Assembly (NCBI GenBank): GCA_947498785.1
Contig: CANMLS010000007.1
Span: forward strand, 1-64,000
Direction of reading: 5' to 3'
Length of the DNA stretch: 64,000 nucleotides
DNA from: an uncultured Aquimarina sp.
GTDB taxonomy: Bacteria; Bacteroidota; Bacteroidia; Flavobacteriales; Flavobacteriaceae
The translations under genes were made by a program, and so were the position numbers. Under the pieces are notes generated by a model. That model made no database searches. It saw only the letters and a program-made list of their open reading frames with translations, and was not told where the DNA came from. Of the stretch, positions 1 to 64,000 are shown piece after piece. Every line of letters starts with the position of its first letter. The first letter of the stretch is position 1.

Positions 1-155
1 TTAAGATACAACTTCTGCCCTTTATTAATATTAGTCAATGAAACATTAATAGTAGAAGAGTTCTCAATTTTTACAGATAATACATCTGATGCTTTTGCTG
101 CTGTACTTAACAAAAATGCAAATACAATTAGGCTTAGGTTAATTACTCTTTTCAT
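1..155 (-). CDS. Secreted protein, N-terminal fragment (runs off left edge)
   Basis: Only the first 51 codons are inside the window; the gene continues beyond position 1. It starts at an ATG at 155-153 and begins MKRVINLSLIVFAFLLST, a clear Sec signal peptide that probably ends at AKA-SD. The mature start (DVLSVKIENSSTINVSLTN) looks like a beta-rich extracellular domain but is too short to assign to a family. A good Bacteroidota promoter lies just upstream at 219-191, so this is probably the first gene of its transcript. The product is likely exported to the periplasm or beyond; function unknown. Confidence 0.7.
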   Translation of the reverse strand, partial: MKRVINLSLIVFAFLLSTAAKASDVLSVKIENSSTINVSLTNINKGQKLYL

Positions 156-190
156 TACTTTATGGTTTTAATTGTTAATGTTTGATGGTA

Positions 191-219
191 CAAATGTATC
201 TCAGAAAACTCTTATCAAA
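191..219 (-). promoter_or_regulatory. Bacteroidota-type promoter for the secreted protein gene at 155
   Basis: On the minus strand TTTG (219-216) is followed by a 17 bp spacer and TACATTTG (198-191), matching the TTTG / TAnnTTTG consensus of Bacteroidota housekeeping promoters. It lies 35 bp upstream of the start codon at 155. Confidence 0.6.
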
Positions 220-767
220 CACAACAATATTTGCATATATATGTGCTATTTTAACCCTACATAGATGTTTTTGATACTTTTTAAATCAATATAAATCATT
301 TATATAATTTTAATCTTACCATATTTTAACAATTATTATAAAAATTCACTAAAAAAAACGTCAATATAATTACAGATGAATTAGGCATATACTAAAAATC
401 ATTAGTGTTATTTTATCTTTCAAAACACACATATATTCTGAAATAGATACTTATACTGTAATTGAGCACGTCAAATGAATATGGTCATTTTATACATTCA
501 CTTTTACTACTTGAACATCTTTCCTAGTATTAATATCCTTTAAATTATGTTCAACCAAAATGGTTTGATCATACCTTCAAGTATTTGAAATCGATATTTC
601 AATGGGAAATCTATGGAACAATGAATTTTCCAGCTTTGTTTGTAGATATCAATCTCAATGTATAACTTTGGATGAACAGTAGGTTTTATTTTGATATATT
701 ATTGTTTTACAGAACTTTAAATACGAGCACTAAAACTCATTAAACTTCTCCTTCAAATCAAACTAGT
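220..767. other. Long AT-rich intergenic region between divergent genes
   Basis: No convincing coding sequence on either strand. It separates the secreted protein gene (minus) from the AraC-type regulator (plus). Stop codons are frequent in all frames and I see no repeat or strong hairpin. Confidence 0.5.
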
Positions 768-775
768 TATCTTTG
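768..775 (+). promoter_or_regulatory. Candidate -7 box upstream of the AraC-type regulator
   Basis: TATCTTTG matches TAnnTTTG exactly and lies 26 bp before the ATG at 802. No clear TTG is seen at the usual distance upstream, so this is a partial promoter match. Confidence 0.35.
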
Positions 776-801
776 AAAGAATACTTTGTCAATAAAAAAT
801 A

Positions 802-1896
802 ATGGATCTGACGTCGTTGATACTTAACGCTATAATTACATATGGAACCTGCCAAGCGTTTTTTATTGCATTTATTCTATTAAAGTCTGAAAACAAAACC
901 CTATTTAAAAATTTGTTTGCAATCCTTTTAATAATTGAAGGAATTACTCTTTTCGAAAGACTATTAGTAGAAAGCAAAATAATTCTATCTATTCCTCATC
1001 TATTAGGTATAAGCTACCCTATTAGTTTTATAAAACCCCCTTTAATGTTATTCATGGTATTTGCAATAACCATTAAAGGCTTTAAACTATCAAAAAAAAT
1101 GTATTTGCATTTTATTCCTTTTGGTTTAATGCTACTTTTTAATCTACCCTTCTATTTTTTAAGTGGAATTGAAAAATTAGAGACTATAAAAGTTTTCATG
1201 GAAAAAATTCCATCCTTTCTAAGTTTTGATTTTTATTTTAGTCTAAGTTTTTTCGCATATATCGGTATCTATATATATTCAGGTATCAAAAAACTAAATC
1301 GGTTTAAATTACAAGTAACCAATAACGTTTTGGTAAACTGGTATTACATTATTTTATTTAGCTATTCTATATTTTTGGTATTACACCTTATTTATTTTAT
1401 AATTCAGCCTATAGGTAAGTACAATTTTGCATTGGTGAATCAAATAAGCATGCTTGCAATGACTTTTATTATTCAAGCAGTAGCTTACAAATTAATTGAC
1501 AAATCGACTATATTTAGTAGTAAAACACCTGATTTAAGTGATTTACAAAAAAGAAAAAAGGATGAAAACCTTATTCTTAATAAATTTGAAATCGAGAAAA
1601 TCTATTTGGATGATACTATAAACCTTCAACGTTTTTCTGAATCAATTGCCCTTCCACCAGCTTATGTGTCAGAAATTATTAATCAAAAATTTAGTTATTC
1701 ATTTAAAAAATTGCTCAATCAGTATAGATTAAATGAGGCAAAAAAAATGATCCAGAATAATAGTAAAAAAAAAGTAAAACTAATCGAAATAGCCTTTGAA
1801 TCAGGATTTAATAATAAGGTTTCATTTTATAGGACATTTAAAGAATTTGAAGGCATCTCTCCTTCAGAATATCTTGAGAAGATAAATAGGAGCTAA
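802..1896 (+). CDS. Membrane-bound AraC-family transcriptional regulator
   Basis: The 364-residue protein has an N-terminal half of about seven hydrophobic helices (residues ~7-230) and a C-terminal AraC/XylS double helix-turn-helix domain (~260-362). The second HTH shows the family pattern LIEIAFESGFNNKVSFYRTF followed by GISPSEY. This architecture (7TM sensor plus AraC domain) is common in Flavobacteriia; the ligand is usually unknown. The protein probably senses a membrane or envelope signal and binds DNA from the membrane. It stands alone with a candidate promoter box at 768-775. The SRPBCC gene starts 94 bp downstream on the same strand and could be a target, but that is inference. Confidence 0.85.
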   Translation: MDLTSLILNAIITYGTCQAFFIAFILLKSENKTLFKNLFAILLIIEGITLFERLLVESKIILSIPHLLGISYPISFIKPPLMLFMVFAITIKGFKLSKKMYLHFIPFGLMLLFNLPFYFLSGIEKLETIKVFMEKIPSFLSFDFYFSLSFFAYIGIYIYSGIKKLNRFKLQVTNNVLVNWYYIILFSYSIFLVLHLIYFIIQPIGKYNFALVNQISMLAMTFIIQAVAYKLIDKSTIFSSKTPDLSDLQKRKKDENLILNKFEIEKIYLDDTINLQRFSESIALPPAYVSEIINQKFSYSFKKLLNQYRLNEAKKMIQNNSKKKVKLIEIAFESGFNNKVSFYRTFKEFEGISPSEYLEKINRS

Positions 1897-1990
1897 AAAT
1901 TTAAAAAAAACAAGGTTACAAAACTATTCTGTAACCAAAATATGATTTTATCTTTTTAACTATGCTTCAAGAGATTAAACGACTATAATT

Positions 1991-2431
1991 ATGAAATATA
2001 AAGGTTCGGTGACAATACATCAAGCAAGAGAGACGGTAGTCGCTCTTTTTATGAATGAAGTGTACAACAAAGAATACCAAGATGGGTTTATAAAAAAAGA
2101 GTTAATTAATGGTATTTCTGGGCAAAACGGGGCTAAATCAAAAATGTATTATAAATATGGTAAACAAGATATGGTAATCACTGAAACGATCATGAAAAAT
2201 GATCTCCCACAATCTTTAGAAGCTTTTTACCATCACAAACATATGGATAATACCATGAAATATACTTTTACAGAAGTTAATTCTAAAACAACACAATATG
2301 ATTATGAGTGTGAATACATTAGAATTAATTGGTTTTTGCCTAAAATAATAGCCATTTTTTTTCCGAATGTATATAGAAAACAAGTAGAAAAATGGATGAG
2401 TCAATTTAAAGAATTTGCCGAAAAACAATAA
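1991..2431 (+). CDS. SRPBCC / polyketide cyclase-like protein
   Basis: 146 residues, soluble, no signal peptide. It opens MKYKGSVTIHQARETVVALF with beta-strand and helix spacing typical of the SRPBCC (START-like) ligand-binding fold, and ends in a long amphipathic helix (VEKWMSQFKEFAEKQ), as these proteins do. Family members bind small hydrophobic molecules or act as cyclases; no substrate can be named. The next gene starts 3 bp after the stop codon, so the two are almost certainly co-transcribed. Assignment rests on fold-like pattern and length and is moderate. Confidence 0.65.
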   Translation: MKYKGSVTIHQARETVVALFMNEVYNKEYQDGFIKKELINGISGQNGAKSKMYYKYGKQDMVITETIMKNDLPQSLEAFYHHKHMDNTMKYTFTEVNSKTTQYDYECEYIRINWFLPKIIAIFFPNVYRKQVEKWMSQFKEFAEKQ

Positions 2432-2434
2432 ACC

Positions 2435-2758
2435 ATGTGGGACGAAAAATTAAAAATATACGATCAACTTGTTGCAAAATGTGACCGATTTGAACGAAAA
2501 GGGAAAACAATGCCATATACTTCTGCAAATGGATATATGTTTTCGCTTTTTAATAAAGCTGGAGAAATTGGGCTTAGATTCTCAAAAGAAGTTCAGGAAA
2601 AATACATCAAAGAATTTGAAACCACTATTTACAAATCATACAATGCCGTTATGCGTGGTTATGTATTAATACCAGAATGTATGCTAAAAGATTTAGGTAA
2701 ATTATCAGAATACTTGGATGAAAGCTATGATTATGTTATGAGTTTACCTCCTAAATAA
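2435..2758 (+). CDS. TfoX N-terminal-like small protein
   Basis: 107 residues, cytosolic. The pattern MPYTSANGYMFSLFNKAGEI ... LRFS ... GYVLIPECMLKD ... LSEYLDESYDYVMSLP resembles the TfoX N-terminal fold: a glycine-bearing strand pair, a central strand with LRF, then VLIP and a final helix. TfoX/Sxy proteins promote competence in gammaproteobacteria, but this stand-alone domain is widespread and of unknown role in Bacteroidota. It follows the SRPBCC gene by 3 bp and likely shares its transcript. It could equally be listed as a conserved hypothetical protein. Confidence 0.55.
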   Translation: MWDEKLKIYDQLVAKCDRFERKGKTMPYTSANGYMFSLFNKAGEIGLRFSKEVQEKYIKEFETTIYKSYNAVMRGYVLIPECMLKDLGKLSEYLDESYDYVMSLPPK

Positions 2759-2912
2759 CCTAATAATTAACAGTATATAGCATGCAAGACATTTTCTTTC
2801 ACTTAAAATCTGTTTTTATTTACTTATAGAAAACCAAAAACATTGTATCTTTTCAATATTATGATGAACTTAGAGATTATAAAAAAAACCTAATATGATA
2901 TATAAAATTAAG

Positions 2913-2981
2913 AGATAAATCAATTGGTTCGAGCCTAACAAGCCTTGCTTCGATTCATATCTGTGATGTTATAAACAAAAT
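2913..2981 (+). repeat. Leader repeat, copy 1 (upstream of serine hydrolase)
   Basis: Begins with AGATAAATCAATTGGTTC (18 bases identical to 4508-4525), continues with diverged but alignable sequence including ATTCATAT and GTTA, and ends just before the lipoprotein start at 2993. Copy 2 lies at 4508-4579 in front of the Crp/Fnr gene. Confidence 0.6.
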
Positions 2982-2992
2982 TGTCCTTTAAT

Positions 2993-4273
2993 ATGAATAA
3001 AATACACCATCGAAACCTAGTGGTTATTATTATACTAATGATTGTAGTTTCATGTACATCTAAAGAAGAATCTGATCGATTCATGAGGAAAAAACTCGTT
3101 CAGGACATTAAGGTACTTAAAGACTCCACAAGGACTACAATTCGCAGAATAGATAGTACTGAAATTACAGTTGATTCACTGGTCTCTAAAATTAATTTTC
3201 TTGTTCAAGAAGCCAAAGTGACAGGACTTGCAATCTCAATTCTTAACGATAATAAAATTATTTACAGAAATGCCTTTGGGTATGCCAACTACAATCAAAA
3301 AACTTCACTTCTAATAAATCATTCGTTCTATGGAGCCTCATTAAGTAAAGCCGTTTTTGGATACTTAATCTCGGTTTTAGCAAATGATGGAGTGATTGAT
3401 TTGGACAGACCACTTCAAGAATACTTGGATTTTCCACTTTACAAATTAAAATCTGGAAATAAATGGCGTGGATTTCAGGATTTAGAACATGACAAAAGGT
3501 ATGAGCTTATTACGGCGCGTATGTGCTTGTCTCATACCACTGGCTTTCAAAATTGGAGATGGATTCCTAGACCTAATGATCCAGAAAATAAAAAAACTCT
3601 TAAGATTTATTTTGACCCTGGTTCTCAATACTATTATTCTGGAGAAGGGATGATGCTTTTACAATATGTAATTGAGCATATTACAGGAAAAGGTTACGAA
3701 GAATTAGTAACAGAAAAAGTGTTCAAACCTCTTCAAATGAAGAATACAAGTTATTTATGGCAAGAACGATTTGAAGACAAGTATTGCAACGGGCATACAT
3801 CAGAACAACGAGTTCTTAAAAAGGATAAAAGAGAAGAAGCTGGAGCAGCAGGTTCTATGGAAACCAATTTAATAGATTATTCGATATTTGTTCAGCATAT
3901 AATGAAGCTTTACAAAGATAATTCTGGTGTAACCCAAAAGTTGTTTAAACCAAATTTTAGAATCCGAACCAAGGCTCAATTCGGTCCTCTTTCCCTCCAA
4001 GAGTCAAATGAAAATGACAATATTCAACTCAATTATGGGTTGGGATGGGGCTTGCTGCAAACACCTTATGGTTTTGGAGCTTTTAAAGAAGGCCATGGTG
4101 AAGGTTTTCAACATTATACAATTATTTTTCCCGAAAAAGGAACAGGAATTGTAATGATTTCTAATAGCGACAATGCTGAAAGTATATTCAAAGAACTCTT
4201 AGAGATTAGTGTTGGAGATACGTATACTCCTTGGAAATGGGAAAATTACATTCCGTATCAAACAAGAAAATAA
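2993..4273 (+). CDS. Serine hydrolase lipoprotein (class C beta-lactamase / esterase fold)
   Basis: Start chosen at ATG 2993 (an in-frame TTG at 2981 is less likely), giving 426 residues. An N-terminal hydrophobic segment ends in VVSC (Cys21), a lipoprotein signal. Family motifs: SLSK (S116, K119), the nucleophile motif S-x-x-K; YSG in place of the usual Y-x-N around residue 215; and GHGEG, the H-x-G motif, near the C-terminus. The AmpC/EstB/D-aminopeptidase superfamily cleaves beta-lactams, peptides or esters; YSG points to an esterase or peptidase rather than a true beta-lactamase. The protein is probably anchored in a membrane facing the periplasm. It is preceded by leader repeat copy 1 and stands alone. 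Confidence 0.85.
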   Translation: MNKIHHRNLVVIIILMIVVSCTSKEESDRFMRKKLVQDIKVLKDSTRTTIRRIDSTEITVDSLVSKINFLVQEAKVTGLAISILNDNKIIYRNAFGYANYNQKTSLLINHSFYGASLSKAVFGYLISVLANDGVIDLDRPLQEYLDFPLYKLKSGNKWRGFQDLEHDKRYELITARMCLSHTTGFQNWRWIPRPNDPENKKTLKIYFDPGSQYYYSGEGMMLLQYVIEHITGKGYEELVTEKVFKPLQMKNTSYLWQERFEDKYCNGHTSEQRVLKKDKREEAGAAGSMETNLIDYSIFVQHIMKLYKDNSGVTQKLFKPNFRIRTKAQFGPLSLQESNENDNIQLNYGLGWGLLQTPYGFGAFKEGHGEGFQHYTIIFPEKGTGIVMISNSDNAESIFKELLEISVGDTYTPWKWENYIPYQTRK

Positions 4274-4296
4274 CGTATGCATAACAAATCTTTAAA

Positions 4297-4353
4297 ATGA
4301 AAAATATAATTCTATTAGTAATAATTCCCTTATCATTCTCAGGTAACTGTTAA
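4297..4353 (+). pseudogene. Remnant of a lipoprotein signal peptide
   Basis: An ATG opens an 18-codon frame reading MKNIILLVIIPLSFSGNC and then a stop. It is a near-perfect lipoprotein signal ending on the Cys, with nothing after it. It is best read as the 5' stump of a deleted lipoprotein gene. Confidence 0.4.
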
Positions 4354-4507
4354 ACGAAAACCAGTTTCCTTTTAACCCATAATAATTAAAAAGACGAATG
4401 CTTAACGTCATAAACATCAGAGTAATACATTGTCAGATTAAAAGGTTATTTTCTTTATTATATTGACGTTGAATTTTTATAAATTGAATAAAAAAATAAA
4501 AATACGC

Positions 4508-4579
4508 AGATAAATCAATTGGTTCAGGCTTGATTACTTTGCTCCTATTCATATATTTGGCGTTACAGCTAAATAAAAT
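4508..4579 (+). repeat. Leader repeat, copy 2 (upstream of Crp/Fnr gene)
   Basis: Same 18-base head (4508-4525) as 2913-2930, then alignable TTTGCTCCTATTCATAT and GTTA segments. It ends 13 bp before the ATG at 4593. Confidence 0.6.
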
Positions 4580-4592
4580 ACAAGACACCAAA

Positions 4593-5168
4593 ATGAACTT
4601 GGATAATTTTAAAATACAAATCAGAAAAATAACTGACTTTTCTGAAGACGAATGTTCTATGTTTATTCCTTACCTTAAAAGAAAGACATTAAAAAAAGGA
4701 GATTATCTGTTACAAGAAGGACAGAATGTAAATGAGATAGCATTTGTAGAGAAAGGTGTTCTTAGATTTTTCTACTTATCTGATGGAAAAGAAATTAACA
4801 ATCATTTCTTTTTAGAAAATGATTATGCAGTTTCTTATCTAGATTTTTTAAAAAATACTCCAAGCAGATATTACATTCAAGCATTAGAAAATTGTGAACT
4901 ATTTACCTTCAGTTCTAACTCTCTTCAAAAAGCTTATGATAACTCTAAAAACTGGGAGCGATTTGGAAGAATTATTGCCGAAAGTGCCTATGCTACAGCA
5001 ACTAACCGCTTTGAATCATTCCTGTTTCTTTCAGCAAAAGAAAGATATATACAAATGATAAATGATTATCCAAGGTTTATCCAACGTATCCCTCTTTATC
5101 ACCTAGCTTCTTATTTAGGAATTGAAAGAGAAAGTCTCAGCAGAATACGAAAAGAGATTTTAAGTTAA
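4593..5168 (+). CDS. Crp/Fnr-family transcriptional regulator (copy A)
   Basis: Start chosen at ATG 4593, giving MNLDNFKIQIRKITDFSEDE and 191 residues; the upstream in-frame TTG at 4530 lies inside the leader repeat. Residues ~20-120 form a cyclic-nucleotide-binding-like beta-roll (GDYLLQEGQNVNEIAFVEKG), without the full phosphosugar-binding R-x-A cassette of true Crp. The C-terminus (IPLYHLASYLGIERESLSRI) is a compact HTH recognition unit, typical of the Bacteroidota Crp/Fnr group. It is paralogous to the regulator at 58313-58906. The promoter of the next gene carries the 12-mer CATACATCAAAT, also found after the second Crp/Fnr gene, so it probably controls the adjacent lipoprotein/DUF2214 pair. 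Confidence 0.85.
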   Translation: MNLDNFKIQIRKITDFSEDECSMFIPYLKRKTLKKGDYLLQEGQNVNEIAFVEKGVLRFFYLSDGKEINNHFFLENDYAVSYLDFLKNTPSRYYIQALENCELFTFSSNSLQKAYDNSKNWERFGRIIAESAYATATNRFESFLFLSAKERYIQMINDYPRFIQRIPLYHLASYLGIERESLSRIRKEILS

Positions 5169-5181
5169 ATTACGATTGTAA

Positions 5182-5221
5182 CATACATCAAATTTTAGAC
5201 GAATTCTAGAATATACTTTTG
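5182..5221 (+). promoter_or_regulatory. Candidate Crp/Fnr-controlled promoter
   Basis: CATACATCAAAT (5182-5193), 20 bp, then TACTTTTG (5214-5221), a perfect TAnnTTTG -7 box 42 bp before the start at 5264. The same 12-mer and spacing occur at 59002-59041 after the second Crp/Fnr gene. The 12-mer sits where a -33 element would be, as expected of an operator that replaces or overlaps it. Confidence 0.6.
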
Positions 5222-5263
5222 CAATTTTAATTTATTTAATAAATACATTAAAATTATATTCTT

Positions 5264-5890
5264 ATGAAGAAATTATCAATCTATTTAGTAGTAATTACAA
5301 CAATACTAACTTCTTGTAATTCATCAAACAAAGTTATCATTCCGACAAGTAAAACGCTTCCATCAGTTAAGGATAATTATACAATTGTTTGGGTCGGAAG
5401 TGGAAAATCTTATGTCTATATTGACGGAAAATATCAAAGAAATGAATCGAATGATTATTCTTTTGAAGTAATTCAAAGAAGGTATGGAAATTCTTGGAAG
5501 TCAATTAAAAATATGCATCGTATTCACCCTGATTATGATGGAAAAGCAGGTGAAAGAGAACAAACTATGTTTTTTGCGATTGATTTTTCAAAAGAAGGTA
5601 CTGAAATTGTATCTAAAATAAATTCATCATTAGGAAACGGAAACGGTGTTTCTGACAAAGAATTTAGAGAACAACAAATTCAGTTTGCAGTTGATGGAAT
5701 TAGCTCCTTTGCACCATACAATACAATGCGAATTACACAACATTACAAATATGAAGAAGGGCGACTACTAGAAATAGTTGAGTTATTCAAACTTGATGAT
5801 GGAAAAGAAATACCTTTTGCCAAAATAGAAGAAAGTGCAATAATTTTTAGACCTACTATATTGGATAGTTCTCCAACCAAATTCGAATAG
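5264..5890 (+). CDS. Lipoprotein of unknown function
   Basis: 208 residues with a lipoprotein signal (MKKLSIYLVVITTILTSC, Cys18), so membrane-anchored on the periplasmic side. The rest is soluble and beta-rich (NYTIVWVGSGKSYVYIDGKY early on) with no motif I recognise. It lies directly behind the Crp/Fnr gene and its candidate operator-promoter and is followed after 3 bp by a DUF2214 membrane protein, so regulator, lipoprotein and membrane protein look like one functional group. No enzyme class is implied. Confidence 0.75.
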   Translation: MKKLSIYLVVITTILTSCNSSNKVIIPTSKTLPSVKDNYTIVWVGSGKSYVYIDGKYQRNESNDYSFEVIQRRYGNSWKSIKNMHRIHPDYDGKAGEREQTMFFAIDFSKEGTEIVSKINSSLGNGNGVSDKEFREQQIQFAVDGISSFAPYNTMRITQHYKYEEGRLLEIVELFKLDDGKEIPFAKIEESAIIFRPTILDSSPTKFE

Positions 5891-5893
5891 CCT

Positions 5894-6334
5894 ATGTGGT
5901 TATATTCAATAGTAACTTACCTACATTTTATATCAATTTTTATAATGTTTTCAGTATTGATTGTTGAATTTAGTATAATCAAAAGACAGATGGGAATCAA
6001 TGATATCAAAATTCTTAAGAAAGCAGATTTATTCTTTGGTGTTTTTGCGGCACTAACAGTTATAACGGGTCTCTTAAGAATATATTATTTTGGAAAGGGA
6101 GCTGATTATTACTTATCCAATCCTATATTTATTGCTAAAATTTCATTATTCATTTTAGTTGGTGTAATATCAATTTATCCATCAAGTCAGTTTTTGAAAT
6201 TGAAGAACTCAAATAAGGAAGCTCAAAAAATAAAATGTTTTAAAACAATTTTATTTTTAATTAAAATAGAATTCATTTTACTTTTATCAATACCTCTATT
6301 AGCAGTACTTGTGGCAAAAGGAATTGGGTTATAA
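5894..6334 (+). CDS. DUF2214 family membrane protein
   Basis: 146 residues with four predicted transmembrane helices. Diagnostic features of DUF2214: LHFISIFIMFSVLIVEF in helix 1, KADLFFGVFAALTVITGLLR in helix 2, then YYFGKGADYYLSNPIFIAK and a late IYPSSQFL. These proteins are unclassified inner-membrane proteins, sometimes near redox or heme-related genes. It starts 3 bp after the lipoprotein gene stop and is certainly co-transcribed with it under the putative Crp/Fnr promoter. Confidence 0.8.
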   Translation: MWLYSIVTYLHFISIFIMFSVLIVEFSIIKRQMGINDIKILKKADLFFGVFAALTVITGLLRIYYFGKGADYYLSNPIFIAKISLFILVGVISIYPSSQFLKLKNSNKEAQKIKCFKTILFLIKIEFILLLSIPLLAVLVAKGIGL

Positions 6335-6423
6335 AAACCATATTATAGCACCGTATCTTATGAAAAGCTCTAGTTCTGTTCTTTAAAATTATCATTATAA
6401 TCATCTAATAATAAACATTTTAC

Positions 6424-6480
6424 AGTATCTAAATATTGACTCCCTTCTTCCTTTTTTTTAATTGTCAACATTTAGATACT
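6424..6480. repeat. Inverted repeat, 17 bp arms
   Basis: Left arm AGTATCTAAATATTGAC (6424-6440) and right arm GTCAACATTTAGATACT (6464-6480) are reverse complements with one mismatch, around a 23-base pyrimidine-rich loop. It could be a terminator-like hairpin, an operator or the remnant of a small mobile element. Confidence 0.6.
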
Positions 6481-6818
6481 TTATAACTTGCTCCACACCC
6501 TATATATGATCAGCTTCTCGAGTCGTCACTAGCATCCATATAATTATGTCTTTGTATTTTTCACTAAATGTTTACAATAATAGCCTCATCTCTTTTAGTT
6601 TTCTGCCAATCGGTTGGACATCTATTTTATCTTTCTAGATATACTTTTCCTTGTCTTTATGAATTTTAAAAATACTGTACTTCCTAATTTTGCAGAGATG
6701 GTAAAAAAAACAGTAACTTGAATATTTAAATGAGAAGTTTTTTAAATTTAATAGTCTATATCAAATCAAAAAGTAAGTTCCAAAAAACTACTACTTTTCC
6801 AATACAAAACCTTTATTA

Positions 6819-6829
6819 ACGATACCACA
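6819..6829 (+). repeat. Direct repeat ACGATACCACA, left copy
   Basis: The 11-mer occurs 16 bp before the DinB start and again at 7368-7378, 25 bp after the DinB stop, bracketing the gene. Confidence 0.45.
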
Positions 6830-6844
6830 CAAATCTCAATATTG

Positions 6845-7342
6845 ATGAAAGAACTAAACAAAATAGAAGAGTTAGTTAATTATAATCTATGGGCCAACAA
6901 ACGATTAATAAATTGGCTTAAGAATAATGACGAAGAATTGTTGATTAAAGAATGTAAATCAAGTTTTTCTAATATCATAAATACGATAAGTCACATTTTG
7001 GATGGTCAAATATTTTATTATTGTGTTTTAAAAGAACAACCGTTTGAAAGATTATGGGGAAATTCTATTGACGAAATTTTCAAAGGAATAATTGAACAAT
7101 CAGAGGTCTTTGTAAATTATTTGAAAGGTCAAAAATCACTGAATGAATTCAGATTAGTGAAAACAAAAAAATTAAACGGAAACTTTCATCAATTTGAATT
7201 AATTCAACATTGTATGAATCATAGTACTTTTCATCGAGGACAAATAATTACAATCGGACATCAATTAGGATTAAAAAAAGCACCATCAACAGATATGTTA
7301 TTCTATTTTATTGAACGAAACAAACTACTTAAAACAAACTAA
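6845..7342 (+). CDS. DinB-family protein (putative metal-dependent hydrolase/transferase)
   Basis: Start chosen at ATG 6845 rather than the TTG at 6842; 165 residues. It is a four-helix-bundle DinB/YfiT-like protein: MKELNKIEELVNYNLWANKR at the start, a first metal His in NTISHILDGQ, and the paired His of the fourth helix in HCMNHSTFHRGQI. In this superfamily three His bind a divalent metal; some members are thiol-dependent transferases, most have no known substrate. It stands alone and is bracketed by an 11-base direct repeat, which suggests it arrived or duplicated as a single-gene unit. Confidence 0.85.
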   Translation: MKELNKIEELVNYNLWANKRLINWLKNNDEELLIKECKSSFSNIINTISHILDGQIFYYCVLKEQPFERLWGNSIDEIFKGIIEQSEVFVNYLKGQKSLNEFRLVKTKKLNGNFHQFELIQHCMNHSTFHRGQIITIGHQLGLKKAPSTDMLFYFIERNKLLKTN

Positions 7343-7367
7343 AACCCGAATAAGTACTACTTACAAC

Positions 7368-7378
7368 ACGATACCACA
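7368..7378 (+). repeat. Direct repeat ACGATACCACA, right copy
   Basis: Exact match to 6819-6829, located just after the DinB stop codon. Confidence 0.45.
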
Positions 7379-7819
7379 GCGGAAAGATAAAGATATTGGT
7401 AGTAGTATTTCGGAAGTATTATATAGATAAATATTTAGGTTTATTTAATGAAAAGCATCTCAGAAGTAAACAACAATCAACAAGGTTAGAAACTAATGTG
7501 GTGTAAATCCTAAATGTTTAACTTGTTATGGTCATCCATGCTTAAATTTCAGAAATATTAAAAATAATGACACTTTTTCTGGTGATAAAACTATGAAATA
7601 AAATTTTCAACTAGATACAAACTTTGTTGTGCTATTCATAGTAGTATAATGATCAATTGAATGGTTGGTGTATTATATGAAGGTTAAATGTTTACAAAAT
7701 AAAAAAATAACTACCAATGCGTGAAAAAACTTTTTCGCTCAACCAAAAGTACAGTTTACTCAATTTGAATATTATTAGTAACAAAATCAAATTATGTTTG
7801 AGGAACTAAAATTTACCAA
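7379..7819. other. Intergenic region, probably decayed DNA
   Basis: No supported gene. A short plus-strand open stretch at 7497-7601 is rich in Cys codons but has no start codon and is entered from a stop, so it is not called. Confidence 0.4.
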
Positions 7820-8070
7820 ATGATTCAATATCTAATTTTAATATTCGCTTTCATACCTGATATTGAACTTTCAAAAGAAATTGACTTTTCCAAAATCCCA
7901 CAAATTTATACCAAAGCCACTTACACTACAGAAGCTACATCTGATAAAATAACACTATCTATTTTGTGAACTGATAGTAAAACAAAAGTAAAACTCCAGA
8001 AGAGGAGTTAGAAAAACTAATAGTACAAATTAGGGGGAAGTCTACAACTGTACATTTTAGACTAGGATAA
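7820..8070 (+). pseudogene. Decayed gene for a small secreted-type protein
   Basis: An ATG at 7820 opens a frame (MIQYLILIFAFIPDIELSKE) that meets TGA at 7967-7969 after 49 codons. The frame continues as TDSKTKVK and, after a one-base shift near 7991-7993, as TPEEELEKLIVQIRGKSTTV to a stop at 8068-8070. Hydrophobic N-terminus and polar remainder suggest a small exported protein of about 83 residues. A nonsense mutation plus a frameshift make a functional product unlikely. Confidence 0.5.
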
Positions 8071-8082
8071 AAACAATTAATA

Positions 8083-8580
8083 ATGAGAAATCTGATTACA
8101 CTACTTTTACTTTTTAACTTATCATATTTAGGAGTAAATGCTCAAAATAGGGAATCAATAACTAATGAATGTTTGATTAAAGTTAATGACTCAATAATTG
8201 CTAAGGGAGGTGATTATATCTTAGATAACAAAGAGATAATTGATTTTGAAAAGAAATTGATTGATCCCCAAAATATAAATAGGATAGTAACAATTAAAAA
8301 TCCTTGCTCTCATATCAATAGCGGTGGTTATAAAGGAGCTCACATAATCTATAGAACAAAAATAAATCCTTTTCTAAATTTAAAAAGTTTTGTAGAGAAT
8401 GTAGAAACAGAAAACTCAGATTTTAAATATGTCAAAACAGAAATAATATTGAATAAAAAAGTAATTGATAATATAGACGGATATCAGATTGAAATTACTG
8501 ATAATTTAGATCTGATAATTGTTAAAGATAAAATTAGAAAATACAAACTGACGATATCAATTGGTTACTCAAATAAATAA
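8083..8580 (+). CDS. Secreted protein of unknown function
   Basis: 165 residues with a Sec signal peptide (MRNLITLLLLFNLSYLGVNA, cleavage probably after NAQ or VNA). The mature part contains a two-Cys segment (NECLIKV and NPCSHINSGGYKGAH) and a C-terminal beta-strand-rich region. I recognise no family. It starts 12 bp after the decayed gene 7820-8070, so the two may once have formed one unit. Two hairpins, one followed by a T-run, lie downstream (8728-8788). Confidence 0.65.
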   Translation: MRNLITLLLLFNLSYLGVNAQNRESITNECLIKVNDSIIAKGGDYILDNKEIIDFEKKLIDPQNINRIVTIKNPCSHINSGGYKGAHIIYRTKINPFLNLKSFVENVETENSDFKYVKTEIILNKKVIDNIDGYQIEITDNLDLIIVKDKIRKYKLTISIGYSNK

Positions 8581-9219
8581 GAAAGTCGTTCTGCAAAAAC
8601 CTGTATACAATAATAACACTATATAGCAAATAGGTCGGTTTAAAATAATCCAAAAACTCTGGATTCATTGACAATATCACCAAACCTTTTGACTTTATAA
8701 AGAAAAAATAAATCAAAATATAAAAGCTTGGTTTAGCGCAAAACCAAAATAAACCACTGTAAATTTTAAATCAATAGTGGCTTTTTTTGTTTCTATAATG
8801 CAAATGTATCAGGTAGAATTGTAAAAGTTAATCAATCAAAGAGATCAGTAGCGGAATGAATTTTTCAACTTCGCTTATATATCTCAAATAATTCTGAGTT
8901 TGTAGTATTTTTTTTGATTTTACAATGAATAAGTTATTAGGTTTTTATTATACTAACTTAGAATAATTATTTTTCATGATTATTATAAAAACAACGCCTT
9001 CAGTTCATAAAAATCTCCTACTTTCTACATACAAAAACACTATATATAATATTGAAAATCTACATATTACCAATTATTTTATTCATAATATGTAACAATA
9101 CATAAACAAGGTCATCATCTGATGAATGAACTACTTGTAAATTCTAAAAATGATGACTAAAAACACCTCACCTTTTACTTTCGGAATAATCATCGTTTTG
9201 TTATTGACCTGATACTTTT
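8581..9219. other. Intergenic region with two hairpins
   Basis: No gene seen. A stem TTGGTTT/AAACCAA (8728-8734, 8741-8747) precedes the terminator-like hairpin at 8754-8788. The remainder to 9219 is AT-rich with stops in all frames. Confidence 0.5.
8754..8788 (+). terminator. Candidate rho-independent terminator
   Basis: CCACT (8754-8758) pairs with AGTGG (8776-8780), followed by C and a run of seven T. The stem is short, and a second stable hairpin sits just upstream at 8728-8747. It probably ends transcription from the secreted protein gene at 8083-8580. Confidence 0.45.
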
Positions 9220-9768
9220 ATGAAAAATAAACCTTCAAATTATAAATCTCTTATGAAATTCAAATTATTCTTTATTAGTATACTATTAACATCATTTTTT
9301 ATTAACGCTCAGACAAAAGACTCTAACACAAAGTTAAAAAGGGTTGTTGAAGATTTTAGGACTTCGATTATAGAACACAATGATGCCAAAAAATTTTATA
9401 ATTTATTTTTGCATGATTCTATTACTTGGTCTGCAATTTTCACTAACAAGACAAAACAAAAAGTATTAGAGCAGATGCCTAATTTAAAATTTCATTCAAC
9501 TAGTTATAAAACATTTTATAAAAATTTAAAAGATAACTCTGAAGAAAAGTTTTACAATGTAGAAATAACTAGAAGAAGTGAATTTGCTACTATATCTTTT
9601 GATTATACTTTTTCAATTAACTCAAACAGTCAAAATTGGGGAACTGAATATTGGTCACTTATTTTGATTGATGATATGTGGAAAATAACATCAGTAGCCC
9701 GGACGATGAATAAAGAAGAAATAGAAAAATGTCCGTTTTCAAATAAAATTCCCTTTACAATAAATTAG
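9220..9768 (+). CDS. Secreted NTF2-like (SnoaL/DUF4440-type) protein
   Basis: 182 residues from ATG 9220; an internal ATG at 9253 gives a more classical signal peptide (MKFKLFFISILLTSFFINAQ) and may be the true start. The mature protein opens with a long helix (LKRVVEDFRTSIIEHNDAKK) then HDSITWSAIF, and ends with strands including WSLILIDDMWKITSVARTM. This is the cone-shaped NTF2-like fold of SnoaL/DUF4440 proteins, which are small-molecule binding proteins or enzymes. Probably periplasmic. No neighbour within 300 bp on either side suggests a partner. Confidence 0.65.
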   Translation: MKNKPSNYKSLMKFKLFFISILLTSFFINAQTKDSNTKLKRVVEDFRTSIIEHNDAKKFYNLFLHDSITWSAIFTNKTKQKVLEQMPNLKFHSTSYKTFYKNLKDNSEEKFYNVEITRRSEFATISFDYTFSINSNSQNWGTEYWSLILIDDMWKITSVARTMNKEEIEKCPFSNKIPFTIN

Positions 9769-10077
9769 AATACAGACTTCAGTAAATAATTCTCAAGCCA
9801 AGTCCACAAGATATTCATCCAAAGGAAAATAATCTTTTTAGAATTTAGAAACAAGTATCTTGAGGTTAGAGTTAAAATCCCGCAGAAAAAGCGGGATTAG
9901 TTCAACTTCTATCAAAATAAGATTTATCATAATCGATTTTCTCTCATAGAAAAGAAATAAGCATTTCTATGAATTCAAATTGTAACAATACTAGATATAT
10001 GAATTGAATTTTCCTAAATTTACAAAACTTGCCGAAGGAATTATATTCTTAAAGTAAAACCATTTGCCAGATAAATA
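9769..10077. other. Intergenic region with two hairpins
   Basis: No gene. AATCCCGC/GCGGGATT (9876-9883, 9891-9898; 7-base loop) is a stable stem but lacks a T-run on the plus strand; on the minus strand it is followed by TTTT. CATAGAAA/TTTCTATG (9945-9952, 9964-9971) is a second stem. Confidence 0.5.
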
Positions 10078-10494
10078 GTGGAAAATAAAATACTTGAAAT
10101 AAAACAAATCACATCATCTGAGACTCTACCGATCAGACATAAAGTAATGTGGCCCGATAAACCAATAGACTATGTAAAATTACCCAATGATAACAGTGGT
10201 AGACATTTTGGCTTATGTATAAATGGAGAAATAATTTCTATTATATCATTATTTACAAATAATAATGAAACTCAATTTAGAAAATTTGCAACATTGAAAC
10301 AGTTTCAAGGATTTGGTTATGGAACTTTTTTACTACAGAAAATAATAGCTATGTCTATGAGTGAGGGAATTAAAAAAATATGGTGTAATGCAAGAGTTGA
10401 AAAGTATAAGTTTTATGAAAAATTTGATCTAAAACTCACAAATAAAACATTCGAAAAAAGTGGGATTGAATATGTAATAATGGAAAAAAAATGA
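10078..10494 (+). CDS. GNAT-family N-acetyltransferase
   Basis: Start is GTG at 10078; no better in-frame ATG lies upstream. 138 residues, cytosolic. The acetyl-CoA binding motif A is visible as FQGFGYGTFLL after the strand FRKFATL, and motif B follows as WCNARVEKYKFYEKF. The fold uses acetyl-CoA to acylate an amine of an unknown small molecule or protein; FYEKFDLK is the usual C-terminal loop before the last strand. It stands alone, convergent with topB. Confidence 0.8.
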   Translation: MENKILEIKQITSSETLPIRHKVMWPDKPIDYVKLPNDNSGRHFGLCINGEIISIISLFTNNNETQFRKFATLKQFQGFGYGTFLLQKIIAMSMSEGIKKIWCNARVEKYKFYEKFDLKLTNKTFEKSGIEYVIMEKK

Positions 10495-10608
10495 TAGCGC
10501 CTTCTAAAAATAATGATTTTTAAGGTGAGTTCGGTATAAAAAAATTACGCCGAAACCCTGACTCTTCGTTTAGATTTATTTTTACGCATCAAGATAATAA
10601 GTTAAGCA

Positions 10609-12702
10609 TTAGTAACTTTTTTCTTCGAGAAGTAATTGAAATTGATCTCCAAAACGAATGAGACCTTCTGTATTTTCTTCAGAATTTTTAAATCCTTTAA
10701 GGTTAACAGTGCATCCTTTTTGAAGTAATCGCAAATATTGTTTTTCTGGTATTTTTTTCCCTTTATAAGAAAAAGGCAGTATAAAATCACATCCGTTTTT
10801 ATACGAATTACATCCAAAAGCTGTTTTGCCTTTCAGAAGTTTTCCTTGTTTACATTTAGGACATATCTGCCCTTCAACCGTTATATCCTTCTTTTTGTTT
10901 TTTGAAGTAGACATCTTAGAAGTACTAGTATAGGAGATATTAGCTCTTATTTTCTCTGTACGAACCTCATATACCAGATGATCTACCATTTGCTTCATCT
11001 TTTTAACAAAGATACCAGCATGAAAGTTTCCTTTTTCAATTTCTTTTAATTGCTTTTCCCATTGTCCCGTAAGCTCTGCAGAAGTGAGAAGTTTATTCTG
11101 TATGATATCAATAAGTTGTATTCCAGTTTCTGTAGGAAGAATTTGTTTTTTATTACGCTTAATATACTTTCGTTTAAAAAGAGTTTCAATAATATTGGCT
11201 CTTGTAGACGGTCTTCCGATACCATTTTCCTTCATTAGTTCACGCATTTCATCATCATCAACTTGTTTCCCCGCAGTTTCCATAGCTCTTAACAAAGTAG
11301 CTTCAGTATACTGATTAGGGGGTTTGGTTTCTTTTTCCAAAAAAGAAGGTTCATGTGGACCTTTTTCTCCTTTTTCAAAAGAAGGAAGTATACCTTTTTC
11401 TTTTTTTTCTTTAACATTTGAGGTTTCAAAAACCAATCTCCAACCTTTTTCCAAAATCTCTTTCCCAGTAGTTTTAAAGGTTACTGTATCTGCTTTACCA
11501 ATTACAGTTGTATTTGCTACAGAGCAATCATCATAAAACACCGCTATAAATCTTTTGGTAATAATATCATATACCTGTTGCTGATTATATTGTAGATTAA
11601 TCTGAATTCCGGTAGGAATAATAGCATGGTGATCTGTAACCTTCTTATCATTAAAAACTTTAGTTGACTTTTTAATCTTTTCCCTCAGGATTGGTTCAAT
11701 CAACTTTTGATAATTCGTCAATTTTCCTAATATACCCGATACTTTAGGATAAATATCATTAGGTAAAAAAGTGGTATCTACTCTAGGATAAGTAATTACC
11801 TTTTGCTCATATAACTTTTGCGCAATTTTTAGAGTTTCATCTGCAGAAAAACCAAATTTAGTATTGCAATAAACCTGAAGCCCTGTAAGATCAAAAAGCT
11901 TGGGAGCATATTCTTTACCTTTTTTCTTAGTAATTGATACAATCTCAAAATCACTTTCTTTAACGACCTTTGCAAAAGCTTCTCCTTCTTCTTTTTTTAA
12001 AAATCTTCCTTCCTCACAATTAAATAAAGCATCTCTATACACGGTTTGTAACTCCCAATAGGGTTTAGGTTTAAAATTCTGAATCTCTTTAAATCGATTA
12101 ACCAGCATCGCAAGTGTAGGAGTTTGTACTCTACCAATAGATAACACCTGTTTATATCCGCCATGTTTAACGGTATATAATCGTGTAGCATTCATACCTA
12201 ATAACCAATCCCCTATAGCACGAGAAAATCCTGCATAATACAAATTATCATATTGGGCAGAAGGTTGCAATTTTTCAAAACCTTCTTTGATTGCTTCTGT
12301 TGTTAATGATGAAATCCATAAACGCTGGACTTTTCCTTTATAATTTGCTTGATTGATAACCCATCGTTGTATGAGCTCTCCTTCCTGACCTGCATCTCCA
12401 CAATTAATCACTACTGTAGCTTTATCAAACAATTTTTTTACAATACTAAACTGTTTTTTGATTCCTGAATTATCAACTACTTTGGTTTTGAATTTATCGG
12501 GTAACATAGGGAGATTATTAAGGTCCCAGCTCTTCCAATAAGGTTTATAATCATTAGGCTCAAATAATGTACAGAGATGTCCAAAAGTATAGGTCACAGC
12601 ATATCCATTGCCTTCATAATATCCATCACATTTTACATTTGCTCCTAATACAGAAGCAATTTCACGGGCAACGCTTGGTTTTTCGGCAATGCATACTTTC
12701 AT
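10609..12702 (-). CDS. topB: DNA topoisomerase III (type IA)
   Basis: Start chosen at ATG 12702 (MKVCIAEKPSVAREIA); the upstream TTG is not needed. 697 residues. An N-terminal TOPRIM domain (EKPSVA at the start; GDAGQEGELI around residue 105) is followed by the type IA cleavage domains with SIGRVQTPTLAML and the catalytic tyrosine in VITYPRVDTTFLP, and a C-terminal zinc ribbon (CPKCKQGKLL ... CNSYKNGCDF). The enzyme decatenates DNA and resolves recombination intermediates, often with RecQ, whose gene lies 1.4 kb away on the opposite strand. The TOPRIM reads D-A-G-Q-E, with Gly where E. coli TopB has the second Asp (D-P-D-R-E). Confidence 0.95.
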   Translation of the reverse strand: MKVCIAEKPSVAREIASVLGANVKCDGYYEGNGYAVTYTFGHLCTLFEPNDYKPYWKSWDLNNLPMLPDKFKTKVVDNSGIKKQFSIVKKLFDKATVVINCGDAGQEGELIQRWVINQANYKGKVQRLWISSLTTEAIKEGFEKLQPSAQYDNLYYAGFSRAIGDWLLGMNATRLYTVKHGGYKQVLSIGRVQTPTLAMLVNRFKEIQNFKPKPYWELQTVYRDALFNCEEGRFLKKEEGEAFAKVVKESDFEIVSITKKKGKEYAPKLFDLTGLQVYCNTKFGFSADETLKIAQKLYEQKVITYPRVDTTFLPNDIYPKVSGILGKLTNYQKLIEPILREKIKKSTKVFNDKKVTDHHAIIPTGIQINLQYNQQQVYDIITKRFIAVFYDDCSVANTTVIGKADTVTFKTTGKEILEKGWRLVFETSNVKEKKEKGILPSFEKGEKGPHEPSFLEKETKPPNQYTEATLLRAMETAGKQVDDDEMRELMKENGIGRPSTRANIIETLFKRKYIKRNKKQILPTETGIQLIDIIQNKLLTSAELTGQWEKQLKEIEKGNFHAGIFVKKMKQMVDHLVYEVRTEKIRANISYTSTSKMSTSKNKKKDITVEGQICPKCKQGKLLKGKTAFGCNSYKNGCDFILPFSYKGKKIPEKQYLRLLQKGCTVNLKGFKNSEENTEGLIRFGDQFQLLLEEKSY

Positions 12703-12930
12703 AGCTAAAAACAAAAATAGTTAAAATATGATTTAGAATAATTACAACATCCAAAAGTAGCTAACAAAATACACACCATTATATTCCTTTTGATTGTGTT
12801 TTCAAAGCTTTATAATCATCAATTAAGGCTATCTCTAAACTATTATAAGCTTACAGATTAAATACAATATATATACCTTTAATAATGATTCATTCTCATA
12901 TAATTTTTTGTACGAATTCTTATACATGAA

Positions 12931-13254
12931 ATGGGTGAGAATTTTGTTCCTATCATTTTATGGTGGTTATTTTTACCCCTCTCGTTAGCTATACTTTTTA
13001 TAATGTCACTTTTTATGACACCATTTGTAAAACCATTAACATGGCAACAAATTGTATTCACTTATATCATACCGATAATTCCTCTTTTTTATGCATGGGA
13101 TGGTCAGGCATCAACAATGAGAACTTATACCTTTAGTGATGTAGAACATCTATTAAAAGATATAAAAAATGACACATACTTATGGGAAATTAAAAAAGCA
13201 AAAAAAGATAATGGGAAAAAATTAGGATACTATATTTTAGGACTTCCAAAATAA
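12931..13254 (+). pseudogene. Membrane protein, probably 5'-truncated
   Basis: 107 residues from ATG 12931. Two hydrophobic helices (ILWWLFLPLSLAILFIMSLF and IVFTYIIPIIPLFYAW) precede a soluble tail (TYTFSDVEHLL ... YYILGLPK). The pattern FTYIIPIIPLFYAWDG followed by a short acidic tail looks like the C-terminal half of a longer flavobacterial membrane protein of roughly 250 residues that I recall but cannot name. The frame stays open upstream for only nine codons before a stop, so the N-terminal half is missing. It may be a remnant, or a genuine short membrane protein. Confidence 0.45.
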
Positions 13255-13305
13255 GCAAAGTAGTTACCCTTATTTTTTATAAGAACTTTTGATCGTTAAC
13301 GATTT

Positions 13306-13971
13306 CTAATGTACTGATTTTTGACTGTTACGAAGCATGAATATTCCTAACCAAATAAACCATATGATCTGACTTAAGCCAAAAATTTCAGTAAATATAT
13401 CTGCTGGATATATAGTTAGAATACCTGCTGAACCAACTATACATCCTAAAAAAACTAAAGGTTTTGAGAAACTTTTCCCTTTTAAAGCTGCAATACTAAG
13501 AAGCAATACCCAAACTCCGCCAACTATTTCGTTTCCTCCTCCCAAGCCTTCAGTAACTATTTCAACACTTTTCCAAATCAACATCGCCTGTTCTGGTTCT
13601 TTGGCACCAATTCGAATTACAGAGTCTAAGCCAATATTAGCTATCATTCCGCTTGCTATTACTAATCCAACCCAAATTAAACCAAATACAGAAGCTATTT
13701 GTGAAAGAAGATAGGAAGTATTTTTCAAGCGTTGATGGATAGCAAGAACCAATACAGATAATAAAATTCCAAATAGTACATAAATTATTAAGTTCATAAC
13801 CATAAGGGTAGTTTGATTATCAGATAGAAACTTAAGTTCTTGTATAGTATTAGCATCGTTTGGAGGAAATACTAACACTGCTCCATAAATAATGAAGGCG
13901 ATAATATAAATAATAGCTTCAAGTATTGCTGAAATTCCACCTAATTTTTGTACGTTTTTTAGTGCTGCCAT
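13306..13971 (-). CDS. DUF4386-like multi-pass membrane protein
   Basis: 221 residues with about six transmembrane helices, starting MAALKNVQKLGGISAILEAI. A conserved-looking soluble loop (IGAKEPEQAMLIWKSVEIVT) before the fourth helix and the GGGNEIVGGVWVLLLSIAAL segment fit DUF4386-type proteins, which are uncharacterised inner-membrane proteins of Bacteroidota and Firmicutes. It is divergent from recQ (118 bp apart). No function can be assigned. Confidence 0.65.
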   Translation of the reverse strand: MAALKNVQKLGGISAILEAIIYIIAFIIYGAVLVFPPNDANTIQELKFLSDNQTTLMVMNLIIYVLFGILLSVLVLAIHQRLKNTSYLLSQIASVFGLIWVGLVIASGMIANIGLDSVIRIGAKEPEQAMLIWKSVEIVTEGLGGGNEIVGGVWVLLLSIAALKGKSFSKPLVFLGCIVGSAGILTIYPADIFTEIFGLSQIIWFIWLGIFMLRNSQKSVH

Positions 13972-14089
13972 AAAATCGCTGTTTTATTTGAAGACGGATC
14001 AAACCCAATTTTGTTACTAATTTTTTTTATGTACTATCATTGTACAAAACACTTTCGTTTTCCCAAGCTAATTTTGTTCCTTTGTATTT

Positions 14090-16222
14090 ATGCCAGACCT
14101 ACAACAAATTCGAAATACATTAAAAGAATATTTTGGTTATGACACTTTCAGACCATTACAACAAGAGATTATAGATTCTGTATTTGATCATCGGGATAAT
14201 CTTGTTATTATGCCTACTGGTGGTGGAAAATCAATTTGTTATCAACTCCCTGCTTTATTGTTACCTGGAATAACTCTGGTAATTTCACCTTTAATTGCCC
14301 TAATGAAGGATCAGGTAGATGGTTTATTGGCCAATGGTATACAAGCAGCTTTTATTAATAGTAGTCAAACTGAAGGTGAGCAACAAGACATGTACCAGAA
14401 ACTTTTGGATAAAGAAATAAAGTTACTTTATGTCGCTCCAGAAAGTTTAAGTTTTTTGGATACTATACTATCTCAAATAGAATTAAGTTTAATTGCAATA
14501 GACGAGGCGCATTGTATTTCGGCTTGGGGACATGATTTTAGACCTGCCTATACTCAACTTGGATATCTAAAAAATAAATTTCCAAAAACCCCTTTAATTG
14601 CTTTAACGGCTACTGCAGATAAAGCAACACGTCAAGATATTTGTAATCAACTTAATATTCCTAATGCCATACAACATTTAGCATCTTTTGATCGAAAAAA
14701 TTTAAGTCTTGAGGTACGACCAGGCAATAAACGGATTGAGCAGATTATTAATTTTTTAAAAGATAAACCTAATGATTGTGGTATCATATATTGTCTAAGT
14801 AGAAAAACCACAGAAGCTATAGCAGATAAACTACAACAACAAGGCTATGATGCTGAAGCTTATCATGCTGGTATTGATCATCGTACAAGGTCAAAAGTGC
14901 AAGAAGGTTTTATTAATGATACGGTACAAATCGTATGTGCTACTATTGCATTTGGAATGGGAATTGACAAATCAAATGTTCGCTGGGTTATTCATTACAA
15001 TTTACCAAAAAACATTGAAGGGTATTATCAGGAAATAGGTCGTGCAGGACGAGATGGACTCCCCTCGTCTACACTTCTTTTTCATAGTTATGCAGATGTT
15101 GTACAATTGCAGAAATTTGCCAATATGTCTGGTAATCAAGAAGTACAACTAGCAAAATTAGATCGTATGAAGCAATATGCTGATTCGTTAAGTTGCAGAC
15201 GTAAAATTTTATTGAGTTATTTTGGCGAACTGATTGAAGAAGATTGCGGTAATTGTGATGTTTGTAAAAACCCACCAACTTTTATCGATGGAACAATCAT
15301 TGCTCAAAAAGCGTTATCAACAGTTACCCGAATCAAAGAACAAGAACCAATTGGTACCGTGATTGATGTTTTAAGAGGAGCGCAGAATGCTGCTGTATAT
15401 GATAAAGGATATCAAAACCTTAAATCATATAGTGTCGGCAAAGAAATATCTTGGCGAGACTGGCAACAATACATCATACAATTAATTAATCAAGGGTACT
15501 TAGAAATTGCTTTTCATCAAAACAATAAATTAAAACTAACTACACGCTCTAAGAAGGTCTTATTTGAAGGTGAAAAAGTAAGCTTGGCTCATTTAAAGGA
15601 GTTTGAAAAAATAAAAGAAGTTGTTATAGAAACGCTTGATAAATCATCAACTCCTAGTTTGTTTGAAAAACTAAGAACGTTACGATTAGAATTAGCAAAA
15701 GAAGCAGGTATTCCCGCTTATCAAATTTTTAGTGATGCCACATTAAAAGAAATGGAGAAATCCCGTCCGATAAGTGATGATGAATTCATGCAAATTAATG
15801 GTGTAGGAAGGCAAAAAATGCAAAATTACGGGTATCAATTTATCAAAGCGATTATTGATTTTTCTCAAGAAAAAAGAACAAAAAAGAAAAAGAAAAACAC
15901 AAAAAAAGGAAATACACACAAGGAAACATTAACGCTTTATAAAGAAGGGTTATCTATAGAAGAAATAGCTATAAAAAGACAACTAGCTACTTCTACAGTG
16001 TATTCTCATATCATGAAATTATATGATGATGGTGAAGATATCGATCTAAAGCAATTCATAAGTGCTACAGATCTATCCGCTGTTAAAAAAGCAAAACAAG
16101 AACTTGACCAACCTGATACACTAAAACCATATTTTGAACATTTTGAACAAGCCTTGGATTATAACACAATCAAGATAGCCTTGACTGTCTTGAAAGATGA
16201 AAGTGTAGATATAAAGAATTAA
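14090..16222 (+). CDS. recQ: ATP-dependent DNA helicase RecQ
   Basis: 710 residues. Domains in order: superfamily 2 helicase core with Walker A MPTGGGKSICYQLP (residues 41-54) and DEAH box IDEAHCISAWGHD; helicase motif VI in QEIGRAGRDG; RecQ zinc-binding region with SCRRKILLSYFGE ... CGNCDVC; RQC winged helix; HRDC-like segment FMQINGVGRQKMQNYG; and a C-terminal extra HTH (YKEGLSIEEIAIKRQLATST) of the type found in many Bacteroidota RecQ proteins. It unwinds recombination intermediates 3'->5' and works with TopB in other bacteria. A TAATTTTG box lies at 14069-14076, too close to the start to be sure. Confidence 0.95.
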   Translation: MPDLQQIRNTLKEYFGYDTFRPLQQEIIDSVFDHRDNLVIMPTGGGKSICYQLPALLLPGITLVISPLIALMKDQVDGLLANGIQAAFINSSQTEGEQQDMYQKLLDKEIKLLYVAPESLSFLDTILSQIELSLIAIDEAHCISAWGHDFRPAYTQLGYLKNKFPKTPLIALTATADKATRQDICNQLNIPNAIQHLASFDRKNLSLEVRPGNKRIEQIINFLKDKPNDCGIIYCLSRKTTEAIADKLQQQGYDAEAYHAGIDHRTRSKVQEGFINDTVQIVCATIAFGMGIDKSNVRWVIHYNLPKNIEGYYQEIGRAGRDGLPSSTLLFHSYADVVQLQKFANMSGNQEVQLAKLDRMKQYADSLSCRRKILLSYFGELIEEDCGNCDVCKNPPTFIDGTIIAQKALSTVTRIKEQEPIGTVIDVLRGAQNAAVYDKGYQNLKSYSVGKEISWRDWQQYIIQLINQGYLEIAFHQNNKLKLTTRSKKVLFEGEKVSLAHLKEFEKIKEVVIETLDKSSTPSLFEKLRTLRLELAKEAGIPAYQIFSDATLKEMEKSRPISDDEFMQINGVGRQKMQNYGYQFIKAIIDFSQEKRTKKKKKNTKKGNTHKETLTLYKEGLSIEEIAIKRQLATSTVYSHIMKLYDDGEDIDLKQFISATDLSAVKKAKQELDQPDTLKPYFEHFEQALDYNTIKIALTVLKDESVDIKN

Positions 16223-16225
16223 AAG

Positions 16226-16879
16226 CTATTCTTTTAAAAGAGATGTTACAGTATAGTATGGGCCATCATCGCAACCATCGGCAGGATGTGTCACACCTGA
16301 TTCTATAAGTAATAATTGATGCTTTCTACTTAACCAAACATTTTCTATACTTTGACTTGCATTACAGCTTTCTTTACTATCATAATCTCCTGTACAACAA
16401 AATCCATGAAGTTCTGACTTGGGTAAATTAAAACTTTTACTTGTTAAAGATTGAGTTTGTAATTTGGATTTTATACATAATTCATTATTAATTTTTTGTT
16501 GTATTTGTTCATATTCTTTTACTTCAAATAAGGTAAAATAGCGCATTTCTTTTAATAAATCTTGTACCTCCTTAATAATAATAATAGCTTTTTTTTCTGA
16601 AGAAAACTCTATTTGATCGATTTCATTAGGAGATAAAATGATTTCTTTACTAATCTCTCCAGTAGTAATATTACGTTGTTGTAAGATATTTCCAGAATCG
16701 ATACAACAAGAATATTCGTTGTAAATAATTAGATAATATGATCCATCTTCTGAGATTGCCGGAAAATTCTCCCATGACAAATCAGTACCATTATATACAA
16801 TAGATGGAGTATCTAATTCCTGAGCAAATAACTGATAACTCATCATAAATAAAACAACTATTAGAAATTTATTTTTCAT
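16226..16879 (-). CDS. Secreted cysteine-rich protein of unknown function
   Basis: 217 residues with a signal peptide (MKNKFLIVVLFMMSYQLFAQ). The mature protein contains paired cysteines (EYSCCIDSGN and HGFCCTGDYDSKESC, plus a late GCDDGPYY) which probably form disulfides in the periplasm. Strand-rich sections (SYYLIIYNEY, HQLLLIESGV) suggest a beta-propeller-like or sandwich fold, but I do not recognise a family. Its stop codon is 3 bp from that of recQ on the other strand, so the two genes are tightly convergent with no room for a terminator between them. Confidence 0.65.
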   Translation of the reverse strand: MKNKFLIVVLFMMSYQLFAQELDTPSIVYNGTDLSWENFPAISEDGSYYLIIYNEYSCCIDSGNILQQRNITTGEISKEIILSPNEIDQIEFSSEKKAIIIIKEVQDLLKEMRYFTLFEVKEYEQIQQKINNELCIKSKLQTQSLTSKSFNLPKSELHGFCCTGDYDSKESCNASQSIENVWLSRKHQLLLIESGVTHPADGCDDGPYYTVTSLLKE

Positions 16880-17221
16880 ACTATAAAAAAACTATCACAA
16901 ATATCGCTCAATAATAATCAGTACAGAACACGGTAAACCGTGAAATCACTTCTATTGTTTCAAAATTTTATCTGCTATCGGTTTTAGAATCACTAAAAAT
17001 TGTATCCAGAATCAGTCAAGCTTATAATTATCAAAACTTACAAAAAAATAACCCTCGATGAGTACTGCACTCGTTCCAATAATAGAGAACATTTCAATTT
17101 CTGTAATTCCTCACCCAGAATTCCATTTCTGATGCATTATTTCTATACCTTTAAGTTGATAACTCACCAATTCACCTTCATGGATAGTAATGGTTAATGT
17201 AAAAAGCGTTTTAATACTTTT
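16880..17221. other. Intergenic region with a perfect palindrome
   Basis: No credible gene; a 65-codon plus-strand frame at 17000-17197 has no family features or plausible start context. CACGGT-AA-ACCGTG (16929-16942) is a perfect 14-base palindrome 50 bp upstream of the minus-strand gene starting at 16879 and could be an operator. Confidence 0.45.
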
Positions 17222-17668
17222 TTACACAGTGTTAGAAAATGTGTTTTCTTTAGACAAATCATCTCCTTTGGTTTCATTTAATTTTCGTTTTAGTATAATA
17301 TAATTCACTATAACTATCATTTGGCAGATTAAAAAAAATAGGATGGTTGAAATAAGGTCAGGAGGAGTTGCTAAATAAGAAAAAAATAGAGAAAATAATT
17401 CAAATCCCAAGATGGCTTTCCACCAGTCCTTATCTTTCATTTTAATCCATCGTACTAAATCCGACAATAGAAATGGTAAAGTTATTAAAGTGAAAAAGTA
17501 GATCAGGCAGATGATGAATAATTTAATTGCCTGCATTTTGCTAAAAGAACTTTCTATTGAAGGGTCTATAGAGTACTCTTTCAACCATTTGAATAAAAAG
17601 TAGTAACTAGTTGCACTTAATAAAACAGTTACAAGCAATGGTGCTATTATTTTTTTCAATCTTTTCAT
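17222..17668 (-). CDS. Four-helix membrane protein of unknown function
   Basis: 148 residues with four hydrophobic segments: PLLVTVLLSATSYYFLF, LFIICLIYFFTLITLPFLL, AILGFELFSLFFSYL and TILFFLICQMIVIVNYIIL. A lysine-rich N-terminus suggests the N-end is cytosolic. No family recognised. A 19-codon GNAT-like remnant lies between it and the MOSC gene on the same strand; it is not obviously linked to either neighbour. Confidence 0.55.
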   Translation of the reverse strand: MKRLKKIIAPLLVTVLLSATSYYFLFKWLKEYSIDPSIESSFSKMQAIKLFIICLIYFFTLITLPFLLSDLVRWIKMKDKDWWKAILGFELFSLFFSYLATPPDLISTILFFLICQMIVIVNYIILKRKLNETKGDDLSKENTFSNTV

Positions 17669-17682
17669 TGGATCATCAATAT

Positions 17683-17742
17683 TTAATATTCTCTAGCAAT
17701 CGAATAGCCATTATCATTATATAATCTTATAGCATCAGTCAT
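17683..17742 (-). pseudogene. GNAT acetyltransferase C-terminal remnant
   Basis: A 19-codon frame MTDAIRLYNDNGYSIAREY ending in a stop looks like the last part of a GNAT protein (AIRLYxxNGY is the usual C-terminal loop and strand). Upstream frames are closed at once, so only the gene's tail survives between two intact genes. Confidence 0.4.
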
Positions 17743-17769
17743 AAAAAGTTGGTTAAATAGTTTTGGATA

Positions 17770-18411
17770 TTACGATGCATGTTTTTTAAAATACTTCTTA
17801 TCATCTTCAGAAATCAAAGGATCATTAAGAGCCTTTTTTAGTAGGTCTTTATATAAGGTTTTATCATAATGAAACAATAAAGTGTTTAATTCAGAAATAG
17901 AAACTCCTTCACTGTTTTCTTTCTCCAATATAAATTCATCATCTACCTTAACTTCTCCAGATTCTAATACTCTTACATAGACCCCCGAAAGTAAAGAATC
18001 CACAAACTGTTTAATAATCGCTTGGTTTTCAAACCTAATCCCTAATTTATAGCAAGGTTGCCTTGGTCTTGATATTTGCACGGTAGCGTTTCCTAAGGTA
18101 TAAATAGAACCTATCTTGATATTTTTTTCATCAAAACCCGAAATCGTTAGGTTTTCTCCAAACATTCCATAATTCCAGTCCAAATCAGGATATTTTTCTT
18201 TCCAATATGGATAATAGTCTTTAGCATATATATAACATGCTTTATCAATCCCTCCATGGTATTTTCGATCAATCACGTGATCATCTTTCACATCTTCTTT
18301 ACCCAGATATATTGGCAGATCAACAGGATATTTATAGATTCCTGTTTTAACTTCTTTTCCTCTCCAAGATACTATTTTTGGTTCTCCAATATTTGTAGAT
18401 ATTACTTTCAT
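17770..18411 (-). CDS. MOSC-domain protein, YiiM-like
   Basis: 213 residues. The MOSC fold (molybdenum cofactor sulfurase C-terminal) is seen in the order IGEPKIVSWRGKEVKTGI, DRKYHGGIDKACYIYAKDYY, GMFGENLTISG, IGSIYTLGNATVQISRPRQP-C-YKLG with the conserved Cys after RQP, and a C-terminal three-helix extension as in YiiM. MOSC proteins bind molybdenum cofactor or handle sulfur on a Cys; YiiM-type proteins act in N-hydroxylated compound reduction in E. coli. No molybdenum enzyme gene is seen nearby. Cytosolic, single-gene unit. Confidence 0.85.
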   Translation of the reverse strand: MKVISTNIGEPKIVSWRGKEVKTGIYKYPVDLPIYLGKEDVKDDHVIDRKYHGGIDKACYIYAKDYYPYWKEKYPDLDWNYGMFGENLTISGFDEKNIKIGSIYTLGNATVQISRPRQPCYKLGIRFENQAIIKQFVDSLLSGVYVRVLESGEVKVDDEFILEKENSEGVSISELNTLLFHYDKTLYKDLLKKALNDPLISEDDKKYFKKHAS

Positions 18412-18479
18412 TCTTCATATTATTTTAAAAATTGTAAAGCTATTACCTCCTCAATTATCTAATATGGCACACAGGATGA

Positions 18480-19265
18480 TTATGTAAACTCTACCGAGTT
18501 TAGTATCAAACCTGAACCAGGAACAATGTGTTCTAAGATAATTTCTTCTTCATTTGAATCCAATGTTTTTCTAATAAAATCAAGATCAATTTTTCCTTTT
18601 CCCAAATCCAACAAAGCTCCCATCATTAACCGAATTTGATTTCTCTTAAACCCTTCTCCTTTCACTTGCAAAAGATAACTCTCTTTTGGAAAAAAACTAG
18701 CAACATACACATCATTTTTTTTGATCTCGCAATGTGTAATTTCTCCATCCAAAACTGTATTCTTGGTAGGGCGATAACAATAAGATCTAAAATTATGCTT
18801 TCCTTCAAATAATTTAGCTGCCTTTTGCATGATATCAATATTAAGTTCTTCTAATATATTGTACATAAAAGGAGCACAAAAAGGATGAAACTTTTCTCCA
18901 TAAGAAAATAGGTATAGGTATTCTTTTATCTTGGGAGACTGAATAATATTAAAGTTTTCATCGGTTTCATTAATACTTAAAGCTCTTATATCTTGTGGTA
19001 AATTTTGATTAAATACTGGATAAAAAATTTCTAAATCTAAAGGTGTATTATCCACAAATAATTCTACATAAGCTTGATTTGCTGATACCTTTGCATCTGT
19101 TCTTCCCGCAGCCAAAACTTTAAAATCTTTATGCTCCAATACATAAGAGATTGTTCGCTCTACCATACGCTGTAAAGTATTCACCGTAGGCTGTTTTTGC
19201 CATCCATGATATCTAAAACCTAGATATTGTAACTCAATTATATAATAGAAACGTTTACGAAACAT
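18480..19265 (-). CDS. truA: tRNA pseudouridine synthase, TruA family
   Basis: 261 residues. TruA modifies U38-40 in tRNA anticodon stems. The N-terminus IELQYLGFRYHGWQKQPTVN is the typical TruA opening, and the catalytic Asp lies in AAGRTDAKVSA, where most TruA proteins have GRTDAGVHA. RSYCYRP and LQVKGEGFKRNQIRLMMGAL match the later conserved strands. The changed residues after the catalytic Asp (K and S for G and H) suggest a Bacteroidota-specific paralog, so its exact target uridine is uncertain. Monocistronic. Confidence 0.85.
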   Translation of the reverse strand: MFRKRFYYIIELQYLGFRYHGWQKQPTVNTLQRMVERTISYVLEHKDFKVLAAGRTDAKVSANQAYVELFVDNTPLDLEIFYPVFNQNLPQDIRALSINETDENFNIIQSPKIKEYLYLFSYGEKFHPFCAPFMYNILEELNIDIMQKAAKLFEGKHNFRSYCYRPTKNTVLDGEITHCEIKKNDVYVASFFPKESYLLQVKGEGFKRNQIRLMMGALLDLGKGKIDLDFIRKTLDSNEEEIILEHIVPGSGLILNSVEFT

Positions 19266-19370
19266 AGAATATATTTAAAAATCTGCCCGAATATAGATAA
19301 ATTATGTATTTCAACGATATTTAAACGTTTTTTAAACCTAAAATTATGTGAACACAACTTTATAATTCCC

Positions 19371-19378
19371 TATATTTG
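19371..19378 (+). promoter_or_regulatory. Candidate -7 box of the LysM gene
   Basis: TATATTTG matches TAnnTTTG exactly, 36 bp before the start at 19415. No clear TTG at -33. Confidence 0.4.
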
Positions 19379-19414
19379 AGTAAAGCTAATTAATAATTTA
19401 AAATCGACTTAGTT

Positions 19415-19792
19415 ATGGTAAAAGCAAAGTATCAAGGTGTTCTGGATCTAGGGCAAAAATTAAATATCCAGAATGGTGATGTATCTGTAGAAAACGGAAC
19501 TCTTAACATAAAAGGTACCGCAAATACCCAATATGAAAAAAACCAACTTTGGGATAAAATAAAAGAAATTGGCGGTGAATCTCCTTCTGATATAGTAGCA
19601 GATATTAATGTAGCAGATACTTCTATATATCATAGACATACTGTAAAAAGTGGAGAATCATTAAGTAAAATTGCAAAGCACTATTATGGAGATCCAATGA
19701 AGTACAAAGCAATTTTTGAAGCAAATACAGGTATTCTTAAGAATCCCGATGTTATTCATCCTGATCAAGAATTAGTTATTCCTAACCTATAA
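19415..19792 (+). CDS. LysM-domain protein (BON-LysM, Kbp/YgaU-like)
   Basis: 125 residues without a signal peptide. The N-terminal half (residues 1-65) resembles a BON-like domain (VENGTLNIKGTANTQYEKNQ), and residues ~73-123 are a LysM domain (HTVKSGESLSKIAKHYYGDP ... HPDQELVIPNL). This is the architecture of E. coli Kbp (YgaU), a small cytosolic potassium-binding protein; whether this protein binds K+ is not known from sequence. A candidate promoter box lies 36 bp upstream and a hairpin terminator downstream, so it is a single-gene transcript. Confidence 0.85.
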   Translation: MVKAKYQGVLDLGQKLNIQNGDVSVENGTLNIKGTANTQYEKNQLWDKIKEIGGESPSDIVADINVADTSIYHRHTVKSGESLSKIAKHYYGDPMKYKAIFEANTGILKNPDVIHPDQELVIPNL

Positions 19793-19872
19793 ATACCCTG
19801 ATTAATAATTAAAGTACATACTATAACAGTACAAAAATCTACAAGTACTAAAGCTTAATAATCAATACTTTA

Positions 19873-19921
19873 CAACAAAAAATAGCTATCAAAAATTATT
19901 TTTTATGGCTATTTCTTGTTG
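19873..19921 (+). terminator. Hairpin downstream of the LysM gene
   Basis: Left arm CAACAAAAAATAGC (19873-19886) pairs with GCTATTTCTTGTTG (19908-19921) at 13 of 14 positions around a 21-base loop. The following sequence is T-rich but not a clean T-run. Likely a terminator, possibly acting in both directions. Confidence 0.45.
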
Positions 19922-20044
19922 TAATTTCTTTATATAAACCCTTAAATTTTGTATTTCATCGAAAATTCACAAAAAACACCCTAAAAACCTTCTTTATTTT
20001 ACGGTTTTAACGTAAATTTATGATAGAACCCAAAATAAAGAGCT

Positions 20045-20410
20045 ATGAAAATAGTATTACTAATAGTCTTTCTATGCATTACGATAAACAATTACGCTCA
20101 GTCTTTATCCAAGAATAATATTATATATGAACGTAAAGATCAGATTGTATTAAATAATGGAAAACAATATCAAATTCTTGTAGAGAAACCTTTTTATAAA
20201 GTAGCAGATACTAGTATCAAAAAATTTGTACAAGTGGTAAATGATCTATTACGATTAAATCGTGTATTAATTCTTCATAATAACGATGAATATATAGAAC
20301 TAGTAGAATGGATAAAAGGAGACATAAGATTATATCAATTAAGAGAGCTTGCTAATGCTAATTTAAAAAAGGGTAATATATCAAATTCTTTTGCTTCTCC
20401 AGAAAACTAA
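20045..20410 (+). CDS. Small secreted protein of unknown function
   Basis: 121 residues with a signal peptide (MKIVLLIVFLCITINNYAQS). The mature protein begins with strands (KNNIIYERKDQIVLNNGKQY) and ends in a helical, charged section (WIKGDIRLYQLRELANANLK). No family recognised. Its stop codon overlaps that of cmk on the opposite strand by three bases, a tail-to-tail overlap, so no terminator can lie between them. Confidence 0.6.
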   Translation: MKIVLLIVFLCITINNYAQSLSKNNIIYERKDQIVLNNGKQYQILVEKPFYKVADTSIKKFVQVVNDLLRLNRVLILHNNDEYIELVEWIKGDIRLYQLRELANANLKKGNISNSFASPEN

Positions 20411-21102
20411 GCATTCTTTATCGTGGATTTTGCCAATTGCAAAATTTGATCAAATTGTTCTTGTAATGTAAGATTAGAATTATCAATCTTAATAGCATCT
20501 CCTGCTTTTCGTAATGGTGAATCTTTTCTTGTACTATCAATATGATCTCGATTTACTACATTTTTTAGAACATCTTCATAAGTAACATCTTCTCCTCTAT
20601 CAGAAAGTTCGATAAATCTTCGTTCTGCACGATCTTTTGCTGTGGCTGTCATAAATAATTTAAGTGCAGCTTTAGGAAATACCACTGTACCTATATCTCT
20701 TCCATCCATCACTATTCCTTTATCTATTCCCATTTTTTGCTGCTGTTCAACTAACTTTTTGCGTACGCTTGATACTGCTGCAATCTTACTCACATGTTTA
20801 GAAACCTTAAGCGTCCTAATTTCTTTCTCTATGTTTTCATTATTAAGTAATACTTCTGCCAGTCCCGTCTTTGGATTAATTTCAAATTTAAGATTGATTT
20901 TAGGAAGATCATTCTCTAAAGCAGCTATATCAAAATGAGATTCGTCAATAAAACCATTTTGCATTGCATATAAAGTAACAGCGCGATACATCGCTCCAGT
21001 ATCCACATAAATATATTCTAATGCCTTAGCTAATTGTTTAGCAACAGTACTTTTTCCTGTAGATGAATGACCATCAATAGCTATAATAATCTTTTTTTTC
21101 AA
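20407..21102 (-). CDS. cmk: Cytidylate kinase
   Basis: 231 residues. Phosphorylates CMP and dCMP with ATP. The P-loop is IAIDGHSSTGKSTVAKQLA near the N-terminus; the CMP-binding section shows YVDTGAMYRAVTLYA, then MDGRDIGTVVFP and the lid-type RAERRFIELSDRGEDVTYED. The reading frame begins at TTG (21102-21100, giving MKKKIIIAIDGHSSTGKS); no in-frame ATG exists before the P-loop, so a TTG start is the simplest choice. Length is normal for the short-insert Cmk class. Essential housekeeping enzyme, here monocistronic. Confidence 0.95.
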   Translation of the reverse strand: MKKKIIIAIDGHSSTGKSTVAKQLAKALEYIYVDTGAMYRAVTLYAMQNGFIDESHFDIAALENDLPKINLKFEINPKTGLAEVLLNNENIEKEIRTLKVSKHVSKIAAVSSVRKKLVEQQQKMGIDKGIVMDGRDIGTVVFPKAALKLFMTATAKDRAERRFIELSDRGEDVTYEDVLKNVVNRDHIDSTRKDSPLRKAGDAIKIDNSNLTLQEQFDQILQLAKSTIKNA

Positions 21103-21313
21103 TGATATTTAGAATTTGTATGAATGAATATTATTATCAGCTCAAAAATACATGAAACTATCTTGAAAATATAGATTAGATAAAAAAAGTTAATATTGAA
21201 TTTATTTGTACAATGCTATCACTGTCACCCAACATCATACATATTTATTGACAAGGTATCAACTTCATTAAAATAACATGTCAATACAATAATTACATTT
21301 TATCCGAGTTATT

Positions 21314-21321
21314 TACCTTTG
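21314..21321 (+). promoter_or_regulatory. Candidate -7 box of the mreB paralog
   Basis: TACCTTTG matches TAnnTTTG exactly, 74 bp upstream of the start codon at 21396. A nearby inverted repeat TATTGACA/TGTCAATA (21246-21253, 21279-21286) could be regulatory. Confidence 0.4.
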
Positions 21322-21395
21322 ACCCCCTCTGTATGATAACAAAGTTACTTTAGTAGACCTTAAAAACAACATACTTAACCTAAGTAACACAAATC

Positions 21396-22433
21396 ATGGG
21401 CTTTTTTGATTTTTTACACGAAAAAATTGCAATAGATCTAGGTACTTCAAATACGTTAATTACTCATAACGGAAAAATAGCAGTTGACAATCCTTCTATC
21501 ATTACTATACATCAAATTTCTGGTAAAATTATAGCTGTAGGTAAAGAAGCTGGTATGATGAGAGGAAAGATCAATAAAAACATAAAAACAATTTACCCGT
21601 TTCATAATGGTGTTATCTCTAATTTTGATGCTGCCGAAAAAATGTTGAAGACATTTATCAAACGGTTATCATCTCTTAATGCTTCAATATTTCCTTCTTC
21701 ATATAATATGATTATCGCTATTCCTTGTGGAAGTACTGAAGTCGAAATGCGGGCAGTACAAGAATCGGCAAAGAGATTAAATGCAAAAAATATATTCCTT
21801 ATACACGAACCTATTGCTGCTGCTATAGGCGGAGGTATTAATGTTTTAGAACCAAAAGGAAATATGGTTGTTGATATTGGTGGAGGAACAACAGAGATTG
21901 CTGTAATATCGCTAGGCAGAATAATTAGCGGTCAATCAGTAAAAATTGCAGGAAATACCTTTAATGAAGACATCACTCAATATATTCGCGAGTTTCGTAA
22001 TCTACATATAGGTGAATCCATGGCAGAGAAAATAAAAATACAAATTGGAGCTGCAGTACGTGATTTAGCATCTCCTCCAGATAACATATCAATTGAAGGA
22101 AGAGATTTACTTACAGGAAAACCCCAACAAATCCAATTATCATACAAAGAGATAGAAAAAAGTCTTGATAAATCTATCTTACAAATTGAAAATGCAATAA
22201 TGGAAACTCTTGCAGAAATTCCGCCAGAAATTTCTGCCGATATTTATAATACTGGTATCTATTTAACTGGTGGAGGATCCATGCTTAGAGGACTGGATCA
22301 ACGATTATCAAGAGCCACAGAACTACCAGTACATCTGGGAGAACAACCTCTTAAAACTGTCGTAAAAGGAAGTGATATTGTACTCAAAAACCTTGATAAA
22401 TATATGAATGTACTCGTTCAAAAAAGAAGATAA
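21396..22433 (+). CDS. MreB-family actin-like protein (stand-alone paralog)
   Basis: 345 residues. MreB signatures: phosphate 1 loop IAIDLGTSNTLI, phosphate 2 loop VVDIGGGTTEIAV, connect motif EPIAAAIG, adenosine motif GIYLTGGGSMLRGLD. MreB polymerises under the inner membrane to guide cell-wall synthesis. The canonical gene is normally followed by mreC, mreD, pbp2 and rodA; here nothing rod-related follows, and several positions differ from the usual flavobacterial MreB as I remember it (for example GTSNTLI for GTANTLI, HNGVISNFDAAEKML in place of KDGVIADFQASEEM). I infer a second, divergent MreB copy rather than the main rod-shape gene. Confidence 0.8.
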   Translation: MGFFDFLHEKIAIDLGTSNTLITHNGKIAVDNPSIITIHQISGKIIAVGKEAGMMRGKINKNIKTIYPFHNGVISNFDAAEKMLKTFIKRLSSLNASIFPSSYNMIIAIPCGSTEVEMRAVQESAKRLNAKNIFLIHEPIAAAIGGGINVLEPKGNMVVDIGGGTTEIAVISLGRIISGQSVKIAGNTFNEDITQYIREFRNLHIGESMAEKIKIQIGAAVRDLASPPDNISIEGRDLLTGKPQQIQLSYKEIEKSLDKSILQIENAIMETLAEIPPEISADIYNTGIYLTGGGSMLRGLDQRLSRATELPVHLGEQPLKTVVKGSDIVLKNLDKYMNVLVQKRR

Positions 22434-23079
22434 AAACTTAAAATCTTCCAACAGCTTCAAAAAACATGATGAATACCTTAACATAAATACATTAAATTTT
22501 TCACTTACTTACGATTATAGTAGACTATTGGTAGTTTTACTATGTATACTAAAAAGGACTTAAAAAAAGTAAGGAACCTCGTAAAAAATAATTCAAAATT
22601 CCTATATTTCCAGATTAGAAATTATTTACATATAGTATAAAATAAATTCTTAAAATAATAAGTAAAAAGATCCAATCATAATGGTTAATTTAAGTATTAA
22701 TCGTTATTCAGACCCTGCTTTTGTTGGCTCGTCAAAGTTTATACAATTGCGGGGTTGTTTTTACTGTTATTTGTTTATTATAAACTTCTTAATTGAAAAT
22801 TAAAAACCTGTTTGTATTTTCAATTTTAACGTATAGAATTCATCTTGAGTAACGTTTTGATCTGCAAAACTTATATTTTGCACTCTAATTTTGTTGATTT
22901 TTTAACCGTATCTATGGCTATGCAAAAAAACCTACTTCATTATAGCAGAAAAGCCAATTTTTTTGATTGAATTAGAGCACCTTCCACCATTTGGGAAAAG
23001 AGCCTTTAAAATAATATACTATAAATCAAGAGATTTCTTTCCCTGCTGAAGAAAGGGTGAATTACACCTAGTTTAAAAA
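22434..23079. other. Intergenic region holding an orphan leader copy
   Basis: No gene seen. It contains a second copy (22679-22765) of the leader found upstream of the broken T9SS cargo gene, but on its minus strand the start codon is followed by only nine codons and a stop, so nothing is expressed from it. Confidence 0.5.
22679..22765 (-). repeat. Leader repeat, orphan copy
   Basis: Shares GGCTCGTCAAAGTTTA (22726-22741) exactly with 28713-28728, plus flanking CAATTGC, poly-T and the AATGGTT that holds the ATG complement. Read on the minus strand it is the leader of a missing gene (start, nine codons, stop). Confidence 0.6.
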
Positions 23080-25050
23080 TTATTTTATCATTATAAACTC
23101 ACTCCTACGATTAAGTTGATGTTCTTGGTCACTACAAGATGTATTATTCGAGCATTCATTGACCAAATTGGTCTCGCCATATCCTCTACCCGTGATACGG
23201 GATTTATCAATTTCTCCTTTTTCTATAATGTATTTGATCGTATTTTTTGCACGCTGTTCGCTTAAATACATATTGTAGTCATCACCAGTTCTACTATAGG
23301 TATGGGATCTTACATCTATTGTTAGACTAGGGTATTGCTTAAGAGTAGCTATAATTTTTTGCAATTCTATTTCTGCATCTGATCGTATAAAAGATTTATC
23401 CAAATCAAAGTAAATAATTTCCAAATCCAACAGTTCTGCCAAATCGTCTCCTGGCTTTACTTCTTTTCCTGCTAGTCCTCCTTTACTTAATTGTAATGGA
23501 AGTTGATATGTATACTCCAATACATTATGTGTAGCAAGTGTAACCTCTGTAGGATTATATTCTATTTTTGCTGCTCTTACAATGTATGGGGTTGCACATT
23601 CCAGATCAAATGTATATTCTCCTTTTACATTTGTCACTGTACGTTGTAACTCTTGGTTATTATCACCCAATAAAATTACTTCTGTATCAGTCAATATTTC
23701 TCGGGTATTGGCATCTGTAACCACTCCAGATACATATTGATTACATTCAGTGATTAATTCTCCAGTTTGTTTAAAACTATAGATATCATCATTTCCTTTT
23801 CCACCTGTCCGATTACTCGAAAAGTATCCAATCTTTGTGTTTTCGTTCAATACAAATGTAAAATCATTTTCAGAACTATTTACTGGTTTACCTACATTAT
23901 AAGGAATAGAAAACATTCCTAATTCTTCGGGAACAGCTACAAAATATACAATCCTCCCAGACCTATATGCCCATCACTAACAAAATATAATCTTCCCGAA
24001 TCACTTACATATGGGAAAGTCTCTTTTCCTTCTGTATTAATTTTATCCCCAAGGTTTTTGGGTTCTCTAAAGATGCCATCATCGTTTACATCAATCAAGT
24101 ACAAATCTGATAACCCCTTACTATCAGACATATCACTTGCAAAATATAGTTTTGTCCCATCAGCGGTAAGTGCATGATACGCTCCAGAATATTCATCACT
24201 ATTAAAAAGGAAGTTCTTCTATATTAGTCCATTTACTATTTTGAAGTGTGGCTCGATATAATTTTAATAATATAGTTCCTTGCTCATTAGTTCCTAATTT
24301 CTTTTTTGTATAGTTATTACGGGTAAAATATACCGTTTGCCCATCTTTACTGAAAGAAGTAGAAGGTTCATGAAATTTTGTATTTATCCTTTTATTTTGA
24401 TAGGAGTCTGAAGAATTCCGTTAGCTTCAATAATTGTTGAGGAAAAGAGATCCAGAAAAGGCATTTCATTCCATTCATGTTTTACTTTACTCATTCCTCC
24501 TCCTTTTCTAGAAGGTGCGAATATTAATTCTCCCTGATGATTAAAACTTGGTGCATAATCAGAGTATTTTGAATTCACACCTAGTTTTAATAATCTAAAT
24601 TTACCTGATTACATTTCTATAAATTTAAGATAATCCCGAGTATTCATAAAGTATTCTGCTCGGTGATCGTTTCCTGTAATAGTATTAAATAGTTCCATTA
24701 CTTCATCTGCCTCTTCGTATCGTTCAATACTTTTCAACGTTTGAGAATATCTAAATAAATATTCTGGATTTATCTCTGCTTCATAGGTTCTTGTCAATTT
24801 CGCGTACCAGAGAACAGCTTTATCCAGCTGAGCATTAAAGTAATATGAATCCACCAATTTCTCTAATAAACCTGCTGATTCGTATCCACTATCAGCTACC
24901 AGAAGATATACATTACGAGTATCTACAAAGGCAAAACGACTAAAATCTTCATCAGCTTTAGCTAAGCGTTTTTCTTGAGAAAATACTATACCAGATAATA
25001 GTAAACTAAAATTATATTTACCAAATATGTATTCAAATTCATAATTTCAT
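23080..25050 (-). pseudogene. OmpA-family T9SS-associated protein, multiply disrupted
   Basis: Joined across breaks it encodes a protein of about 650 residues: N-terminal helical repeats (EYLFRYSQTLKSIERYEEAD), PD40-type beta-propeller strands (YSDYAPSFNHQGELIF, GRLYFVSDGHIGLGGL), a carboxypeptidase-regulatory-like domain (VSGVVTDANTREILTDTEVI) and a C-terminal OmpA peptidoglycan-binding domain (IYFDLDKSFIRSDAEIEL, LSEQRAKNTIKYI). Lesions: a frame change just after the start (near 25040), an in-frame TAA at 24609-24611, a frameshift near 24387, an extra T in a T-run near 24204-24208, and a lost base near 23940. Such proteins normally accompany PorP/SprF and type B cargo. Not functional as it stands. 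Confidence 0.8.
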
Positions 25051-25136
25051 CGTTTTATATTGAGTCAAAAAACAAGGTTTTTATTTGTTCTAATTTTTTT
25101 ACTTTTCAAAATACAGATTTTCATCTAAACGAGAAT

Positions 25137-26090
25137 TTAGAAGAAACGAGGGGTTAACATTCTCTTGTATTTTTTAAAGAGTTCAAATCGTAACATGACT
25201 TCATAACTTCCATCATTAAATTGTGTTTGTCCTAACTCAGTGGTCTCTCTATCATAAGCAAAACCTATCATTAGTGCATCTGATATCTGAAAGCCAATCT
25301 GACCAGTAACAGCTGCACTCCATCGATATGCTACTCCAAGAGTCAATCGTTCGTATAACAAAAAATTTGCTGATACATCCACTTGTAACGGAGCTCCAAA
25401 TACTAATTTACTCAATACTGCCGGTTTAAATTTAACACGATCACTTATATTGAATACATAGCCTGTGATGAAGTAATAGTTAATACGTTCCTCTGCCAAA
25501 AAACTCACTGCATCACTATTACTAGTCGTGCTCTCATCAAAATGATCAGTTTCTAATAAGTTAGGGGCACTTAAACCAAAATAAAACTTATTGGTATGAT
25601 AATATACTCCTGCACCTACTTGGGGGCTAAATTTGTTATCAATATTATTCTCAAATAAAGCATCGTTACCATTAAATTGCGATAATCTTTGGAGATCAAC
25701 GTTCAATAAATGCCCACCTGCTTTAACTCCAAAACTTAATTTTCCATTTTCCGAAGTAGGTATGGTATAGGAAAAATCAATATCAAAATAGGTTTCGTCG
25801 GTTGGACCAATTTCATCATTGACTATAGATAACCCTAATCCCAAACGTTCATTATCTCCAATAGGAGTATTAAGAGTTAGTGTCTGAGTTCGTGGTGCTC
25901 CATCTAGACCCACCCATTGACTACGATGTAACCCCATAATACTAAGCACTCCGCGACTTCCTGCATAAGCTGGATTAACACTAATTGTATTGTACATATA
26001 TTGAGTGTATTGAGCATCTTGTTGGGCATAACCTGTATAAAATACAATGCTCAAAAATGCTGTAACAATTATTATGTGTATCTTTTTCAT
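25137..26090 (-). CDS. PorP/SprF family outer-membrane protein (T9SS-associated)
   Basis: 317 residues with a signal peptide (MKKIHIIIVTAFLSIVFYTG) and the family opening QQDAQYTQYMYNTISVNPAY-AGSRG, followed by amphipathic beta-strands and a C-terminal strand ending MLTPRFF, as expected of an outer-membrane barrel. PorP/SprF proteins help attach type B cargo to the cell surface in the type IX secretion and gliding system. It lies between its usual partners, a type B cargo gene and an OmpA gene, both of which are broken here, so this is an intact protein left without partners in its own locus. Confidence 0.9.
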   Translation of the reverse strand: MKKIHIIIVTAFLSIVFYTGYAQQDAQYTQYMYNTISVNPAYAGSRGVLSIMGLHRSQWVGLDGAPRTQTLTLNTPIGDNERLGLGLSIVNDEIGPTDETYFDIDFSYTIPTSENGKLSFGVKAGGHLLNVDLQRLSQFNGNDALFENNIDNKFSPQVGAGVYYHTNKFYFGLSAPNLLETDHFDESTTSNSDAVSFLAEERINYYFITGYVFNISDRVKFKPAVLSKLVFGAPLQVDVSANFLLYERLTLGVAYRWSAAVTGQIGFQISDALMIGFAYDRETTELGQTQFNDGSYEVMLRFELFKKYKRMLTPRFF

Positions 26091-26107
26091 CAGCTCTAAT
26101 TTACTTT

Positions 26108-28660
26108 TTAATTCGGCCCCATTGGTAAAACATACCTAGGTAGCTTAGTTTTTATTGATTCTTTATTGATATATAAGTATCCTGCTCTGTTTTTTCGCTC
26201 TCCAGACTCCAGAACATATTCAAGTACATAATAATATGTTCCTACAGGTAATTCATCAGTGTTTTCTATAGTTGTTCTTCCATTAGAAATTCCTCTAAAG
26301 AATTTATCATCTCTTCCATGATCTTTTGCTTCATATACTTTAACTCCACATCTATTATAGATCTCGAACTTGTTTTCTAGTCTTTCTATTCCACTAATTA
26401 TAAACACATCATGAACTCCATCACCTTTTGGTGATATCCCTGTAAAGATTGTTATTCCATCTTCCCCTCCTGTTGGAGGGACATTAGGTTCTAAATAATC
26501 AGGAATTCCATTACCATTAGGATCAGGGTTTTCATCTACTGTAAGAATACCATCTACATCCAGATCCAATGAATCCAGAATGAAATCATTATCAATTACT
26601 GATGGTGCCAATGGACAAGCAAAACCATCATTACTTGTAGTTATCGCAGTATTATTTAGCAATGCTTCAGAAGGTGTTACCGTTGTATAATCATTAATGA
26701 GATATAAGCCACTATCATTATAAGATACATATAATCGATCTTCTGCATCCATAAATGCCGCACCAAAGTTGGTTGCAGTTGGTGTTGTTAATCCTTCTAC
26801 CAAACTTTTTTCTAATGTAGTTAGATTCCAGATATTTATTTCTCCATTGTTATTTACACCATATATACTTCCATTAATGAAAACAACGTCATTCATATTA
26901 CCTGTTGGTAAAGTTGAACCACCGAGACCTGTAAATATTCTAGGGACTAAAACCAGAGTTCCCCCTACCGTTTGTGAAGATAAATTTTCTATCCTGTGAT
27001 ATTCATCTCCTATGTTGATCCACAGGTTATCACTGTCATCGACATCACCAGATATCCCTCCAGATGTAAAACCCGAAATTAGGCCAAGATCTTCGATAAC
27101 TCCATCAGCCCTTACACGAATCAAGTGTCGATTTATAGGGCTTGCCCCTCCTCCTTTTCCTATAGCGTACACATAATCATCTATATGATTATACCCCATC
27201 GCATTGTAGAGATTAGTAGTAGCAATCGGAGCAGAATATTCTCCAGTTATCGGATTATAACTTTTCAATTCTCCTGCAATAATCTGATAAAGCGTACTAG
27301 GACAGCTAAAAGGTGTTAATGAGCTCACGGGTCCACAAATATTATTATCTCCAGCATCAGTTACCGCTGCTGTTATATTTTGAGGGCTTCCTGTTACGGT
27401 AGGCTCTCTATCTTTATTTACTATATCTCCCAAACTATTATCCCCATCCAGATCGCCAACTATAAAAGAATCTGTTCCTTCTAAGGCATCAGGACAACTG
27501 TCCCCATCACTATCTGCAGATTGAAAATCCTGCTCATCTGCCATATCTGTATCGGTTATTGTATAATTTATCGTTCCTGAATCTACTGGAGTCTCTACTC
27601 CGTCAAAAAGACCATTAGCCACTGATCCGGTATCCTGTCCTGTAATCCTACCATTAGTTTGTGTTAATCCATGACCGGCTTCCACCACATCATAAATGCC
27701 ATCATTATCACTATCTAGATCAAAAAAATCAGGGATTCCATCACCATCTGTATCAAAAGCAACTTCTACTGTTCCATTAATATTTCCGATTGCTGCCATA
27801 GCATCATCATCTAAATAAGCGAATACCAAATCTGAGTCTCCATCAACATATGGATTTGAGGGAGATTCATCTATATTAGTTAATCCATCTCCATCCAAAT
27901 CTAAATCAAGGGGATCTAAGTTGTTATCATTATCCCGATCCATTGCTGATGAGGCTAGTGCACAGGCAAATCCATCATTACGAATAACATTTTGTGTATT
28001 GGATAAAAAGGTAGCAGAAGGAGTAGCTGTAGTATAATTTTCTATAAGATATAATCCTCCATCATTGTTAGATATATAAAATCGATCGCTACTATCTGCG
28101 AACACTACACCATAATTATCACTTGGAGCAGTGGCAAGTCCTGTAATCGGAATAATACTTCTATCCATGGTAATTAAATTCCATATATACAAATTTGTTC
28201 AGTCTACCCCATAAAATGCTCCGTTGATAAATGCCAAATCCAATGGATTCATTTGTCCTGGATTTTGCTTGTAATTGAACGCAAAACTTGAACTTAAAAG
28301 CTCATTTTTCATATTTATATCAAGGGAGGCATCAGAATTGATGGTTTTTAAGTGATCAAAATTAGAAATTGAACTCAGGTTATAAATATCATCGATGCCT
28401 TTTAGAGAAAAGACAATAACTTGTCTGTTGTTCTCATATATTGTAATGATATTTATTTTTTTATTTTTAGTGTAACTTCCCTCTACGGAAAGGCCTAATG
28501 AGCTATGTAAAAAAATACCAACAAGCAGGAAATAAACTCCTAATAAAAAAAGCGTAATTACTCCAAATACAAGAAATGTATTGTGTTCAAATATAGTATT
28601 AGTTAATTTTGAAGAAAAAAGTTTTGGTGCAACTTTTGGTATATACAAAAATGGCCTCAT
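26108..28660 (-). pseudogene. T9SS type B cargo protein (gliding motility C-terminal domain), interrupted by a stop
   Basis: One frame of 851 codons from ATG 28660 to 26108, broken by an in-frame TGA at 28201-28199. Upstream part: positively charged N-terminus and a hydrophobic segment (TFLVFGVITLFLLGVYFLLV), then the start of a propeller-like repeat ending FINGAFYGVD. Downstream part: the rest of that repeat (IWNLITMDRSI), Asp-rich calcium-binding repeats (DTDGDGIPDFFDLDSDNDG), a second repeat copy (FINGSIYGVNNNGEINIWNL) and a type B sorting domain (GISPKGDGVHDVFII ... EIYNRCGVKVYEA). The two repeat copies align across the stop, so the TGA replaces a sense codon. The protein would be exported and surface-attached if read through. 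Confidence 0.8.
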
Positions 28661-28750
28661 AATGGTTGATTGAATTATATAATGTATCATTATTCGATCC
28701 GATACTTTTGCTGGCTCGTCAAAGTTTAGCAATTGCAGGATGTTTTTAAC
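28661..28750 (-). repeat. Leader repeat of the T9SS cargo gene
   Basis: About 90 bases just upstream of the start codon at 28660, alignable with 22679-22765 and sharing the exact core GGCTCGTCAAAGTTTA (28713-28728). On the minus strand it reads TAAACTTTGACGAGCC, containing an AAACTTTG box close to the -7 consensus, so it may be promoter plus 5' leader. Confidence 0.6.
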
Positions 28751-29358
28751 CTATCTAAAAAAAGAGAGGATATTATTCTTTATATGTTATTTCCATTTTT
28801 TTTATTATTATATATTTTTCTTTAATTATGTTATGTACTATATTCTTTGTCTTATAGATATATATCCTTTATTATTAAAAATTTGGTCGGACACATCCAC
28901 AAAACAGATATAATTATGGTATCCAGCTCTTGTTAAAATGGATAGCGCTATACTATTCTTTACATTTATAAAGGAAAAAAGTATTAACCCATTCATAAGT
29001 AACATAAACCAGTATTATTTTTAGGTTCATTGATTCTATATATCCATATCTAAACAGGGATAAGAATCTAATTTTGACAGATGTAGTACATACAGTTATC
29101 AAAAACCACTTATGACAAAAAGGGGTAAGAAAATAAAATGTCTTGAGTAATTCTTTCTAATGGCAATAACTGTTTAAAGGTTTTGGTTTGTTATATTTTT
29201 TTTAACAATATAAATTTATGTATAAAAATTCAAGTTTAACTACATATAAACATCAAACATTATATGGTTTTAACATATAAAAATCATAATCAACTGATTT
29301 TTAGTTCTAAAAAAACCAAATAAATAAACAAGTAGTATAACACTTAACGTAATTCTAT
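28751..29358. other. AT-rich intergenic region
   Basis: No gene or clear remnant seen between the T9SS locus and the lon terminator. Strongly AT-rich with stops in all frames. Confidence 0.5.
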
Positions 29359-29397
29359 AAAAAAATAAGGGTGATCGTTAACATCACCCTTATTTTT
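29359..29397 (-). terminator. Terminator of lon
   Basis: A 15 bp perfect stem (29361-29375 with 29383-29397) around the loop CGTTAAC. On the minus strand it is GC-containing (AAGGGTGAT/ATCACCCTT) and followed by a run of seven T, 24 bp after the lon stop. T-runs on both sides make it bidirectional in form. Confidence 0.8.
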
Positions 29398-29420
29398 ACC
29401 AAATGGTTTTAAAAGTATTT

Positions 29421-31871
29421 TTAAAGCTTTTTAGCATTCTTAACCTTAGAATTCGTCAACGCTATTTTTAAAACATCTTCCATGTTTTTAACATAATGAA
29501 AAGTCAAACCTTTTAAATACTCAGACTTAATTTCATCAATATCCCGTTTATTATCCTCACAGAGTAATATTTCCTTTATATGAGCTCTTTTAGCCGCAAG
29601 AATCTTTTCTTTTATTCCACCAACGGGAAGTACTTTTCCTCGCAATGTGATTTCACCAGTCATTGCCAGACTTTTCTTTACTTTACGTTGTGTAAATAAT
29701 GATACCAAAGAGGTAAGCATAGTTACTCCTGCGCTTGGACCATCTTTTGGTGTAGCTCCTTCTGGTACATGAATATGTACATTATGAGTATCAAATATTT
29801 CAGGTTTAATACCTAATTCTGCAGCATTTGCTTTGATATATTCCATAGCAATAGTTGCAGATTCCTTCATTACTTTACCTAAGTTTCCTGTTATTGTTAG
29901 GGTTCCTTTTCCTTTAGAAAGAATAGATTCTATAAATAATATATCTCCTCCAACTCTTGTCCAAGCTAAACCAGTTACAACTCCTGCAATATCATTATTT
30001 TCGTATTTATCGCGTTCTAATCGTGGTGCTCCAAGAACTTCTATAACATCTTCATTACTAATCTTTACATTGTACTCCTCCTCCATTGCAATATTCTTGG
30101 CAGCATATCGTACCATTTTTGCAATTTGTTTTTCTAGCCCTCTAACTCCTGATTCTCTGGTATAGCCTTCAATTATCTTTTCTAATTGTGCTTTTCCTAA
30201 TTTTATATGAGTTTTATTCAATCCATGCTCTTCTAACTGCTTAGGTAGTAAATGTTGTTTAGCAATTTCTACTTTTTCTTCAATCGTGTATCCTGTAACA
30301 TTAATAATCTCCATTCTATCTCGAAGTGCAGGCTGAATTGTACTCAAACTATTAGAAGTAGCAATAAACATAACCTTAGAGAGATCAAATCCCATTTCGA
30401 GGAAATTATCATGAAATTCTGAGTTTTGTTCTGGGTCCAAAACTTCTAATAATGCAGAAGAAGGATCTCCTTGATTGCCAACAGAAAGTTTATCGATTTC
30501 ATCAAGTACAAATACTGGATTACTAGTTCCTGCTTTTTTAAGGCTTTGAATAATTCTACCCGGCATTGCTCCAATATAGGTTTTTCTATGTCCTCGAATC
30601 TCAGCTTCATCACGTAATCCTCCTAAGGAGATTCTTACATATTCTCTACCCAGTGCCTCTGCAACAGATTTTCCTAGAGAGGTTTTACCAACTCCAGGAG
30701 GTCCATATAAACATAATATTGGGGATTTCATATCATTACGAAGTTTTAGCACTGCTAAATATTCGATGATACGGCGTTTTACTTCATCAAGACCATAGTG
30801 ATCTCTGTCTAAAACTTTTTTGGCAAACTTTAGATCAAACTTATCAGTACTAAACGTGTTCCATGGTAAATCCAAAAATAGATCCAAATAATTACGTTGT
30901 ATAGAATACTCAGCTACTTGAGGATTCATGCGCTGCATTTTAGCCAGTTCTTTATCAAAATGCTTTTTTACATCATCATCCCATTTTTTATCTCTACCCC
31001 GCACACGCATTTCTTCAATCTCATCTTCATGAGAAACTCCTCCAAGTTCTTCCTGGATGGTTTTCATTTGTTGATGCAAAAAATATTCGCGTTGTTGCTG
31101 GCTCATATCATGTTGAACCTTATTTTGTATATCATTTTTAAGTTCTAATTTCTGGAACTCTACATTCATATACTTCAAAGTAGCTAACGCCCTTTCTTTT
31201 AAATCATTAACCTCTAATAACTTTTGTTTTTCTTCTACAGGAAGGTTAAGGTTAGAAGACACAAAATTGATTAAAAAAGAATTGCTTTCTATATTTTTAA
31301 TGGCAAAAGAAGCCTCTGACGGGATATTTGGACTTTCTTTTATAATTTCTAGAGCCAAATCTTTAATTGAGTCTATTATCGCACTAAATTCTTTATTCTC
31401 CTTAGCTGGTCTAGCTTCGGGAACTTCTTTTACTTTGGCTTTTATATAAGGTATTTCTTCTACCACTTCATCAATATGAAATCGTTTCTTACCTTGTAAA
31501 ATAACAGTAGTATTACCATCTGGCATTTTTAATACTCTTAGAATACGGGCTACAACTCCTACTCTATTAATATCTTTTAAAGACGGGTTTTCTATTCCTT
31601 CTTCTTTCTGAGAAACTACGCCAATTGTTTTATTTCCAGTATTTGCTTCATTAAGAAGTTTTATGGATTTATCTCTCCCTGCTGTAATAGGAATAACAAC
31701 TCCAGGAAATAAAACAGTATTTCTCAATGGTAAGATTGATAATATCTCTGGTAGATCTTCTTTATCTATTTCTTCTTCATCTTCAGGGGTCATCAAAGGT
31801 ATTAACTCAGCATCTTCTTCTATTCCCTGAAATGACAAACTGTCAAGTGTTGTAAATTTGGTTTTCGCCAT
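29421..31871 (-). CDS. lon: ATP-dependent protease Lon
   Basis: 816 residues, the usual LonA length. N-terminal substrate-binding domain (LPLRNTVLFPGVVIPITAG), coiled middle region (QQREYFLHQQMKTIQEELGG), AAA+ module with Walker A YGPPGVGKTSLGKSVAE and Walker B VFVLDEIDKLS, and a C-terminal peptidase domain with the catalytic Ser in KDGPSAGVTMLTSL and Lys in GGIKEKILAAKRAH. Lon is a cytosolic hexamer that degrades damaged and regulatory proteins. Single-gene transcript with a strong terminator downstream. In the minus-strand upstream region TTG (31911-31909), 19 bp and TGACTTTG (31889-31882) form a near-consensus promoter. Confidence 0.97.
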   Translation of the reverse strand: MAKTKFTTLDSLSFQGIEEDAELIPLMTPEDEEEIDKEDLPEILSILPLRNTVLFPGVVIPITAGRDKSIKLLNEANTGNKTIGVVSQKEEGIENPSLKDINRVGVVARILRVLKMPDGNTTVILQGKKRFHIDEVVEEIPYIKAKVKEVPEARPAKENKEFSAIIDSIKDLALEIIKESPNIPSEASFAIKNIESNSFLINFVSSNLNLPVEEKQKLLEVNDLKERALATLKYMNVEFQKLELKNDIQNKVQHDMSQQQREYFLHQQMKTIQEELGGVSHEDEIEEMRVRGRDKKWDDDVKKHFDKELAKMQRMNPQVAEYSIQRNYLDLFLDLPWNTFSTDKFDLKFAKKVLDRDHYGLDEVKRRIIEYLAVLKLRNDMKSPILCLYGPPGVGKTSLGKSVAEALGREYVRISLGGLRDEAEIRGHRKTYIGAMPGRIIQSLKKAGTSNPVFVLDEIDKLSVGNQGDPSSALLEVLDPEQNSEFHDNFLEMGFDLSKVMFIATSNSLSTIQPALRDRMEIINVTGYTIEEKVEIAKQHLLPKQLEEHGLNKTHIKLGKAQLEKIIEGYTRESGVRGLEKQIAKMVRYAAKNIAMEEEYNVKISNEDVIEVLGAPRLERDKYENNDIAGVVTGLAWTRVGGDILFIESILSKGKGTLTITGNLGKVMKESATIAMEYIKANAAELGIKPEIFDTHNVHIHVPEGATPKDGPSAGVTMLTSLVSLFTQRKVKKSLAMTGEITLRGKVLPVGGIKEKILAAKRAHIKEILLCEDNKRDIDEIKSEYLKGLTFHYVKNMEDVLKIALTNSKVKNAKKL

Positions 31872-31881
31872 AAGTATATAT

Positions 31882-31911
31882 CAAAGTCATTTTGTCATTA
31901 CTACAAAACAA
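31882..31911 (-). promoter_or_regulatory. Candidate promoter of lon
   Basis: Minus strand TTG (31911-31909), 19 bp spacer, TGACTTTG (31889-31882), differing from TAnnTTTG at one position, 10 bp upstream of the lon start. The short distance to the start codon is a weakness. Confidence 0.3.
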
Positions 31912-32092
31912 CATTTTTTTTAAAATTTATTTAAATCCACTAAAACTTCATTAAACCTATTAAAACTAGGGTTTTAATATAAGTTCATTATTTATATTTC
32001 AATTGTTATGCCATAAGTATTTAAAAAAAAATATTTTAAAACTGTAACAAATTAAATCAATATATATCTTTATTTAAAAGTAAATCATTTTT

Positions 32093-32641
32093 TTGTCACT
32101 GACCCAACTAAATACTGAGCAACTAATAGCAAAATGTCGAGAGCATGATCAGAATGCGCAGCTCGAAGCATATAATCGTTATTATAAAGCAATGTACAAT
32201 ACAGCATTGAGAATCATAAAAGATAGTGCAGAAGCTGAAGACGTCATGCAAGAAGCTTTTTTGACAGCTTTTACAAAGCTCTCTATGCTAGAAGACAATA
32301 ATATGTTTGGTGCATGGTTAAAAAGAATAGTTATTAATGCGAGTTTAACTGTGTCAAGAAAAAACAGTATTCATCGCGAAGTAGCTATAGAAACTGTAGA
32401 ATATGCTCTTTCTGATAATACAGGAATAGCAGAAGAAGATTTAGCTTCTGTAAAAGTGAATGCTGTACTACATACTCTAACTGAACTAAAAGACAGCTAT
32501 AGCACTGCATTATCATTACATCTAATTGAAGGGTATGATTATGAAGAAATCTGTCAAATTATGAATATATCATATTCTAATTGTCGTACGCTTGTATCGC
32601 GCGCAAAAGAAAGCTTACGAAAAAAATTACAAATTGTATGA
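32093..32641 (+). CDS. ECF-type RNA polymerase sigma factor
   Basis: 182 residues from a TTG start at 32093 (no ATG in frame nearby). Region 2 is seen as YNRYYKAMYNTALRIIKDSA-EAEDVMQEAFLTAF and region 4 as LSLHLIEGYDYEEICQIMNI, with SYSNCRTLVSRAKESLRKKL as the recognition helix. It is a sigma-70 family ECF factor that directs RNA polymerase to envelope-stress type promoters. Its stop overlaps the start of the next gene by 4 bp (ATGA), the classic sigma/anti-sigma arrangement, and two surface-protein genes follow. Confidence 0.9.
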   Translation: MSLTQLNTEQLIAKCREHDQNAQLEAYNRYYKAMYNTALRIIKDSAEAEDVMQEAFLTAFTKLSMLEDNNMFGAWLKRIVINASLTVSRKNSIHREVAIETVEYALSDNTGIAEEDLASVKVNAVLHTLTELKDSYSTALSLHLIEGYDYEEICQIMNISYSNCRTLVSRAKESLRKKLQIV

Positions 32642-33198
32642 ACAATGACAATATAGAAAAGTTATTTAAACAAATGGAGGATCAATTAGACATATACGAA
32701 CCTTCTGCTAATCATAAGGCACGGTTTTTAGAAAAACTGCAAGGTCAAGGTAAAGTCGTTCCGATACAGCCTAAAATGAGGAACTGGTTTACACCAATTG
32801 CAATTGCAGCTTCTGTCACCATTCTGTTTGGAATTGTAACCATGACTTATAAATTTGACCCTAAAGAGGAAGTAGATTTAGCTAATGTTTCACCTCAAAT
32901 GGAAGAAACTCAAAGCTTTTTTACTTCTGCGATTCAGGTACAACTTGAAGAAATCAATAAAATTTCTTCTCCAGAGACAAAAAAATTAGTTGCAGATGCA
33001 ATGTTGCAATTAGAAAAGTTAGAAACTGACTATGAAACCCTAAAAAAAGATCTTTTTCATAGTGGAAATGATAAACGGGTAATTAGTGCAATGATAAAAA
33101 ACTTTCAACAGAGAGCTAGTTTATTAGAAGATGTGCTTCAAAAAATTAATGACATTAAAGAATTCAAATTATCAGAAAATGAAAACTCTATACTATAA
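32638..33198 (+). CDS. Putative membrane anti-sigma factor
   Basis: Start chosen at ATG 32638, overlapping the sigma factor stop by 4 bp; 186 residues. Cytosolic N-terminus (MNNDNIEKLFKQMEDQLDIY), one transmembrane helix (WFTPIAIAASVTILFGIVT, residues ~50-68) and a periplasmic coiled tail (LVADAMLQLEKLETDYETLK). No zinc-binding His-Cys-Cys motif is seen, so it is not a ZAS-type anti-sigma. The role is inferred from position and topology: it would hold the ECF factor at the membrane until an envelope signal releases it. It overlaps the next gene start by 20 bp. Confidence 0.7.
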   Translation: MNNDNIEKLFKQMEDQLDIYEPSANHKARFLEKLQGQGKVVPIQPKMRNWFTPIAIAASVTILFGIVTMTYKFDPKEEVDLANVSPQMEETQSFFTSAIQVQLEEINKISSPETKKLVADAMLQLEKLETDYETLKKDLFHSGNDKRVISAMIKNFQQRASLLEDVLQKINDIKEFKLSENENSIL

Positions 33199-34270
33199 TA
33201 TAATCCTTTTATTATTTATTCCCTCTTTAGTATTAGCTAATAATGGAGATTTAAAGGGTAAATACACCAAGGAAAAGAAATTAAAAAAAGAATTCTCAGT
33301 GAATGCAGATGCTTTACTAAAAATTAGTAATGATTATGGTAATCTTGATATCACTTCATGGAATCAAAACCGAATCGTAATAGAAATCAATATTAAAGTA
33401 AGTGGTAATGATGAAGAAAAAGTTATAAGAAAACTAGAATCAATCGGTGTAGAATTTGATGCTTCCTCTCAAATGGTTAGTGCTAGAACTACTTTTAATA
33501 AAAATGATAATTCATGGTGGGATAAATGGACCAGTGGATGGAATAACAATCTCAATATGAAGATCAACTATACTGTTAAAGTTCCTGTGACCAATAGTAT
33601 CGACCTCAATAATGATTATGGAAATATTAACCTTGACAAAATCCAAGGTACTGCAAAAATCAAATGTGATTATGGACAAATTATTCTTGGAGAATTATTA
33701 GGCAACGATAATTATATTAATATTGATTATACAAATAACAGTACCATAACATACATGAAAAATGGAAGGATCAATGCTGATTATTCTGATTTTGAAATAG
33801 GTAACTCCGATCGAATTGTTCTTAATGCTGATTATACTAAATCAAAGTTTAAATCGATAAAAACTTTAAATTACAACTGTGATTATGGCTCTATCAAGAT
33901 AGAAAACGGAGAAGATATAACGGGGCAATCTGATTATGTAAGCACAAAAATCGGAAGTATTTCTGAGGCATTAAATATAGATTCTGACTATGGATCTATT
34001 GGTATTCAGTCTTTAAAATCTTCTTTTAGAAGCGTAACCATCAAAACAGATTATACTTCTGTGGATATAGGATATGAAAGCGGTTGTAATTTTGATTTTT
34101 CAATCAAAACTTCCTATGGAGGTGTAAAGGTTGACGAAGGTATTACTGTTCAGAAAAAATATGTGAAAAGTTCTAAAAAAGAGTATCAAGGATATCAAGG
34201 TGAGGCAAATAGCGGAAATACAATTAATATTACGTCTAGCTATGGAGGAATTAAACTAAGAAAAAATTAA
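33179..34270 (+). CDS. Secreted DUF4097-like beta-repeat protein
   Basis: Start chosen at ATG 33179 (MKTLYYNIILLLFIPSLVLA), which gives a proper signal peptide and 363 residues. The mature protein is a series of short beta strands with a recurring D-Y-G or D-Y-T motif (ISNDYGNLDI, LNNDYGNINL, INADYSDFEI, IDSDYGSIGI), typical of DUF4097/DUF4098-like right-handed beta-helix proteins. Such proteins are exported and of unknown function, often encoded next to sigma/anti-sigma pairs in Bacteroidota. Probably a target and possibly a signal component of the operon. Confidence 0.75.
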   Translation: MKTLYYNIILLLFIPSLVLANNGDLKGKYTKEKKLKKEFSVNADALLKISNDYGNLDITSWNQNRIVIEINIKVSGNDEEKVIRKLESIGVEFDASSQMVSARTTFNKNDNSWWDKWTSGWNNNLNMKINYTVKVPVTNSIDLNNDYGNINLDKIQGTAKIKCDYGQIILGELLGNDNYINIDYTNNSTITYMKNGRINADYSDFEIGNSDRIVLNADYTKSKFKSIKTLNYNCDYGSIKIENGEDITGQSDYVSTKIGSISEALNIDSDYGSIGIQSLKSSFRSVTIKTDYTSVDIGYESGCNFDFSIKTSYGGVKVDEGITVQKKYVKSSKKEYQGYQGEANSGNTINITSSYGGIKLRKN

Positions 34271-34296
34271 TACACAAATTATAATACATTAACAAA

Positions 34297-35031
34297 ATGA
34301 AAGTGACATCAATTATATTAGGTTTAGCATTATGTAGTATAACTACAGTACAAGCTCAATGGTGGGGAAATGGTAAAAAAATTAATGGTGATGGAAACAT
34401 GACTACCAAAGAAAGAACCACTTCTGATTATGATCAAATTAAGGTAAAAGGTGGTCTTGACGTATCTCTGGTTTCTGGAACAGAAGGAAAAATCTCTATT
34501 GAAGGAGAAAATAATCTTATTGATTATATCGAAACAAAAGTTGAAGGTGATGCATTAAGAATATATGTTCAAAAAGGATATTATTTGAAACCGTCTGTAG
34601 GAAAAAAAATATTAATTACTGTTCCGTTTAAGGATTTGACTCAAGTAACCTTATCCGGATCTGGGAATGTCTATAGTTCAGACACAATTAAAGCTTCAGA
34701 ATTTAAAACAGCAGTATCTGGTTCTGGAGATATTAAACTTATGATAGATACAGATAATACCTATGCCCAAGTTTCTGGCAGTGGAGATTTAGTTTTAAGA
34801 GGAAATACAGATAGTTTTAATTGTAGTGTTGCAGGATCTGGGGATTTAGAAGCATATGAACTGAATGCAAAAAATGCTAACGCTGCCGTATCAGGATCAG
34901 GAGATATCCAACTCACTGCAACTTCATTTTTAAAAGCTCGAGTATCAGGATCAGGAGATATTACATATAAAGGAGATCCTCAAAAAGAAGACAAGAAAGT
35001 ATCTGGATCTGGAGATATTACAAAACGTTAA
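34297..35031 (+). CDS. Head GIN domain protein (DUF2807), secreted
   Basis: 244 residues with a signal peptide (MKVTSIILGLALCSITTVQA). After a GNGKKINGDGNMTTKERTTS segment, the body is a beta-helix with the hallmark S-G-S-G-D or S-G-S-G-N turns (LSGSGNVYSS, VSGSGDIKL, VSGSGDLVL, VAGSGDLEA, VSGSGDIQL and further copies). This is the putative auto-transporter adhesin head GIN domain. It lies last in the sigma operon and is followed by a good terminator, so the four genes probably form one transcript controlled by the ECF factor. Confidence 0.9.
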   Translation: MKVTSIILGLALCSITTVQAQWWGNGKKINGDGNMTTKERTTSDYDQIKVKGGLDVSLVSGTEGKISIEGENNLIDYIETKVEGDALRIYVQKGYYLKPSVGKKILITVPFKDLTQVTLSGSGNVYSSDTIKASEFKTAVSGSGDIKLMIDTDNTYAQVSGSGDLVLRGNTDSFNCSVAGSGDLEAYELNAKNANAAVSGSGDIQLTATSFLKARVSGSGDITYKGDPQKEDKKVSGSGDITKR

Positions 35032-35060
35032 TACAACTATATAAAAAATAAGACAATTAA

Positions 35061-35098
35061 AAAACTGTTTGAAGGAGTTCCCTTAAACAGTTTTTTTT
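35061..35098 (+). terminator. Terminator of the sigma/GIN operon
   Basis: AAAACTGTTT (35061-35070) pairs with AAACAGTTTT (35085-35094); the 14-base loop has an inner AAGG/CCTT pairing. A run of eight T (35091-35098) follows the last G of the stem. Confidence 0.85.
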
Positions 35099-35198
35099 GT
35101 GCTTAATAATCTCTATTTTTGAAAAATATTTATTGTTATTGTTAAATACTAATATAATAAGTATATTTTACTTTAAATTCACCCCAAACAAAACAATA

Positions 35199-35936
35199 TT
35201 GTCATTTTTATCAAAAAAAGATATTCCTTTTTATGAAATTGTTCCTAAAGGATATATAGATATTCATTCTCATCTTCTTCCAGATATAGATGACGGAGTG
35301 AAAACAGTATATCAATCAGCTTATATCTTAGAGGAATTAGAAAAAATCGGAATAAAAAAAGTAATTACTACTCCTCATGTTATTCAGGATGTTTGGTCCA
35401 ATTCATCACAAACAATATCTACCAAACTTAAAGAAATGCAAGAGATTCTTATTTCTCTTAGAATTACAAATATTGAATTATTATCTGGCGCAGAATATAT
35501 GATGGATGATTTATTCTATGATCGCCTAAAACAAAATGATATTTTACCGTTGTACGAGAATTATATCCTTGTAGAGATGTCTACATTTGGCCCTCCTATA
35601 AACCTTAATGAAATATTATTTGAGATTAAGTTAGCTGGATACACTCCAATTCTAGCACATCCCGAAAGGTATTCTTTTTATGAAGATGACCTTAAAAAGT
35701 TTGATGAATTAAAAGAATCTGGTTTTTTATTTCAGCTTAATCTGTTATCTGTTTCTGGATATTATGGAGAAAAGATTAAGTCATTTGCAAAAAAGTTAAT
35801 CGATCTTGACTATATAGATTTTACTGGATCAGATATACATAATTATCATCAATTAGGAATACTACAACAAGGATTCCCTCCTAAAATAGCTAAAAAAATA
35901 ACTGCTTTGATGAAAAAGAATTCAGTTTTTTCTTAA
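35199..35936 (+). CDS. CpsB/CapC-type tyrosine-protein phosphatase (PHP domain)
   Basis: Start chosen at TTG 35199 (MSFLSKKDIPFYEIVPKGYI), giving 245 residues, the normal family length; the frame extends further upstream into the terminator, which is not plausible. Metal-binding PHP motifs: DIHSHLLPDIDDGVK, TPHV, a glutamate in SGAEYM, AHPERY and GSDIHN. CpsB/YwqE phosphatases remove phosphate from the Tyr tail of Wzc-type kinases in capsule synthesis. It is convergent with, and ends 5 bp from, the Wzc gene, which fits this pairing. Confidence 0.85.
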   Translation: MSFLSKKDIPFYEIVPKGYIDIHSHLLPDIDDGVKTVYQSAYILEELEKIGIKKVITTPHVIQDVWSNSSQTISTKLKEMQEILISLRITNIELLSGAEYMMDDLFYDRLKQNDILPLYENYILVEMSTFGPPINLNEILFEIKLAGYTPILAHPERYSFYEDDLKKFDELKESGFLFQLNLLSVSGYYGEKIKSFAKKLIDLDYIDFTGSDIHNYHQLGILQQGFPPKIAKKITALMKKNSVFS

Positions 35937-35941
35937 TCTAC

Positions 35942-38296
35942 CTATTTCTTTTTACCATATCCATACCCATAGTTATAACCGGTTTTGGTAGCTGCTGCGT
36001 TAAGTAATACCGCAATATTAGGTAGACGTTTTTCTCTATAGAAGTTTTCTGGAACTTGTAAAACTCTTTTATCAGAATAATTTTCTCTTACTATATAAAT
36101 ACTTAGGTCTGCATATTTTGCAATCAAAAGAGTATCTGTTACCAAACTAACCGGAGCAGTATCCACAACAATATAATCATATTCATTTTGCAAATACTCA
36201 AAAATAGAGTTAACTCTTTCTTGCATAAGAAGTTCTGCCGGATTTGGAGGAATAGCTCCAGAAGGTATAATATCAAATGAGTTTTCTTCCTTATCCCTAT
36301 ATATGACGTCCTTTGGAGTCAATTCGGTATTCATTATATAATTAGTAAGCCCTTTGGTATCTTTACCATTTGGTAGATCAAAAAATTTATGAAATTTTGG
36401 ATCTCTTAAGTCTGTTCCTAAATAGGCAACTTTCTTACCTGAAATTGATAATGTTTTGGAAAGGTTTGATGAGATTAATGTTTTTCCTTCTCCAGAAATA
36501 GTAGAAGTAACAAAAATGACTCTTCCTCTATCTTTTTTAATCCCTGCAAGCAGAAAATCCAGATTGGTTCTCAAAATCCTAAACGCCTCTGCAATACCTG
36601 ATCTATCGTTTTTAGATATAACAATTTGTTTTTTTGACTTTACCTTAGGAATGGATCCAATAATTGGCATAGAAAGTGCTTTTTCAAGATCTTCTCGGGA
36701 ACGTATTTTTACATTTAATAAATCAGATGTATAAATAATAAGAAAAGGTAATATTAATCCTAAGAAAAAAGCTCCTGCGTATATCGTTCTTTTGTTAGGA
36801 GAGACTGGGTACGAACTCAAAGTTGAAGCTTTATCAATAACCCTAGCATTAGACAAAGTAATATGGCTTGTAATCTCTGCCTCTTCCCTTTTTTGCAAAA
36901 GATATAAATACAGTTGTTCCTTAATAGTTTGTTCTCGTTCTATTACTCTTAAATCTTTTTGTCGTATTGGTGCGTTATATAGCTTTCCACTAAAATATTG
37001 ATCTTGAGTTCTCAGACTTTTTAATCGTATATTGATAGAACTTCTTAAGCTATTTAAACTACCAATAAGCACCTGTCTAAGTCCATCTATCTGCTGGTCA
37101 ATATTTACCACAACTGGATTCTGCGCGCTCGATGTTTTCAATAAACGTTGTCGTTGAAGAATTAATCCATTATATCTAGAAACAGTAGTGGTAATTGTAG
37201 GATCATCAAAACCCAAATTAGCTGGTACTAAATCATATCTTCCTTCTTGGCTTAGAACAAACCTTCTCATTGATTCTATTAGACTAAGCTGAGTATTTAG
37301 CTGTGCTATTTCTTGTACATTTCTAGAATCAATATCGGCTACTCGTTGTGTTTGCGCTCCTATGTCATTTGTAAGCCCATACTTTGACAGATATCCTGCA
37401 GCCTCATCATCGACTTCTGTTAAATCTCCAGAAATAAGATCTAAACGTTCATTTATAAAATCTGCTGTCCTTGCAGAAGCTTGTTTTTTATTTTGTATCG
37501 TAGCTTTATTATACTCTTCAACAAGATTATTGATAATATCCTTTGCTTTTGCTTTTACAGGATCATTTAAAGATATTCTTACTATCGAAGAGTTCTTTAA
37601 AGGAGAAATTGATAATCTACCTCTGTATCCTTCTGCCACAGATTTTATTGGGGCGATTTGAATTTTTATTGTTTTATTAAGATGTGGTTCTATATCTTCA
37701 ACACTTGGAGTAATAACAATATCTCCAACTCCACTACTTATTGTTTTCCCAAAAGAATGATCGCTTAATTTTTTTCCTTTTTTATCTAAAAAAGAAAAAG
37801 ATGTTTCTGAATTAATTTTTACATGAAAAACCTGTGATTTAGTATGAACAATAGTATCATCTGATAAAAAATTGATTTCAATTAGAGATTTAGGATAATT
37901 CTCAACCTCTAAAATTCTTCCTTCACTAAAATAACGTACATTCAATTTTAAATTATTAACAACATTTGTCAATAAAGTTCTGGATTTGATGATCTGAATT
38001 TCATTCTCTATTTTGTTTTGAGAATCATCTAACAATCCAAGATCTTTAAAAGCTGATAGTTCAGATTCACTAATACTCTCGTCCTGAGAGATCATTATCA
38101 TTGACGAAATGTTATATTGGGGAATTGTATACCTTACTTTTATATATGCAAAAGAAACAAAAACAACAACACTTAATACAAACCAATACCATTTCTTAAG
38201 GTATTTTATAATCTGATCTCTAAGGTTAAAACTAAAGCCAGAAGATGAATCAAAATTAGTATCTGATGTAGGTGTATTGTTCGTATTGGAGATCAT
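35942..38296 (-). CDS. Wzc-type polysaccharide co-polymerase / tyrosine autokinase
   Basis: 784 residues. A first transmembrane helix (YWFVLSVVVFVSFAYIKV) opens a Wzz-like periplasmic domain with long coiled segments and the GNVR-type region (RVIEREQTIKEQLYLYLLQ); a second helix (TIYAGAFFLGLILPFLIIY) leads into a cytosolic BY-kinase domain with Walker A TSTISGEGKTLISSNLS, Walker A' AYLGTDLRDPKF and Walker B YDYIVVDTAPVS. The C-terminus ends GYNYGYGYGKKK, the Tyr cluster autophosphorylated in this family. It controls EPS chain length and export together with Wza, whose gene lies directly upstream, and is presumably dephosphorylated by the CpsB-like protein next door. Confidence 0.93.
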   Translation of the reverse strand: MISNTNNTPTSDTNFDSSSGFSFNLRDQIIKYLKKWYWFVLSVVVFVSFAYIKVRYTIPQYNISSMIMISQDESISESELSAFKDLGLLDDSQNKIENEIQIIKSRTLLTNVVNNLKLNVRYFSEGRILEVENYPKSLIEINFLSDDTIVHTKSQVFHVKINSETSFSFLDKKGKKLSDHSFGKTISSGVGDIVITPSVEDIEPHLNKTIKIQIAPIKSVAEGYRGRLSISPLKNSSIVRISLNDPVKAKAKDIINNLVEEYNKATIQNKKQASARTADFINERLDLISGDLTEVDDEAAGYLSKYGLTNDIGAQTQRVADIDSRNVQEIAQLNTQLSLIESMRRFVLSQEGRYDLVPANLGFDDPTITTTVSRYNGLILQRQRLLKTSSAQNPVVVNIDQQIDGLRQVLIGSLNSLRSSINIRLKSLRTQDQYFSGKLYNAPIRQKDLRVIEREQTIKEQLYLYLLQKREEAEITSHITLSNARVIDKASTLSSYPVSPNKRTIYAGAFFLGLILPFLIIYTSDLLNVKIRSREDLEKALSMPIIGSIPKVKSKKQIVISKNDRSGIAEAFRILRTNLDFLLAGIKKDRGRVIFVTSTISGEGKTLISSNLSKTLSISGKKVAYLGTDLRDPKFHKFFDLPNGKDTKGLTNYIMNTELTPKDVIYRDKEENSFDIIPSGAIPPNPAELLMQERVNSIFEYLQNEYDYIVVDTAPVSLVTDTLLIAKYADLSIYIVRENYSDKRVLQVPENFYREKRLPNIAVLLNAAATKTGYNYGYGYGKKK

Positions 38297-38305
38297 CTAT
38301 TATAA

Positions 38306-39100
38306 TTATCTTATGATTAAACCAACTGTCGATATAATAACACCAATTATACTTATAATAACACCAAGAGTATTATTACGTGTTTTGGATTCTCTTATTC
38401 TAGATACATTTGGTTCTATATAAAGTACGTCATTTTGAGCTAAATAGTATACAGGAGATTCAAAAATTGACTTCGAAGTGACATCTACCCTGTGATATGT
38501 ATTTACACCATCATTTTCTCTGATCACCATAACATTTTCTCTTTTTCCTTTAATCGTCATATCACCAGCCAAACCAAGTGCTTCAATTATAGTTACTCTT
38601 TCATTAGGTATAGTATATGATCCTGGTCTTGCAACCTCTCCCATAACTGTTATTTTAAAATTCTTGAGTCTTACACTTACTATAGGATCATTAATATAAA
38701 TTTTTAACTTTTCTTTGATCATTTCTTTAACCTGGATACGTGTAAGCCCTGCTATTTTTAATCTTCCCAAAACTGGAAAATCAATATTTCCTTCTTCATC
38801 TATCAAATACGTTGGCTCTGGAGCTCCATTTCCTCCTGCATTCCCAATTCCTGCCTCTCCCAAAGAAGAGGTGGTTATAGAAGATCCTTGCATTAAATTG
38901 AATGGCCTTGCGGCATCCATATCTGCTGCTGATATCAGTATACTTACAATATCATCAACTTTAAAAACTGGTGTAAATGAGTTAGATGAAGAAATTTCTT
39001 CCTTATTTGCAGAGTCCTGAAAATAAATTACATCTGTCGGGACTTTACATGAAAATACCGAAACTAATACCAGAACTAAAAACAAAAATCTACATCTCAT
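38306..39100 (-). CDS. Wza-type polysaccharide export lipoprotein
   Basis: 264 residues with a lipoprotein signal (LVLVLVSVFSC, Cys18). The poly_export domain is seen as FKVDDIVSILISAADMDAAR and YLIDEEGNIDFPVLGRLKIA-GLTRIQVKEMI, then an SLBB segment (VMGEVARPGSYTIPNERVTI), and a C-terminal hydrophobic helix (TLGVIISIIGVIISTVGLII) that would span the outer membrane. Forms the outer-membrane pore for EPS with Wzc. First gene of the wza-wzc transcript with a good promoter at 39166-39138; Wzc starts 9 bp after its stop. Confidence 0.93.
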   Translation of the reverse strand: MRCRFLFLVLVLVSVFSCKVPTDVIYFQDSANKEEISSSNSFTPVFKVDDIVSILISAADMDAARPFNLMQGSSITTSSLGEAGIGNAGGNGAPEPTYLIDEEGNIDFPVLGRLKIAGLTRIQVKEMIKEKLKIYINDPIVSVRLKNFKITVMGEVARPGSYTIPNERVTIIEALGLAGDMTIKGKRENVMVIRENDGVNTYHRVDVTSKSIFESPVYYLAQNDVLYIEPNVSRIRESKTRNNTLGVIISIIGVIISTVGLIIR

Positions 39101-39137
39101 ATTCTTAACACTTTATAAGTAAGTTTTTAATGATTTA

Positions 39138-39166
39138 CAAAAATATAACTTTATTTAGTATAGCAA
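39138..39166 (-). promoter_or_regulatory. Promoter of the wza-wzc operon
   Basis: Minus strand TTG (39166-39164), 18 bp spacer, TATTTTTG (39145-39138): a full match to TTG/TAnnTTTG at the consensus distance, 37 bp upstream of the Wza start. Confidence 0.65.
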
Positions 39167-39277
39167 TGAAATTTTGCTTTATCTGTTATATTTAATTGGT
39201 TTTAAGGGTTAAATAAAATTGCAATAATTATTTCATTAGATTTAAAAATAAATTATTGCAATCTTTAAAAGGAATTT

Positions 39278-41209
39278 TTAAACCAGTATTCTAGGTTTTT
39301 TATGAACACTTTCCTTGTTTATTTTATCAATACTCTCAAAAGTAGAATTATTAGATATAAACTCAGGTACAATTTCTTTCAGTTTTCCAACAATTTGATG
39401 GTCTTGATTAAGTAAATTCATTATACAAAGATCATCTATTTTATCTTTAATCATTAAACAATCATCATCGTCAAACTTGCTTATCATTATTTTTTTATGA
39501 TAAGTAGGCAACGTATTTTCTGTATCTGCCAAAAGTTCTTCATACAATTTTTCTCCTGGTCTAAGCCCTGTTATCTTAATATCTATATCACTAGGATATT
39601 TAAGTCCTGACAGTCTAATCATTTTTCTGGCAAGATCAAATATCTTAACTGATTCACCCATATCAAAAATAAATATCTCTCCACCATTACCCATTGTTCC
39701 TGCTTCAATCACTAACTGTGATGCTTCAGGAATTGTCATAAAGAAACGAGTTACATCTTGATGTGTTACTGTTAATGGCCCTCCCTTTTGAATTTGTTTT
39801 TTAAATAATGGTATTACAGATCCATTCGACCCTAATACATTTCCAAATCGGGTTGTTATAAATTTAGTTTTACTATTAGTTCTATGCAACCATTTTATAT
39901 ACATTTCAGCAACTCTCTTTGTCGCCCCCATAACATTAGTGGGGTTTACTGCTTTATCTGTAGATACGAAAACAAATTTATCAACTCCAAATTCTGATGA
40001 TAAATCAGCAAGTTTTCTAGTCCCTAAAACATTAATTTTTATAGCTTCACAAGGGTTATTTTCCATAAGAGGTACATGCTTATAGGCTGCCGCATGAAAA
40101 ACCATATTTGGTCTATATTTTTCAAAAATAGTTTCTATCCTCTGATGATCTCTTATATCTGCTACAATTGGAGTAAAGTTAACAACCCCCTTACTAAGAA
40201 GCTCTTGCTGTAAGTCATACAAAGGAGATTCTGCCTGATCCACCAATACAAGGTGTTTATAACTATAATACGATGCTTGTCTAACAATCTCACTACCTAT
40301 TGATCCTGCCGCTCCAGTTATCAAGATAACTTTGCCATGAAGTTCTTCTTTGATATTTTGATTATCCATATTGATAGGAGCTCTATCCAAAAGATCTTCT
40401 ATCTGAATTTCTTTGATCTGAGAAACTTTTAATTTACCATCAATCCAATCATTAACCGCAGGTATAATTTTTACAGTAACCGGAAGTTTTAGTAAGTTAT
40501 CTGAAATTTCAGACAATCTCTTCTTATTGATATGAGGAATCGATACTACAATCTCTTTGATATTGTTCTTTGCGACAAAATTTTGATTAACAGAACCTGA
40601 AGAATATACTTTAATTCCGTTTATGGTTTTCCCAATTTTTTGAGGGTTATCGTCAATAAAACCAATTACTGATAGCGACCGATTAGAATCATTAGTTATC
40701 GCAGCTTGTGTAATCAAACCCGAATCTCCAGCACCGTATATCAAAATTTTAGAAGTTTCTCCTAATTTTGATTTCACATAATAAAAGCAGTACTTAAATA
40801 CCAAACGACTTGTTGTAAGTGTTATAATATTTAATAAATAATGAATACATATTATTGATACGGGAATATTTAACAATTCTGGCATTAGAGACATTCTACT
40901 AAAAGCCATTAAAAATCCAGTAAGGGTAATTAGAACAGTTACTGCCAAAAACAAATTGTATGCATCTCGCATCCCAGTATGTCTTACTACACCTTTATAA
41001 GATCCAATTAACAGAAAACTTAATGTGGCAAGACCAGCTACTATTGGTAACTGATACAATAGATTCACAATATCAAAATTCAACGTAATCCCAAACCTTA
41101 CTACGTATGCCAAAAAGAAATTAAAAATCGTTATAAACACATCAATAGATAACACCAGCCACTTAGACGCATGCTTATGGGAATTATTTACTAGGTAATT
41201 CTTAATCAT
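39278..41209 (-). CDS. CapD/PglF-like membrane nucleotide-sugar 4,6-dehydratase
   Basis: 643 residues. Four to five N-terminal transmembrane helices (residues ~15-125), a first Rossmann domain (LIYGAGDSGLITQAAI) and a catalytic SDR domain with LITGAAGSIGSEIVRQ and MGATK in place of the classical Y-x-x-x-K, which marks the UDP-GlcNAc 4,6-dehydratase group (PglF, WbpM, CapD). It would convert UDP-GlcNAc to the 4-keto-6-deoxy sugar. Its start overlaps the stop of the aminotransferase gene by 4 bp (ATGA), so the keto sugar is probably passed straight to that enzyme. Confidence 0.9.
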   Translation of the reverse strand: MIKNYLVNNSHKHASKWLVLSIDVFITIFNFFLAYVVRFGITLNFDIVNLLYQLPIVAGLATLSFLLIGSYKGVVRHTGMRDAYNLFLAVTVLITLTGFLMAFSRMSLMPELLNIPVSIICIHYLLNIITLTTSRLVFKYCFYYVKSKLGETSKILIYGAGDSGLITQAAITNDSNRSLSVIGFIDDNPQKIGKTINGIKVYSSGSVNQNFVAKNNIKEIVVSIPHINKKRLSEISDNLLKLPVTVKIIPAVNDWIDGKLKVSQIKEIQIEDLLDRAPINMDNQNIKEELHGKVILITGAAGSIGSEIVRQASYYSYKHLVLVDQAESPLYDLQQELLSKGVVNFTPIVADIRDHQRIETIFEKYRPNMVFHAAAYKHVPLMENNPCEAIKINVLGTRKLADLSSEFGVDKFVFVSTDKAVNPTNVMGATKRVAEMYIKWLHRTNSKTKFITTRFGNVLGSNGSVIPLFKKQIQKGGPLTVTHQDVTRFFMTIPEASQLVIEAGTMGNGGEIFIFDMGESVKIFDLARKMIRLSGLKYPSDIDIKITGLRPGEKLYEELLADTENTLPTYHKKIMISKFDDDDCLMIKDKIDDLCIMNLLNQDHQIVGKLKEIVPEFISNNSTFESIDKINKESVHKKPRILV

Positions 41210-42339
41210 CTCAAAATATTTTTAATTACTGATACAATTCTATATAAATCATCTTCTTCAAGATTAGACCCGCTTGGTAAGCAAAGTCCTCGATCAAATA
41301 GGTCATCAGAAATTCCATTGAGGTAGGCATCACAATCTGCAAATACAGTTTGTTGGTGCATGGGTTTCCATAATGGTCTTGACTCTATATTTTCTTCTGC
41401 TAGTGACAAACGTATTGCCTCTCTTAACTGATAAGAGCTGGTCTCAATACACGTAAGCCATCGATTAGAATGATATCCTGAAGGTTCTTCTAAAAACTTA
41501 ATTTCAGAGAAATCTTCAAGATTTTTTTTGTAAAATTTAAAATTGCTTCGTCTGTTATTTACATGAGAATCTAAAACTTCCATTTGTCCTCTACCAATAC
41601 CAGCCGTAATATTACTCATTCGATAGTTATATCCTATCTCTGAATGTTCATAGTGAGGAGCATTATCTCTTGATTGTGTAGCCCAAAATACTGCTTTCTC
41701 CTTATGCTCTTTATTTTTAGATACTAATGAACCACCTCCTGATGTAGTAATAATTTTATTTCCATTAAAAGAGAGGATCGATATATCTCCAAAGGTACCA
41801 CACTTAATTCCTTGATAAGTACTTCCCAGTGCTTCTGCACTATCTTCTAATACAGGAATTCTGTATTCTGAAGCAATGCTGTGAATAGCCTCAATATTAT
41901 AAGGCATACCGTACAAGTGCACAGCAACAATTGCCTTTGGTTTTTTACCCTTGGCAATTCTATCTTTTATTGCAATTTCAAGTTGTTGAGGACAAATGTT
42001 CCAAGTATCACTTTCACTATCTATAAAAATAGGTTTTGCTCCAAGATATACTATTGGATTAGCCGAAGCGGCGAAAGTAAAACTCTGACATAGAACTTCA
42101 TCACCATAACTTACATCTAATAACTTTAAACCTAAGTGCAATGAGGCCGTACCAGAACTTAATGCTGCTGCATGAACATTTTCTCCAAGATAAGTTTCAA
42201 GATCACTTTCAAATCCATTTACGTTTGGACCAAGTGGAGCTACCCAATTTGTATCAAATGCTTCTTTAACGAATTTTTGCTCTGTTCCACCCATATGCGG
42301 TGAAGAAAGCCATATTCTTTTAGAATCAATTATATTCAT
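41206..42339 (-). CDS. DegT/DnrJ/EryC1/StrS aminotransferase (PglE-like)
   Basis: Start chosen at ATG 42339 (MNIIDSKRIWLSSPHMGGTE), 377 residues; the TTG at 42363 is less likely. PLP-dependent nucleotide-sugar aminotransferase: ALSSGTASLHLGLKLL near the N-terminus, AVHLYGMPYNIEAI, EDSAEALGSTY and the Schiff-base lysine in LSFNGNKIITTSGGG. The opening, with W-L-S-S-P-H-M-G-G, matches the PglE/PseC-like set. It would put an amino group on C4 of the PglF-type product. It overlaps the dehydratase gene by 4 bp. Confidence 0.9.
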   Translation of the reverse strand: MNIIDSKRIWLSSPHMGGTEQKFVKEAFDTNWVAPLGPNVNGFESDLETYLGENVHAAALSSGTASLHLGLKLLDVSYGDEVLCQSFTFAASANPIVYLGAKPIFIDSESDTWNICPQQLEIAIKDRIAKGKKPKAIVAVHLYGMPYNIEAIHSIASEYRIPVLEDSAEALGSTYQGIKCGTFGDISILSFNGNKIITTSGGGSLVSKNKEHKEKAVFWATQSRDNAPHYEHSEIGYNYRMSNITAGIGRGQMEVLDSHVNNRRSNFKFYKKNLEDFSEIKFLEEPSGYHSNRWLTCIETSSYQLREAIRLSLAEENIESRPLWKPMHQQTVFADCDAYLNGISDDLFDRGLCLPSGSNLEEDDLYRIVSVIKNILR

Positions 42340-42592
42340 AATTTTCCCATTAAAAATGAACAATAACCTACTGCTGACTATAGATCACACAACAGTATAA
42401 TCATTAATCAAAATTCTTTTTCATGACAATCTAAAAAACGCTGGAAGAAGGGGGGTAGAACTTCCTTTTTTCGAATTTACTTTTAATATATTTTCCATAG
42501 CTAAAATAGTTCAGTTAAATTAATTATCAACTTAAAATTTGCTTTTTTAGACAGAACACTTAAAAAAGACGTTCAATGACCCATTTTTATGT
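42340..42592. other. Intergenic region upstream of the aminotransferase
   Basis: No gene. A weak stem GGAAG/CTTCC (42443-42447, 42461-42465) followed by six T flanks a run of six G (42450-42455), unusual in such AT-rich DNA. Confidence 0.4.
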
Positions 42593-42624
42593 TAATTCCG
42601 TCTTATTTTACGGTAATTCCGTAA
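42593..42624. promoter_or_regulatory. Candidate tandem operator TAATTCCGT x2
   Basis: TAATTCCGT occurs at 42593-42601 and 42614-42622, exactly 21 bp apart (two helical turns). The second copy lies in the palindrome TTACGG-TAATT-CCGTAA (42608-42624). It is 47 bp upstream of the TATCTTTG box at 42671. The half-site ACGGAATT also occurs at 55983-55990, upstream of the beta-helix lipoprotein. Confidence 0.5.
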
Positions 42625-42670
42625 GAAAAGTACTATATCTCTTACATAAAACTACCCGTAATAATACTTT

Positions 42671-42678
42671 TATCTTTG
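42671..42678 (+). promoter_or_regulatory. Candidate -7 box between the divergent EPS genes
   Basis: TATCTTTG matches TAnnTTTG, 30 bp upstream of the small open frame at 42709. No clear TTG at -33, so an activator at 42593-42624 may be required. Confidence 0.4.
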
Positions 42679-42708
42679 TTTTTATATTTATTTTTGAACG
42701 TATAGAAA

Positions 42709-42801
42709 ATGAATTCTGGGGAGATCATTAACAAATTAAAATCCATAATTAATTTAGCTCTTCTATTTTTAACACTACAAGTATACCTTAATAATAACTA
42801 A
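42709..42801 (+). CDS. Possible 30-residue small membrane protein
   Basis: ATG 42709 opens MNSGEIINKLKSIINLALLF and ten more residues to a TAA at 42799-42801. Residues ~12-26 could form one membrane-spanning helix. A consensus -7 box lies 30 bp upstream and a palindrome with GGGG/CCCC tracts lies just downstream, so it could be an independent small gene or a leader peptide for the MBOAT gene. Length alone is not evidence of coding; no homolog is known to me. Confidence 0.3.
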   Translation: MNSGEIINKLKSIINLALLFLTLQVYLNNN

Positions 42802-42818
42802 AATCATCAAGGATTAAA

Positions 42819-42844
42819 CCTATTTATAAATAGGGGTTTTCCCC
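42819..42844. repeat. Palindrome plus GGGG-TTTT-CCCC element
   Basis: CCTATTTATAAATAGG (42819-42834) is a perfect palindrome and overlaps GGGG-TTTT-CCCC (42833-42844). It could be an operator, an attenuator or a weak terminator after the small frame. A similar TAGGGG-ATTAA-CCCCTA stands at 52537-52553. Confidence 0.45.
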
Positions 42845-43031
42845 CTTTAATAGAACCACAAAATTTACATTTTACTCTATTACATTGAGCATTATCAAAA
42901 ATAGTTCAATAAATATTTGATTTATTTAATTAAATACATAAAATTTACATTCTTCAAATCTAAAAAGGGTTTCTACAATATATTAATCCTTTTGTATAAC
43001 CTTCTTGAATTTTATAATTACAATAAAATAC

Positions 43032-44483
43032 ATGTTATTTAATTCATTAGACTTTTTCATATTTCTACCAATTGTATTTATACTATATTGGTTTATTTTT
43101 TATAAAAAACTTCAAATCCAGAATTTTTATATTCTTGCTGCTAGCTATATCTTTTATGGATTATGGGATTGGAGATTTTTATTTCTCATTTTAGCAAGCA
43201 CATTGGTTGATTTTTTTATTGGTCAAGCAATTCATAATAATGACGCGAAGAGAAAGAAAAAAATGTGCTTATGGGTAAGTATCATTTTTAATATTGGATT
43301 ACTTGGTTTTTTTAAGTACTATAATTTTTTCATAGACTCATGGGGTGACTTCTTAACAGTTTTTGGATATGAGTTAAAAAACACTTGGACATTACAGATT
43401 ATTCTACCAGTTGGAATTTCTTTTTATACATTTCAGACTATGTCATATTCTCTTGATATATATTATAAGAGACTTACCCCGACAAAAAACTTTATTGCGT
43501 TTGCTACATTCGTAAGTTTTTTTCCGCAACTAGTTGCTGGACCAATAGAAAGAGCCTCTAACCTATTATCACAAATCACAACAAAAAGAGTTTTTAATTA
43601 CACTCAATGTAAAGAAGGTTTAAAACTTATACTCTGGGGCTTATTTAAAAAGGTGGCAATAGCAGATTCTATTGCTCCAATAGTTGATGATATTTTTGCT
43701 AATTATAGCGATTATCCTGCCTCTACTCTAATTCTCGGCGTTTCTTTATTTAGTTTTCAAGTATATGGAGATTTTAGTGGATATTCTGATATTGCTATAG
43801 GAACTGCCAAATTATTTGGGATAGAATTAATGTCAAACTTTAAATTTCCAACCTTCTCAAGAAACGTTGCAGAATATTGGCAACGATGGCATGTTTCCTT
43901 ATCTACATGGTTTAGACATTATGTGTATATACCTCTTGGAGGAAGCAGAGTAAGTAAGCTCAAGTCTGTTAGAAACATTGTCATTATATTTTTAGTAAGT
44001 GGATTTTGGCATGGCGCTAATTGGACTTTTATTGTTTGGGGAGCCATTCATGCCCTATTATATATTCCTATATTCTTAATGGGTAGAAATCGTATATATA
44101 TGAATACTGTTGTAGCAGAAAACAGATGGCTACCTAATATAAAGGAAGTAGTTCAAATATTTATTACCTTTTTATTAGTTACATTTTCACGTGTGTTTTT
44201 TAGGTCAGAATCTATCTCTGATGCTTTTGGTTTTCTTAAGCAAATATGTTCTGATTTTACCTATGAAAACTACCAACACCCTTTAGGTTATAGAATGATA
44301 GATTATTTCATTCTACTTGCTGTTTTTGTTTTATATGAATTTAGAATACGAAGAGATGAACGTTCTCCGTTTAAGTTTAAATCCCAAATTGTACGTTTTA
44401 TAGTCTATACTATGGTAATTTTAGGAATGTTGCTATTTTTTGATGATAATATTGACAGATCTTTTATTTATTTCCAATTCTAA
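43032..44483 (+). CDS. MBOAT-family O-acyltransferase (AlgI/PatA/DltB-like)
   Basis: Start chosen at ATG 43032 (MLFNSLDFFIFLPIVFILYW), giving 483 residues and matching the start of the paralog at 60864-62276. About ten transmembrane helices; the MBOAT active-site His is in GFWHGANWTFIVWG, with the other conserved section VAEYWQRWHVSLSTWFRHYV. These integral membrane enzymes move acyl groups across the inner membrane onto exported glycans, with an SGNH partner. The SGNH-type gene follows 25 bp later, so the pair is co-transcribed. Acyl donor not shown by sequence. Confidence 0.92.
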   Translation: MLFNSLDFFIFLPIVFILYWFIFYKKLQIQNFYILAASYIFYGLWDWRFLFLILASTLVDFFIGQAIHNNDAKRKKKMCLWVSIIFNIGLLGFFKYYNFFIDSWGDFLTVFGYELKNTWTLQIILPVGISFYTFQTMSYSLDIYYKRLTPTKNFIAFATFVSFFPQLVAGPIERASNLLSQITTKRVFNYTQCKEGLKLILWGLFKKVAIADSIAPIVDDIFANYSDYPASTLILGVSLFSFQVYGDFSGYSDIAIGTAKLFGIELMSNFKFPTFSRNVAEYWQRWHVSLSTWFRHYVYIPLGGSRVSKLKSVRNIVIIFLVSGFWHGANWTFIVWGAIHALLYIPIFLMGRNRIYMNTVVAENRWLPNIKEVVQIFITFLLVTFSRVFFRSESISDAFGFLKQICSDFTYENYQHPLGYRMIDYFILLAVFVLYEFRIRRDERSPFKFKSQIVRFIVYTMVILGMLLFFDDNIDRSFIYFQF

Positions 44484-44508
44484 TCTAAAATGATTTATAA
44501 GAAATAGA

Positions 44509-45474
44509 ATGAAAAAATTAATTTTAAAAAGCATCCTTTATACTTTCTTAATACTTATTACATTAGAAGGATTTGTTCGCATTTTTCATTTAGGAAAAGA
44601 TACCCCTACTCGATTTCTTGATGAGCACAAAGTTGAAAAATGGAAACCCAATCAAAATGGGTTTTCGGTGACTGGAAATAGACGACAAAATTTCTCTGAA
44701 TATCACATTAACAATTCTGGATTCAATTCTTATCGAGAATTTAATCCTACAAAGGAAAAAACTGAAATTGCATTGGTTGGAGATTCTTTCATAGAAGGAT
44801 TTCATCAAAATTACTACAACTCTATTGGTAAAAAAATCGAAAAATCAATTCCAAAAATTGAAGTATATGAATATGGGTATGCGGGATATGATTTTGCTGA
44901 TCAATTGCATCTAATCTATGTATATGAGGAACAATTTTCTTTAATAGATCATATTATCCTGGGCATAAAATTTTCTAATGACCTTAACAGAAATGAATAT
45001 CATGTTGTTAATAGTCGACTAGCGTTAGAATCTCCTATGAATAAACTTTTAAAGAAAAGTAAATTGTTGGTCTATGCAAAAAGTATTGGAATCTTAGATC
45101 CTCCGCAAGAATTAGTATACCGACTTATTAATAGCATCAAACCAAAAACAAAGAAAAAACCTATTGATGAGATTGAAGTTTCTCGAATAAAAGAGGAAAA
45201 TGAAAAAAAACACTTAGCCAATTTTGAAAACTTAATCTCCAAATACGGATATGATAAACAGCGATTTACTCTTCTCTTAGATTCTAGAATAACAAGTGAT
45301 CTATTTTTATCCTATTTAGATCTAAACAACTTTAATTACATTGATTTCGCTTCGTCTTTTGAAGCATCTGATCGTCCTGTAACATTAATTTATGATAGAC
45401 ATTGGAACAATCATGGAAGAGAACTTATTGCACGACTTATTTCTGAATACATAAATAAAAAACAACGTCTCTAA
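44509..45474 (+). CDS. SGNH-hydrolase-like membrane-anchored protein (MBOAT partner)
   Basis: 321 residues with one N-terminal transmembrane anchor (ILKSILYTFLILITLEGFV) and a periplasmic SGNH domain: block I GDSFIEG, and block V DRHWNNHGRELIARL containing the catalytic Asp-x-x-His. Related AlgJ/AlgX- and DltD-type proteins complete O-acylation started by MBOAT proteins. The gene follows MBOAT by 25 bp and is convergent with the acyltransferase at 45490. Role as glycan acyl-transfer partner is inferred from family and position. Confidence 0.8.
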   Translation: MKKLILKSILYTFLILITLEGFVRIFHLGKDTPTRFLDEHKVEKWKPNQNGFSVTGNRRQNFSEYHINNSGFNSYREFNPTKEKTEIALVGDSFIEGFHQNYYNSIGKKIEKSIPKIEVYEYGYAGYDFADQLHLIYVYEEQFSLIDHIILGIKFSNDLNRNEYHVVNSRLALESPMNKLLKKSKLLVYAKSIGILDPPQELVYRLINSIKPKTKKKPIDEIEVSRIKEENEKKHLANFENLISKYGYDKQRFTLLLDSRITSDLFLSYLDLNNFNYIDFASSFEASDRPVTLIYDRHWNNHGRELIARLISEYINKKQRL

Positions 45475-45489
45475 ACTAATTTTTTAATA

Positions 45490-46650
45490 TTAATTATCAG
45501 GTGAAATCTGTTGCATTTTTTTACTTCCTACAATCAAATAAATTGCCTGATTCTTTGAAACCTCTAGAACTTTTACGTTAGAGATATTTTCTATACTCGT
45601 ATACAAAAAATCAAAAACAAATTTTCTTAAAAATAAGTATTCTTGTCTATTGTAATCAATCACCGTGCTATATTGTATATCACTATTAATATCTTCTATT
45701 GCAGATGTTGTGTATGACATTTCAAGAGAAATACCACCTTTTTTACGCCTTGCTTTAAACTTTTTATACCTAACATAAGCCACTTTGAATACAAACTCTT
45801 TAAAACTAGCTTTTGTATATTCTATCATTGCTCCTATATATGTAGAAATTGAGTTTTTTGGATATATAATCTGATGCTCAAAATTATATATATGATTACA
45901 CCATTCTCTTTTATAACTTAAATCTCCCATCCCCATTTCATAAGATTTATAGCTATTAGCTATACACCAATCTAATTTTTTATAAATCTCTACACTTCCA
46001 AGACTAAACTTACTATAGTCTATATCATATGATGATATAGAACTAAATAATCTTTCATTAAAATGATGATTGAGAGACACTACAATAGGCACATTATCAC
46101 TCTTAACCACAAATAGTGACGCTTTCTTTTCATTGATCAAAGAATAGTACATTTTTACATAATGATCCCATCTCATAAGACTCTGACTCACATCATTGCG
46201 CTGCTCAAATCTTCTAACCAACATTTTATGCAAACAATCCATTAAAAAATCATATTCCTCCTTCTCAATAGCCCCAAAATATGTCTTATAAGAAATTTGA
46301 AAGCATGATTCTAGTCTTTTGACTCTCCTTCTTATTCCTTTAGCATTACTTCTAAAGCGATATTTTATATATGCATCAGCACTAATAAAATCATCAAGAA
46401 AAATAGCGTATCCTTTAAAAAATTGATTTATTTTTTTGGTATTAAATATCTGATGATTAAGTATCGGTTTTAAGTAATCTGGAATAAAAAAAACAGAATA
46501 TATTTTATCTGAATTCTCGATACTATTTTTATCGTAATCAGAATTCATTACTGACTCTTCACTCCCGAAACTGTCAATTTTTGAAAATACTTTAGGAATT
46601 GAATTTTTTTCAAAAAGCTCAAAAAAATAATCAATATACTCTTTTTTCAT
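45490..46650 (-). CDS. GNAT/FemAB-like acyltransferase, copy 1
   Basis: Start chosen at ATG 46650 (MKKEYIDYFFELFEKNSIPK), 2 bp after the upstream gene stop; 386 residues. The C-terminal half has the BioF2-like/Acetyltransf_6 GNAT pattern: FLMDCLHKMLVRRFEQRNDV, then SLFVVKSDNVPIVVSLNHHF, LGSVEIYKKLDWCIANSYKS and YEMGMGDLSYKREWC. Proteins of this group (FemAB, CelD/BcsL-like) use aminoacyl-tRNA or acyl-CoA to acylate amines on glycans. Three such genes lie in this cluster. Donor and acceptor cannot be read from sequence. Confidence 0.75.
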   Translation of the reverse strand: MKKEYIDYFFELFEKNSIPKVFSKIDSFGSEESVMNSDYDKNSIENSDKIYSVFFIPDYLKPILNHQIFNTKKINQFFKGYAIFLDDFISADAYIKYRFRSNAKGIRRRVKRLESCFQISYKTYFGAIEKEEYDFLMDCLHKMLVRRFEQRNDVSQSLMRWDHYVKMYYSLINEKKASLFVVKSDNVPIVVSLNHHFNERLFSSISSYDIDYSKFSLGSVEIYKKLDWCIANSYKSYEMGMGDLSYKREWCNHIYNFEHQIIYPKNSISTYIGAMIEYTKASFKEFVFKVAYVRYKKFKARRKKGGISLEMSYTTSAIEDINSDIQYSTVIDYNRQEYLFLRKFVFDFLYTSIENISNVKVLEVSKNQAIYLIVGSKKMQQISPDN

Positions 46651-46652
46651 AC

Positions 46653-47735
46653 TCAAGATCTATAAAACGGAAAAAAGTAATTCTTCAAATCCTCTTCTTC
46701 AATCTCCATAAAATCTGTATTAACAGAGGAGCACAACTCATTATAAATTTCCTTATTAACAATTTTTCTACCTGTATAGAACATGACATCTTCATCTTTA
46801 GGAAACAATGCTTTCTTACTTTTATATAAACCATCTCCATCTCTCATTCCACCTCCCAATACATAATGTTTCATTTTATTTTGAATAGCCCATTCAATTA
46901 TTTTTACTCTTAAAAAATCATTAGGTCTATAACTAAAATACTCTGCATCTGTTCCTCCTAAAAACGCAAAAAATGTATCCTTATAATTAATAATAAGTTC
47001 TATAGAAATAGGAATACCTTCATAATATGCAATTGCAATAGAAAAATTACCCAAATTAGATAATATCAAATTTTCAAAATATGAATTCGAAAAAAAATAA
47101 ATACTATCTGCATTATTTCTATTCATAGTACTCACGTAGATATCATTAAAAATTTTAATGATGTCTTTAGTAATTTGATCTTTATGAAATACTTTGAACT
47201 CTAAATTATAATTTACTGCTTTTCTATAGTTATTTCTCACTTTTGGTAAGAATGCGGTCCATTGATCTTCAAAATCATCTAAGAGATTACCTCTTACATT
47301 GAAAAGAGATTCAATAAGAGTTCCTGAATATCCATTAGAGTTTCCATTTAAACTAAAACGAACAAACTCTGAAATAACACTATTATCTAAATACCATTGA
47401 TCTACATATCTCCAAAATTCGATAACATCTTCTTCAGAAACAGCATCATCAAACAAAGGCCCATTATAACCATACGGACTAATCACATCAAAATAAGGAA
47501 GTTCTTTCTCTTTTATCATTATTTTTCTAAAAACAAAAGGCATAAGAATGATTGGAGCATCTTCTTTCTCGAATAAAAAACACTTTAATGCATCAGAATC
47601 TTTCTCAAAATATTGCAAATGCTCAATAGAATAGTATACATTATTATCCCATCTATTTTGAAGAAGAGTTTTATATGCTAAGACCTCTGAACTATCATCG
47701 AGGTTTTTTATTACTAGTTTGTAGTTTTGTTTCAA
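46653..47735 (-). CDS. FemAB/GNAT-like acyltransferase, copy 2
   Basis: 360 residues from a TTG start at 47735 (no in-frame ATG nearby). Two-domain FemAB-like layout: N-terminal GNAT subdomain (YFDVISPYGYNGPLFDD, which resembles the Y-x-x-P-Y-G-Y-x-G-P section of FemAB proteins) and C-terminal subdomain with SIAIAYYEGIPISIELIINY, FLGGTDAEYFSYRPNDFLRV and HYVLGGGMRDGDGLYKSKKA. FemAB enzymes add amino acids to peptidoglycan from aminoacyl-tRNA; EPS-locus relatives probably acylate glycan amines. 32 bp after the NeuD-FAD gene and 2 bp before copy 1, so all are on one transcript. Confidence 0.8.
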   Translation of the reverse strand: MKQNYKLVIKNLDDSSEVLAYKTLLQNRWDNNVYYSIEHLQYFEKDSDALKCFLFEKEDAPIILMPFVFRKIMIKEKELPYFDVISPYGYNGPLFDDAVSEEDVIEFWRYVDQWYLDNSVISEFVRFSLNGNSNGYSGTLIESLFNVRGNLLDDFEDQWTAFLPKVRNNYRKAVNYNLEFKVFHKDQITKDIIKIFNDIYVSTMNRNNADSIYFFSNSYFENLILSNLGNFSIAIAYYEGIPISIELIINYKDTFFAFLGGTDAEYFSYRPNDFLRVKIIEWAIQNKMKHYVLGGGMRDGDGLYKSKKALFPKDEDVMFYTGRKIVNKEIYNELCSSVNTDFMEIEEEDLKNYFFPFYRS

Positions 47736-47767
47736 TTGTAAGGGTATTTCGTGGTTTATTAGTTCAT

Positions 47768-50008
47768 CTAGCGATCTTCTTTTAACTCGGTATTCTCTAG
47801 AAAGTAATCATTAATTTTTTGTGACAATATATGGGATAACCATATGATTCTTCCGCAATGCTCTACATGCCATACTGCTTTTCCTTCAAAAGTATTTCCC
47901 GCTAGTAATGGCCCTACAATATGTAGATTTTCTTTTGATTCTAAAGCTTCATTAACCTCAAAGCCTATTTTAGAATCATTTGGTTTGCAATATCCTTTAT
48001 CTATCAAGTTCTTTAATAATTCAGGAACATCACTTTTGGTTAAATTAGTACTCCCAACACAGTTAATAATAAGATGTATTGGTTCTTCATATATTTTATT
48101 TTTCCCAGATTGTGTATCTAAGTATTCTAAAGAATATTGATCATTGTCAGCTTTACAAATATTCGTAAACCTTCCTGCAATATGATGAAAGCGACCTTCT
48201 TCTTTTAACCCATCGATTACTTTAGAATAGTGATACCCCGCACATCTTTGTCTTCTACCAATTTCATTACCATAATGACATGCAAAATTTTTCAATTCAT
48301 CAGGACTAAGTTTTCCTAACAAAGAACCAAATGCTCTTGATATGATATCAACCGTTGACGCAGCTCCCAAATTCATCTCATCTGCATAATCAAGGTCTTT
48401 AAATGTAGCGTCTGCAATTTCTTTTGCAGTTATATTATTTTCTTTGGCTAGTGCGTGTAAATTAAATGGAGTATACTCTTTTCTATGCTCTTCGTCTATT
48501 ACCGAATCAGGTAACAGCCCTTGAGTAGAAAGAAACATAAATTTATCTATATGAGATGCTATACCTTCAATGTCATTTAATTTATAAAGCATTTCTAAAC
48601 CACTTGCATTTGCCCCAACAATGAGAACATTTACTTTTTGACTTGATTTTTTCTCAAGAAAACTTTCTATTTTCTCTAGCACCTTTTTTAACTCAGGCTT
48701 ATAAGGATCATTAATAAAGAGTATATTGTCTTCTTCTATCAAATCTTCATTCTTCCAAAGATGATTTACAGGTAGAGATCCAACAGAAAGAACAATTTTT
48801 TCAGATATTATAGTTTTTTTATTCTCCAATGATATGATATATTGATTCTCAGTTTTTTCTAAATCAACAACCTCCTGGTTAATGTAATTGACATTAATTA
48901 ACCCTTTTATTTTAAAATCTTCTAGTCTGGTTTTTACTTTTTCATTTATATACCATCCAAAAAAACGACGAGGGATAAACAAATCTTCCCATTCGTTATT
49001 TTCTATTTTACTAGCATGTGTAGATATCCACTCCAGAGACAATTTTCCTCCATCTTTTTTCAACTCATCGATTAACCAATTCTTATTATTATTTAGCCAT
49101 TTAATAAACTTTCCTAATTCTGGTTCTGGCAGGAAATTTTTTAGAGAGGTAATTAAATGTACCGAAAATCCCGATCGCCCACCATATGGGATACCAGTAT
49201 GGAATTCTTCATACTTATCAATAATATTAATATGTATTTTTCTTTTGTCTTTACTGTCTTCTATCAAATCTAAAAAGTGAAGAATAGTAAAGGATGACGA
49301 AATACCTGAACCAATGAATGTAACATCAGATGATTTAGGTGTATTATTAAATAACATTTCTGGTTGTTTTGTTCTAATTATTTTACCTGGGTTACCTACT
49401 ACAGTAGAATAATCTGGTACATCTTTTAACACCACTGTTCCAGCTCCTATAGTACACCATTTCCCAATCTTTACTTTTGGTATTACTACTGCTCCTACAC
49501 CAACATGTGAACCCTCTCCCACTTCTACATGACCACATAATGCTGCTTTAGGAGAAATATGTGCATAATCCCCTATAACATTATCATGATCAATACTTGC
49601 TGCAGTATTAATGATCACATGTCTTCCAATCACAGTATTTGGCTGAATGATCGCTCCTGCAAAGACCACAGTACCTTCTCCTATTTTTGCGGTAGGTGCT
49701 ATAATTGCGGATTGATGTATTGCTTTTTCAAAATCACTTTTAAGAAATCCAGCGATCTCTGCTCTTTCTGCATTAATACCTACTGCAACAATTACAGGAT
49801 GTCCTTCATGAGGAAATTCTTTTAGATTCCCTCTAGCTCCAGAAGTCACATTTTTTGATGCATAATGTCGACCAGAAGGTTTGTCATCAAAAGTTTCAGT
49901 TACCTCATAACCATTCTCTTCTAATACTTCTCGTATAACCTGAGAATGACCGCCAGCCCCATAAATCCTTATTTTATTTGATTTTCCAACTATTTCCATT
50001 TTCCTCAT
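47768..50008 (-). CDS. Fusion: NeuD/PglD-like acyltransferase + FAD/NAD(P)-binding oxidoreductase
   Basis: 746 residues. Residues 1-212 are a complete NeuD/PglD-type sugar acyltransferase: a Rossmann start RIYGAGGHSQVI (14-25), hexapeptide-repeat left-handed helix (~95-205), likely base His141 in SIDHDNVIGD, and the closing VVGNPGKII. After a short linker, residues ~228-746 are an FAD/NAD(P)-binding protein of the COG4529 type: FIGSGISSSFTILHFLDLIE (231-250), then IPYGG, a second dinucleotide fold NVLIVGANASGLEMLYKL, and a C-terminal NCVGSTNLTK. COG4529 proteins include putative hydroxylases of amino compounds. The acyltransferase half would complete a diNAcBac-type sugar; the oxidoreductase half might oxidise the same sugar or a carrier-bound amino acid. 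Confidence 0.85.
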   Translation of the reverse strand: MRKMEIVGKSNKIRIYGAGGHSQVIREVLEENGYEVTETFDDKPSGRHYASKNVTSGARGNLKEFPHEGHPVIVAVGINAERAEIAGFLKSDFEKAIHQSAIIAPTAKIGEGTVVFAGAIIQPNTVIGRHVIINTAASIDHDNVIGDYAHISPKAALCGHVEVGEGSHVGVGAVVIPKVKIGKWCTIGAGTVVLKDVPDYSTVVGNPGKIIRTKQPEMLFNNTPKSSDVTFIGSGISSSFTILHFLDLIEDSKDKRKIHINIIDKYEEFHTGIPYGGRSGFSVHLITSLKNFLPEPELGKFIKWLNNNKNWLIDELKKDGGKLSLEWISTHASKIENNEWEDLFIPRRFFGWYINEKVKTRLEDFKIKGLINVNYINQEVVDLEKTENQYIISLENKKTIISEKIVLSVGSLPVNHLWKNEDLIEEDNILFINDPYKPELKKVLEKIESFLEKKSSQKVNVLIVGANASGLEMLYKLNDIEGIASHIDKFMFLSTQGLLPDSVIDEEHRKEYTPFNLHALAKENNITAKEIADATFKDLDYADEMNLGAASTVDIISRAFGSLLGKLSPDELKNFACHYGNEIGRRQRCAGYHYSKVIDGLKEEGRFHHIAGRFTNICKADNDQYSLEYLDTQSGKNKIYEEPIHLIINCVGSTNLTKSDVPELLKNLIDKGYCKPNDSKIGFEVNEALESKENLHIVGPLLAGNTFEGKAVWHVEHCGRIIWLSHILSQKINDYFLENTELKEDR

Positions 50009-50088
50009 TACTATAATTAAGTTGATTTGTTGGTTTCCTAAACTTTAGTTTGTTAACAAAAAACGATATCAGATGTTTATCGTTTTTA

Positions 50089-50691
50089 TTAGTTATTTCC
50101 TTTCCAAGCAGGCATAATGGTGTTCTGATCAACATTTACACCTTCCTTTTTGACTACTTTTTGCAAGGTCAAAAACAAAATTTTAACATCTAACATAAAA
50201 CTTATGTTTTCTACATACCATACATCGTATTCAAATTTTTGAATCCATGATATTGTATTCCTACCTTTTACCTGTGCCCATCCTGTTATTCCAGGTCTTA
50301 CATTGTGTCTTTTTTTCTGTACATCATTATACAAAGGTAAGTATTCCTCCAAAAGTGGTCTTGGACCTATTAAACTCATATCTCCTTTTAATACATTTAT
50401 AAGCTGTAAAATCTCATCTAATGAATATTTTCTTACAAAAGCCCCTACCTTAGTTATTCGAGATACATTATGAATATCTTTCTCATCTGACTTGAGATCA
50501 GACATGGTTTTAAACTTAATAATTTTAAAAAGCTTTCCGTTTTTTCCTGGTCTTTGTTGCAAAAAAAACGGTTTGCCATTATTCACCACAAATAATATTA
50601 AAACGAGTATGATTATAAATGGTGATAATAAGAGAACACCAAAAAGAGAAAGGAAAAAATCTAACACTCTTTTAATATATGGATTATACAT
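50089..50691 (-). CDS. Initiating sugar transferase, PglC-like, copy 1
   Basis: Start chosen at ATG 50691 (MYNPYIKRVLDFFLSLFGVL), 200 residues; the frame open upstream to 50727 would overlap the carrier gene. Membrane re-entrant helix, then the bacterial sugar transferase core: GKPFFLQQRPGKNGKLFKII, KFKTM, the Asp-Glu dyad in SLDEILQL, MSLIGPRPLL and RPGITGWAQVKGR. The short length places it with monotopic PglC-type phosphoglycosyl transferases, which move a phosphosugar to undecaprenyl phosphate. It is next to the carrier protein and NeuD-FAD genes. Paralog at 53727-54332. Confidence 0.9.
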   Translation of the reverse strand: MYNPYIKRVLDFFLSLFGVLLLSPFIIILVLILFVVNNGKPFFLQQRPGKNGKLFKIIKFKTMSDLKSDEKDIHNVSRITKVGAFVRKYSLDEILQLINVLKGDMSLIGPRPLLEEYLPLYNDVQKKRHNVRPGITGWAQVKGRNTISWIQKFEYDVWYVENISFMLDVKILFLTLQKVVKKEGVNVDQNTIMPAWKGNN

Positions 50692-50710
50692 AATCGTTCT
50701 TTCAAAAAAA

Positions 50711-50950
50711 TTACAATTCAGATTCAATCGTTCTGATCAAATCTCCAACATTATTCATATTCATTAGGTCCATTAACTTAAACTTAATACCAAAAGATTT
50801 TTCTACCTCTGATATAATCATCATATGTGTAATCGACTCCCAACCATCAACATCGTTAGCTGTAGTTGTATCTGTAAGTTGAAAATTATCGTGTTCTAAT
50901 ACTGTTACAAAAGCTTCTTTTACCTTAGAGAAAATTTCTTCTTTATTCAT
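50711..50950 (-). CDS. Stand-alone acyl/peptidyl carrier protein
   Basis: 79 residues, four-helix carrier-protein pattern. The phosphopantetheine attachment serine is Ser39 in DVDGWESITHM, the W-E-S-I form found in Dlt-type and some EPS-locus carriers. It starts 11 bp after the stop of the AMP-ligase gene and precedes the sugar transferase, on the same strand. It would carry an activated amino or other acid from the ligase to one of the FemAB/GNAT-like enzymes or to MBOAT. Confidence 0.88.
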   Translation of the reverse strand: MNKEEIFSKVKEAFVTVLEHDNFQLTDTTTANDVDGWESITHMMIISEVEKSFGIKFKLMDLMNMNNVGDLIRTIESEL

Positions 50951-50961
50951 TTATAGACTAT

Positions 50962-52458
50962 TTAATTTATGTCAAAATACGTTCTTAATTCTTTCCTATT
51001 AATCTTACCATTAATACTATGTGGAAATTCTTTAACAAATCTCACATGTCCTGGAATCATATAATCTGGCATTTTTATTTTCATATATTCAAACATATCA
51101 GCGGTATCAAATTCATCAGATTCAATAGCCAAACCTAACTCGGCATTACCCAAATTATTGGTAATATCTAATGCTACCATATTTACCTTCTTAGGGGACT
51201 TTGATTTAGCATGAAATTCAATTTCTGCTAGTTCTACTCTATATCCTCTTATTTTCACCTGAAAGTCTACTCTTCCTACGTACAAAAAGTCTCCTTCTTC
51301 ATCCTTGAAACAAAGATCACCCGTTTTATAATAACGTTGTTGCTTTCCTTTCTCTTCTTTTGTAAAAAAACTAATCGCATTTCGTTCTTCATTTTTCCAA
51401 TATCCAGGAGTTATTTGTGGACCACCCAAACATAATTCTCCTGTGACTCCAATGGGTACTTCCTCATTTTTTTCGTTTACAACAAGATATAGTGTGTCTT
51501 TCTGTGGAGTTCCGATTGCAATAATACCATTATGCGCTTTCTTATCAGTTTCTTTATGGTATGGATAAAAGCCACTATATACTGTAAATTCTGTTGGGCC
51601 ATAGTAATTAAATATTTTACAATTTGGCAGACAATCACTCCACTCTTTTGCAATATCACTATGTAAAGCTCCTCCTCCAAAACTACAATACCTAACATCA
51701 GGAGCATTAATCTCTGGGAAATATGGGCGTAAATAATTGATAATCGAAGGAACCATAGTAAGTACCGTAAGTTTCTGCTCTTTAATCAATTTAAAAATAT
51801 AGAAATACTTTATTGCACTTTTGGGTATGGTATACATACATGCGCCTCCCAATATTGGAAACAAGTAGGTAACCACTGAGAAGTCAAAAGTAAGTTCAAA
51901 CATTTGTAAGCATCTATCCGACGGAACCAAATTAAACTCTGATTCAGCATCAATAGCGTTCACTAATCCTTGCACATTATCAAAAGTAATAGGCACTCCT
52001 TTTGGAAGCCCCGTAGTGCCCGATGTAAATAAAATATATGCTAAGTCATCCCCAGAAACCTCTTTAGGATTCAAATTAATCTCTGTAAACTCTAATGTTG
52101 ATGACGCTATAACGGTTTGATTTTTATATATAGAAGTTTTTGAAGAATCAAGAACATATTTTGTTTCTGTTAATTCAAAAACCTTTGTATTTCTTTCTAT
52201 AGGAGTAGAAGGATTTACAGGAACATATGCTTTTCCTTCAAACCAAAGGGCAATAATACTTGCATATGTTTGTAGATCGTCATTGGTTACTAATCCAATA
52301 AGTTTTTCAGATTCTGCCACTGTATTTGCTATTGCAGATCTAATCTTGGATATCTCTACAGCAAAATCCTTATATGTATAGAACGTATTGTTAATACATA
52401 ACACATTACCTGCTGAGTGACTCTCTATTGATTCTTGTAGTTTTTTTACAAATTTCAT
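50962..52458 (-). CDS. AMP-forming amino acid/acid ligase (DltA-like adenylation enzyme)
   Basis: 498 residues. Adenylation core motifs: A3 ILFTSGTTGLPKGVP, A5 NYYGPTEFTVYSG, A7 YKTGDLCF, A8 RVDFQVKIRGYRVELAEIE, and A10 with catalytic Lys in NGKINRKELR. The size and A8/A10 pattern are close to D-alanine:carrier ligase DltA and related stand-alone adenylation enzymes. It activates an acid as the AMP ester and loads it on a carrier protein, whose gene is 11 bp downstream. The substrate cannot be read off; the pocket between A4 and A5 would need modelling. Confidence 0.9.
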   Translation of the reverse strand: MKFVKKLQESIESHSAGNVLCINNTFYTYKDFAVEISKIRSAIANTVAESEKLIGLVTNDDLQTYASIIALWFEGKAYVPVNPSTPIERNTKVFELTETKYVLDSSKTSIYKNQTVIASSTLEFTEINLNPKEVSGDDLAYILFTSGTTGLPKGVPITFDNVQGLVNAIDAESEFNLVPSDRCLQMFELTFDFSVVTYLFPILGGACMYTIPKSAIKYFYIFKLIKEQKLTVLTMVPSIINYLRPYFPEINAPDVRYCSFGGGALHSDIAKEWSDCLPNCKIFNYYGPTEFTVYSGFYPYHKETDKKAHNGIIAIGTPQKDTLYLVVNEKNEEVPIGVTGELCLGGPQITPGYWKNEERNAISFFTKEEKGKQQRYYKTGDLCFKDEEGDFLYVGRVDFQVKIRGYRVELAEIEFHAKSKSPKKVNMVALDITNNLGNAELGLAIESDEFDTADMFEYMKIKMPDYMIPGHVRFVKEFPHSINGKINRKELRTYFDIN

Positions 52459-52536
52459 CCTATATATTAAACAATTAATTTTTTACAACATCGGTTAATT
52501 ACATTAACAAAAACACATAATTTTTAAAGACTTTTT

Positions 52537-52553
52537 TAGGGGATTAACCCCTA
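52537..52553. repeat. GC-tract hairpin upstream of the ligase
   Basis: TAGGGG-ATTAA-CCCCTA (stem 6 bp). On the minus strand TAGGGGTTAATCCCCTA resembles TAGGGGTTTTCCCCC at 42831-42845. Possible operator or leader hairpin of the EPS genes. Confidence 0.4.
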
Positions 52554-52606
52554 TATTTTCAATTATAATTTACTTCTATATTATATAAGATCAAAACAAA
52601 GTTTTA

Positions 52607-53704
52607 TTAATAAAAATGACCATCTCTGTTTAATATATCCGAATTTTCAAAATCCAGTTTGGTATCATCATGAGCCAACCCTTTTTTCGTTACTCGATGT
52701 GTAAAAATAGTACTATATCTTTTTGTTATATGATCTGATAGTTTCGTATCATCTGTAAAAATGAACTTTGTTTTCTTCGTAATAAAATTATCCATCAACA
52801 CATCTATACATATATCATAATACTCCTCTTCTTTTACCAGAAAATATTTGACATTAAATTCATTATAATTTATGATATAGGATAAAAATCCAATAATCTG
52901 ATCTCTTTTCATAATCTTAAGGTTATGAATATAGATATTATTACTAGTTCCTGTTTGTAAGGATTTATATGGACGTTTAGTCGCTATTGGGGTTTGCATA
53001 TACTGCATAGCATTAATCTGCCAACTTACATATTCCTTTGTTTTATAGATCAAATCGTTCTTGCAAAGTGGTTCTATAAATTCCCAGATAGCGTCATCCA
53101 ACTGGTTAATATAATCATAAGAAAGCATTTTAGTTGTTTTTCTAGCCTTAGGTCTATTTAGAAGTCTAATACATGATGCTACAGCATTGTCAACTCTATC
53201 CAAAATAAACTTAAATGATTTTAAGAACCTAAATCGTCCGATAAGCATTGATGCATCTAAACTAAAAAAGATGGTATGCCTTAATCTTGATGAGATTATG
53301 GTAAAAGGCTGTTTTTCATAAAATGTAGTTACATTCTCTGCATAAGATTTTATAAGTATTTGTTTTCCTGTTAGGTTAACAGCTTCATTATAAATATAGG
53401 TTCCCAAAACCGTATCTTTATAATCTTTGTGTACCCACCAGGATATCATCCAATATACCTTTGATGGTTCATTGCTCCCATTATTCAATAAATCGGGAAA
53501 CATAAAAACAAAAGAGATCATTTTATTATCCTCATACCCTATAACACCGCAATACTCATCTTCTTCTATCCGTGTATTGGAGACCAACCATAGTGCTTTA
53601 CTTTTTGGTAAGGGAGTAAGATCTCCTTTCCAATAGGTATTTTGATCAATACCTTCTCTTAGCATTTTTTTGGTTATCGCAACTATTTCTAAATTTTTAC
53701 TCAT
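52607..53704 (-). CDS. GNAT-like acyltransferase, copy 3
   Basis: 365 residues. An N-terminal GNAT-type module (WWVHKDYKDTVLGTYIYNEA, IKSYAENVTTFYEKQPFTII) and a C-terminal second module (IGFLSYIINYNEFNVKYFLV). No signal or membrane segment. It is one of three acyltransferase-like genes in the cluster, here between the second sugar transferase and the ligase/carrier pair. It may transfer the carrier-bound acid to a nucleotide sugar or lipid-linked sugar. The exact subfamily is not certain. Confidence 0.65.
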   Translation of the reverse strand: MSKNLEIVAITKKMLREGIDQNTYWKGDLTPLPKSKALWLVSNTRIEEDEYCGVIGYEDNKMISFVFMFPDLLNNGSNEPSKVYWMISWWVHKDYKDTVLGTYIYNEAVNLTGKQILIKSYAENVTTFYEKQPFTIISSRLRHTIFFSLDASMLIGRFRFLKSFKFILDRVDNAVASCIRLLNRPKARKTTKMLSYDYINQLDDAIWEFIEPLCKNDLIYKTKEYVSWQINAMQYMQTPIATKRPYKSLQTGTSNNIYIHNLKIMKRDQIIGFLSYIINYNEFNVKYFLVKEEEYYDICIDVLMDNFITKKTKFIFTDDTKLSDHITKRYSTIFTHRVTKKGLAHDDTKLDFENSDILNRDGHFY

Positions 53705-53726
53705 CTATTATTCCTAAGAAATATAA

Positions 53727-54332
53727 CTAGTTTGTACCGTCAAAATATTCTGATGTCAGATCACTTGATAGATTTACATCTTCTTTTTGTATTACTTTTT
53801 TTAGTGTTAATCCTATTATTTTTAGATCCAACAAAAAATTATAGTTTTCTACATACCATACATCATATTCAAATTTCTTTTTCCATGTTATAGAATTTCT
53901 TCCATTAACCTGGGCCCATCCTGTAATCCCAGGTCTTACATTATGTCGCTTTTTTTGAACTTCATTATATACCGGGAGATAGGCTATAATCAAAGGGCGA
54001 GGCCCTATTAACGACATTTGTCCTAATATTACATTGAACAATTGAGGAATTTCATCCAAAGATGTTTTTCTAACAAAAGCTCCAATTTTTGTAATTCTAT
54101 CTTTATCTGGAAGCAAATTCCCTTCAGCATCTTTTTTATCGTTCATTGTTTTAAACTTTACGATACTAAAAATCTTTTCTTTCTTTCCAGGTCTTCTCTG
54201 AATAAAAAAGGGTTTACCTCCATTAGCCATTGCTAAAAAAAATATCAATAGTAATAAAACAGGCGATATAAAAATCAATGATACCAGTGCAATACTAAAA
54301 TCAAGAATTCTTTTAATAAAAAATTTATACAC
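53727..54332 (-). CDS. Initiating sugar transferase, PglC-like, copy 2
   Basis: Start chosen at GTG 54332 (VYKFFIKRILDFSIALVSLI), aligned with the start of copy 1; an AAAGG lies just before it; 201 residues. Same core: GKPFFIQRRPGKKEKIFSIV, KFKTM, SLDEIPQLFN with the Asp-Glu dyad, MSLIGPRPL and RPGITGWAQVNGR. A second phosphoglycosyl transferase in one cluster may start a second repeat-unit type, use a different phosphosugar, or be a redundant copy. It lies 22 bp upstream of the GNAT-like gene on the same strand. Confidence 0.9.
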   Translation of the reverse strand: MYKFFIKRILDFSIALVSLIFISPVLLLLIFFLAMANGGKPFFIQRRPGKKEKIFSIVKFKTMNDKKDAEGNLLPDKDRITKIGAFVRKTSLDEIPQLFNVILGQMSLIGPRPLIIAYLPVYNEVQKKRHNVRPGITGWAQVNGRNSITWKKKFEYDVWYVENYNFLLDLKIIGLTLKKVIQKEDVNLSSDLTSEYFDGTN

Positions 54333-54693
54333 CTTTATAGAGTTTAGTTGGTCACATAGAGAGGACTCGATTATTAAACCAAACAAATGTATAAAGCATT
54401 TGTTAAAAAGTGAAATAAAAGAATTACAATCTCTTATATACTATTCTATTTGTATTCACAAAAAAACATTCCAAAAAAATAATTCTGGAATACAATTTGA
54501 ATCTAAAAAAACTGGGGGAAATAAAGAAATATATACTATTTGCTACTAGGGAATTTAGCTTATATTTCATCTATAGTTCTATTCATAGAACCGATTGCGA
54601 ATATACAATCAATATTTTAGTTTATAAACTCTTAAATTAACTTTTTTAAATAAAAAAGCACATCTTTAAAAATCTTTTTATCAGAATAATTTT
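54333..54693. other. Intergenic region with a G-tract
   Basis: No gene between the GT4 gene and the second sugar transferase. It contains GGGGG (54514-54518), one of several rare G/C tracts in this cluster's spacers. Confidence 0.45.
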
Positions 54694-55839
54694 CTACAAC
54701 TTACTATACTCTTCCAAAATAGCATTCCATACTACTTTACGCTCATAACGACTGGTAATCGATGTTCTCGCATTAGCTGCCAAAGTAGTTCTTAAGGTGT
54801 CATCATTTACTAACACCTTCATATTCTCAAATAATTGTTTTGCATCTTTTACAGGAATTATTTTACCATTGTCACCATCGGTAATAATTTCATTACACCC
54901 ATTAATATCGGTTACAATACTTGCCAATCCCATAGAAGCAGCCTGCATCACTACATTAGGAAACCCTTCTCGATAACTAGGAAAAGCCAATATATCAGAA
55001 ATGGCAAAATAAGGTCGTACATCATCTTGCCAACCCACCATAATAATATTAGGATTGGTATTGATTTCTTCTTCAGTTTCTGGAGATAATGGATCCAGAT
55101 CTTTTTCATAGGTACCTACTAATAACAATTTGGCAGTAGTAGACTCTGTATTCAGTTTCTTAAAAGCATCTATAAGTTCATGTATTCCTTTATCTCTTAC
55201 CAATCTACCTACATATACAATCACTGTATCTGACTCACCAATTCCTAAACTTTGCGATAATTTCAAATTATCTTCATCTGAATATAAACCCGAATCAAAA
55301 AAAGAAGTATCAATCCCATTAGAACTTCCATTAGCAATTACTTTTAGCTTTTTTGGTGAAGTAAATTTATGTTTAATGATAATATCATTAAGTCCAGTAG
55401 AATTAGGATAAATTTTGGTAGCACAAGCATAGGTTAGTTTTTCTACTGTATTTAATAAAGTTCTTTTTGTTCCGGTAGCTTCTAGCAGTGGTAATCCTGC
55501 AATCGTATGTAAGCGATGGGGTACACCTGCCAATTTTGCTGCCAGCATCGATAGTGTTCCTGCTTTTGGGGTATGACTATGAACAATATCTGGTTTTTCT
55601 TTTTTAAACAATCTATAAAGAGCAAAAACTGCCTTTAAATCCCGAATTGGAGTAATCTTACGAGTCATTTCAATTGGGATAACACGAACCCCTTCTTGTT
55701 TTGAAACCATTTCTAATGTATCACCTCCTTTACCTGAAACTCCGACAACATCATAATATTGGGACATAAATTGTAACTGTCCTTGTAATAATTTACCCAA
55801 TGATATAGGTACTGTAGTAACCCTGATTATTTTTTGCAC
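54694..55839 (-). CDS. Glycosyltransferase family 4
   Basis: Start chosen at GTG 55839 (residues then run MQKIIRVTTVPISLGKLLQG), 381 residues; the TTG at 55848 is possible. GT4 (GT-B) layout: N-terminal donor-free domain with VHSHTPKAGTLSMLAAKLAG, and C-terminal domain with VYVGRLVRDKGIHELIDAF, LAFPSYREGFPNVVMQAASM and the E-x7-E section there. It would add a sugar to the lipid-linked repeat unit in the cytosol. First gene of the minus-strand run 54694-39278 or of a part of it. Confidence 0.9.
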   Translation of the reverse strand: MQKIIRVTTVPISLGKLLQGQLQFMSQYYDVVGVSGKGGDTLEMVSKQEGVRVIPIEMTRKITPIRDLKAVFALYRLFKKEKPDIVHSHTPKAGTLSMLAAKLAGVPHRLHTIAGLPLLEATGTKRTLLNTVEKLTYACATKIYPNSTGLNDIIIKHKFTSPKKLKVIANGSSNGIDTSFFDSGLYSDEDNLKLSQSLGIGESDTVIVYVGRLVRDKGIHELIDAFKKLNTESTTAKLLLVGTYEKDLDPLSPETEEEINTNPNIIMVGWQDDVRPYFAISDILAFPSYREGFPNVVMQAASMGLASIVTDINGCNEIITDGDNGKIIPVKDAKQLFENMKVLVNDDTLRTTLAANARTSITSRYERKVVWNAILEEYSKL

Positions 55840-56128
55840 GCTCCCCAAAACTTAACAATATAATTATCAAATAATTTCAGAGGCAAATATAAGTATATGC
55901 CTTTGTTTGAGGACGTAATCCTTTGCTTTCTTTAATTTTTCATAAATTACTTAAAAAAACAAGTAAAAATCACTACTCTTGTACGGAATTTCATCAATAC
56001 CTGTAAGGATTGTATGACAAAAACATTATATTTATTATTTTTACGCAAATTTTAACAGTTTAAAATAAAATTTATACAATTAATTGAGTGTTATACCGTT
56101 CAGAAACAATTAAACAGAAAAATTAATT

Positions 56129-56135
56129 CCCCCCC
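56129..56135 (+). repeat. Poly-C tract at the ribosome-binding position
   Basis: CCCCCCC, one base before the ATG of the beta-helix lipoprotein. Homopolymers of this length are rare here and are prone to slippage. Confidence 0.5.
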
Positions 56136-56136
56136 G

Positions 56137-58122
56137 ATGAAAAATTTAATTTATTACTTATTGATTTTAATGATCACTCTTGTTACATCGTGTAACAATG
56201 AAAGTGTTGATGAAGTTATTCCTCCAGATACTCCTACTGGAGAAGAAAACCCTGATGTGCCTGTTATACCAGATGTAGTGCCAAATGTAGTTACTACACC
56301 TTGTGATTTTGATTTATCCAATGTGACTGCAAACTCTACAATAGTTCTAAACTGTGTTTTAGATCTTAAAGGAGAGACCATTAATTTACCAGAAAATGTG
56401 AACTTCGAATTTGAAGGAGGAGATATTATCGGAAAAGGTAAATTAGTTTTTAAAGGAGGTACTATTGATGGAAGACTATTAAGTTCTAAATTAGAGCTCG
56501 AAGGCGATGTACAACTAAAAGATCCTATATTTCAATTTTTTGCTTCCCGATGGGAAGGTATTGTAGAAGGAACAACTACTTCTGATATTGCTCAGGAAAA
56601 TAATTTTGAGTTAGAACGGTTAATGGAATATACTAAAAGCTATGGAGCAAAGACTTTTCAAATTGGTAAATTTGATGCCTTTTTCCAGATACATTATCCA
56701 ACACGTGAGTTTAGTATAGTTCATCATAAGGCTATTGAAGCGGTAAATATTCCTTCTGATTTTAATCTGGTCATGTCTGATGACACACATTTACGTGTTT
56801 TTCCTGGCGTTGCAGAAAATGAAAGAGGAGCTTTATTAGCTGTACGTGACGCAGAAAACATTATGATAAAAGGAGGTAATTTACATGGAGATAGAGATGA
56901 AAGAGCCTACCCTCCTGGCGAATTAGCTGGACAATTTGGTTCACATACGTTGTTAATCAATGCAGGAAGAAATGTTACTGTAGATGGTGTTCGATTTGTT
57001 GATGGGTCCAGTGGCTCTCTTAACATTAACTCTATTGGTTTTTCTTTTAATCCAAACACCTATAACCCTACTACTAATGTAACAGTGAAGAACTGTATCT
57101 TCGAAAATAGTAGAAGAATGAGTATCGCATTAACAGAAGGTAGAGATATTAAAATATTAAACAATACGTTTACCAATACTGGTAATCCGTCTACAAATTC
57201 TGATGGTGGAGAAGTTGGATATGCTATTAATATCGAAGCCACAAGAAGAAGAGATCCTGATACAGGAGAACTTAAAGAATTCGAAAGAGTTTTTGATGTC
57301 CTTATCAAGGGAAATACAGAAACTGGTAGTAGAGGCGGATGTGTTTCTATTACTATTGGTCAGGATGTAACTGTTGAAGAAAATAATTTTGAAACACAAT
57401 TAGTATTTACACATACTAACGGTACAAAAATCATCAATAATACATTTAAAGCACTATCTCCTGAGGCTAAAGATCGATTTGCCATATTTGCAGCAGATGG
57501 TGGTGAAACTGCATTTAACAATTTGATTTCTGGTAATACTATATCTGGATATGACTTGGCTATTGCTACTAATGCTGATGACACTGACATCACTAATAAC
57601 ACCATAACGGACTGTGCTATAGGATTGCAATTTGGAAAATCCAAAAATTCTGAATTTAATGATAATAATATTACTACATCAGGAAATGCTATTAGTGCTA
57701 CTAACTCTTTTGTAGAAAATGTCTCCCTAAAACGTAATACAGTTAATGGTGGTCGTTTTCATGTATATTTTGCACAGCTAAATAATAAACCCGAGCATAG
57801 TGCTTTTCGTGTAACCCTTGAAGAAAATACATTTGTTACATCAAAAGCTGTAAACTTTACCAATACTAGTGGTATTATATTTAGAAATAATACTGTTGAT
57901 GGTGGTTTACAAATTGGAGATGGATCTAATATAGAGGTTTCTGGAAATACAAAAATTAGTCCTACTGATAGTGATGGAATTCGATTATTTGGAGATAATT
58001 CGGCAATAACTCTGGTTAACAATACCATTTTTGAACCAACAGGTGCAGCAAGATTTGTATGTATAAATAATAATTCTACTAATCCTGGTGCAGTAACCGA
58101 TACAGGTAATACATGTAACTAA
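56137..58122 (+). CDS. Beta-helix lipoprotein (pectate lyase-like / NosD-like repeats)
   Basis: 661 residues. Lipoprotein signal MKNLIYYLLILMITLVTSC (Cys19), a Pro-rich spacer (IPPDTPTGEENPDVPVIPDV) and a long right-handed parallel beta-helix made of asparagine-rich turns (IKILNNTFTNTGN, ITNNTITDCAIGL, FRNNTVDGGLQI). Such proteins bind or cut polysaccharides; no catalytic set is obvious. It would sit on the outer surface or periplasm and could process the EPS. The start codon is preceded by C7 then G, which occupies the usual RBS place. A strong hairpin follows the gene. Confidence 0.85.
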   Translation: MKNLIYYLLILMITLVTSCNNESVDEVIPPDTPTGEENPDVPVIPDVVPNVVTTPCDFDLSNVTANSTIVLNCVLDLKGETINLPENVNFEFEGGDIIGKGKLVFKGGTIDGRLLSSKLELEGDVQLKDPIFQFFASRWEGIVEGTTTSDIAQENNFELERLMEYTKSYGAKTFQIGKFDAFFQIHYPTREFSIVHHKAIEAVNIPSDFNLVMSDDTHLRVFPGVAENERGALLAVRDAENIMIKGGNLHGDRDERAYPPGELAGQFGSHTLLINAGRNVTVDGVRFVDGSSGSLNINSIGFSFNPNTYNPTTNVTVKNCIFENSRRMSIALTEGRDIKILNNTFTNTGNPSTNSDGGEVGYAINIEATRRRDPDTGELKEFERVFDVLIKGNTETGSRGGCVSITIGQDVTVEENNFETQLVFTHTNGTKIINNTFKALSPEAKDRFAIFAADGGETAFNNLISGNTISGYDLAIATNADDTDITNNTITDCAIGLQFGKSKNSEFNDNNITTSGNAISATNSFVENVSLKRNTVNGGRFHVYFAQLNNKPEHSAFRVTLEENTFVTSKAVNFTNTSGIIFRNNTVDGGLQIGDGSNIEVSGNTKISPTDSDGIRLFGDNSAITLVNNTIFEPTGAARFVCINNNSTNPGAVTDTGNTCN

Positions 58123-58210
58123 TTAAAATATTATTGACTAACCTTAATCCGTATAGTTTTACTGAATTGATCTACACTTTTTTGATAACAATTTCACAGT
58201 ATTCAATTAC

Positions 58211-58248
58211 AAAATATCTTCGCAAGCCATGGTTTGCGAAGATATTTT
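58211..58248 (+). terminator. Strong hairpin terminator after the beta-helix gene
   Basis: AAAATATCTTCGCAA (58211-58225) and TTGCGAAGATATTTT (58234-58248) form a perfect 15 bp stem with an 8-base loop, followed by CTTT. Bidirectional in form. Confidence 0.8.
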
Positions 58249-58312
58249 CTTTATATAAATGGGGTATCTACTTAACAAAAACCACATATTGACTATTTAA
58301 ATTTGCCCTAAA

Positions 58313-58906
58313 ATGATGAAAACCCCAAATAGAGTGAAAGAGCAACTTTTATATAAAAACATAACTTCTAAAATTAATTTGACAGAAAATGAGTTTTGCC
58401 TCATTGAATCAAAATTTGAAAAGAGGTTCATCAAGAAGAAAAAAGATTTCTTAAGAGCTGGCGATCCTAACGATCATATTTTATTTGTAAACAAGGGGGC
58501 TTTACGTTTATATGAGATGGATAGTAAAGGAAATGAATATGTACTACAACTCGCTTTGGAAAATCATTGGATTTCTGACCTTCATAGTTTTATTGGTCGT
58601 ACACAATCCAAATCATATATAGAAGCCCTCGAAGATACCGAGGTTCTCTTGTTATCTTTCTATAATCTTGAAAGATTATATCTAGATACCCCTATAATTG
58701 AACGGTTTTTTAGAAAATTGTTTGAAAAAGCTTATTTATCTGCTCAAAAAAAAATAAATGCTGCTCTAAACACTTCTGCCGAAGAACGCTATAAAAATAT
58801 CATTAACAACTATCCAGATGTTATCCAAAGAATCCCTTTAATTCATATAGCCTCCTATTTGGGCATAACACCAGAGAGTTTAAGTCGAATACGTAAACAC
58901 CTATAA
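58313..58906 (+). CDS. Crp/Fnr-family transcriptional regulator (copy B)
   Basis: 197 residues (ATG at 58313 or 58316). Beta-roll sensor (KDFLRAGDPNDHILFVNKGA) and C-terminal HTH (IPLIHIASYLGITPESLSRI), closely similar to copy A at 4593-5168 in layout and in the HTH. Proteins of this group regulate adjacent genes in Bacteroidota; ligands are mostly unknown. The next gene on the same strand, a SnoaL-like lipoprotein, has the shared 12-mer and promoter box at 59002-59041 in its upstream region, so it is the likely target. Confidence 0.85.
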   Translation: MMKTPNRVKEQLLYKNITSKINLTENEFCLIESKFEKRFIKKKKDFLRAGDPNDHILFVNKGALRLYEMDSKGNEYVLQLALENHWISDLHSFIGRTQSKSYIEALEDTEVLLLSFYNLERLYLDTPIIERFFRKLFEKAYLSAQKKINAALNTSAEERYKNIINNYPDVIQRIPLIHIASYLGITPESLSRIRKHL

Positions 58907-58973
58907 TTCTGGTCTCAATACTCTATTCTTCAAAAGAATTCCTTATCCTTTTTACATTATATTGATTAAACTT

Positions 58974-59041
58974 TTTGATGTATGTTAAGATGTTTTCTTA
59001 TCATACATCAAATATATTGTTTGTTTATTTCTGCAACTTTG
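58974..59041 (+). promoter_or_regulatory. Inverted repeat and candidate Crp/Fnr-controlled promoter
   Basis: TTTGATGTATGTTAAGA (58974-58990) and TCTTATCATACATCAAA (58996-59012) are reverse complements with one mismatch. The right arm contains CATACATCAAAT (59002-59013), then 20 bp, then CAACTTTG (59034-59041), a near-consensus -7 box. Same 12-mer and spacing as 5182-5221. It may bind the Crp/Fnr regulator; as a hairpin it could also end the regulator transcript. Confidence 0.55.
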
Positions 59042-59292
59042 TATAAGAAATTTAAAATACAGGGTGTGTGCTAAAATTTTGTAATGAAAGTCTCTACACA
59101 TTATGTACTAGAGATTTGTAATGAAGCCTGAAAATATCATAAGATATGATACTCTATAAGGTTGGCATAGTCTCACTTATAAAAGCCTAATATCGGGTTA
59201 AACATTTTTTTAATCAAAACAAAATCAAAACAAAAATATTCTAGAATGTAATAACCTATGAAAAATTTTATTCTAATAATTAAAAAAAAACA
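59042..59292. other. Leader region of the SnoaL-like lipoprotein
   Basis: About 250 bases between the candidate promoter and the start codon, with short frames only. A long leader or a lost small gene are both possible. Confidence 0.35.
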
Positions 59293-59907
59293 ATGAAAAC
59301 AATACAAAATTCAGGAATAAATTTCAAAAAAAACACAAAACTAGTAGTGATCATCAATAATATCAAATGGTTTACCTTGGTTTTCTTAACTATTATTTTT
59401 TGCTTCTCCTGTGAAAATGACGATGCTGATAATAGAATCGCAGAACTAGAATCTATTATCGCTCAGATCAATGCTGAACAAGCAATTATTATGCAAAATC
59501 TCGAAACATTTGATACATTAGACTTCAAAGTTTTTACTAATCAAGAGTGGTCGCGTCTTCATGAAAGTCATGGAGAAAATATTAAGGTAAATTGGCCAGA
59601 TGGAAGGATTACCGAAGGTATTGAGCAACATATTGAAGACCTAAAATTCTTATTTGTTTTTGCTCCGGACACAAGAATTTTAACTCACCCAATAGGTATT
59701 GGTTCAGAAAATCATACTGCTGTTATGGGCATTATGGAAGGAACTTTTACCCAACCGATGCCGCTTCCGGACGGCGGGTTTATACCCCCTACAGGAAAAG
59801 CATTCAAAATACCAATGGCTACCATAGGAATTTGGGAAAATGGCGTGATGATTGAAGAGTTTCTTTTTTGGGATAATAAATCATACAATGACCAAATAGG
59901 AATCTAA
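59293..59907 (+). CDS. SnoaL-like (ester cyclase/NTF2-like) lipoprotein
   Basis: 204 residues. After a basic N-terminus and a hydrophobic stretch (FTLVFLTIIFCFSC) a lipoprotein Cys40 is likely. A short coiled segment (IAELESIIAQINAEQ) leads to an NTF2-like domain: WSRLHESHGENIKVNWPDGR, then THPIGIGSENHTAVMGIMEG and WENGVMIEEFLFWDNKSY. This is the SnoaL-like ester cyclase fold; the substrate is unknown. Its stop codon overlaps that of the SGNH gene on the other strand by 4 bp. It is the likely target of the Crp/Fnr regulator upstream. Confidence 0.8.
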   Translation: MKTIQNSGINFKKNTKLVVIINNIKWFTLVFLTIIFCFSCENDDADNRIAELESIIAQINAEQAIIMQNLETFDTLDFKVFTNQEWSRLHESHGENIKVNWPDGRITEGIEQHIEDLKFLFVFAPDTRILTHPIGIGSENHTAVMGIMEGTFTQPMPLPDGGFIPPTGKAFKIPMATIGIWENGVMIEEFLFWDNKSYNDQIGI

Positions 59908-60860
59908 TTGTTATCATGATGGGGTTTAAACTTTTTAATCTGATCTGCTAAGTTTTTGGTGAATAGTTTTGCTCCATCATCATTTAAATGTGATGAATCA
60001 TGAAATAACATCGGTTTACCAGTGAATTGTTGATCATTGAAAAAATCTACAAAAGGAATATTTTCTTTTTCAGTTATAGCTTTAATTCTAATAAAAGATG
60101 CATTCGTTGTATGATCTACGGTAAGATAAGTTGGAGAAGTTACAAAAACCAAATCTATATTATTATCCTTAGCTGTTGCAATAAAGGTATGAAGTGCGGT
60201 AACAAAATTTTGATCTATATCCTCTACTCCTTTTTCTATTTTGGATTGAACTTCTTCTTTTATATTATTAGAAGGCTTAACCTTTCCAAACAACGGTCTG
60301 TATCCTTTATAATCCAGCTGAGGTAATGCATAATAACGAATAACATGCATGATTGTAGAATTAGCCTGATATCCATTAAAAAACAACTTAAAATCCATCA
60401 ACTTAGATTGCAATCCTAATATAGGCTCTAAATCATCCCTATACTCTGAGTAATATGGATGCAAATCACTAAGTCTATCGTATGCTTCTTTTGAATGATA
60501 TAAAAAGTCTTCATCAATATTCAAGATGATCAGTTCTGGTTTGATTCGCTTAACAATCATTTTTTGAAGCGCCACATGATATAGTAATTGCTGTCCTTCT
60601 GCTCCGGCATTATAACAAGATGTTTGCAATTCTTTTTCTATAACTTCAGGAACATAATGTCGATGCGCATGAGAACTCCCGAATATCAATACTTTTGCAT
60701 CTGTTTCTTGTATGGCATATGTAGATCTGGCATATTTTCCCGTTTCCTGACTAAAAAATAGTCGCTTAGAGATTATTCCTAAAGTAAAATCTGCAATAAG
60801 AAAAATCACAATAAATTTTCCAAACTTGATTACTGATGTCTTATATTCTTTTTTAATCAT
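59904..60860 (-). CDS. SGNH-like membrane-anchored protein (second MBOAT partner)
   Basis: 318 residues. One N-terminal membrane anchor (FGKFIVIFLIADFTLGIIS), a block I-like GSSHAHRHYVP in which Ser-Ser-His replaces G-D-S, and a late DSSHLNDDGAKLFTKNLAD with the Asp-x-x-His dyad. This is the AlgJ/DltD-like group of glycan acyl-transfer partners. The MBOAT gene upstream on the same strand ends 3 bp away, so they are co-transcribed. The altered block I leaves it open whether it is a true hydrolase/transferase. Confidence 0.75.
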   Translation of the reverse strand: MIKKEYKTSVIKFGKFIVIFLIADFTLGIISKRLFFSQETGKYARSTYAIQETDAKVLIFGSSHAHRHYVPEVIEKELQTSCYNAGAEGQQLLYHVALQKMIVKRIKPELIILNIDEDFLYHSKEAYDRLSDLHPYYSEYRDDLEPILGLQSKLMDFKLFFNGYQANSTIMHVIRYYALPQLDYKGYRPLFGKVKPSNNIKEEVQSKIEKGVEDIDQNFVTALHTFIATAKDNNIDLVFVTSPTYLTVDHTTNASFIRIKAITEKENIPFVDFFNDQQFTGKPMLFHDSSHLNDDGAKLFTKNLADQIKKFKPHHDNN

Positions 60861-60863
60861 CTC

Positions 60864-62276
60864 TTAAAACTGAAAATAAATGAATTGACTTTTACCAAAA
60901 ACTCCAAAATACATAATCATATAAATCAAAACCGCATACCCTGTTAATCGCACAAATTCATACTTATGATTAGAAATTGAAAACATAGTATTGAAATATT
61001 CTTTTTTCAATTCTACCAGAATCAAAATAACAATTGCTAATGTTGCATATAATGAAGCTGTAATATCATCCCCACTACCAATATACAATCTACCTGGCAC
61101 AGTACAGATTCTCTTTATAATAAAAAAAGCATCTTCAATACTATTTGCTCTAAAGAATATCCATGCAAAATTGGTTAAAACAAACGTCAATATTACGTTA
61201 AACACACCTTGTCTTCTTTTTTTAAATAGAAGAACTTCTAAAATTAAATACAGTCCGTTTAAAGCTCCCCAAACCACAAAAGTCCAATTTGCACCATGCC
61301 ACAGTCCGCTAATTAAAAACGTAATAAAAAGATTAAATAACCACCTTGATTTTGCAACTCGGTTTCCTCCTAAAGGAATGTATAAGTAATCTCTAAACCA
61401 TGTGGATAATGAAATATGCCATCTTGTCCAAAATTCACTTACTGAAGCCGAAAGATATGGTCGCTTAAAGTTAGTCATCAGATCAAAACCGAAAAGTTTG
61501 GAAGTACCAATAGCGATTAACGAATATCCTGCAAAATCTCCATAAATCTGAAAAGCAAACAATACTGTTGCTGCTATAAAGCTTAAACCATCATGATTTT
61601 CTGTATTATTATAAACTGCATTTACATAAATAGCTGCCCTATCTGCGACTACTAACTTTAGGAAGAACCCCCAAATCATTAACTTTATTCCGTAAGAAAA
61701 AGTTTTATATGTAAATGTTCTCTTATTTAAAAACTGTGGTACCAGATTGGTGGCTCTTTCTATTGGGCCTGCCACTAACTGTGGAAAGAAAGATACAAAT
61801 GCTGCGAAAGCAATAAAATCTTTAGTAGGCTGTAACTTTTCCTTATAAATATCTATAGAATACGATAATGTTTGAAAGGTATAAAACGAAATACCAACAG
61901 GTAAAATAATTTGTAGAGTCCATGTACTTTGAAGTTCATACCCCACAGAAGCAAAAAGATCAATCCAAGAATCTATAAAAAAGTTATAATATTTAAAAAA
62001 ACCTAGCATTCCCAAATTGAAGACAATACTTACCCAGAGCCATCTTTTTTTTATCGATTTTTCATTGGATTCATAAATTCTAAATCCTGCTGTATAATCG
62101 ATAATCGTACTTAATGCTATCAAAGATAAAAAACGCCAGTCCCACCAACCATAAAACACATAACTGGCTACAAGCAATAGAACATTTTGTAATCTTAGAT
62201 TTTTATATACAACAAACCAATAGCCAATAAAAACTAAAAAAAGAAATATGAAAAAATCTAAAGAATTAAAAAGCAT
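60864..62276 (-). CDS. MBOAT-family O-acyltransferase, second copy
   Basis: 470 residues, about ten transmembrane helices. Starts MLFNSLDFFIFLFLVFIGYW, nearly the same as the first copy (43032-44483), and shares FWTRWHISLSTWFRDYLYIP and the active-site His in GLWHGANWTFVVWG. Works with the SGNH-like protein encoded 3 bp downstream. Two MBOAT/SGNH pairs in one cluster suggest two different acylations or two acceptor positions on the EPS. Confidence 0.92.
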   Translation of the reverse strand: MLFNSLDFFIFLFLVFIGYWFVVYKNLRLQNVLLLVASYVFYGWWDWRFLSLIALSTIIDYTAGFRIYESNEKSIKKRWLWVSIVFNLGMLGFFKYYNFFIDSWIDLFASVGYELQSTWTLQIILPVGISFYTFQTLSYSIDIYKEKLQPTKDFIAFAAFVSFFPQLVAGPIERATNLVPQFLNKRTFTYKTFSYGIKLMIWGFFLKLVVADRAAIYVNAVYNNTENHDGLSFIAATVLFAFQIYGDFAGYSLIAIGTSKLFGFDLMTNFKRPYLSASVSEFWTRWHISLSTWFRDYLYIPLGGNRVAKSRWLFNLFITFLISGLWHGANWTFVVWGALNGLYLILEVLLFKKRRQGVFNVILTFVLTNFAWIFFRANSIEDAFFIIKRICTVPGRLYIGSGDDITASLYATLAIVILILVELKKEYFNTMFSISNHKYEFVRLTGYAVLIYMIMYFGVFGKSQFIYFQF

Positions 62277-62316
62277 ATACTTGTTCTTAGTTTTAGTATA
62301 GTAATTAACTACTTAT

Positions 62317-63441
62317 TTATTGAAGATAAAACTCTTCAATTCGTTTTGTATTAGATATGATATCATAACCTCCATTAACAATTTGAGATGTATTATCTTT
62401 CCGGTCATAGGATATCATTTTCACAATTTTATTTGCCCAAAAATCAGGAGTTTCTGTAATCGATAAAAATTCTATATCATTGGTCAAACTCACTTCATTT
62501 GTAATCGTATTAGAAGCAAAAATTTTAAGTCCTGCTGCTTGTGCTTCTATAAGAGTTACTGGTAATCCTTCATAAAATGAAGGAAACACAAAAGAATCAA
62601 ATGCTTGTAATAGCTCTGGAATATCTGATCGCACGCCTAAAACCATAACATTATCCTCTACTCCTAGACGTTTTACTTCAGCTGTAATTTTATCTCTCAA
62701 AGGTCCTTCTCCCACGAGCATCAACTTTGCATTAGGGTGTTTTTCTAAAATACTGGCAAATACCTGTATTAAGAATAAATGATTTTTTTGAGTGTCTAGT
62801 CTTCCGACATGACCAATAACAAATTGATCTTCAACTCCCATTTTTTTTCTGTATTCTTTTCTTATTATTGGATCAAAAACAAATTTCTCTGTATCGATAG
62901 CATTATTCATTGTCAAAAATTCAGTGTTTTTACCAAAAAGCCATTGACCTGCTTTATCCCCACATGAAAAATAATGAGTAGCATTCTTACGGTTTTTATT
63001 CTTCAACCGGAATTTTATAAGCTTTTTAACCGTATCGATAAAGTTTTCTTTACTAAGAATTATGTCAGAAAATTTAATTTCTTCAATTGCTATATGCGCA
63101 TGAACAATCCTAATAGGAATATTAAATTCTTTGGCAATTTTTATAGGAAAGCAACTAAATGTATTTAAATGAGAGTGAACAATAGTGTATTCTGTATGGG
63201 TTTTAAAAAATGCTCGTAATTCTTCATAGTATTTACCCGGAAATATTGGATTTATTGGTGATAGCTTATAAATTTTTCCTCCAAGGTTTTCAATTTCATC
63301 ATCAAAATCACATTTTTCTTTTCTATGTACCAGAAAATCAAACTGAATTTTTTCTCTATCTATCTTCCTATAATAGTTCATAATCATAGATTCTGAACCT
63401 CCCCTATCCATCATCGTAAAAACCTGTAAAACTTTGATCAT
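62317..63441 (-). CDS. Glycosyltransferase family 4 (EpsF-like)
   Basis: 374 residues, GT-B. The N-terminus MIKVLQVFTMMDRGGSESMI is typical of EpsF-like enzymes; the C-terminal domain shows IGHVGRLDTQKNHLFLIQVF, LMLVGEGPLRDKI and FVFPSFYEGLPVTLIEAQAA. It adds a sugar to the lipid-linked repeat unit. It lies 40 bp upstream of the second MBOAT gene on the same strand and 53 bp downstream of the CapK-like gene, so probably one transcript. Confidence 0.9.
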   Translation of the reverse strand: MIKVLQVFTMMDRGGSESMIMNYYRKIDREKIQFDFLVHRKEKCDFDDEIENLGGKIYKLSPINPIFPGKYYEELRAFFKTHTEYTIVHSHLNTFSCFPIKIAKEFNIPIRIVHAHIAIEEIKFSDIILSKENFIDTVKKLIKFRLKNKNRKNATHYFSCGDKAGQWLFGKNTEFLTMNNAIDTEKFVFDPIIRKEYRKKMGVEDQFVIGHVGRLDTQKNHLFLIQVFASILEKHPNAKLMLVGEGPLRDKITAEVKRLGVEDNVMVLGVRSDIPELLQAFDSFVFPSFYEGLPVTLIEAQAAGLKIFASNTITNEVSLTNDIEFLSITETPDFWANKIVKMISYDRKDNTSQIVNGGYDIISNTKRIEEFYLQ

Positions 63442-63494
63442 TTTATAAAATAATTATTTGTTATACAACACCCCTAATTCTTAATACTCTCAAA

Positions 63495-64000
63495 TCAGAC
63501 ATTAATTTCTTCTTTGATGTTATTTTTTATTAATCTATACTTTCCACTTTTTTCTACTGGTATTTCTGCAATATGTTTTAATTCAATCTTAATACTAGAT
63601 CCAACACGATCCCTTAAGTTTTTTAAAAACACCTTTTCATAATCTGGTGAGTATATTTGATCATCTTTTTCTATTAAAACCAAAAGACTGTCAATTACAT
63701 CCTGCTGAATTTGAAATTTAACAATTCCTTTAACTCCTTTTAAGCAGTTAGAAATATTACCAAGGTTTATCTTACCAATCTCTTCAGAATAAATATAATC
63801 TGAAATACGCCCCAACACCTCTTTAACTAATGGATTATTATTTCCACAGTTACAAGTATCATTATCATCTGCTAACTCTATTTGATCACCTATATCATAA
63901 CGTATCAATGGAGTCCCATGTGTCGTAAAAGAGGTTGCAATAAGTCTACCTTTTTTACTAGGTTCATTATCTTCATTCAAAACTTCAAAAACTCCACTTT
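63495..64000 (-). CDS. CapK/PaaK-like adenylate-forming protein, C-terminal part (runs off right edge)
   Basis: The frame is open from the stop at 63495 to the window edge (about 168 codons). It shows the PaaK/CapK core GRLIATSFTTHGTPLIRYDI followed by GDQIEL, a Cys cluster (NDTCNCGN) as in many phenylacetate-CoA ligase-like proteins, and the C-terminal lid (LGRISDYIYSEEIGKINLGN ... EKSGKYRLIKN). Such proteins in capsule loci are putative acyl-AMP ligases for glycan decoration. The start lies outside the window. Confidence 0.8.
   Translation of the reverse strand, partial: SGVFEVLNEDNEPSKKGRLIATSFTTHGTPLIRYDIGDQIELADDNDTCNCGNNNPLVKEVLGRISDYIYSEEIGKINLGNISNCLKGVKGIVKFQIQQDVIDSLLVLIEKDDQIYSPDYEKVFLKNLRDRVGSSIKIELKHIAEIPVEKSGKYRLIKNNIKEEINV

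Follow-up and report, generated by a model that had tools for sequence, protein, structure and literature searches.

The window, a 64,000-nucleotide stretch of contig CANMLS010000007.1 from an uncultured Aquimarina sp., carries a polysaccharide cluster that also holds Wzc, an export protein and glycosyltransferases. The features relevant to this analysis are as follows:

39278-41209, minus strand: PglF/WbpM-type UDP-GlcNAc 4,6-dehydratase (TIGR03589, 5.8e-58, under cut-off)
41206-42363, minus strand: PglE/LegC-type sugar aminotransferase (TIGR04181, 2.2e-113, under cut-off)
43005-44483, plus strand: MBOAT with C-terminal FIYFQF acyl-shuttle motif (MBOAT profile)
44509-45474, plus strand: SGNH-type protein (GDSFI...DRHW), AlgX/PatB-like MBOAT partner (motifs, weak profiles)
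45490-46656, minus strand: Acetyltransf_6 (GNAT superfamily) protein (profile match)
46653-47735, minus strand: FemAB-like acyltransferase (Acetyltransf_6; FemAB 24.6 bits, cut-off 24)
47768-50008, minus strand: PglD/NeuD-type acyltransferase (residues 1-210; TIGR03570, 1.8e-63, over cut-off) fused to a flavoprotein (about 225-746; NAD_binding_9)
50089-50691, minus strand: PGT1, small PglC-type sugar-1-phosphate transferase (Bac_transf, 9.9e-62)
50711-50950, minus strand: ACP1, carrier protein of 79 aa with phosphopantetheine Ser39 (PP-binding match and motif)
50962-52458, minus strand: A1, free-standing amino-acid adenylation enzyme of DltA/NRPS type, 498 aa (profile matches)
52607-53704, minus strand: tandem GNAT-fold protein, proposed aminoacyl-ACP transferase (AlphaFold2 fold and linkage to A1)
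53727-54332, minus strand: PGT2, second PglC-type sugar-1-phosphate transferase (Bac_transf, 6.7e-61)
60864-62276, minus strand: third MBOAT of the cluster, with FIYFQF tail (profile and motif)

The GNAT, A1 and ACP1 genes form a trio (52607-50711). The original prediction described a DltA-like ligase and a carrier protein with Ser39, 11 bp apart; open reading frames and profile matches agree. Both genes lie on the minus strand, separated by 11 bp; ACP1 matches Pfam PP-binding (E 1.4e-6), and its Ser39 sits within DGWESITHM, of which GWES is present in all 57 A1-linked copies, the window copy included. A1 matched AMP-binding (1.2e-57), the amino-acid adenylation model TIGR01733 (7.4e-90) and two DltA models (5.3e-77 and 9e-75). 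All three NCBIfam models score under their cut-offs, and amino-acid adenylation and DltA are the best whole-protein models. The A1 pocket reads D-F-V-T-S-G-Y-V-Y-K, with Gly at the 301 position, where the DltA structure 3dhv has Cys. The pocket Asp, which binds the amino group of the substrate, and the catalytic Lys are conserved in 57/57 A1 sequences, in keeping with the carrier-based amino-acid activation that had been proposed for this cluster. A sister pocket to that of A1 looks aspartate-like, and the module family has at least two natural pocket types.

The 52607 protein was detected by profile only as a sub-threshold GNAT match (E 0.0038). Its AlphaFold2 model (mean pLDDT 84.6) has a two-domain GNAT fold, for which Foldseek returned N-myristoyltransferases and tandem GNATs at TM about 0.5. 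RxxGxG, the canonical CoA-binding loop, stood at the loop position in 0 of 35 aligned GNATs of this type. All three FemAB/GNAT-like genes that had been called (45490, 46653, 52607) were upheld, two by Acetyltransf_6 and 52607 by its predicted fold. The genome also has four phosphopantetheinyl-transferase family matches.

A gene-neighborhood survey, suggested at the outset, covered 56 A1 loci of relatives, 54 of them long, in stretches that end about 10 kb from A1. ACP1 follows A1 in 56/56 and the GNAT gene lies directly upstream of A1 in 55/56 with varying surrounding genes; thus, the trio arrangement is not due to chance. In a family survey of 219 genomes (218 genera), 11 genomes carry the GNAT and exactly these 11 also carry an A1-related enzyme, which in one of them (G901) is only of the type of A2, the ligase of a second set described below; neither was detected in the remaining 208 at the thresholds used. 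Within the genus, the GNAT search was positive in 17 of 21 genomes, all 17 with A1, and the other four gave no A match at E 1e-130. Furthermore, G904 has two tandem GNAT-A pairs ahead of the single ACP found, and G901 retains GNAT-ACP1 without a neighboring A, an arrangement that links the GNAT with the carrier. A tree built from 21 hand-picked GNAT sequences contains two clades (support 100/99) that match the type of pocket in the neighboring A, and both G904 pairs fit this pattern; L095 is an exception, with an A of one type and a GNAT of the other clade. Since linked genes are co-inherited, such agreement of clades does not prove a shared function. Distance correlation with A1 over all rows was 0.875 for GNAT versus 0.801 for FemAB; when L045 and L099 were left out, it was 0.82 for GNAT, 0.83 for FemAB and 0.86 for MBOAT. 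These correlations do not single out the GNAT as the partner of A1. One trio, L076, is located outside a polysaccharide cluster, with a DegT aminotransferase still adjoining and no phosphotransferase, FemAB or PglD match near it. Altogether, the families, catalytic residues and linkage of the trio are established as far as sequence can establish them.

The two sugar phosphotransferases of the module (50089, 53727) had been overlooked in the original prediction. PGT1 starts with ATG at 50691 in an ORF extending back to TTG at 50727, and the PGT2 ORF extends back to TTG at 54386. The FemAB-like gene (46653 type) occurs in 54/56 A1 loci, and close or distant matches to the 45490 protein in 43/56. 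PglE matches were found in 31 of the 54 long loci (one being the DegT of L076), and 23 have no PglE within reach.

The fusion gene at 47768-50008 had also been missed. PglD lies directly upstream of the flavoprotein in all 43 A1 loci having it, as a single open frame in 17. NAD_binding_9 was matched by 33/33 flavoprotein relatives, Lys_Orn_oxgnase (PF13434) by 3/33 (best 0.0013), and a profile search with the flavoprotein half found no solved N-hydroxylase at E 10. Its AlphaFold2 model (mean pLDDT 85.3) has a fold like that of class B N-hydroxylases, with two predicted dinucleotide-binding domains as in SidA/PvdA. N-Hydroxylases fill Foldseek ranks 1 to 37 (E 2.7e-15 to 1.7e-12, TM about 0.5), with thioredoxin and lipoamide reductases close behind from rank 38 (2e-12).

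Of the MBOAT and SGNH-type proteins noted earlier, the MBOAT at 43005 is well supported (7.4e-29, over cut-off). The SGNH call is weaker: the top Pfam match of the 44509 protein is PA26/sestrin (1.8e-4, under cut-off), and ALGX reaches 0.015, so that the assignment is based on the GDS...DxHW motifs, which are retained in 43/43 full copies counted. The third MBOAT is followed by a DUF1574 protein (59904-60860). The true Dlt order is found in an A2-ACP2-MBOAT2-SGNH2 set about 19 kb from A1, which starts 4.7 kb beyond the window edge. This A-carrier-MBOAT-SGNH order holds in 28/28 loci with A2 of at least 57% identity (its own genome, 22 genus genomes, L100, L101, L168, L176 and L177). The acyl-shuttle Tyr motif FXYXXF, which resides on DltX in Gram-positives (PMC12148441), is on the A2-linked MBOAT itself in 25/25 full copies counted.

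We propose that the trio decorates a surface polysaccharide with aminoacyl groups supplied by a carrier protein, the GNAT transferring them to an amino sugar; we give this reading an even chance. A1 would activate an amino acid with ATP and load it onto the phosphopantetheine arm of ACP1; that A1 loads ACP1 with an amino acid is very probable. The tandem-GNAT protein would take the aminoacyl group from ACP1 rather than from CoA or tRNA. ACP1 is probably the GNAT donor, but the missing CoA loop is a weak argument for this and the donor could be tRNA, since Fem-type GNAT ligases use aminoacyl-tRNA (excerpts of PMC2922099). The transfer would be cytosolic, and its most likely target is the 4-amine of a 2,4-diamino sugar that PglF and PglE would make. 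With PglF/PglE-like enzymes in the cluster, and a DegT aminotransferase beside even the L076 trio, a sugar 4-amine is plausible; the 23 long loci with no PglE in reach, the missing phosphotransferase and FemAB matches near L076 and the PglF and PglE scores under cut-off count against the proposed reading. An amino-sugar acceptor is about as likely as not. In bacterial glycans, 4-amino-4,6-dideoxyglucose is described as bearing N-acetyl-D-alanyl or N-acetylglycyl groups (excerpt of PMC3210612). PGT1 or PGT2 would then place the decorated sugar on undecaprenyl phosphate, and the FemAB-like (46653) and Acetyltransf_6 proteins may add a second residue or a cap.

A split Dlt system, to which the original prediction likened these genes, now appears improbable; in it, A1-ACP1 would feed the pair at 43005-45474 as DltB/DltD halves, which would esterify the polysaccharide outside the cell. 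All four families do lie within 10 kb, the 43005 MBOAT bears the shuttle motif, MBOAT and SGNH are downstream of A1 in 42/54 long loci, and MBOAT distances follow those of A1 as well as any once L045 and L099 are removed. However, the pair is on the strand opposite to the trio, five of the 30 A1 loci reaching PglE (L086, L087, L089, L091 and L094) have the trio but no pair, and G079 (co-oriented pair) and G281 (both genes, opposed orientation) have the pair's relatives with no A1 at E 1e-90. Moreover, the Dlt-like set of this cluster is A2-ACP2-MBOAT2-SGNH2. The MBOAT/SGNH pair is separable from the trio and is probably a separate O-acylation unit fed by acetyl-CoA.

Another reading, unlikely in our view, is that the GNAT N-acylates the amine of aminoacyl-ACP1 and that FemAB, PglD or another enzyme moves the N-acyl-aminoacyl group to the sugar. 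Glycans with N-acetyl-alanyl and N-(3-hydroxybutyryl)-alanyl groups are known, and two distant Bacteroidota loci have A, ACP and at least two single GNATs; yet the CoA loop is absent from the trio GNAT, no FemAB or PglD match lies beside the L076 trio, and 7/54 long loci have no PglD match. It is doubtful that the product is instead a small secreted metabolite or an AlmEFG-like lipid A aminoacylation. In line with that, the closest solved pocket region to A1 is 4oxi (E 1.7e-11; for A2 also 4oxi, 9.7e-18), which we take to be AlmE, the enzyme that loads glycine on a carrier for lipid A modification, and the L076 trio is apart from polysaccharide genes; a sugar phosphotransferase is nevertheless within reach in 54/56 loci, and Wzc, the export protein and glycosyltransferases belong to the cluster here. 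Highly improbable is that ACP1 carries a hydroxy or fatty acid instead of an amino acid: ACP-to-PglD-homolog transfer is predicted for the 3,5-dihydroxyhexanoyl group of the O-chain in excerpts on Flavobacterium psychrophilum (PMC6519341), but no ketosynthase or ketoreductase is among the 10 proteins scanned, all 57 A1 sequences keep the Asp for the amino group, and amino-acid adenylation and DltA are the top whole-protein models.

Beyond the aminoacyl-carrier module itself, a broader scheme is speculative and improbable: the cluster would build a polysaccharide with two separate amino-acid decorations, both fed by carriers, namely a cytosolic N-linked one (GNAT reading aminoacyl-ACP) and an external ester-linked one (carrier-fed MBOAT with built-in shuttle), and also with a hydroxamate sugar made by the PglD-flavoprotein fusion, which would N-hydroxylate and then N-acylate the 4-amine. 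If true, a hydroxamate sugar would imply a metal-binding surface glycan.

Among known systems, Gram-positive Dlt (DltA, DltC, DltB, DltD, DltX) has an adenylation enzyme and carrier related to A1 and ACP1, and the A2 set shares its parts and DltA-C-B-D order. However, A1 and A2 reach 252 and 286 bits against the DltA equivalog TIGR01734 (cut-off 560), MBOAT is the next matched gene after ACP1 in 0/56 A1 loci, and neither SGNH protein has a Pfam DltD match at E 0.1. MBOAT2 has its own FXYXXF tail, as PatA does, in place of DltX; a carrier-linked MBOAT with a fused shuttle tail is a form between Dlt and PatAB. XrtA/PEP-CTERM clusters likewise combine an AMP ligase (TIGR03098) and a FemAB protein (TIGR03019) with polysaccharide genes, and both models match here, but far under cut-off (179 versus 592 and 31 versus 260 bits). 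The AlmE-AlmF-AlmG system of Vibrio cholerae resembles the trio in its Gram-negative envelope setting and its DltA-like ligase with carrier; 4oxi, the nearest solved pocket region, has the Cys at 301 in common with A2, where A1 has Gly. AlmG is an acyltransferase of lipid A type, whereas the transferase linked to the trio is a tandem GNAT. Carrier-fed N-acylation of a 4-amino sugar with a non-amino acid is predicted for RfbKL-type perosamine acylation of V. cholerae O1. Similarly, WfpD/WfpG of F. psychrophilum place a carrier in a surface glycan cluster with a predicted feed of 4-amino sugar N-acylation, but excerpts describe a non-amino acid and a PglD-type transferase, not a tandem GNAT (PMC6519341). 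Amino acids bound to amino sugars by amide links are known from bacterial glycans, but among the entries listed, a search of open-licence literature found no account of their being added by way of a carrier protein and a GNAT. A mechanistic precedent is the SB-203208 pathway, in which, from excerpts of its description, SbzB charges the carrier SbzG or SbzK with an amino acid that the GNAT SbzC then passes, at a small yield, to a hydroxyl, CoA not replacing the carrier; SbzI, a further GNAT, transfers an acyl group from carrier to amine (PMC6331615). The trio has the same kinds of parts, a free-standing adenylation enzyme, a discrete carrier with a phosphopantetheine Ser and a linked GNAT-fold protein. 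As excerpted, SbzB and SbzC serve a small antibiotic scaffold in Streptomyces, whereas the trio belongs to a flavobacterial polysaccharide cluster, where it offers a compact, testable candidate route for amide-linked amino acids on amino sugars.

The adenylation enzyme A1, the carrier protein ACP1 and a tandem-GNAT-fold protein form a conserved trio, which we treated together with the following neighbors.

43005-44483 and 44509-45474, plus strand: MBOAT and SGNH-type pair
46653-47735: FemAB-like acyltransferase
47768-50008: PglD/NeuD-type acyltransferase fused to a flavoprotein
50711-50950, minus strand: carrier protein ACP1
50962-52458, minus strand: amino-acid adenylation enzyme A1
52607-53704, minus strand: GNAT
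G000:C7:68675-72818 (same genome, past the window end), one strand: A2-ACP2-MBOAT2-SGNH2 (L009), arranged as in Dlt, the MBOAT bearing a fused FXYXXF shuttle tail

An A1 scan of the species-genome collection returned 59 loci. After removal of two loci of A2 type (L100, L101) and two NRPS-like pieces (L104, L105) and addition of L045 (G138), 56 loci were analyzed, the window itself being excluded. ACP1 follows A1 within 300 bases in all 56, and the GNAT of 52607 lies upstream of A1 in 55. The exception, L082, is a 4-kb contig in which a PID-CTERM protein and an exosortase-like gene (437-1305) directly precede the A1-ACP1 pair, a possible link of this pair to exosortase systems. The FemAB-like acyltransferase and a phosphotransferase were each matched in 54 of the 56 loci, the flavoprotein in 43, and MBOAT and SGNH in 42 each. 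The first matched gene past ACP1 was PglD (26 loci), a phosphotransferase (28), an aminotransferase (1) or none (1), and in 0 loci an MBOAT. Moreover, four loci (L086, L087, L089, and L091) have the trio without MBOAT/SGNH, PglD, or flavoprotein, and in Mariniflexile (L076) the FemAB protein and phosphotransferase are missing as well, with a DegT sugar aminotransferase adjoining. Upstream of the trio, L073, L075, L077, L080, L085, and L099 (Flavivirga, Flaviramulus, Gaetbulibacter, and relatives) have Acetyltransf_6-like genes in arrays of three to six.

The original prediction had likened A1/ACP1, an MBOAT, and an SGNH-type protein to a split Dlt system that would decorate EPS. The genes it named, including three acyltransferase-like ORFs, are all present where it placed them, and the sequence confirms their strands, Ser39 of the carrier, and the 11 bp between ACP1 and A1. 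A split Dlt system was nonetheless rejected as the main reading, since the trio and the MBOAT/SGNH genes each occur without the other. The PglD-flavoprotein fusion, two PglC-like phosphotransferases, and the A2 set past the window end were absent from that prediction.

The window (~30% GC) covers the first 64 kb of a contig of 159,560 bases in a 5.67-Mb genome. Its polysaccharide cluster begins with Wzc (35942) and an export protein (38306), continues with PglF-like (39278) and PglE-like (41206) genes, and runs on past the window end; the two PglC-like phosphotransferases are located on either side of the trio. Between 62 and 81 kb are glycosyltransferases and two proteins identified just by reading, one polymerase-like and one flippase-like. 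A PaaK/FlxY-like acyl ligase of the same cluster spans the window end (63495 to C7:64889) and scored under the model's cutoff. Elsewhere in the genome, G000:C5:175346-204022 carries big NRPS-like genes with open frames of up to 4739 aa, and a phosphopantetheinyl-transferase match lies 4 kb on. Among the papers listed for XrtA clusters, for dlt in Gram-negatives, and for hydroxamates in polysaccharide, there was no direct precedent.

Among named organisms, Aquimarina algiphila has the closest relative of A1 (96%), and close A1 loci in the species-genome collection are nearly all from Aquimarina or other Flavobacteriaceae. Sorting by identity to A2 (48-53% for A1 type versus at least 57% for A2 type) placed an A1-type enzyme in 50 of the 66 genomes of the genus, an A2-type enzyme in 23, and both in 22; in 21 of these 22 the two share a contig, their starts being separated by 17 to 42 kb. 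Across the family (219 genomes, 218 genera), the GNAT profile and A1 (E 1e-100) matched the same 11 genomes. Over the order and the phylum A1/A2 are rare, with 2/296 (E 1e-90) and 4/395 (E 1e-100), respectively, own genome included. G901, among the 11 family genomes, has an A enzyme of A2 type only; its GNAT-ACP1 lacks an adjoining A and lies 3 kb from an A2-ACP2-MBOAT2-SGNH2 set. Another genome, G904, shows the order GNAT-A-GNAT-A-ACP1, with two A enzymes of differing pockets and one carrier found. These variants indicate that the GNAT is tied to the carrier and that each A is paired with its own GNAT. Distance correlation, applied as a co-evolution test of the module genes, was not discriminating.

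The ten specificity positions of A1 read DFVTSGYVYK in 54 of 57 sequences; variants are DMVTSAYIYK (L097, L172) and DFVSSGYIYK (L171, L173). We did not find a convincing match of the DFVTSGYVYK code among the codes of known enzymes considered. A sister pocket, DATK(I/V)GHVCK, occurs in L045, L099, L169, L170, and one A of L167, and is alike at 6 or 7 of 10 positions to DLTKVGHIGK, the aspartate code. Activation of a fatty acid by A1 was rejected in view of the pocket Asp and the models matched. A2, which is 51% identical to A1, has Cys at 301 in 31 of 33 aligned A2-labelled sequences, as do the aligned structures 3dhv (DltA) and 4oxi; because of this resemblance we guess that A2 may take a small residue, e.g., glycine or alanine.

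The AlphaFold2 model of the GNAT (35 sequences; mean pLDDT 84.6) contains two GNAT domains, and its top Foldseek matches, with a TM of ~0.5, were N-myristoyltransferases together with tandem GNATs (e.g., 2hv2, Eis2); a profile search for solved relatives gave nothing convincing. In the first domain, most rows read K(D/N)TVLG at the CoA-loop position and 0/35 have RxxGxG there, a motif found elsewhere in the rows once only (L092). We built trees of 21 chosen GNAT rows (drawn from 56 + 10) and of their 20 neighboring A enzymes. The Asp-like A enzymes group in a single clade (100/100). A supported branch sets their GNATs apart, in company with the GNAT of L095, which adjoins an A of the other type. 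The pairing of A with GNAT thus holds in all but one of 20 pairs; linkage by itself could account for much of this. Transfer by a GNAT of an aminoacyl group from a carrier protein, charged by a stand-alone adenylation enzyme, is established for SbzC; the same source presents SbzI as N-transferring another acyl group and FeeM as a further GNAT using ACP (PMC6331615). By analogy, the GNAT here would perform SbzC-like chemistry, moving an aminoacyl group from the carrier to a sugar amine acceptor. The aminoacyl donor could instead be a tRNA, since Fem-type enzymes of the GNAT fold are described as using aminoacyl-tRNA (PMC2922099).

The flavoprotein directly follows PglD in 43/43 A1 loci that have it, as one open frame in 17 and adjacent in the rest; it also follows PglD in L042 and L043, where A1 was unmatched, and stands alone in L044. 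Among 395 phylum genomes it was found in the own genome and G079 only. Its model (33 sequences; mean pLDDT 85.3) matched flavin N-hydroxylases at Foldseek ranks 1-37, including SidA, PvdA, DesB, DfoA, putrescine hydroxylase, and the aspartate hydroxylase FzmM, with reductases of the same general fold close behind; solved relatives by profile were not convincing. The model suggests an N-hydroxylase-like flavoprotein half, for which sequence support is thin. At its boldest, our reading is that the fusion may yield a hydroxamate sugar, because N-O bonds made by flavin N-hydroxylases usually sit in hydroxamates in siderophores, amino sugars are reported as accepted by these enzymes as a class, and the FrbG substrate is described as a CMP conjugate (PMC7347517).

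The MBOAT/SGNH pair of the window is separable from A1 and probably has acetyl-CoA as donor. At 59904-62276 a third MBOAT ends in FIYFQF and has a DUF1574 protein after it. Leaving out rows that were not closed or aligned over <380 residues, full MBOAT copies of three families of these clusters carry FIYFQF or FIYLQF at the C terminus (53/53, 25/25, and 25/25), tails whose sequence fits FXYXXF, described as the acyl-shuttle motif of DltX and PatA (PMC12148441). The A2 set starts 4.7 kb beyond the window, and A2 itself stands ~19 kb from A1; its genes are on a single strand with gaps of 6 to 24 bp. All 28 loci whose A2 is at least 57% identical keep this order, and five of them have two A in tandem. 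In one relative (L177:9364-11934), the A2 set is followed by a further carrier-like gene (43% to ACP1) and then by one more MBOAT and one more SGNH-type gene; no match to an adenylation enzyme adjoins them. In distant Bacteroidota (L143, L144), A2-like ligases and a carrier protein accompany single GNATs, with an FkbH protein in one. Together with the MBOAT/SGNH genes of the A2 set, these loci point to one adenylation/carrier front end joined to different transferase back ends.

Altogether, the proposed carrier-protein acylation module is real and conserved, and amino-acid decoration is its likely theme, but the comparison with Dlt fits the A2 set outside the window, not the trio. The module combines ordinary parts in an uncommon way; its substrate and acceptor are putative, and its proposed mechanism has one solid biochemical precedent.
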